Origin: Planctomycetota bacterium
Lineage (GTDB): Bacteria; Planctomycetota; UBA1135; UBA2386
Length of the DNA: 24,948 nucleotides
Direction: 5' to 3'
Assembly (NCBI GenBank): GCA_016793305.1
Contig: JAEUHU010000009.1
Span: forward strand, 1-24,948
Shown here: piece after piece, positions 1 through 24,948 of the stretch
How the letters are laid out: the number at the start of each line of letters is the position of its first letter
Position numbering within the stretch: position 1 is the stretch's first letter
Notes under the pieces: model-generated
The model's input: the letters and a program-made list of their open reading frames with translations, nothing else
Database searches by the model: none
What the model was told of the DNA's origin: nothing
Program-made: the position numbers and the translations under genes

Positions 1-171
1 CTGCAGCGCCTGGTTGCCCGCGTCCCAGTAGAGGAACGTGAAGCCGAGCACCGCCTGCAGCAGCAGCCCCGTGCCGACCAGACGCCACGAGATCGCCTTG
101 CGGTTCTTGGAGAAGGCGAAGCAGATCGCGAGCATCACCGCGATTCCGCACAGCGAGACGAGGCGCAGCAT
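1..171 (-). CDS. NupC/CNT-family concentrative nucleoside transporter, N-terminal fragment
   Basis: Partial gene: only the first 57 codons are inside the window, and the frame stays open through base 1. The protein starts MLRLVSLCGIAVMLAICFAF, a hydrophobic first segment. It continues with SKNRKAISWRLV (residues 21-32) and a second hydrophobic stretch, GTGLLLQAVLGFTFLYWD. The opening helix, a short basic loop of the type S-x-N-R-x-x-I-S-W-R, then a second helix is what I know from the N terminus of sodium- or proton-coupled nucleoside transporters (CNT/NupC family), which import nucleosides across the inner membrane. The ATG at 171-169 is the only sensible start. The gene diverges from fdhD across about 208 bp. 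The family call rests on a short segment, so another small multi-helix membrane protein cannot be excluded. Confidence 0.6.
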   Translation of the reverse strand, partial: MLRLVSLCGIAVMLAICFAFSKNRKAISWRLVGTGLLLQAVLGFTFLYWDAGNQALQ

Positions 172-379
172 GGCGGCGGCAAGGGTTACGGGCCGAGGCC
201 CACAGGGGCAAGGCACAACTCCAGCCCCATCGCCGATCGGGTGCAGGCATCTGCCCGCAGCGACGGGCGCGCGGCTCGGCTCGCGGCGGATGTCGATCGC
301 CGGTCGGCCGTCGAGAACCTACTCCGCCGAGGCCGACCTCCCACTACCATCCGCGCCGCGCGATCCGCCGCACAGCCGC

Positions 380-1195
380 ATGCACCAAGCGACTCCCGTT
401 CCCCCCGAGGGCGCTGCCGTCCGCCAACTCGCCGACGGCCGCCCGGACCTGCTGGTGCGCGAGGAACCGCTGCTGCTCGACGTGCACGGCCAGACGCTGG
501 TGACGATGCGCACCCCGGGCGCCGACGAGGACCTGGCGCTGGGCTTCCTGCTCGGCGAAGGGTTGATCACGAGCGCCGCCGAAGTCACCGGCATGCAGTT
601 CACGCCGGGCGAACCCGAACGGCGCACCGCCGACACGCTGGCGATCACGCTGCAGGGCGCCCCGAGTGCGCTGTTGCGGCAACGCCTCGCGCGCACCCAC
701 GAGATCCGCAGTTCGTGCGGCGTCTGCGGCCTCGCCGACGTCGCGACGATGCTCGACGACCTGCCGCCGCTGCTGCCCGGCGTGCCGCGCGTGCCGGCAG
801 CGCGGATCGGCACGCTGCTGACGCGCCTCGCCGAGCGACAGGAACTGTTCTCGCTGACCGGCGGCTGCCACGGTGCCTTGCTGGCGCCGGCCGACGGCTC
901 TGGCCCGCTGTTCGCCGCCGAGGACGTCGGCCGCCACAACGCGCTCGACAAGGCGATCGGTGCGGCCTCACGCGCCGGGGTCGACTTCTCGCGTACGGTC
1001 GCGGTGCTGTCGGGCCGTGCTGGCTACGACCTGGTCGTGAAGTGCCTGCGCCTCTGCATCCCGGTGATCGCCTCGGTGTCGGCACCGAGTGCGCTCGCCT
1101 TCGACCTCTGCCACGCCGCCGGCGCCACGCTGCTCGGCTTCGTGCGCGGCGACCGCCACCAGGTCTACTGCGGGCAGGAACGGCTGCTCCCGTAG
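380..1195 (+). CDS. fdhD: FdhD, sulfurtransferase needed for formate dehydrogenase activity
   Basis: 271 aa, normal length for FdhD. FdhD passes sulfur from a cysteine desulfurase to the molybdenum/tungsten-bisPGD cofactor before it is inserted into formate dehydrogenase-type enzymes; it acts in the cytoplasm. Visible landmarks are the N-terminal region EEPLLLDVHGQTLVTMRTPG, the segment DLALGFLLGEGLI, and the loop RSSCGVCG with Cys113 and Cys116, the pair expected to carry the persulfide. GCHGALL, EDVGRHNALDKAIG and the C-terminal SGRAGYDLV / VSAPSALAFDL / GFVRGDRHQVYCG blocks are also present. The frame is open upstream to base 38, but homology begins just after the ATG at 380, so I chose that. 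I see no clear ribosome binding site. No formate dehydrogenase or molybdopterin gene is in the window, so the client enzyme must be encoded elsewhere. It converges on the next gene across 72 bp. Confidence 0.95.
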   Translation: MHQATPVPPEGAAVRQLADGRPDLLVREEPLLLDVHGQTLVTMRTPGADEDLALGFLLGEGLITSAAEVTGMQFTPGEPERRTADTLAITLQGAPSALLRQRLARTHEIRSSCGVCGLADVATMLDDLPPLLPGVPRVPAARIGTLLTRLAERQELFSLTGGCHGALLAPADGSGPLFAAEDVGRHNALDKAIGAASRAGVDFSRTVAVLSGRAGYDLVVKCLRLCIPVIASVSAPSALAFDLCHAAGATLLGFVRGDRHQVYCGQERLLP

Positions 1196-1267
1196 CCGTT
1201 CGCTCGCTCCAGCTGCACCGACGACCACCGCCCGGGGCCGTAGGCACGCACCGACACCAACCGCTCG

Positions 1268-1825
1268 TCAGTCGACGACCGTCGCCGTCGCCCGCAGCAG
1301 CGCCGCCAGATGCGCCTGCAGCGTCGCTTCGATCACGTGCTCGGCCTTCGCGTGCGGCAGCAGGTTGTCGGCCGCTTCGTCGAACACGCACGCCGTCAGC
1401 GCCCCACGCACGAACTCCACCAACCGACGCCCAGCGCGCTGCACACCCGTCGGCACGAGCCCAGCCGCGCACAGCGTCGGCAGCCACTGACCGGTGACTG
1501 CCTGCAGCGTCGCGGTGTCGGTCGCCCCGGCGAGGATCGCCACCAGCCACGAACGCGCAGCGCGGCGGCGGCGGTTCAGCACCGACAGCTGGATCGGCTG
1601 CGGGTTGCCGCGTTCGAGCGCGCGGCGGTTCTGCAGCGCGATCGTGTAGTCGACCAGCGAACGCACCAGCTGCGGGATCTGCTCGCTGGCGATGCGGTCG
1701 AGCCGGGCGCGCACGGCGGGCTCGATCGAGAGCGGCGTCGCGGGTGCGGGATCGAGGAACAGGAACGGTCGCACCTCGCGAACGGTCGTCGCCGCGGGGG
1801 CCGTCGGGGAAGTCGACTTCGTCAT
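1268..1825 (-). CDS. Hypothetical alpha-helical protein, 185 aa
   Basis: I do not recognise this protein with confidence. It has no signal peptide or membrane segment. It is rich in Ala, Leu and Arg and is predicted by eye to be all-helical. A short Pro/Ala/Thr-rich N terminus (residues 1-35) is followed by a helical body. That body contains LVRSLVDYTIALQNRRAL, ARSWLVAILAGATDTATLQAV and GRRLVEFVRGALTACVFDEA. The pattern of a helix pair around a G-x-x-D turn faintly recalls globin-like or RsbR-N-type sensor domains, but this is a weak impression and I would not annotate it so. It lies 33 bp downstream of pabC on the same strand and may be the last gene of that operon. The ATG at 1825 gives the longest plausible protein. 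GC bias matches its neighbours, so it looks like a real gene. Confidence 0.7.
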   Translation of the reverse strand: MTKSTSPTAPAATTVREVRPFLFLDPAPATPLSIEPAVRARLDRIASEQIPQLVRSLVDYTIALQNRRALERGNPQPIQLSVLNRRRRAARSWLVAILAGATDTATLQAVTGQWLPTLCAAGLVPTGVQRAGRRLVEFVRGALTACVFDEAADNLLPHAKAEHVIEATLQAHLAALLRATATVVD

Positions 1826-1858
1826 GCCGATGCCATCGGCACTCTGTGGCGAAGAACT

Positions 1859-2623
1859 TCAGCCGCCTGTCGACGAACGCCACAGCGCGCCGAGTTCGGA
1901 CTCGACCAGGGACGCGTTCGCCCGGGTCCCGACGAGGCAGGCCGGGCGCGGCCCGTGCACCGCGTTGCTGTGCGCAAGCGCCTCTGCCGCATGCAGATCG
2001 CCGAGGCCGACCGAGCGTTCGTGCACCGGCAGCCCGGTCGCCCGCGCGCGTGCGAGCAGCAGCCCGCGGGCGATGCCCGGCAAGACGCGCCCGTCGAGCG
2101 GCGGCGTCACCCAGCCGTCGGGCAAGCGCAGCCACAGGTTGCCGAGCGCAGCTTCCAGCACGTGGCCGTCGGCGCCGACCACCAGCCCATCGTCGGCGCC
2201 ACCGTCCTGCGCCTGCTGTCGCACGAGGTCGTAGAACGCACGCGGTTCCGCCTTCACGTCGCCGGGCGGCGCATCCGCCGGCCGCGCCACCACCGTCGGC
2301 AGCAGCTGCACGACCTTGGTCGGCGCGCGCGGCCGCGTCGTCAGCACCGTGTGCACCCCGCCGTGGCTCGGCAACAACACGAGCCGCAGCACCGCGTCCC
2401 CACGATCGTCCTGGCGCAGCAGCTCGCGGGCGGCCGCGTGCAGCGCCGCATCGGGGTGGAACGGCAGCCCGAGCCGCGTGGCCGTCGCCTGCAGGCGAGC
2501 CAGATGCAGGTCCCACAGTGGCAACTCGCCAGAGCACGCCCCCATCGTCTCGAACGGCGCCAGCGCCGTGCGCACCGGCAGCTTCTGCTCGCCGACGAAA
2601 TGGCCGTCGATCCAGGTACTCAT
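1859..2623 (-). CDS. pabC: Class IV aminotransferase, probable 4-amino-4-deoxychorismate lyase (PabC)
   Basis: 254 aa, usual size for fold-type IV PLP enzymes. PabC splits 4-amino-4-deoxychorismate into p-aminobenzoate and pyruvate for folate synthesis in the cytoplasm. The N terminus shows the family's W-I-D-G start and PVRTALAPFETMGA, followed by HLARLQATATRLGLP. Lys124 (in DVKAEPRAFYDLV) is in the position of the PLP Schiff-base lysine. Glu157 in VLEAALGNLWLR is the conserved PLP-ring-contacting glutamate, and LDGRVLPGIARGLLL is the usual C-terminal block. Sequence alone could also fit a branched-chain or D-amino-acid aminotransferase. The 4-bp ATGA overlap with pabB (2620-2623) decides for PabC. 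An AGGAG lies 7 nt before the ATG inside the pabB end. The last 35 or so residues are less conserved-looking. Confidence 0.87.
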   Translation of the reverse strand: MSTWIDGHFVGEQKLPVRTALAPFETMGACSGELPLWDLHLARLQATATRLGLPFHPDAALHAAARELLRQDDRGDAVLRLVLLPSHGGVHTVLTTRPRAPTKVVQLLPTVVARPADAPPGDVKAEPRAFYDLVRQQAQDGGADDGLVVGADGHVLEAALGNLWLRLPDGWVTPPLDGRVLPGIARGLLLARARATGLPVHERSVGLGDLHAAEALAHSNAVHGPRPACLVGTRANASLVESELGALWRSSTGG

Positions 2624-3939
2624 GCGTTCGCTCCTGGCGCGTCATCGTTGCCCTTGCGGGCGCTGTTCCCGAGGTCCTGGTCGCCGGCGTCGCCGCACCT
2701 CGCATCGTTCGGGAACGTGGCCTTGCACTGCAGCGCCTGTTCGAGCCCGGCCATCTTCGCCAGCGTCTCGCGCCACTCGGCGTGCGGATCGCTGAGCGCC
2801 GTGACGCCGCCGCCGGCGTTGCCGCGCAGACGACCATCCCGATGCACCAGCGTGCGGATCGCGATGTTCAGGTGCAGCGCGTCGCCGGGCCCGAACCAGC
2901 CGATCGCGCCGGTGTAGACGCCGCGGCGCGCCACCTCGAGCTGTTCGAGGATCTCGAGGCAGCGCAGCTTCGGACAGCCGGTGATCGAACCGCCGGGGAA
3001 CGTCGCGCGCAGCAGTTCGGCGTGGCTCGTGCCCGGCCGCAGCTCGGCCAGCACGGTCGCGAACAGGTGGTGCACGTGCGCGAACGACGCGTGCTCGGGG
3101 AACGGCCCGACCTGCACCGAGCCGGTCTGCGCCACCTTGCCGAGGTCGTTGCGCAGCAGATCGACGATCATCGCCAGCTCGGCCTGGTCCTTGTCACTGT
3201 GCACCAGTTCGCGCAGCAGCTGCGCGTCGCTCGCTTGGTCGTGGCCGCGCGGGCGCGTGCCCTTGATCGGCCGCGTGCGCACCGTGTCGCCCGAGCGCCA
3301 CAAGAACTCCTCCGGCGAACTGCTCAGCACCGCGGTGCCCTGTCCGTCCTCGACGTAGGCGGCGAACGGGGCTGGGCTCGAAGCGCACAACCGCCAGAAC
3401 AGCGCGCGTGGATCGCCGTGCCAGGTGGCGGTGAACGGCTGCGTCAGGTTCGCCTGGAAGATGTCGCCGGCGCGGATGTGCTCGACCACCGCGGCGACGC
3501 GCCGTTCGTAGGCACGCTGGCTCAGGTGGGCGTGCAACGAGCTGGCAGCGGTGACCGACGGGGCGTTCGCGGCGCGGGCCGGGGCGAACTCACGAACGGT
3601 CGCATAGGCGGCCACGTGCAGCACCGGCACCGGGAAGTCGTCGGCGAGGCGCTGTGGCCACGCCTCGACGTCGAGGCCGAGGTCGTAGCCGAGCCAGCCG
3701 ACCGTGCGCTGGGCGGCGTGCTGCCGCAGGAACGCGTCGAGCTGCGCGAAGGCGCCGGCGGTGGCACCGGCTGGCAACGTCAGCGTGGCGACCGGGTCGG
3801 TGCACAACCACGTGGCGCCGGCTCCGCCGCTGTGCAGTAGCGCCACCGGCTGGTCGCGGCGTGCTGCGAGCAACGCGGCGAACGGGGCCACCGCCGCCGA
3901 GCCGTCGGCGCTGCCGCCGGAGGCACCGCCGCCGGCCAT
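2620..3939 (-). CDS. pabB: Aminodeoxychorismate synthase component I (PabB)
   Basis: 439 aa chorismate-binding enzyme. PabB aminates chorismate at C4 to give 4-amino-4-deoxychorismate, using ammonia from the glutaminase subunit PabA, which is not in this window. Key blocks are HIRAGDIFQANLTQPF (about 154-169), SSSPEEFL, and RPIKGTRPRG (223-232) with Lys226. A lysine in this PIKGT motif is typical of PabB; TrpE/isochorismate synthases have a different residue there. DKDQAELAMIVDLLRNDLG, FPGGSITGCPKLRCLEIL and YTGAIGWFG complete the active site. The frame is open upstream to 4269, but the sequence there lies in another gene. The ATG at 3939 sits 2 bp after the enoyl-CoA hydratase stop codon, so translation is likely coupled. 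The C-terminal 35 residues (after about 400) are a charged tail unlike the family core. Confidence 0.93.
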   Translation of the reverse strand: MAGGGASGGSADGSAAVAPFAALLAARRDQPVALLHSGGAGATWLCTDPVATLTLPAGATAGAFAQLDAFLRQHAAQRTVGWLGYDLGLDVEAWPQRLADDFPVPVLHVAAYATVREFAPARAANAPSVTAASSLHAHLSQRAYERRVAAVVEHIRAGDIFQANLTQPFTATWHGDPRALFWRLCASSPAPFAAYVEDGQGTAVLSSSPEEFLWRSGDTVRTRPIKGTRPRGHDQASDAQLLRELVHSDKDQAELAMIVDLLRNDLGKVAQTGSVQVGPFPEHASFAHVHHLFATVLAELRPGTSHAELLRATFPGGSITGCPKLRCLEILEQLEVARRGVYTGAIGWFGPGDALHLNIAIRTLVHRDGRLRGNAGGGVTALSDPHAEWRETLAKMAGLEQALQCKATFPNDARCGDAGDQDLGNSARKGNDDAPGANA

Positions 3940-3941
3940 GC

Positions 3942-4739
3942 TCACGCGCGCAGCCAGGACGGCTTGCGCTTCTCGAGGAAGGCGGCCATGCCCTCCTTCA
4001 TCTCCGCGGTGCTGCTGATCGCGCCGAACAGGTCGGCTTCGAGCGAGAGCCCGTCCTGCATCGACAGGTGCACACCGCGCCGCACCGCCTGCTTCGCCAG
4101 CGCCAGTGCTTGCGGGCCGCGCGACACCATCTTCAGCGCGATCGCCTTCACCTGCGCCAGCAGCTCGCCGGGCTCGAACACGCCGTTGACCAGGCCCACG
4201 CGCATCGCCTCGTCGGCGGTCACCGGATCGCCGGTCAGGATCAGCTGCAGCGCCGTGCCGGTGCCGCACAAGCGCGCGAGGCGCTGCGTGCCGCCGTAGC
4301 CCGGGATGATGCCGAGCGACACTTCGGGCAGGCCGAGCTTCGCCGTCTTGGCCGCGAAACGCACGTCGCAGGCGAGCGCCATCTCGAGGCCGCCGCCGAG
4401 AGCGAAGCCGTTGATCGCGGCCAGCACCGGTTTCCGGTTGTTCTCGATGCGCAGCGTCAGCTGTTGCCCAGCGCGCGCGTTGTCGGCACCGTCGAGCACG
4501 CCCTGCTTCGCCAGCACCGAGATGTCGGCGCCGGCGATGAACGCCTTCTCGCCGGCCCCGGTCAGCACGATGGCGCCGCAGCTGGCGTCGCCGTCGAGGG
4601 CGGCGAACACGGCGTCGAGTTCGGCGATGGTCTGGCCGTCGAGCGCGTTCAGCTTGGCGGGCCGGTTGACGGTGACGATCGCGAGGTGACCCTCGCGGAC
4701 GAGCTGCACGTTCTGCAGCGACTGGAGATCGACGTTCAT
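3942..4739 (-). CDS. Enoyl-CoA hydratase/isomerase (crotonase family)
   Basis: 265 aa, full length for the family. It probably adds water across the 2,3 double bond of enoyl-CoA thioesters in fatty-acid or amino-acid breakdown. The oxyanion-hole segments KAFIAGADISVL (65-76) and AINGFALGGGLEMALACDVRFA (108-129) are intact. Glu119 (GGGLEM) and Glu139 (LGLPEV) occupy the two catalytic acid positions of true hydratases, followed by SLGIIPGYGGTQRL. This argues for hydratase activity; isomerase- or hydrolase-only relatives often lack one glutamate. It lies 43 bp after the cytosolic cyclophilin and 2 bp before pabB on the same strand, a packed but functionally mixed operon. A thiolase gene of the same strand lies at 7511-8689. 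The chain-length or pathway specificity cannot be read from the sequence. Confidence 0.93.
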   Translation of the reverse strand: MNVDLQSLQNVQLVREGHLAIVTVNRPAKLNALDGQTIAELDAVFAALDGDASCGAIVLTGAGEKAFIAGADISVLAKQGVLDGADNARAGQQLTLRIENNRKPVLAAINGFALGGGLEMALACDVRFAAKTAKLGLPEVSLGIIPGYGGTQRLARLCGTGTALQLILTGDPVTADEAMRVGLVNGVFEPGELLAQVKAIALKMVSRGPQALALAKQAVRRGVHLSMQDGLSLEADLFGAISSTAEMKEGMAAFLEKRKPSWLRA

Positions 4740-4782
4740 CGGAGGTTCGGCTCGGTGGTGCGGTTTCCGGGCGCAGCCGTCA

Positions 4783-5373
4783 TCACGCGTCGCGACCGGA
4801 GGAATCGGCGGTGGACTCGGGAGCGACCGGCTCGCGGTGCTGCCGCGGCCGCAGCTCGATCTTGTGGATCACGACACGTTCCTTCGGTTTGCTCCGTTCG
4901 CCGGTCGGGCCGAAGTCGCATTCGACGCTGCCGATCGCGTCCAACACGTCGAGGCCCTCCTCGAGCTTGCCGAACACCGTGTACTGACCGTCGAGGTGCC
5001 GCGCGTGGTCGGCGAGCACGACGAAGAACTGCGAGCCCGCCGAATTGACGTCCGGGCCACGCGCCATCGACAACACGCCGCGGTGGTGCGGCAGGTCGCT
5101 GAACTCGGCCGGCACGGTGTGGCCCGGCCCGCCGGTGCCCGGGATCCCTGTGGCACCTTGGCGGCTGTGCGGACAGCCGACCTGCACCATGAAGTTGCGA
5201 ACGATGCGGTGGAAGGCCACCCCGTCGTAGAACCCCTGCTGGGCCAGCAGCAGGAAGTTGCGCACGTGCCGCGGCGCCTGCTCCGGAACGAAGGTCGCCA
5301 CCATCGTGCCCTTGCTGGTGACGATCGCTGCTTCGACGGTCGCGTAGTCGGTCTGGTCGAGGTCGATGGCCAT
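4783..5373 (-). CDS. Cyclophilin-type peptidyl-prolyl cis-trans isomerase, cytosolic
   Basis: 196 aa. Cyclophilins speed up cis-trans isomerisation of X-Pro bonds and help protein folding. The core covers about residues 13-170: ATFVPEQAPRHVRNFLLLAQQGFYDGVAFHRIVRNFMVQVGCP holds the F-H-R-x4-F-M-x-Q-x-G-x-P signature, with R, F, M and Q of the active site. VNSAGSQFFVVLAD is the second active-site block and LDGQYTVFGKLEEGLDVLD the third. The usual cyclosporin-contacting Trp is Gln here (LDGQY), as in many bacterial members. There is no signal peptide, so the protein should stay in the cytoplasm. The last 30 residues are a charged, probably disordered tail. The next gene upstream on the same strand is a second, exported cyclophilin, 120 bp away. 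Confidence 0.94.
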   Translation of the reverse strand: MAIDLDQTDYATVEAAIVTSKGTMVATFVPEQAPRHVRNFLLLAQQGFYDGVAFHRIVRNFMVQVGCPHSRQGATGIPGTGGPGHTVPAEFSDLPHHRGVLSMARGPDVNSAGSQFFVVLADHARHLDGQYTVFGKLEEGLDVLDAIGSVECDFGPTGERSKPKERVVIHKIELRPRQHREPVAPESTADSSGRDA

Positions 5374-5459
5374 GCGCGGGATCCTGCCGGAAACGGGCCG
5401 CCGGCGCGAGCGCGCGCCGATCAGTTCTTCAGGCCCCGCGGGCTCCTCCGCAGCGTCTG

Positions 5460-5478
5460 GGCCATCGGGCCCATGGCC
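5460..5478 (-). other. Small inverted repeat downstream of the exported cyclophilin gene
   Basis: GGCCAT and ATGGCC flank a 7-base GC-rich spacer, giving a 6-bp stem about 15 bp beyond the stop codon of the 5494-6441 gene. No T-run follows in the transcript direction. It could weakly terminate or stabilise that mRNA, but in DNA this GC-rich such repeats also arise by chance. Confidence 0.2.
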
Positions 5479-5493
5479 GAGCGGCCTGCCCGT

Positions 5494-6441
5494 TCACTTC
5501 TGCAGGACCGGCAGCACCACGGCCTGGTGGATCACCACCGGCTGCAGCGGCAACGACTTCTGCGGGCCGCCGGTCGGCACCGTGGCGATGCGATCCAGGG
5601 TGTCGACGCCGAGCGCCAGGTTGCCGAACACCGTGTAGCCACCGTCGAGCTGCGGCGCGTCCTTGTGGCAGATGTAGAAGCCCGAGCTGGCGGAGTTGTA
5701 GTCGTTGCCGCGCCGCGCCGCGGCCAGCGCCCCGCGCAGGTGCCGCAGGTCGTTGAATTCCGCCGGCAGCGTATAGCCGGGCCCGCCGGTGCCCCACTCG
5801 GCCTGGCGGTTGTCGTCCTTGGTCAGTGGACAGCCACCCTGGATCATGAAGTCGCTGATCACGCGGTGGAACTTGGTGCCGTCGTAGAAGCCTTGCAGGC
5901 TCAGCTTGACGAAGCTGTCGACGTGCTTCGGCGCCTTGTCGGGCCGGAACGACAACAGCAGTTCGCCGTAATCGGTGACCAGCACGACCTGGGTCTTGGC
6001 GAGGTCGAGCTTCGCGAAGTCGACGCGGCTCGGATCGGGGGCGATCCGGAACGTGCAGTTGGCCCCCGGCAGGCCGTCCCAGGCGAGCGACACGGTCGCC
6101 ACTTCCTTGATCTCGACGTTGGTGAGGAAGTTCGCCGCCGGGAACGACAGCACCCGGTCGATGCGCGTGTCGGCGAGCAGCGTGACCGGCTCGCCCTTGC
6201 CCGGCCGGCGCACCGCGGGTCCGTCCAGGTCGTCGATCTTGACCAGAAGCTGCACGCCGTTGACCAGGTCGGCGGGCACCACCGCGTCGAGGTCGGCGCG
6301 GATCACCATGCGAACCTCGACCGTGCCGTTCGCCGTCACCAGCGAACGGGGGAACAGGTCGACGCGCACGCCGGGGATCTGGGCCGCAGCGGTGGCGAGG
6401 GCGAAGCAGAGGGCGACGGCGGTGGCGATCGATCGAGGCAT
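5494..6441 (-). CDS. Exported cyclophilin-type peptidyl-prolyl isomerase with an extra N-terminal domain
   Basis: 315 aa. Residues 1-20 (MPRSIATAVALCFALATAAA, then QIPGVRVD) form a Sec signal peptide with likely cleavage after AAA, so the protein acts in the periplasm or outside. Residues of about 22-145 form a beta-rich region (VEVRMVIRADLDAVVP, LLVKIDDLDGPAV, TVSLAWDGLPG) that I do not recognise; it resembles an Ig-like or accessory domain. The cyclophilin domain fills about 150-310: FVKLSLQGFYDGTKFHRVISDFMIQGGCP is the signature, and LDGGYTVFGNLALGVDTLDRI the C-terminal block. The second active-site block reads NSASSGFYICH where G-S-Q-F-F is usual: Gln is replaced by Gly, so activity may be lowered. 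The frame is open further upstream, but the signal peptide fixes the ATG at 6441. A candidate promoter lies upstream. Confidence 0.92.
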   Translation of the reverse strand: MPRSIATAVALCFALATAAAQIPGVRVDLFPRSLVTANGTVEVRMVIRADLDAVVPADLVNGVQLLVKIDDLDGPAVRRPGKGEPVTLLADTRIDRVLSFPAANFLTNVEIKEVATVSLAWDGLPGANCTFRIAPDPSRVDFAKLDLAKTQVVLVTDYGELLLSFRPDKAPKHVDSFVKLSLQGFYDGTKFHRVISDFMIQGGCPLTKDDNRQAEWGTGGPGYTLPAEFNDLRHLRGALAAARRGNDYNSASSGFYICHKDAPQLDGGYTVFGNLALGVDTLDRIATVPTGGPQKSLPLQPVVIHQAVVLPVLQK

Positions 6442-6467
6442 GGCGGCGAGTGGCTCCGGAACGAGCC

Positions 6468-6494
6468 GTAATATCCCGTCCGCCGCGAAGGCAA
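6468..6494 (-). promoter_or_regulatory. Candidate promoter for the exported cyclophilin gene
   Basis: Read on the minus strand, TTGCCT (6494-6489) and TATTAC (6473-6468) are spaced by 15 bp and lie about 26 bp before the ATG at 6441. GATATTAC is an AT-rich island in a very GC-rich spacer, which makes it stand out. The spacing is short for a sigma-70 promoter, so this is only a candidate. Confidence 0.3.
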
Positions 6495-6550
6495 CAGCAT
6501 GGCGTAGCCAGGTCGTCCCAGCGCCGCCGGTGACAGGTCCCGCCGACCGC

Positions 6551-6997
6551 CTACTGCGCCGACCAGGCGCTCGGCCGAGCCCGCCCCGGCAGCAGGTCGC
6601 CGAGCGTGCCGGTCCGCCACTGCTGCAGCCGCAGCTCGGCGTCGAACCACAGCACACAGCCGGGCAGCTCGGTGTCGCCGAGGTCGAACGACACGCTGCC
6701 GGACACTTCCTTCGTGCCGCCGGAGACGTCGATGCCGAAGCCGGCGACGTCGCGCCAGACCCACAGCAGCGCCATGCCGGAGCGGCCGTCCGCCTCGACC
6801 GCGTACTCGAACACGCGGTGTGGCGCGCCGAGGCGCTGCAGGCAGTCCCCGAGCGAGTCGCGGCCCGGCTGCAACTGCTGTAGCCATTCCGGCCGCAGCG
6901 GCTCGTCGACGGTGGCCCGGTTGTAGGAGCCCTGCACGCAGCCGGCGGCGGTCACTGCGAGCAGCAGCTCCAGTCCCTTCGCCGCGGCCTGCTTCAC
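6551..6997 (-). CDS. Small BamE/SmpA-like lipoprotein, paralogue of its upstream neighbour
   Basis: 148 aa, starting with GTG at 6997. The N terminus (MKQAAAKGLELLLAVTAAGCVQG) is a short signal peptide ending in a lipobox, AAGC, so Cys20 is probably lipidated. The following segment DEPLRPEWLQQLQPGRDSLGDCLQRLGAPHRVFEY matches the neighbour's NEPLDAELIRSLQPGKTTAREVVERLGAPTEVVQL. The pattern L-x-P-G-x(6)-V-x-x-x-L-G-x-P is that of BamE/SmpA/OmlA-like small envelope domains, though the remainder is too divergent to assign a role. The gene's GTG overlaps the TGA of the upstream gene (GTGA, 6994-6997), so the two are translationally coupled. An ATG-started longer reading would overlap that gene heavily, so I rejected it. 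Likely an outer-membrane or periplasmic protein of unknown function. Confidence 0.75.
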   Translation of the reverse strand: MKQAAAKGLELLLAVTAAGCVQGSYNRATVDEPLRPEWLQQLQPGRDSLGDCLQRLGAPHRVFEYAVEADGRSGMALLWVWRDVAGFGIDVSGGTKEVSGSVSFDLGDTELPGCVLWFDAELRLQQWRTGTLGDLLPGRARPSAWSAQ

Positions 6998-7428
6998 TGG
7001 CCCACTCCCGGCCGATCGGGGTCGCGCGCTTCGTTGTCGCTCGCCTCGTGCACGTCCTCCCAGGGCATCGCGTACTGGGTCCGGTGCGTGCCGAACCAGG
7101 CGCCGTGGTGGGTCAGCACGTCGTTCTCGTCGAAGAACACCCACAGTCGGTCGGTGCGCAGATCCTGGTTGCCGAAGTTGATCAGCAGCAGGAACAGCAC
7201 CGTGCTCTTCTCGGTCGACGCGTCGTACCGGTAGGCGGTGCGGCGGCCGAGCTGCACCACCTCGGTCGGCGCACCGAGGCGCTCGACGACCTCGCGGGCC
7301 GTGGTCTTGCCCGGTTGCAGCGAGCGGATCAGCTCGGCGTCGAGCGGCTCGTTGACGTCCTGGCGCGCGAACGCGCAGGCGGGCAGCAACATCAGGGTGG
7401 CGAACAGGGCGGAGCGCAGCATGGTCAT
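6994..7428 (-). CDS. Small exported BamE/SmpA-like protein, tandem paralogue
   Basis: 144 aa. MTMLRSALFATLMLLPACAFARQ is a signal sequence. LLPAC could be a lipobox, or signal peptidase I could cut after AFA, so lipidation is uncertain. The mature part begins with DVNEPLDAELIRSLQPGKTTAREVVERLGAPTEVVQL, which repeats the pattern of the coupled downstream gene, so the pair arose by tandem duplication. A hydrophobic beta-like stretch, TVLFLLLINFGNQD, and LWVFFDENDVLTHHGAWFG follow. The S-L-x-P-G-x-T-x-x-E-V-x-x-x-L-G-x-P pattern is typical of SmpA/BamE-like domains, some of which assist outer-membrane protein assembly; the role here is not shown. ATG at 7428 and a second in-frame ATG at 7422 are both possible. 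The gene lies 82 bp after the thiolase stop codon. Confidence 0.75.
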   Translation of the reverse strand: MTMLRSALFATLMLLPACAFARQDVNEPLDAELIRSLQPGKTTAREVVERLGAPTEVVQLGRRTAYRYDASTEKSTVLFLLLINFGNQDLRTDRLWVFFDENDVLTHHGAWFGTHRTQYAMPWEDVHEASDNEARDPDRPGVGQ

Positions 7429-7510
7429 GAAGGAAGGGCCGACGGTCGTGGCGAAGGAGAAAGGCGCGCCGGAGCGGACGATGGAGTTCGCGTGTTGCCG
7501 CCGTCCGGAC

Positions 7511-8689
7511 TCACGACCGTTCGAATTCGAGCGCCATGCCCATGCCGCCGCTCATGCACAGGGTCGCGAGTCCGCGCTTGCCGCCGCGGCGCGCCAGCTC
7601 GTGCAGCAGCGTGACGACGATGCGCGCCCCGGTGGCGCCGATCGGGTGGCCGAGCGCGATCGCGCCGCCGTTGACGTTGAGCTTGTCGGCGGCGATCGGC
7701 AGGTCGCGCAGGCAGGCGAGCATCTGCGCGGCGAACGCCTCGTTGAGCTCGACGAGGTCGTAGTCGGCGAGCGCCCGGCCGTTCTTCGCCAGCAGGTTCT
7801 GCACCGCGGGCACCGGGCCGATGCCCATGACGCGCGGCGACACGCCGGCGGTCGCCGAGGCGCCGAGCCAGGCCAGCACCGGCAGGCCGCGCCGCCGGAT
7901 CTCGGTCTCCGGCATCAGCACGACCGCGGCCCCGCCGTCGGTGATGCCCGAGCTGTTGCCGGCGTGCACCGTGCCGTTCTTCTGGAACACCGGCGGCAGC
8001 TTCTCGAGGTCGGCCAGCGAGACGCCCGGGCGCACGTGCTCGTCTACCGCGATCGTGGTCGGCCCCTTCTTGCCGGCGATGGTGACCGGCGCGATCTCGT
8101 CGCGGAAGCGACCCTCCTTCTGGGCCGCCTCGCCACGCTGGTGCGAACGCAGCGCGTACTCGTCCTGCTCCTTGCGCGCGATGCCGTAGTCGGCCGCCAG
8201 GTACTCGGCGGTCATGCCCATCGGCTCGCCGAGGATGCCGCACGTGAAGCCGTCCTGGTAGTTGCCGTCCTTGACCTCGACGTGGCCGAGCCGGAAGCCG
8301 GTCCGGAAGTTCGGCAGCAGGAACGGGATGTTCGTCATGCTCTCCATGCCACCCGCGACCACGCAGCGGCGGCCGTCGAGCAGGATCGCAGCCCGCGCCA
8401 GGTCGATCGCCTTCAGGCTGCTGCCGCACGCCTTGTTGACGGTGGTCGCGACGCAGCCGTCGCCACAGCCGGCCTTGATCGCCACCTGGCGAGCCGGGTT
8501 CGGCCCGGAACCGAGCTGGCGCGCCTGCCCCATCAGCAGCTCCTCGACGTCGGTCGGGGCCAGCTTGGCCATCTCGAGCGCGCGCTGCACGGCGGTGGCG
8601 CCGAGTTCGACGGCGGTGAGCGGACTCAGGCCACCCAGGAATTTGCCGATGGGCGTGCGGGCGGCGGCGACGATTCCGATGCGTTCCAT
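7511..8689 (-). CDS. Thiolase (acetyl-CoA C-acetyl/acyltransferase)
   Basis: 392 aa, exactly the usual thiolase length when started at the ATG at 8689 ([15 protein letters not shown]); an upstream in-frame ATG at 8725 would add 12 unconserved residues. Thiolases interconvert two acetyl-CoA with acetoacetyl-CoA, or cleave 3-ketoacyl-CoA in beta-oxidation. The nucleophile is Cys88 ([11 protein letters not shown]). His348 lies in [12 protein letters not shown] and Cys378 in [23 protein letters not shown] is also intact. The last block reads C-M-S-G-G-M-G where C-x-G-G-G is more common, a mild change. The enzyme is cytosolic. The enoyl-CoA hydratase at 3942-4739 on the same strand could work in the same pathway, though several unrelated genes lie between. 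It diverges from the 8805 gene across 115 bp. Confidence 0.95.
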
Positions 8690-8804
8690 CGCCGCGAGTG
8701 TGGAGAGCGGAGCCGGCGCTGGCAACGGCGACGCGGGGGATTCGTCGGGCGAGCCGAGCGGTGCGTTTCACCACGTCCTGGGCCGGGGCCGATAGCGGAC
8801 GTGG

Positions 8805-9416
8805 ATGCCGCAGCGCCCCCTCGACAAGCCGCCGGACGTACCGGCCTACGGCGAAGCCGTCGCCCAATGGCGCCTGCAGCTGCGCACCGAGGTGAAGCGC
8901 GCCTCGTCGCTGCCGACCTCGATGTTCGACGCCTGCGACCCGATGCTGGAGACCCGGCTCGCCGAGACCACCGAGGCGATGCTGGCCCAGCTGCACGAGC
9001 CCGACGCCGCGCTGGCATCGCCCCAGAAGGACGGCGAGAAGCGCCTCGAACAGGTCACCAGCGACGAACTGGCGCACTTGCCTCGGCGGCTCGGCGACGG
9101 TCGCGATGCACGACCACTCGGCATCGACGACGACCTCGCCGCCGAATACCTCGGCGTGCTGACCGACACGTGCACCACGGCGACCGGGGCCGCCCGACAC
9201 GGCGCCGCCCAGTTGCTGGTCCGCGACTTCGGCATCGACCCCGCCGCCGACCTCACGAGCAGCGCCGAGCGGCTCGCCGAGGCGCTCCAGGAGACGCGCA
9301 CGCCGGACCTCGACCAGGCCTGCGCCCGCATCGCCGCAGCGATCGCGGTGGCGATGCAGCAGCAGGAGCCGCCGCACCCCGGGTCGCCACCAGCACGCGG
9401 AGACGCTGCGTCATGA
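8805..9416 (+). CDS. Hypothetical protein coupled to the HD-GYP gene, 203 aa
   Basis: I do not recognise this protein. It has no signal peptide or membrane segment. It is acidic and helical, with an AEYLGVLTDTCTTATGAARHGAAQLLVRDFGID stretch near the middle, an Ala-rich helix (ACARIAAAIAVAMQQQ) near the end, and a Pro-rich tail. The ATG at 8805 begins MPQRPLDKPPDVPAYGEAV. Its TGA overlaps the ATG of the next gene by 4 bp (9413-9416), so the two are translationally coupled and may act together. A role linked to the HD-GYP protein, such as a partner or regulator, is inference from position only. Third-position GC bias is normal for the window and the frame is well bounded, so it is probably a real gene. 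Confidence 0.7.
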   Translation: MPQRPLDKPPDVPAYGEAVAQWRLQLRTEVKRASSLPTSMFDACDPMLETRLAETTEAMLAQLHEPDAALASPQKDGEKRLEQVTSDELAHLPRRLGDGRDARPLGIDDDLAAEYLGVLTDTCTTATGAARHGAAQLLVRDFGIDPAADLTSSAERLAEALQETRTPDLDQACARIAAAIAVAMQQQEPPHPGSPPARGDAAS

Positions 9417-10909
9417 GCGCTGCATCGACGGCCGAACTGCGCCTCACGGCAGTGATCGACTTCGCGCACGCGCTGGTCACCGCCACCCTGAACCGCCAGC
9501 TGCACGACCGGGACGGCCGCTTCGTCCACGACGCGCTGCAGGACCTCGTGCAGGCACTGCGGCGCTGCGAGCAGCTCGGCGTCGAGATGCCGCTCTCGCT
9601 GCAGTGCAGCGACGACCGGCTGTTCCACGACGGGGCGGCACTGCCCGGACCGAGCCTGCAGGCTCGCTCGCTGCTGCGGCGCTGCGCCGAACGCGAACTG
9701 GCCGCGCTGACCTTCGCCCCCGGGCTCACCGTCGACGAGGCGAACCGGCTGCTCGACCTCCTGCTGCTGCCCCAGAACCGCACCGCCCTGCAACGCACGT
9801 CGCGCGACATGGCCTTGTCGGCGCTCGGCATCCGGCACGCGCGCGTGATGTTGCGCTCGCCCGGTGAGCCGGACGATCGCTACCGCGCACTCGCGAGCGA
9901 GGATCGGGCCCTGCACGCCTACCAGGATCTCGCCGAGTGCCTGCAGCAGAACCACGCGCTCGCCTCGCGCGACCAGGAACTCGCCGTCGAGGCGACCGCT
10001 GGGCTCGTCGAGCGCACGGTCGCCGACGTCGACGAGCCGAGCATGCTGCTGGCGCTGGCGACGCAGGACGACGTCGACCGCTTCACCGTCGGCCACTCGG
10101 TGCGCGTCGCCCTGCTCGCCCTGCAGGTGGCGCGCGGCCTCGGCGCCAGCCGCGAACAGCTGGTGCAGGTCGGTTCGGCGGCGCTGCTGCACGACATCGG
10201 CAAGTCGAAGGTGCCGCAGGAGGTGCTGTTCAAGCAGGGTCGCCTCAGCGAGGAGGAATGGCAGTGGATGGCGCAGCACCCGCGGCTCGGCGCCCAACTG
10301 CTGCTCGAGCAGCACGAGACCGTCGACCCGCGCGCGATCGGGGCGGCGTTCTGCCACCACATGCGCCCGGACGGCGGCGGCTACCCGCAGCCGGCCCTGC
10401 CGCTGCTGCCGTGCGGCTCGAGCCGACTGGTGCGCGTCTGCGACGTGTTCGAGGCGCTGACCTCGGTGCGCCCCTACAAGCGGGCGCTGACGCCGATCGA
10501 GGCCTACGCGGTGATGTTCCGCAACGAGTGCGACTTCGACCCGGTGTGGCTGCGCCGCTTCGTGCACACGCTCGGCCTGTTCCCGAACGGTTCGCGGGTC
10601 ACGCTGCGCGACGGGTCGCTGGCGATGGTCACGGACCAGGGCGAACGACCGGACCGCCCGTTCGTGCAGCTGCTGACCGCTGCCGCAGGTGCCCGCCTGG
10701 TCGCCGACCAGCCGACACGGCTGCAGGTCGGAGGCTCGCACGACGGCAGGCCGGTCGCGATCGCGTCGGTGGCGATGCACGAACGGCTGGTCGCCGTGCC
10801 GGACCTGGACCCGGCCGATCCGGAGATCCTGACCCAGACCGCGGCCCACGCCTGCCTGTCGACCCGTCTCGCCGCGGGAGCGGTGGCACCGGAGCGACCC
10901 GTCCGCTGA
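9413..10909 (+). CDS. HD-GYP domain protein (probable cyclic-di-GMP phosphodiesterase)
   Basis: 498 aa. The N-terminal half (1-210) is a helical region of unknown family without membrane segments. The HD-GYP domain covers about 215-380. His228 lies in FTVGHSVRVALLAL, and HD260-261 in ALLHDIGKSKVP. QHPRLGAQLL (289-298), His315-His316 and DGGGYP (320-325) follow. VCDVFEALTSVRPYKRALTPIEA is the usual trailing block. HD-GYP domains hydrolyse cyclic-di-GMP and sometimes cGAMP at a two- or three-iron site; all metal-ligand positions I can place are present. The usual H-H-E is H-H-M here, a change in a residue that supports some metal sites. The C-terminal 120 residues are beta-rich and unassigned. 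The start ATG overlaps the upstream stop; the longer open frame running back to 7238 is not coding there. Confidence 0.92.
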   Translation: MSAASTAELRLTAVIDFAHALVTATLNRQLHDRDGRFVHDALQDLVQALRRCEQLGVEMPLSLQCSDDRLFHDGAALPGPSLQARSLLRRCAERELAALTFAPGLTVDEANRLLDLLLLPQNRTALQRTSRDMALSALGIRHARVMLRSPGEPDDRYRALASEDRALHAYQDLAECLQQNHALASRDQELAVEATAGLVERTVADVDEPSMLLALATQDDVDRFTVGHSVRVALLALQVARGLGASREQLVQVGSAALLHDIGKSKVPQEVLFKQGRLSEEEWQWMAQHPRLGAQLLLEQHETVDPRAIGAAFCHHMRPDGGGYPQPALPLLPCGSSRLVRVCDVFEALTSVRPYKRALTPIEAYAVMFRNECDFDPVWLRRFVHTLGLFPNGSRVTLRDGSLAMVTDQGERPDRPFVQLLTAAAGARLVADQPTRLQVGGSHDGRPVAIASVAMHERLVAVPDLDPADPEILTQTAAHACLSTRLAAGAVAPERPVR

Positions 10910-10954
10910 CGCGGGCGCCGTCCCCGCCGCAGCTGCCTGCGCCAATCGGGCCGC

Positions 10955-12067
10955 ATGAAGCTCGCCCTGCTGACCTGTTCGTGGCTCGCCTGGACCGCCC
11001 CGCAGGAGCCGCCGGTTCCACCCGCACCGACGTCCACCACCGCCGCCGCGGCGCTCGCCTACGACCCGATGGCGCTGCCGGACGCCGAGCTGCCGGAGTC
11101 GCTGCCGCTGGTCGTCGTCGACGCGACCCGCGATCGCGAGATCCCCGTGCGGGTCTACCTGCCGACCAACACCAGCAAGGCACCGATCGTGCTGTGGAGC
11201 CACGGCCTCGGCGGTAGCCGCGACAACAGCGCCTACCTGGGCCGGCACTGGTCGGCGCGCGGCTTCGTGGTCGTCATGATGCAGCACGCCGGCAGCGACG
11301 AGTCGGTCTGGAAGGACGCCAAGCCTCGCGAACGCTACGCGACGCTGCAGAAGGCCGCGTCCGGCGAGAACCTGCTGCTGCGCTGCGCCGACGTGAAGGC
11401 GGTGCTCGACCAGCTCACCTCGTGGCACGGCACCGCCGGGCACCCGCTGCACGATCGGCTCGACCTCGAGCACGTCGGCATGTGCGGCCACTCGTTCGGC
11501 GCGGTGACGACCCAGGCGGTCAGCGGCCAGAGCATGCCGGTGCTCGGCGCGAAGTTCACCGACCCGCGCATCGACGCGGCGCTGCCGATGAGCCCGAGCA
11601 AGCCGCGCGCCGGCGACGTCGGCAAGGCGTTCGGCAGCGTGCGCATCCCGTGGCTGCTGATGACCGGCACCGAGGACCGCTCGCCGATCGGCGACATCGA
11701 CGTCGAGGATCGCCTGGTCGTCTACCCGGCCCTGCCCTCGTCGGTCGACCGCTACGAGCTGGTGCTCGACGGCGCCCAGCACTCGGTGTTCGGCGAACGT
11801 GCGATCGGCGCCGACCGTGCGATCAAGGAACAGCACCACCGCACGATCCTGGCCCTGTCGACCGCGTTCTGGGACGCCCACCTGCGCAGCGACCCGGCGG
11901 CGAAGCAGTGGCTCTGCGGCGACGGGGCCCGCCGCGCCTTGTCCGACGGTGATCGCTGGCAGCTCGCCGCCGCCGGCAGCGCCACGCCGACTCCGACCGG
12001 CGAGGCGAAGCCGGCCGAACCGGCCGAGCCCGCCCCGACGGAGCCCGGCCGCCGCCGCCGTCGCTGA
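10955..12067 (+). CDS. Exported alpha/beta-hydrolase, PAF-acetylhydrolase/dienelactone-hydrolase-like
   Basis: 370 aa. MKLALLTCSWLAWTAPQEPP looks like a short signal peptide followed by a Pro/Thr/Ala-rich linker (20-45). The hydrolase fold follows: IPVRVYLPTN, PIVLWSHGLGGSRDNSAYLGRHWSARGFVVVMMQHAGSDES gives the first beta strands and the H-G oxyanion region. VGMCGHSFGAVTTQAV holds the nucleophile elbow G-H-S-F-G with Ser180. WLLMTGTEDRSPIGD provides the likely acid and GAQHSVFGE the likely His. This is the pattern of predicted dienelactone hydrolases and bacterial PAF-acetylhydrolase-like esterases; the substrate is unknown. The C terminus (about 345-370) is a low-complexity Pro/Ala/Glu tail ending in Arg-rich GRRRRR. 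It lies 45 bp after the HD-GYP gene on the same strand. Confidence 0.85.
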   Translation: MKLALLTCSWLAWTAPQEPPVPPAPTSTTAAAALAYDPMALPDAELPESLPLVVVDATRDREIPVRVYLPTNTSKAPIVLWSHGLGGSRDNSAYLGRHWSARGFVVVMMQHAGSDESVWKDAKPRERYATLQKAASGENLLLRCADVKAVLDQLTSWHGTAGHPLHDRLDLEHVGMCGHSFGAVTTQAVSGQSMPVLGAKFTDPRIDAALPMSPSKPRAGDVGKAFGSVRIPWLLMTGTEDRSPIGDIDVEDRLVVYPALPSSVDRYELVLDGAQHSVFGERAIGADRAIKEQHHRTILALSTAFWDAHLRSDPAAKQWLCGDGARRALSDGDRWQLAAAGSATPTPTGEAKPAEPAEPAPTEPGRRRRR

Positions 12068-12123
12068 TCGCGGCGCGGACCGCGCGGATTGCGAGTGGAG
12101 ACACGCTGCTGCACGATGCGCCG

Positions 12124-12843
12124 ATGCCCAGCGCGTCGGCTCCGCCTCCGTCCCCGCGGCTCGTCCGACAGCCACCCAGAGGCCGCGTGCTGGTGTTCGC
12201 CCCGCACCCGGACGACGAAGCGGCCGGCCCCGGTGGTTCGCTGGCGCTGCATCGCCAGCAGGGCGACCCGGTGCGCGTGGTGGTCGTCACCGACGGCCGC
12301 AACGGCGACGCCGAACGCCAGCACGAGCCGGCGGCCTACGCGGCGCTGCGCGCCGAGGAGTCGCGGCGCGGCCTCGCCGAACTCGGCGTCGACGACGTGG
12401 TGTTCTGGGGCCTGCCGGACGGCCACGTGCCGAGCGAGGCCGACCTCGCCGCCGCCGTGGCGCGGGCGGTCGCCGAGCTGGCCTGCTTCCGACCGGACGT
12501 CGTCTACCTGCCGTGGTCGCAGGAAGGCCATCCCGACCATCACGCCGTGCACCAGCTCGGCATGCGGGCCCTCGCGGCCGCGGGCTTCCGCGGGCTGTGC
12601 CTCGGTTACGAGATCTGGAACGCGCTGCTGCCCGACGTCGTCGTCGACATCGGCCCGGTGATCGAACGCAAGGCCGCGGCGATGCGCGCGCATCGGAGCC
12701 AGCTGGCGCTGGTGCGCTTCGACCGCAGCCTGCTCGGCCTCGCCGAGTACCGCTCGCTGGTCCACCTGCAGGGCAAGGGCCACGGCGAAGCGTTCGCGAT
12801 CCTCGGCGGCACGTGGCCGGACGCCTCGGACGGCGTGCGCTGA
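12124..12843 (+). CDS. PIG-L/LmbE-family zinc-dependent deacetylase
   Basis: 239 aa. The family removes N-acetyl groups from sugars such as GlcNAc derivatives, including bacillithiol and mycothiol precursors and glycopeptide sugars. The signature APHPDDE (26-32) gives His28 and Asp31 as metal ligands with the neighbouring Asp30 as probable base. The second motif, EGHPDHHAVHQLG (134-146), supplies the third ligand, His139. VRVVVVTDGRNGDAE and ESRRGLAELGVDDVVFWGLPDG are also typical. There is no signal peptide. The first 20 residues are Pro/Ser-rich and may not be conserved, so the true start could be later; ATG at 12124 is the first in frame. The substrate cannot be told from this sequence. 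It converges on the kdpE-like gene with only 7 bp between the stop codons. Confidence 0.93.
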   Translation: MPSASAPPPSPRLVRQPPRGRVLVFAPHPDDEAAGPGGSLALHRQQGDPVRVVVVTDGRNGDAERQHEPAAYAALRAEESRRGLAELGVDDVVFWGLPDGHVPSEADLAAAVARAVAELACFRPDVVYLPWSQEGHPDHHAVHQLGMRALAAAGFRGLCLGYEIWNALLPDVVVDIGPVIERKAAAMRAHRSQLALVRFDRSLLGLAEYRSLVHLQGKGHGEAFAILGGTWPDASDGVR

Positions 12844-12850
12844 CGCATTC

Positions 12851-13594
12851 TCACGCCTCGACCGGGTCGATGCCGAGCCGATAGCCGACCCCGGGTTCGG
12901 TCAGCAGCCAGCGCGGCACGGCCGGCTCGGGCTCGAGCTTGTGGCGCAGCTGCCCCATGAACACGCGGAGGTAGGCGAGATCCCCGTCGTGGTTGGGTCC
13001 CCACACCTCGCGCAGCAGTGCCGTGTGCGTCAGCACCCGGCCCGCGTGGCGCGCCAGCGTCGCCAGCAGCCGGAACTCGGTCGGCGTCAACTTCACGTCG
13101 GCGCCGCCCTCGCCGAGCAGATGGCATTGGCGGCGGGCCAGGTCGAGGCGGAAGCCACGACCGTCGGAGCCTCGACACGTCACCACCGGCACCTCGTCGA
13201 CCTCGCTGCGCGCCCGGCGCCGCAACACCACGCGCAAGCGCGCCAGCAGCTCGGGCACGCCGAACGGCTTGGTGAGGAAGTCGTCGGCCCCGGCGTCGAG
13301 GGCCGCCACCTTCACCGACTCCTGGTCGCGCGCCGACAACACGACGATCGGCAGCTGCGACCAGCCGCGGATCTCGTGGACCAGCTCGATGCCGTCGCCG
13401 TCCGGCAGCCCGAGGTCGAGCAGCACGACGTCCGGTGGGCGCGCCGTGACCTGGAGCCGGGCCGCCTGCAGCGTGTCCGCTTCGTCGACCCGGTAGCCAC
13501 GAGCCGCCAGCGCCGTGCGCAGGAAGCGGCGGATCGGCGCCTCGTCCTCGACGATCAAGGCGTTCGCGGTGCACACCGCTGTGGGTTCGTTCAT
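12851..13594 (-). CDS. kdpE: KdpE-like response regulator of the OmpR/PhoB family (leftward pair)
   Basis: 247 aa. The receiver domain covers 10-125: ALIVEDEAPIRRFLRTAL with acidic residues Glu16-Asp17, phosphoacceptor Asp60 (VVLLDLGLPDGDGIELV), VVLSARDQESVKVAALDAGADDFLTKPFG with Lys109. The winged-helix domain (about 145-245) has VKLTPTEFRLLATLARHAGRVLTHTALLREVWGP and PRWLLTEPGVGYRL. The A-L-D-A-G-A-D-D-[FY]-L-T-K-P-F-G and LGLPDGDG blocks are very close to KdpE, the regulator of the Kdp potassium pump. A GGAGG lies 6 nt before the ATG, inside the end of kdpD, and the ATG overlaps the kinase stop by 4 bp. No kdpFABC genes are here, so the target may be the porin gene upstream or genes elsewhere. 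Confidence 0.9.
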   Translation of the reverse strand: MNEPTAVCTANALIVEDEAPIRRFLRTALAARGYRVDEADTLQAARLQVTARPPDVVLLDLGLPDGDGIELVHEIRGWSQLPIVVLSARDQESVKVAALDAGADDFLTKPFGVPELLARLRVVLRRRARSEVDEVPVVTCRGSDGRGFRLDLARRQCHLLGEGGADVKLTPTEFRLLATLARHAGRVLTHTALLREVWGPNHDGDLAYLRVFMGQLRHKLEPEPAVPRWLLTEPGVGYRLGIDPVEA

Positions 13595-15111
13595 GGCTCG
13601 CCTCCGGAAGGATCGGCCTCGTGGCCGGCGACGTCGCCCGGCTGCACCGGCACTGGCAGCTCCAGCCGGAACGTCGCCCCTGGCTGCTCGACGTCGTGCA
13701 GTCGCAGCGAGCCCCCGTGCGCGCGCGCGATCGCGGCCGCGATCGCAAGGCCGAGGCCGAGGCCGCTGCTGCGTGGGCCGCGCTCGAAGCGCTGGAACAA
13801 GCGGGCGCGCAGCTCGGGCGGCACACCAGGACCGTCGTCGTGCACGTCCACGCCGACCCGGCCGTCGGCGACGAACGGCCGCACCTCGACGTGGGCCTCC
13901 TGCGGGGCGTGACGGACCGCGTTGTCGAGCAGCAGGAACACGCACTGTTCGAGCAGCACCGGATCGGCCTGCAGCAACGGCAGCGCCGCCGGCACCACCT
14001 GGATGCGACCACTGCGGGACTGCGTGCGAGCGCGGCGCACCGCCGCCCCGACGATCTCCTCGAGGCTCGTCCACTCGGCGCGCAGCACCACGTCGCCGGC
14101 GTCGAGCCGCGTCGCGAACAGTAGGTTGGCGATCAGCTCGTTGAGTCGCTGCGACTCCTGGACGATGCCGGCGAGCAGGGCGGTGCGCTCGGCGGGCGGC
14201 AGGTCTGCCCCGTCGTCGAGCAGGGAACTGGCGGCACCGGTGATCGACGCCAGCGGCGTGCGCAGGTCGTGCGACACCGACGCCAGCAGGGTGCTGCGCA
14301 GCCGTTCCTTCGCCGCCGCCTCGTGCAGCTGGCGTTCGGCCGTCTGGGCGCGCAGCCGCTCGATCGCCGTGGCGGCCTGCGTCAGGGCCGTCGACAGGCG
14401 GCCCGCGAGCGCCGTCGACGCGTCGGCCGCGTCGCTCCGCCAGGCCAACAACCCTACCGAGACCTCGGCCAGGCCGATCGGAGCACTGGCGACCGGGCCA
14501 GGAGTCCCTGGAACCGTGCCACCGTCCATGCGCGCGATCAACGCGTGTCGACCGGCCTCACCGAGCCAGTCGTCGCCGACGACCACCGCCGCAGACGGAC
14601 GGCTCGACGACCCCTGGCCTGCGAACAGCAGCACCAGCGGCGCATCGACGACACCGACCAGGTGGTCGAGCAGCGCTTGCGCCACCGCGCGTTCGTCGTC
14701 GGCAACCGCGAGAGCCCGGGCGAGCTGGTTCAAGCTGGCGAGCTCCTCGGCTCTCGAGTGGGCCGCAGCAGAACTGGCGCGCAGACGCTCCACCAACGTG
14801 GACATCAGCAGGCCCAGCACCAGCATCACGACGAACGCGGCCAGCGCGTTGCGATCGGCGATCGTCAGGGACCAGCGCGGCTCCGTGAACAACACGTTGA
14901 AGGCCAAGGACGACACGAGCACCGCTGCGGTCGCGAGAATCCTGCGGCACCGCAAGGCGACGACGACGATGCCCAGCACCAGCACCATCGCTTCGGTCGC
15001 GAGCGAGCCCGGGGCGTGGGTCAGCGCCGCGAGGCCGACCGCTCCGGCAACGATCGCCAGCATCTCGGCGACCTCGCGGCGGATCGGACGATGAGGGACG
15101 GTGCGATTCAC
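13591..15111 (-). CDS. kdpD: KdpD-like sensor histidine kinase lacking the N-terminal KdpD/USP domains (leftward pair)
   Basis: 506 aa from the GTG at 15111; an ATG at 15063 with a GAGG about 10 nt before it gives 490 aa and is a real alternative. DUF4118 occupies about 17-107 with four membrane helices (near 18-35, 40-53, 58-75 and 88-106), including FNVLFTEPRWSLTIADRNAL. A GAF-like region (about 130-250) follows. The kinase then has His281 in SVSHDLRTPLASITGA, LLLDNAVRHAP (N box), DDGPGVPPE (G1) and GLGLGLAIAAAIARAHGG (G2). Classic KdpD has about 400 more residues in front, a KdpD sensor domain and a universal-stress domain that bind potassium, nucleotide or c-di-AMP; these are missing. Input must therefore come through the membrane/GAF part or a separate protein. 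It is coupled to kdpE by a 4-bp overlap. Confidence 0.88.
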   Translation of the reverse strand: MNRTVPHRPIRREVAEMLAIVAGAVGLAALTHAPGSLATEAMVLVLGIVVVALRCRRILATAAVLVSSLAFNVLFTEPRWSLTIADRNALAAFVVMLVLGLLMSTLVERLRASSAAAHSRAEELASLNQLARALAVADDERAVAQALLDHLVGVVDAPLVLLFAGQGSSSRPSAAVVVGDDWLGEAGRHALIARMDGGTVPGTPGPVASAPIGLAEVSVGLLAWRSDAADASTALAGRLSTALTQAATAIERLRAQTAERQLHEAAAKERLRSTLLASVSHDLRTPLASITGAASSLLDDGADLPPAERTALLAGIVQESQRLNELIANLLFATRLDAGDVVLRAEWTSLEEIVGAAVRRARTQSRSGRIQVVPAALPLLQADPVLLEQCVFLLLDNAVRHAPQEAHVEVRPFVADGRVGVDVHDDGPGVPPELRARLFQRFERGPRSSGLGLGLAIAAAIARAHGGSLRLHDVEQPGATFRLELPVPVQPGDVAGHEADPSGGEP

Positions 15112-15143
15112 GCAGGCCAGGACAGCATACGGAGCCTTCTGGC

Positions 15144-16508
15144 TCAGAAGCGCACCGTGACGTCGAAGCCGAGCACCCAAAGCCCCTGGTCCTCGCCGAG
15201 GTCGAAGGCGCGGTTGTCCCAGTTGCGGTAGTAGACCGCCTCCGGCCGCACCTGCAGCGACGGGGTCGCGTTCCAGGTGAGGCCGACACCGTGGCTCGTG
15301 TAGCTGCCGGCGAAGCCGCTGCGCGCGCCGTCGGTGTCGCGCCACCACTCGTTGCGCAGCGTGACGAACGTCTGCGGCGACAGGCGCAGCGACGTGTAGT
15401 TCAGCACGCCGCCGGTCCACGTCGTGCCCGGGATGTCGGCACCGAGCCCACCGCCGCCGCCGAACGAGCGCACCGGGCCGAGGCTCGGCCGGCCGCCGAC
15501 CACCGCGTCGCGTTGCCACATCACGTAGCCCTCGGTCTTGGTGTGGAGGTCGGCGTCGACCCGGTGCTGCCAAGTGCCGACGAGGTAGTTGAAGTTGTCG
15601 GCGCCGGACGGCTGGCCGTCCTGTTCGAAGCGCTGGAAGCGTGCGTCGTTGATCGCGTTCAACACCACGTACAGCGAGTCGTCGTTGTCGGCCGCGACCC
15701 ACCGCACGCCGAGCATGCCGGTCAGCACCGCGCCTTCGAACCACGGCGCGCTGTCGGTGCCGGCGTGCAGCCCCGCCTGCACGCTCCACTGTCGATCCAG
15801 CATCGTCGTCAGCATGACGCCGGTCTGCGTGTAGGTGTCGTGCGTGAACAGCAGCGAATGCGTCGCCATCGCGTTGTCCGGCGCGAACTGCGTCTCGATG
15901 TCGGGGCACGCGACCCAGCGGCCGACGCGCAGGATCGAGCCGTCGGCCAGGCCCGGCACGTAGAGGTCGAGGTACAGCTCCGTCGCGTCGAAGCCGTACA
16001 GCTCGTTGCGTTCGAGCAACTGCTCGCTGAACCAGCCGCCGGCCGTCATCCAGCGGTAGTTCGTGCCGTAGAGCAGCGTGGCGCGGAAGCCCCAGTCGAC
16101 GTGGTCCTGCTGCACGCTGTCGACCTCGCGCTCGAACCGCACCACGCCCTGTTCGAGCTGCACGCTGTTCGGCACCAGCCAATAAGACGACGGCAGGTTC
16201 GAGTCGCGGGCGCTGCTCAGGTTCGCCGACGTGGTCGCCCAGCCGTAGGCGCGCAGCCGCGGCGCCAGCGCCGGCACGAGCTCGTGCAGCAGGGCGGTCG
16301 TGGGCCACGTCGTCGTCGACGGCGGCACGCCGACCAGGGGATAGCCCTGCCACTCGGCGGACGGGAACGGCGGCGAGGCCAGCGGTGCCGGCAGGGCGCG
16401 GCGCGGCGGTTCGGCCTGCGGCGGTTCCTGGGCCAGCACTGCAGCCGGGCTCACGAGTGCTGCGACCGCGAGGAGCCGGCGGCGTCCGGCTCGTCCGGCG
16501 CCGGCCAC
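15144..16508 (-). CDS. Outer-membrane beta-barrel porin, OmpL-like (bbp2 family)
   Basis: 454 aa from the GTG at 16508. This start gives a clean signal peptide (MAGAGRAGRRR, then LLAVAALVSPAAVLA, cut before QEPPQ); ATG at 16598 would add an Arg-rich stretch. A Pro-rich linker (27-55) is followed by a barrel of alternating polar and aromatic residues. It contains YLDLYVPGLADGSILRVGR, PDIETQFAPDN, HSLLFTHDTYTQTGVM, DRQWSVQAGLHAGTDSAPW and LGVRWVAADNDDSLYVVLNAINDARF. These are hallmarks of putative beta-barrel porin-2 proteins. The last residue is Phe (GFDVTVRF), the outer-membrane assembly signal. Porins of this type are often found beside kdp genes, and this one lies 32 bp before a kdpD-like gene. 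It probably lets small solutes or ions through the outer membrane; the solute is unknown. Its start overlaps a small ORF. Confidence 0.85.
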   Translation of the reverse strand: MAGAGRAGRRRLLAVAALVSPAAVLAQEPPQAEPPRRALPAPLASPPFPSAEWQGYPLVGVPPSTTTWPTTALLHELVPALAPRLRAYGWATTSANLSSARDSNLPSSYWLVPNSVQLEQGVVRFEREVDSVQQDHVDWGFRATLLYGTNYRWMTAGGWFSEQLLERNELYGFDATELYLDLYVPGLADGSILRVGRWVACPDIETQFAPDNAMATHSLLFTHDTYTQTGVMLTTMLDRQWSVQAGLHAGTDSAPWFEGAVLTGMLGVRWVAADNDDSLYVVLNAINDARFQRFEQDGQPSGADNFNYLVGTWQHRVDADLHTKTEGYVMWQRDAVVGGRPSLGPVRSFGGGGGLGADIPGTTWTGGVLNYTSLRLSPQTFVTLRNEWWRDTDGARSGFAGSYTSHGVGLTWNATPSLQVRPEAVYYRNWDNRAFDLGEDQGLWVLGFDVTVRF

Positions 16509-16588
16509 AGCGTCGCGAACCAGCGAACGAACACGAAGGGCAGCAGGAAGCAGCTGGACACGGCGAGGACGGCGATCGGATCGGCCAT
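16451..16588 (-). CDS. Small single-span membrane peptide, possible KdpF-like remnant, overlapping the porin start
   Basis: 45 aa. MADPIAVLAVSSCFLLPFVF (residues 1-20) plus VRWFATLWP gives one membrane helix followed by a short basic/aromatic edge, then a polar tail (APDEPDAAGSSRSQHS). KdpF, the first gene of kdp operons, is a single-helix peptide of about 30 residues with an N-out helix and no strong motif. The position before a porin-kdpD-kdpE run is where kdpF would be if kdpABC had been lost. The ORF overlaps the porin signal-peptide region by 58 bp in another frame. An in-frame ATG six codons earlier exists (16606). No good ribosome binding site lies near 16588. Because the ORF is short and overlapped, it could also be a chance frame. 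Confidence 0.4.
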   Translation of the reverse strand: MADPIAVLAVSSCFLLPFVFVRWFATLWPAPDEPDAAGSSRSQHS

Positions 16589-16663
16589 GGAGCACCATGG
16601 CCGCATCCTGGCCCCCCCCTGGGCGAGGGCTCGATGGGAGCCGCGTCAGGAACGGCGGTGCAC

Positions 16664-16684
16664 GCATAAGGACTGCATAAGGAC
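16664..16684. repeat. Tandem 10-bp direct repeat with 11-bp period, candidate KdpE-type operator
   Basis: GCATAAGGAC occurs at 16664-16673 and again, without a mismatch, at 16675-16684, with a single T between. The unit is AT-richer than its surroundings. OmpR/PhoB-family response regulators bind head-to-tail on direct repeats spaced about one helical turn (10-11 bp), and two such regulators are encoded by the flanking operons. The repeat lies about 76 bp before the small ORF start at 16588 and about 200 bp before the rightward kinase, so control of the leftward unit is more likely. The factor itself is inferred. Confidence 0.5.
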
Positions 16685-16722
16685 GCCCTCGGCGCCCGCA
16701 GGGCCAGGGCCCGTCGCAGAGC

Positions 16723-16767
16723 TCAGAAGCGTGTCGAGAAGCCGAAGCCGTACTGGATTCGATGCGG
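16723..16767 (-). pseudogene. Possible remnant of a beta-barrel protein C terminus
   Basis: On the minus strand a 14-codon frame reads PHRIQYGFGFSTRF followed by TGA. Alternating aromatic residues and a terminal Phe are the C-terminal signature of outer-membrane barrels. The DNA around the stop (CGCTTCTGAGC) is identical to that at the end of the intact porin at 15144, where the frame also reads GGCTTC shortly before. A TGA lies directly upstream, so the rest of the frame is lost. It may be the scar of a deleted or duplicated porin gene; with so few residues, chance is a real alternative. Confidence 0.3.
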
Positions 16768-16885
16768 TCAAGACAGGAAGGCGCCCGCCTTGATGCGCCC
16801 TTGAGGTCACGGCCCCCACCGCCACCCCCGCACCTCGCCAGCGAGCCGTTGCCCCCGTCGCGGCCACCGCCGATGCTGCACATCC

Positions 16886-18451
16886 GTGACGACGACCATG
16901 CCCGCGGCCGGCAACGGCCGCTCGAAGCGCTCGAGCTCGCCGCTGCACCGGCTGCTGAACGTCGGCCCGGAACCGCGCCACCCGTACGTCTACGCGCTGG
17001 TCGTCGTCGCGATCGCCACCCTGATCGCGTTCGCGCTGTACCCGTTCGAGGACCTCGCCAACCTGATCATGGTCTACCTGCTGGCGACGGTGATCGCCGC
17101 GGTGCGCCTCGGCCGCGGACCGTCGATCACCACCACCATCGTCGGCACCGCGGCGTTCGTGTACTTCTTCGTGCCGAACCGCTACTCGTTCGTGATGGCG
17201 GACCTGACCTACCTGCAGACCTTCACCATCATGATCGTCGTCGGCATCATCGTGTCGACGCTGACGTCGCAGCTGCGCACCGAGCTGCTGGCCACCGAGT
17301 CGCGCGAACGGCGCAGCCGGGCGCTCTACGAGCTGTCGCGCGCGCTGGCCGGCGCCGAGACCGAGGCCGACGTCGAACGGCTGGTGCCGCACCACGTCGA
17401 ACGCGCGTTCCGGACCCCCGGGACGCTGCTGTCGGGCGCCCACGGCGACACCGCCGCGGCTCGGCCGATCCCCGCTTCCTGGTCGGTGGCCGACGCCGAG
17501 GCGCTCACGGTCTGCTCCAGCACCGGCACTCCGCAGCGCACCGGCGCCCTGCTGCTGCAGCCGCTGGTCGTCACCGGCGAGGTGGTCGGCGTGCTCGCGC
17601 TCGACGTGGGCAACACACCGCTGACCGCCAGCGACGACGTGCAGCTGGTCGAGTCGTTCGCCAACAACATCGCCGTGGCCCTGCACCGCGTCGTCGTCGA
17701 CGCGCGCGCCGAGCACGCCCACCAGCGGGCCGAGGACGAACGCCTGCGCAACGTCATGCTGAGCTCGGTCAGCCACGACCTGCGCACGCCGCTCGCGGCG
17801 ATCACCGGAGCCGTCACCACGATGCTCGAGAACGGACCGCAGCTCGACGACGACAGCCGCCACGAACTGCTCGGCGCGATCCGCGACGACGCCGAAGCGC
17901 TCGAGCGCCACGTGCGCAACCTGCTCGACCTGACGCGACTCGAGTCGGGCGGCCTCGAGGCGCGGCGCGACTGGTGCTCGCTCGAGGAAGTGGTCGGCTG
18001 CGCCCTGGAACGCGTCGACAGCCTGCTGACCGACCGGCCGATCGACCTCGACGTGCCGAGCGACCTGCCGTGGCCGCAGGTCGACGGAGCCCTGGTCGAA
18101 CAACTGCTGGTCAACCTGATCGAGAACGCGGTGCGCTACACCCCGACCGGCAGTCCGATCACGATCGCCGCCCGCTGCACGCCGACCAGCGTGCGCCTGT
18201 CCGTCGCCGACCGAGGCCCGGGCATCCCGGCGGAACGGCGCGAACAGGTGTTCACCAAGTTCTATCGCGGCGAAGGCCACCGCCACGCCGCCGGCGCCGG
18301 GCTCGGGCTCGCGATCTGCCGCGCGATCGCGCACCTGCACGGCGGGGACGTGCACGTCGAGGAGCGCGAAGGCGGTGGCGCGGTGTTCGTCGCCAACCTT
18401 CCCGCAGCCTTGCAACCAGCTCCGCCCGCGCGCGACGGCGACCTCGCATGA
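16886..18451 (+). CDS. kdpD: KdpD-like sensor histidine kinase lacking the N-terminal KdpD/USP domains (rightward pair)
   Basis: 521 aa from GTG at 16886; ATG at 16898 (517 aa) is equally possible and neither has a clear ribosome binding site. A basic N terminus (NGRSKRSSSPLHRLLN) is followed by DUF4118 with four helices (about 34-52, 58-73, 82-96 and 109-126) and the typical loop FVYFFVPNRYSFVMADLTYL. A GAF domain fills about 145-270 (PLVVTGEVVGVLALDVG). The kinase has His297 in SVSHDLRTPLAAITGAVTTML, LLVNLIENAVRYTP, DRGPGIPAERREQVFTKFYRG, and GAGLGLAICRAIAHLHGG. The H-to-ATPase spacing and DLRTPLAAITG block are KdpD-type. As in the other copy, the potassium/nucleotide-sensing N-terminal domains are absent. 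It is coupled to the next gene by a 4-bp ATGA overlap. Confidence 0.9.
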   Translation: MTTTMPAAGNGRSKRSSSPLHRLLNVGPEPRHPYVYALVVVAIATLIAFALYPFEDLANLIMVYLLATVIAAVRLGRGPSITTTIVGTAAFVYFFVPNRYSFVMADLTYLQTFTIMIVVGIIVSTLTSQLRTELLATESRERRSRALYELSRALAGAETEADVERLVPHHVERAFRTPGTLLSGAHGDTAAARPIPASWSVADAEALTVCSSTGTPQRTGALLLQPLVVTGEVVGVLALDVGNTPLTASDDVQLVESFANNIAVALHRVVVDARAEHAHQRAEDERLRNVMLSSVSHDLRTPLAAITGAVTTMLENGPQLDDDSRHELLGAIRDDAEALERHVRNLLDLTRLESGGLEARRDWCSLEEVVGCALERVDSLLTDRPIDLDVPSDLPWPQVDGALVEQLLVNLIENAVRYTPTGSPITIAARCTPTSVRLSVADRGPGIPAERREQVFTKFYRGEGHRHAAGAGLGLAICRAIAHLHGGDVHVEEREGGGAVFVANLPAALQPAPPARDGDLA

Positions 18452-19164
18452 ACGACCCCTCCACCGCCACCGGCCCGCAGATCCTGGTCGTCGAGGACGA
18501 AGAGGCGATGCGCCGTTTCCTGCGCGTGACGCTGCGCGTGAACAACTACCGCATCACCGAGGCGACCACCGCGCAGGAGGCGCTGGCACTCGCCCAGGAA
18601 CGGCGCCCAGACGTCGTGCTGCTGGACCTCGGCCTGCCCGACGGCGACGGCCTGCAGGTCGTGGTCGGCCTGCGCACCTGGTTCGCCGGTCCGATCCTGG
18701 TCGTCTCGGCGCGCCACCAGGAGAGCGACAAGGTCCAAGCGCTCGACGCGGGGGCCGACGACTACCTCACCAAGCCGTTCGGCACCAGCGAACTGCTGGC
18801 CCGGTTGCGCGTCGCCCAGCGCCACTTCGCGCGCACCGCCGCCGGCACCAGCGAGAAGGGCTTGTTCGTGGCCGGCGCGCTGCGGGTCGACCGCGACCGC
18901 CACGAGGTCACCGTGCGCGGCGAGGTCGTGAAGCTGACGCCGATCGAGTACCGGCTGCTGCTGAGCCTCGTGCGCAACGCCGGCCGGGTGGTGACCCGCC
19001 GCCAGCTGCTGCGCGAGGTCTGGGGCGAACAGCACCTCGACGAGGCCCACTACGTGCGGGTCTACATGTCGGCCCTGCGGCGCAAGATCGAGGAGGACCC
19101 GGCGCGGCCGAAGCTGCTGCGCACGGAACAGAACGTCGGCTACCGCCTGTTCGTCGAACCCTGA
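18448..19164 (+). CDS. kdpE: KdpE-like response regulator of the OmpR/PhoB family (rightward pair)
   Basis: 238 aa. Receiver domain 11-125: ILVVEDEEAMRRFLRVTLRVNNYRITEA with Glu16-Asp17, phosphoacceptor Asp60 in VVLLDLGLPDGDGLQVV, VVSARHQESDKVQALDAGADDYLTKPFG with Lys109. The winged-helix output domain (about 140-235) contains VKLTPIEYRLLLSLVRNAGRVVTRRQLLREVWG, HYVRVYMSALRRKIEEDP and RTEQNVGYRLFVEP. It is clearly a paralogue of the protein at 12851-13594, sharing receiver landmarks at the same residue numbers. Start and upstream stop overlap (18448-18451). A hairpin follows the stop. Its regulon is unknown: the adjoining ClC gene and the repeat at 16664 are the nearest candidates, by position only. 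Confidence 0.92.
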   Translation: MNDPSTATGPQILVVEDEEAMRRFLRVTLRVNNYRITEATTAQEALALAQERRPDVVLLDLGLPDGDGLQVVVGLRTWFAGPILVVSARHQESDKVQALDAGADDYLTKPFGTSELLARLRVAQRHFARTAAGTSEKGLFVAGALRVDRDRHEVTVRGEVVKLTPIEYRLLLSLVRNAGRVVTRRQLLREVWGEQHLDEAHYVRVYMSALRRKIEEDPARPKLLRTEQNVGYRLFVEP

Positions 19165-19184
19165 GCCCTGGCACCCGCCGCCCG

Positions 19185-19202
19185 GTTCCGAGGGATCGGA
19201 GC
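19185..19202 (+). terminator. Hairpin between the kdpE-like and ClC genes, candidate terminator
   Basis: GTTCCGA and TCGGAGC pair (7 bp including one G-U) around a GGGA loop, 21 bp after the kdpE stop codon. A weak T-containing tract (GTTCTT) follows a few bases later. It could end or attenuate the rightward kdpDE transcript before the ClC gene. Confidence 0.35.
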
Positions 19203-19248
19203 GCGTTCTTGACGGCGGCCCCGGCCCACCCGACCCTTGCCCGCCTCG

Positions 19249-21312
19249 ATGCCGAAATCGAAGGGCCTGCCGCTGCGCGCGTTCGCGATCTTCCTGCTCG
19301 CTGCAGGGATCGGTGTCGCCGGCGGGCTGCTCGGCAGCCTGTTCCAGCAGAGCCTCGACGGCATGCAGTCGCTGCTGACCGGACGACTGCTCGACGTCGA
19401 TCCGGTGCGACCCGGGCAGCAGACCGAGTCGCTGTCCGAGGCCGTGCGTCGCGATCTCGCGTGGTGGCAGACGCTGCTGGTGCCGACCGCCGGCGGTGCG
19501 TTCGCCGGCCTGCTGCTGCTGCTCTTGCGCGGCAAGCGGCCGCCGTTCGGCCTCGCCGATCTCGTGGTGATGGTGCAGCTGCGCAAGGGTGCGCTGCGGT
19601 TCCGCGACAACGTGGTGCAGCTGCTGTCGTCGGCCAGCACGATCGGCAGCGGTGGCTCGATCGGCCGCGAGGGTGCGAACTCGCAGCTCGCGGCGCTGGT
19701 CGCGGCGCTGGTGGCGCGTTGGACCAAGGTCGGCTCCCGGTCGCGGGCGGTGCTGATCGGCTGCGGCGTCGCCGCCGGCATGGCGACCTCCTACAACGCC
19801 CCGATCGCCGCGGCGATCTTCGTGATGGAGGTCGTGCTCGGCAACTTCGCGATGGACGTGTTCGCGCCGGTGGTCGTGGCCTCGGTGCTCGCCACCATCG
19901 TGCGCAAGCAGTGGCTCGGCGAGGTCGCGGTCTACCAGAGCGACGCCAACGCCGTCGCCAGCCTGTCGCCGCAGCTGATCCTCGCCGCCGTGGTGCTCGG
20001 CGTGCTGTGCGGCGTCGGCGGCATCTTCTTCCGCGCCGGCCTCGACCGCGGCCGCAGCCTGTTCCAGGCGCTGCGCCTGCCGCTGCCGCTCGGCATGGCG
20101 CTCGGTGGGCTCGTGGTCGGCGCGATCGGCATCTTCATGCCGGAGGCGTGGGGCAACGGCATCGACGTGATCCGCGAGTGCGCCACCGGGACCACCAGCC
20201 TCGGCGTCGTGCTGACGCTGTTCCTGTGGAAGCAGGTGGCGACGATCGCCACCGTCGGCAGCGGCGGGCTCGGCGGCATCTTCACGCCGAACCTGGTCAT
20301 CGGGGCTGCGTTCGGGGCCATGTTCGCGCAGGTGCTCGGCCAGCTGACGCCGTTGGCGCCGGGCCACACCGCGACGTTCGTGTTCGTCGGCATGGCCGGG
20401 CTCACCGCCGCGACGATGCACGCGCCGGTGACCGCGGTGGTGCTGGTGTTCGAGTTGACCGGCCACTACGAGCTGACGCTGCCGGTGATGCTGTGCAGCA
20501 TCGTCGGCAGCATCACCGCGGCGCTGATCGACCAGGACAGCTACTACACGGCGGCGATCAAGCGGAAGGGCGAACAGCTGCCGGCCGGGGTCGAGGACCT
20601 GGCGATCCGCTCGACCTACGTGCGCGACGTGCTGCGCCAGGACACGCGCACCGTGCGCGACACCGCCGGCTTCGCCGAGGTGATGGGCCTGCTGGGCACG
20701 TTCCGCGGCGACACGATCTACGTGGTCGACGGCCAGGGCGGGCTGACCGGCCGCATCGAGCTGCAGGACGTGAAGAACTTCCTCAACGACCCGAGCCTGA
20801 CCTCGGTGGTGATCGCCGCCGACCTGACGCGGCCGGTGGTCACCACCACCGCCGACCAGTCGATCGCCACCGTGCTGCCGCTGTTCGACGATCCCGAGCT
20901 GCGTGAGGTCGCGGTGGTCGCCGGCCAGGCGGGTGCTGGCCAAACGGGACGTCTGCTCGGCCGGGTGCGCCACCAGGACGTGTTGACGACCCTCGGCGAC
21001 GAGGTGCTCGGCCAGCAACGCCGTTCGGGCCGCATCGCCGTCGGCCCCGAAGAACTCGAACTGCCGGCCGACCACGAACTGCGCACCGTGCCGCTGCCCG
21101 ACACCTGGGCCGGCCTCGCCGTCGACGCGCTGCCGCCGGCGAGCGTGCGCGATCTGGTGGTCGTGATGGCGCTGCGACCCGGTCCGCGCGGCGACGACGT
21201 GCTGGCGGCGACCCCCGAACTGGTGCTGCAGCCCGGCTGGCGGGTGGTCGTGCTCGGCAAGCGCGAAGCGATCCGCAAGCTGCGCGACGACGCGGACGGC
21301 GACGACGAGTAG
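19249..21312 (+). CDS. ClC-family chloride channel or chloride/proton antiporter with cytosolic CBS and TrkA-C-like regions
   Basis: 687 aa from ATG at 19249; a TTG four codons earlier is less likely. The membrane part covers about 8-440. GSGGSIGREGANSQL holds the gating glutamate (Glu141) in the G-R-E-G signature. The family normally has Pro after this G; here it is Ala. GSGGLGGIFTPNLVIGAAFG is the G-x-F-x-P motif and GMAGLTAATMHAPVTAVVLVFELTGHYEL the late helix block. Two CBS-like segments follow (about 460-570: VVDGQGGLTGRIELQDVK; VVTTTADQSIATVLPLFDD). A TrkA-C-like end comes last (about 610-687: LPPASVRDLVVVMALRPG, LQPGWRVVVLGKREAIRKLR). Such tails bind nucleotides and gate transport in relatives. 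It moves chloride or another anion across the inner membrane. It lies 84 bp after kdpE with a hairpin between them. Confidence 0.92.
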   Translation: MPKSKGLPLRAFAIFLLAAGIGVAGGLLGSLFQQSLDGMQSLLTGRLLDVDPVRPGQQTESLSEAVRRDLAWWQTLLVPTAGGAFAGLLLLLLRGKRPPFGLADLVVMVQLRKGALRFRDNVVQLLSSASTIGSGGSIGREGANSQLAALVAALVARWTKVGSRSRAVLIGCGVAAGMATSYNAPIAAAIFVMEVVLGNFAMDVFAPVVVASVLATIVRKQWLGEVAVYQSDANAVASLSPQLILAAVVLGVLCGVGGIFFRAGLDRGRSLFQALRLPLPLGMALGGLVVGAIGIFMPEAWGNGIDVIRECATGTTSLGVVLTLFLWKQVATIATVGSGGLGGIFTPNLVIGAAFGAMFAQVLGQLTPLAPGHTATFVFVGMAGLTAATMHAPVTAVVLVFELTGHYELTLPVMLCSIVGSITAALIDQDSYYTAAIKRKGEQLPAGVEDLAIRSTYVRDVLRQDTRTVRDTAGFAEVMGLLGTFRGDTIYVVDGQGGLTGRIELQDVKNFLNDPSLTSVVIAADLTRPVVTTTADQSIATVLPLFDDPELREVAVVAGQAGAGQTGRLLGRVRHQDVLTTLGDEVLGQQRRSGRIAVGPEELELPADHELRTVPLPDTWAGLAVDALPPASVRDLVVVMALRPGPRGDDVLAATPELVLQPGWRVVVLGKREAIRKLRDDADGDDE

Positions 21313-21343
21313 GCTCGAACGACCGCGTGGTCCCGCCCGCGGC

Positions 21344-21349
21344 AAGGAG
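21344..21349 (+). promoter_or_regulatory. Strong ribosome binding site AAGGAG
   Basis: AAGGAG lies 8 nt before the ATG at 21358. It is one of the few clear Shine-Dalgarno sequences at a non-overlapping gene start in this window, and it fixes the start of the exported protein. Confidence 0.7.
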
Positions 21350-21357
21350 CCCCACCG

Positions 21358-23544
21358 ATGTCCCGTTCCCTCGTCGTGCGCCGGGCGATCGCCCTCGGCG
21401 CGTTCGCCGCGTTCTCGTTCGTCGCCGCCGCCAAGGCCCAGCAGGACGCGGTCGAGGCCCCTGCGGCCCCCGCGACCACGGCTCCCCCCGCCCACCTCGG
21501 TCTCGGTGACGAGATCCCGTGGCGACACGACGGCCAGGAGTTCTTCGACAACCAGCGCGTGCGGGTGCGGCCCGGCGTCGATCGCATGGCGCTGGTCCAG
21601 GAAGCGTGTGCGGCGGCGAAGGCGAAGGGCACGCTGGTGCTGTGGTACGTGCACCGCATCCAGGAGAAGACGCTCGGCGGCAACCAGCTCTACCGCTCGC
21701 CGGTGCTCGACGTCTACGCGCGCCAGGTGCTGTGGTCGGACCCGGACCTCGCCGAGCTGACGAGCCACGCGTTCGTGCCGCTGCGCTGCACGATCGACCA
21801 GAAGCTCAGCGACCACTTCGGCCTCAAGCCACTCGCGTTCGTCGAGCCGGCGGTGGTGTTCCTCGACGGCGACGGCAAGGTCGTGCACTTCGTCGAACGC
21901 ATCCGCACGTTCCACGCGCCGTGGTTCGCCGACCTGTGCGTGCGCGTGCTGGAGCAGCAGCAGGTGCAGCTCGCCGGCGACGACGCCGACGGCCTGCGCC
22001 GCGTCGGCCGCTGGCGCGATGCGTTGAAGCGCCTCGTCGAGCAGGAGACCAAGACCGCTGCCGACTGGCTGGCCCTGGCGCGGCTGCAGCGCCTGCTGCA
22101 CCAGTACGACCAGGCGCTCGCCAGCGTCGGCAAGGCCGAACTGGCCCTCGGCGGCAGCGCTCCGGCGGAGGGCGGGCGACGACGCCGTCCCGGCAAGGAG
22201 GAACAAGCGCAGCGTGGTGACCTCGCCACCGAACGAGGCCTGCTGCTGACGCTGCGCGGCGAACGACTCGACGCGCAGCGCCACCTCGAGCAGGGCTGGC
22301 GCAGCGGCGGCCCTCGCGCCGCCGAAGCCGGCTACTGGCACGCCGTGAACGCGCTGCAGCTCGGTGACGAGGCCGCGGCGATGCGGCGCTTCCAGCTGGT
22401 GGCCCAGAAGCACCCGGGCACGCCGTTCGGCAAGCGCGCGCTCGCCAACACCACGCTCGGCCCGGACGACCGCCCGATCGGCGCCGCGTTCACCGGCTTC
22501 GAGTCGCTGGCGGTGCTGCCGGAAGCCGCCTGGCACGGGCTGCCGAAGGACACACGCTGGCAGGGCGAGGCGATGACCGCGACGGCGATGGCGCGCACCG
22601 GTGTACTGTTCCTGCTGGCCCAGCAACGCGACGACGGCGGCTTCGCCGATTCGCGCTACGCCTACTGGCCGAACAGCGAGATCACGCCGAACGTCTGGGT
22701 CGCGATCACCGCACTGGCGTGCACGGCGTTGTGGGAACACCGGCAGGCGCACCCCGACCTGCAGGCGCGCATCGACCTGGCTCTGCAGCGCGGCGAGGCG
22801 TTCCTGCTCGATCCGAAGCGTCTCAACCGCGGCGTCAACGAGGACTGCTACAGCGACGCCTACCGGCTGATGTACTTCGCGCGGCGTGCCACGGCCGCCG
22901 ACGGCGAACTGCGCAAGGCGCACGTCGACCGCATGAACGAGATCGTCGCCGCGGCGGCGCTGCGCCAGCGGCCGAGCGGCTTCTTCGCGCACGAGTACGA
23001 GAACGCGTTCGCCACCGGCGCCGTGGTCCAGGAGCTGCTCGCCGCCCGCCAGGCTGGCGCCACCGTGCCGACCGAGGTCACCGACAAGGCCGCGGCAGCC
23101 CTGTTGACCGCACGCACCAGGAACGGCGCCTACGTCTACGGCGGCAGTGCCGGCGGCGGCGACGGCAGCCTGAAGGACGCCGCCGGGCGCATGCCGTTGT
23201 GCGAAGGAGCCCTGCTGCAGCTCGGCCGCAGCGACCTCGACAAGCTGCGCTTCGCACTGCAGAACTTCTGGGACCACATGGCGCGGCTCGAGACCGTGCG
23301 TCGCAACGACTTCCACAGCGACGGGGAGCTGGCGGGGTTCTTCTTCTTCCATTCGGTCTACCACGCGACCGAGGCCGTGCTGCTGTTGCCCGAGGAGGAG
23401 CGCTCGGCCCACTGGCAGCGCTTCCTCACGCTGCTGCAGCAGGTGCCCGAGCTCGACGGCAGCTTCCTCGACAGCCACGAGCTCGGTCGCAGCTACGGCA
23501 CCGCGATGGCGCTGCTGACCCTGACCAACCTGAAGCACCCGTGA
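21358..23544 (+). CDS. Exported protein with thioredoxin-like fold and terpenoid-cyclase/prenyltransferase-like toroid
   Basis: 728 aa. Residues 1-27 (MSRSLVVRRA, then IALGAFAAFSFVAAAKA) are a signal peptide. About 75-200 looks thioredoxin-like: VDRMALVQEACAAAKAKGTLVLWYVHR, SDPDLAELTSHAFVPLRCTID and LAFVEPAVVFLDGDGKVVHF. No C-x-x-C is present, so it is not a disulfide oxidoreductase. About 205-350 is helical with repeated Leu/Ala patterns that may be TPR-like (YDQALASVGKAELAL; RGLLLTLRGERLDAQRHLEQGW). About 410-728 holds QQRDDGGFADSRYAYWPNSEITPNVWVAITALACTAL and later repeats of G-G-F/A-A-L type, the alpha/alpha toroid of squalene-cyclase/prenyltransferase-like proteins. I see no D-x-D-D catalytic motif, so an enzymatic terpene role is unlikely. 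Its function is unknown; it is probably periplasmic. Confidence 0.8.
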   Translation: MSRSLVVRRAIALGAFAAFSFVAAAKAQQDAVEAPAAPATTAPPAHLGLGDEIPWRHDGQEFFDNQRVRVRPGVDRMALVQEACAAAKAKGTLVLWYVHRIQEKTLGGNQLYRSPVLDVYARQVLWSDPDLAELTSHAFVPLRCTIDQKLSDHFGLKPLAFVEPAVVFLDGDGKVVHFVERIRTFHAPWFADLCVRVLEQQQVQLAGDDADGLRRVGRWRDALKRLVEQETKTAADWLALARLQRLLHQYDQALASVGKAELALGGSAPAEGGRRRRPGKEEQAQRGDLATERGLLLTLRGERLDAQRHLEQGWRSGGPRAAEAGYWHAVNALQLGDEAAAMRRFQLVAQKHPGTPFGKRALANTTLGPDDRPIGAAFTGFESLAVLPEAAWHGLPKDTRWQGEAMTATAMARTGVLFLLAQQRDDGGFADSRYAYWPNSEITPNVWVAITALACTALWEHRQAHPDLQARIDLALQRGEAFLLDPKRLNRGVNEDCYSDAYRLMYFARRATAADGELRKAHVDRMNEIVAAAALRQRPSGFFAHEYENAFATGAVVQELLAARQAGATVPTEVTDKAAAALLTARTRNGAYVYGGSAGGGDGSLKDAAGRMPLCEGALLQLGRSDLDKLRFALQNFWDHMARLETVRRNDFHSDGELAGFFFFHSVYHATEAVLLLPEEERSAHWQRFLTLLQQVPELDGSFLDSHELGRSYGTAMALLTLTNLKHP

Positions 23545-23569
23545 ACCAGACCGGCAGAGGGGCTAGCCT
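23542..23569 (+). promoter_or_regulatory. Candidate promoter for the Nudix-MBL gene
   Basis: TGAACC (23542-23547) and TAGCCT (23564-23569) are 16 bp apart. TAGCCT lies 12 bp before the ATG at 23582, which would put transcription start a few bases from the start codon, giving a leaderless or nearly leaderless mRNA. No Shine-Dalgarno is seen there, which agrees. The -35-like box includes the stop codon of the upstream gene. Evidence is only by eye. Confidence 0.3.
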
Positions 23570-23581
23570 GTTCGCCCCCGA

Positions 23582-24948
23582 ATGAGCCGACGCACCGCCA
23601 CCGCCCTGCTGCTGACCCGAGGCCAGGGTCAGGAACGCACCGTCTACCTGGTCGAGCGCTCGCCCGAGCTGCGTTTCTTCGGCGGCTACTGGGCGCTGCC
23701 GGGCGGCACCGTCGCCGACGAGGACCTGCGCCTCGGCGGCGACGACGAGAGCGCCGTGCTGCAGGCCTGCGCGCACCGCGAACTGTTCGAGGAGACCGGG
23801 CTCGTGCGCCACCAGTTGCCGGCCAACCGCACCGGCGGCGACGCACTGGCGAAGCTGCGCGAGCAATTGCTCGAGCACGAGAAGAAGGACCGGGCGATCC
23901 GCGGACCGTCGCCGTGGCCCGGCATGATCGCCGGCAGCGTGCCGCCACTGCCGATGCGCGAGCTGTGCCGCATCGAGACGCCGCCGTTCGCGCCGGTGCG
24001 CTACGACACCGCGTTCTTCCACACGGCGGTCGAGGACTGCCTCGCCGGCACCGCCGGCGTGCGCCCCGAGGTGTGGCCGGGCGAACTCACGCAAGGCCGC
24101 TGGTGGTTGCCGCAGCAGGCCCTCGCGTCGTGGCGCAACGGCGATCTCGACCTGGTCCCGCCGGTGGTGATCCTGCTGCAGCACCTGGCCCGCGCCGCCG
24201 ACTTCGAGCACTTCGCGCGCGAGATCGCCGCGACCACGAACGGCTACCGCGAAGGCCACCTGCACCAAGTGCGCTTCTCGCCCGGCGTGGTGCTGGCGCC
24301 GCTGCGCACACCGACGCTGCCGCCGGCGACGACCACCAACTGCTACCTCGTCGGCCACGAACGGCTGTGGGTCGTCGACCCGGGCTCGCCCTATCCGGAC
24401 GAGCAGCAGCGCCTGCTGGACCTGCTCGGCGAACTGACCCGCGACGGTGCGGTCGTCGAGGGCATCCTGGTCACCCACCACCACCCCGACCACGTCGGCG
24501 GCGTCGTGGCGCTGAGCCAGGCGCTCGACCTGCCGGTGCGTGGCCACCCGCTGACACTGAGCCGGCTCGAACCGGGCTTCCGCCCCGGTGCGGCGCTCGA
24601 CGACGGCATGAAGGTGCCGCTCGGCCGCGCGCCGGACGGCCGTTCGGGCTGGGAGCTGCTGGCGATGCACACGCCCGGCCACGACCGCGGCCATCTGTGC
24701 TTCCGCGAGTCGCGCTACGGCACGGTGCTGGTCGGCGACATGCTGTCCACGGTCAGCACGATCATCGTCGACCCGCCCGAAGGCCACCTCGCGACCTACC
24801 TGCAGAGCCTCGAACGGCTGCTGACGCAGCCGATGACGACGCTCTACCCGGCCCACGGCCCGGCCCTGCGCGACGGCCACAAGCTGGTGAAGCAGTACCT
24901 GCGCCACCGCCGCCAGCGCGAGACCCGATTGCTCGAGGTGCTGGCCCA
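23582..24948 (+). CDS. Nudix hydrolase fused to LACTB2-type metallo-beta-lactamase (3' end beyond the window)
   Basis: At least 455 codons; open through the last base. Nudix region: YLVERSPELRFFGGYWALPGGTV (23-44), then, after an insert of about 16 residues, ACAHRELFEETGL (62-74) with the R-E-L-x-E-E-x-G-L core. The Nudix box is therefore interrupted as in NUDT19-like proteins. Helical and beta segments reach about 225. The MBL domain starts near 235: TTTNCYLVGHERLWVVDPGSP, THHHPDHVGG (298-307, ligands His299, His301, Asp303 and His304), MHTPGHDRGHLCF, VGDMLSTVSTIIVDPPEGH and LYPAHGPAL. This set is typical of LACTB2-like hydrolases, and the basic end KQYLRHRRQRETRLLEVLA matches their winged-helix tail. 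One half likely hydrolyses a nucleoside diphosphate or CoA-like compound, the other an ester or nucleic-acid bond; substrates are unknown. Confidence 0.88.
   Translation, partial: MSRRTATALLLTRGQGQERTVYLVERSPELRFFGGYWALPGGTVADEDLRLGGDDESAVLQACAHRELFEETGLVRHQLPANRTGGDALAKLREQLLEHEKKDRAIRGPSPWPGMIAGSVPPLPMRELCRIETPPFAPVRYDTAFFHTAVEDCLAGTAGVRPEVWPGELTQGRWWLPQQALASWRNGDLDLVPPVVILLQHLARAADFEHFAREIAATTNGYREGHLHQVRFSPGVVLAPLRTPTLPPATTTNCYLVGHERLWVVDPGSPYPDEQQRLLDLLGELTRDGAVVEGILVTHHHPDHVGGVVALSQALDLPVRGHPLTLSRLEPGFRPGAALDDGMKVPLGRAPDGRSGWELLAMHTPGHDRGHLCFRESRYGTVLVGDMLSTVSTIIVDPPEGHLATYLQSLERLLTQPMTTLYPAHGPALRDGHKLVKQYLRHRRQRETRLLEVLA

Follow-up and report, generated by a model that had tools for sequence, protein, structure and literature searches.

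Which functions are controlled by two adjacent KdpDE-like two-component systems on a contig of Planctomycetota where no kdpFABC pump is found? The window analysed here is a complete contig of 24,948 bp, and statements on the absence of the pump cover this contig only. Each system is composed of a short sensor kinase and a KdpE-type response regulator (HK1/RR1 and HK2/RR2, Table 1), and the first-pass annotation had read them as a duplicated kdp regulatory module. From the sequence comparisons given below, we consider it likely that two independent systems lie side by side, namely a kdp-derived operon which would now switch a porin, and an HK2-RR2-ClC unit.

Table 1. Features of the two units and of the region between them
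Feature	Position	Strand	Remarks
RR1, KdpE-type response regulator, 247 aa	12851..13594	-	Pfam Response_reg and Trans_reg_C
HK1, sensor kinase derived from KdpD but lacking KdpD_N and USP, 506 aa, GTG start	13591..15111	-	
BBP2-family outer-membrane porin, inferred start GTG 16508	15144..16508	-	Pfam 8.1e-26
Small hydrophobic ORF, 45 aa, operon head, overlapping the porin start	16451..16588	-	
Possible third half-site CTGACGC	16643..16649	-	32 bp downstream of where the first half-site starts; by eye
KdpE-type operator CTTATGC-N4-CTTATGC	16664..16681	-	14/14 to YTTAYRC-N4-YTTAYRC, ~75-76 bp before the small ORF
TTGATGC-N4-TTGAGGT upstream of HK2, candidate RR2 box	16790..16807	+	weak
HK2, sensor kinase from a separate family of short DUF4118 kinases, 521 aa, GTG start	16886..18451	+	
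RR2, KdpE-type response regulator, 238 aa	18448..19164	+	
ClC anion channel/transporter with CBS and weak TrkA_C domains, same strand as RR2	19249..21312	+	Pfam 3.2e-82

The genes of the porin operon are arranged in the order small ORF, porin, HK1 and RR1. As had been noted before, each kinase gene overlaps the gene of its regulator by 4 bp (ATGA in both pairs), and Pfam confirmed that one unit carries a BBP2 porin and that the other is followed by ClC. The two units do diverge, but HK1 does not border the spacer that the kinases had been said to share, because the small ORF and the porin separate it from there; the spacer is flanked by the head of the porin operon on one side and by HK2 on the other.

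Descent from kdp was supported for HK1/RR1 in the phylogenetic trees, in which both were grouped with the kdp-linked KdpD and KdpE of related Planctomycetota. HK1 clustered with full-length KdpDs (SH-aLRT 98-100) and RR1 fell in a clade of KdpEs (support 98/95), whereas HK2 was placed in a separate clade of 28 rows with no full-length member and RR2 in a clade different from that of RR1. The nearest PDB sequence of RR1 is E. coli KdpE (4kny). The KdpE equivalog NF007820 of NCBIfam was the best family for both regulators, which scored 266 (RR1) and 262 bits (RR2), below its cut-off of 325 bits. R193, R200 and T215 have been named as DNA-contact residues of KdpE (PMC3264566), and matching residues were seen by eye in RR1 and RR2 in alignments to 4kny and 6lgq. 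The adjacency of the two systems, their identical domain order, the shortness of both kinases and the KdpE type of both regulators would all fit a recent kdp duplication that left sister copies of one module, but HK1 and HK2 share only 34% identity and RR1 and RR2 51%, the members of each pair lie in separate and well-supported clades, and HK2-RR2 adjoins ClC in genomes without detected KdpA. The duplication is scarcely credible on these grounds, and the kinase and regulator trees both contradict it.

The absence of the KdpD/USP input region from both kinases, as annotated earlier, was borne out by Pfam, with neither PF02702 nor PF00582 detected, and a 920-codon open frame upstream of HK1 did not match these two families at E values up to 0.1. 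HK1 starts within the linker between the USP and transmembrane parts, 32 bp past the stop codon of the porin. The pump genes are likewise absent from the window, as tblastn with KdpA, KdpB and KdpC of the related kdp locus L001 gave no match, and the KdpD N-half of L001 gave none either. Of the proposed order DUF4118-GAF-kinase, the DUF4118, HisKA and HATPase_c domains were found in both proteins, but no GAF domain was detected in HK1 at E<0.1; the GAF matches of HK2 were weak, with PF01590 just above the cut-off and two others below it. Both kinases missed the KdpD equivalog NF007793 (cut-off 1123 bits; HK1 221 and HK2 353 bits), and so did the full-length KdpD of L001 with 756 bits.

Among 151 genomes of the order, KdpD_N was present in 18/18 KdpA-bearing genomes and in only 2/8 of those that lack KdpA and match DUF4118 strongly (Fisher p=1.2e-4). 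A tally of 79 loci gave 61 full-length kinases with kdp, two short ones with kdp, eight full-length without and eight short without; many of these contigs end nearby, so the tally was not relied on for a general rule of KdpD_N loss and we lean on the 151-genome table instead. The homologue search with HK1 (494-aa query) left out candidates longer than 1.75 times the query and hence the full-length KdpDs of about 900 aa. The HK2 search, with a size limit of about 912 aa, was nearly free of this exclusion, and in it 65 proteins without PF02702 ranked above the first bearer of this domain.

A KdpE-type operator has been retained in front of the porin operon, where tandem half-sites with an 11-bp period were found. 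The box scores 14/14 and is the sole match of at least 12/14 in the 24.9 kb, and 60 first-order Markov simulations yielded 0 matches to the pattern. The distance between operator and first ORF is about 75-82 bp in the window and in loci L185, L001, L126, L127 and L128, with the box of L126 (genome G056) deviating at 4/18 positions, and in L186 (genome G031), the seventh locus of the clade, a 13/14 box lies 76 bp ahead of an ATG. In E. coli, binding of KdpE to this box has been shown (PMC3264566), and 81 bp separate the end of the box from kdpF. The consensus occurs upstream of kdp in 29/53 loci, versus 0.011 expected, and the other 24/53 have no box at 13/14. A reversed control pattern gave 6 matches in 12 genomes, so that the background of the strict match is about 0.5 per genome; with the true strict pattern, 2/6 matches in 12 genomes lie elsewhere (G031:C108 and G013:C8), in stretches where no ion-transport gene was recognised by eye. 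Words similar to the possible third half-site were seen by eye at the same offset in most related loci. YTTAYRC-N4-YTTAYRC is a usable KdpE operator consensus.

HK1/RR1 occupy the slot and orientation of the kdp operons in L127, L128 and L126, the last on a contig that ends inside kdpD, and by sequence they are orthologues of kdp-linked kinases and regulators. The kdp loci L001, L126, L127 and L128 share with the window the slot, the related histidine kinase core and regulator, and the operator with its spacing, and L126 and L127 are also headed by a small ORF. The counterpart of this ORF in L185 is 37% identical (30 bits), and a similar pattern was seen by eye in L126 and L127. Unlike the window, the four kdp loci have kdpF-B-A-C, their KdpD includes the N-half, and the outer-membrane protein of L001, L127 and L128 differs from the porin described here.

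We tentatively propose that in a lineage of Planctomycetota this KdpDE pair lost KdpFABC and the N-half of KdpD in one deletion, and that a K+- or osmo-responsive porin operon may now be its sole target. The small ORF-porin-HK1-RR1 operon would be a former kdp operon, in which a deletion from the outer-membrane gene to the middle of kdpD would have removed kdpF-B-A-C and the serine-kinase/USP half of KdpD and left the membrane histidine kinase, KdpE and the KdpE operator. The parts missing here are contiguous in L001, which would let a single deletion account for the two losses. In E. coli, KdpB is the target of the N-domain of KdpD, a serine kinase (PMC11018627), and this domain may have been lost with the pump because such a kinase has no substrate once the pump is gone. 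The membrane part of HK1 would sense a signal, probably low K+ or an osmotic cue, and phosphorylate RR1, which would then bind the tandem operator and switch on its own operon. The only obvious structural product of this operon is the porin, and the output would have moved from an inner-membrane pump to outer-membrane permeability.

The predicted barrel, obtained by structure modelling and fold search of the porin alone, resembles general porins. Its sequence has no significant BLAST similarity to the L001 porin, the outer-membrane gene of L127 and L128 belongs to Phenol_MetA_deg and not to the window type, and porins of the window type are divergent from kdpA and outside its operon in L014 and unlinked to kdp in genome G015. 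Matches occur in 3/151 genomes of the order, close ones being G092 (76%) and G015 (64%), and in 18/343 genomes of the phylum, with G015 and G003 (47%) as close ones. The idea that this porin was an ancestral kdp gene of the order found no support, as matches are few and the porins of L001 and L014 are of another subfamily or stand in another orientation. Since the porin is unlike the genes of L001 and L127/L128, a model with one deletion further requires either an exchange of porins or an ancestor that was not sampled.

The same small ORF-porin-HK1-RR1 operon is found in genome G092 (locus L185; porin 76-77% and RR1 68% identity), in which KdpA and KdpD_N, including a free-standing KdpD N-terminal gene, were not found. 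One strict operator is present in its 7.5 Mb, at the porin operon; TrkH (L185 12410-14173) lies upstream of it on the same strand and is unlikely to be driven by it. It could be argued that the window's genome has kdpFABC and a free KdpD/USP chain outside the contig, still under HK1/RR1 and with the porin as an added target, because separate ASK and TM/GAF/HK chains are known in pump-bearing species (PMC11018627) and our pump search reaches the contig only, which leaves room for a kdp operon in the rest of that genome. This appears unlikely in view of G092, where the operon stands with neither KdpA nor KdpD_N detected and with its single strict operator, and of the four slot relatives with kdp, in which pump and KdpD N-half occur together. 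The short form of HK1 was also found at 70-74% identity in P0002-P0004, and porin and short HK1 are probably linked in two more contigs, judging from equal contig sizes (P0122/P0004, 5237; P0123/P0016, 12290). That HK1, RR1 and the porin form a decaying, functionless pseudo-operon, as the loss of the pump and the input domains and the unrecognisable GAF of HK1 might suggest, is very improbable, because the frames, the kinase motifs and the operator are intact, the short form is conserved in the homologues just named, and the module recurs in G092 and probably in the two other contigs.

HK2-RR2 is a separate unit, belonging to an all-short DUF4118 kinase family, and probably controls ClC here. 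The ClC protein has a valine at the position of E203. The arrangement HK2-RR2-ClC was found in four relatives without detected KdpA, and RR2 precedes ClC in 4/4 relatives with RR2 in the slot; in G077 and G107, HK2-RR2 lies away from ClC. A weak tandem similar to the candidate RR2 box was found in 4/7 HK2 upstream regions. The spacer between the divergent units contains the RR1 operator as well as this weak, related TTGAYGC tandem, and the three KdpE DNA-contact residues are conserved in both regulators, which would allow cross-regulation of the spacer by RR1 and RR2, with a joint response of porin and ClC as an envelope-ion switch. But four of the slot relatives carry HK2-RR2 alone and four carry kdp alone, and with so weak a box in only some of the upstream regions we find joint control quite improbable and prefer two independent systems.

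The unit of HK1 shares with the E. coli-type KdpDE/KdpFABC system the DUF4118 and HisKA/HATPase_c domains, a KdpE-type regulator with matching DNA-contact residues and a tandem operator with an 11-bp period that lies equally far from the first gene; it differs in having no KdpD_N serine kinase, USP or pump genes in the contig, and its operon product is a porin. Split KdpDs also have a kinase chain without the N-terminal half, as in HK1, but their census covered only pump-annotated species with the ASK chain elsewhere (PMC11018627), whereas neither pump nor ASK was found in G092. Francisella SchuS4 (PMC6584805) has partly lost the pump (kdpA pseudogene) and kept the sensor gene, as here, but its KdpD is full length and kdpE is the pseudogene.

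The N-terminal half of KdpD has long been described as an input. The locus would offer a natural experiment on its role as a KdpB serine kinase: if this is the main role, loss of the pump should take the N-half with it and leave the histidine kinase, regulator and operator in place, a pattern that the contig and G092 seem to show. E. coli KdpDs truncated at the N-terminus respond when K+ is limiting and show no repression at high K+ (PMC2714519), and a conserved natural short KdpD would reveal how cells tolerate a kinase of this sort. An outer-membrane output is predicted for KdpE.

The window (24,948 bp, 72% GC) is the entire contig, and the compared loci L001 and L049, both titled Planctomycetota, were matches of its ClC and PIG-L genes, its TPR gene also having a match in L001. 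The four kinase and regulator genes proved real, and both pairs overlap by 4 bp, as the first-pass annotation had proposed, the shared letters being ATGA. Domain searches found no KdpD_N or USP domain in HK1 or HK2, and tblastn with kdpA, kdpB, kdpC and the KdpD N-half gave no match within the window contig, which confirmed that both kinases lack these input domains and that the pump genes are not in the window; the GAF domain ascribed to both kinases did not hold for HK1, in which none was recognisable. In the window ClC, FVMEVV was aligned to FIIEEM of bacterial ClCs and the external GREG glutamate was kept. A valine of FVMEVV occupies the position of the internal proton glutamate (E203), and valine at that position is a trait of channel-type ClCs.

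Features of the two regulatory units and their neighbours in the window
Feature	Position	Strand	Remark
RR1	12851-13594	-	real gene; ATGA overlap with HK1
HK1	13591-15111	-	real gene; ATGA overlap with RR1
BBP2 porin	15144-16508		between HK1 and spacer
Hydrophobic small ORF, 45 aa	16451-16588		between HK1 and spacer
HK2	16886-18451	+	real gene; ATGA overlap with RR2
RR2	18448-19164	+	real gene; ATGA overlap with HK2
ClC	19249-21312

The two systems had been regarded as a duplicated kdp regulatory module, a claim contradicted by kinase and regulator trees built with kdp-linked KdpD and KdpE. The kinase tree contained 75 hand-chosen rows (the two window kinases, 17 of 120 listed HK1 matches, 27 of 120 listed HK2 matches and 29 loci), in which HK1 fell into a 12-row set with the KdpD of L127 and L128 (SH-aLRT 98) and, together with L001, into one of 17 rows (SH-aLRT 100), and HK2 into a clade of 28 rows, none of them a full-length KdpD (100). 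The 26-row regulator tree agreed: RR1 grouped with the kdp-linked L127, L128 and L187 and the pump-less L185 (98/95), and RR2 with five regulators of genomes where KdpA was not found (100/100). Since both trees place the systems in different clades, sister copies are ruled out. PF02702 was missing from the first 65 of the 120 proteins listed in the HK2 search. An HK1 relative of 709 aa (P0005), with a USP domain and no PF02702, resembles an intermediate in the loss of the N-domain, and a further short-kinase group (P0012, P0013, P0015), whose sister is the L001 full-length KdpD, perhaps lost the N-half independently.

The synteny analysis covered 21 loci: L001, plus 20 stretches surrounding the top ClC matches from a search of 151 genomes. 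Between PIG-L/hydrolase and ClC-TPR lies a slot that held kdp in four (L001, on the ClC strand; L126, L127 and L128, on the opposite strand and divergent from ClC) and HK2-RR2 in four (L118, L119, L120, L123); neither was found in ten; three stretches (L102, L105, L133) were too short to judge. The contig of L126 stops inside kdpD, and the remainder is on the separate contig L187. The window slot carries both systems, with RR1-HK1-porin-small ORF oriented as the kdp of L126-L128 and HK2-RR2 ahead of ClC. Where relatives have HK2-RR2 in the slot (four cases), 71-91 bp separate the RR2 and ClC matches. Genomes G077 and G107 carry a kinase and regulator of HK2 type that are not next to ClC. HK2 and RR2 are separated by 6 kb in L119 (G092), where TerC-like, DabA and Proton_antipo_M (DabB-like) genes intervene (7151-12172). 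In L001, L049, L119, L120, L122, L123 and L127, an ORF of ~410-550 codons, encoding a polytopic membrane protein, is placed next to the kdp/HK2/ClC genes or between these and PIG-L; that of L122 had no tblastn match in the window. L001 reads porin-kdpF-kdpB-kdpA-kdpC-KdpD_N-USP-HK-kdpE (kdpF named by eye), and its KdpD of 901 aa has KdpD_N, USP, DUF4118, GAF, HisKA and HATPase_c. The order B-A-C with a kdpF-like ORF before kdpB, seen in L001 (3551-7870), L126-L128 and L186, differs from the A-B-C of E. coli, and L127 has an extra small hydrophobic ORF (10175-10261) between kdpB and kdpA.

A second pump-less operon was found on contig C76 of G092 (L185), with the small ORF, porin, short HK1 and RR1 in window order and a TrkH gene upstream on the same strand. 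Identity to the window was 77% for the porin, 68% for RR1 and 37% for the small ORF, a match partly due to its overlap with the porin start; the kinase (P0008, 381 aa) had neither GAF nor PF02702 listed. Searches of the G092 genome found neither KdpA nor PF02702, and this genome also has HK2 and RR2-ClC (L119). Of the database proteins, P0122 (a porin, 91%) and P0004 (a kinase) both came from contigs of size 5237, and P0123 and P0016 from contigs of size 12290; equal size suggests, without proving, that each pair shares one contig, and the size so recorded for P0008 (74067) is that of its real contig.

The spacer contains GCATAAGGACTGCATAAGGAC at 16664-16684 (plus strand), read on the operon strand as CTTATGC-N4-CTTATGC. 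The E. coli kdp site, TTTATAC-N4-TTTACAC, ends 81 bp before kdpF; KdpE binds its half-sites TTTATA and TTTACA, according to PMC3264566. When 22 loci were scanned, accepting 0-4 mismatches of 18, the tandem ended 76-82 bp before the first operon ORF in six (window, L185, L001, L126, L127, L128); among the other 16, L134 had one 4-mismatch match outside such a promoter and 15 had none. One of these 15, the kdp-bearing L186 (G031), whose regulator belongs to the same clade, scores 13/14 with a wider consensus, its box lying 76 bp before an ATG, or 132 bp before the start of its outer-membrane gene if that is later. This consensus (YTTAYRC-N4-YTTAYRC, 13 or 14 of 14, within 2.2 kb upstream of kdp) occurred in 29 of 53 usable loci among 79; the remaining sequence of the loci gave 0.011 per 2.2 kb. 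In 28 of the 29 it lay on the operon strand. Pseudomonas supplied 16 of these 29 and 17 of the 53, leaving 13/36 elsewhere, L001 itself included. The strict pattern, applied to 12 genomes, matched once each in G001, G018, G068 and G092, all at the kdp/porin operon, once off-operon in each of G031 and G013, and nowhere in six (G056 among these); a reversed control pattern gave 6 matches in total. In L014, a window-type porin and kdpA flank a 14/14 box. In L198 (G015), where the window-type porin (64%) has no linkage to kdp, a weak 12/14 box (10341-10358) precedes this porin by 65 bp, and the 19-kb stretch has one more 12/14 match. A different tandem, TTGAYGC-N4-TTGAYGC, was present in 4/7 HK2 upstream regions.

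KdpA was found in 18 of the 151 genomes, all with PF02702 over cut-off and DUF4118. Eight genomes had a strong DUF4118 match without KdpA (G002, G057, G074, G077, G083, G092, G095, G107), only two of them with PF02702 (G057, G095); G109, a ninth case that only just reaches the cut-off for DUF4118 (28.5 bits with its neighbours), was left out, and G066, G080 and G096 were under it. The difference in KdpD_N (18/18 vs 2/8) gave a Fisher p = 1.2e-4, with kinship ignored and genome completeness not given. Among the open-access papers listed for the terms used, we recognised no account of KdpDE after loss of both pump and N-domain, nor of a KdpE-operator porin operon.

The HK1 start falls in the linker between the USP and membrane parts of full-length relatives. 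Because the missing parts are contiguous in the L001 order, one deletion there, of kdpF-kdpB-kdpA-kdpC and KdpD_N-USP, would remove all that the window lacks; we only infer this single step, because the porin subfamily differs between L001 and the window. The E. coli KdpD N-domain phosphorylates KdpB S162 (PMC11018627). KdpDs truncated at the N-terminus respond to K+ limitation without repression at high K+ (PMC2714519). HK1 keeps the usual kinase motifs and RR1, judged by eye, its receiver and DNA-contact residues. The predicted porin model (pLDDT 79, pTM 0.82) had a TM-score of ~0.5, by the model's length, to 16-stranded general porins such as DcaP, PorB and OmpF. The sole linked candidate target of HK2-RR2 in the window is ClC. 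For HK1-RR1, the parts kept and the porin model point to permeability of the outer membrane, controlled by K+ or osmotic conditions, as the likely output.
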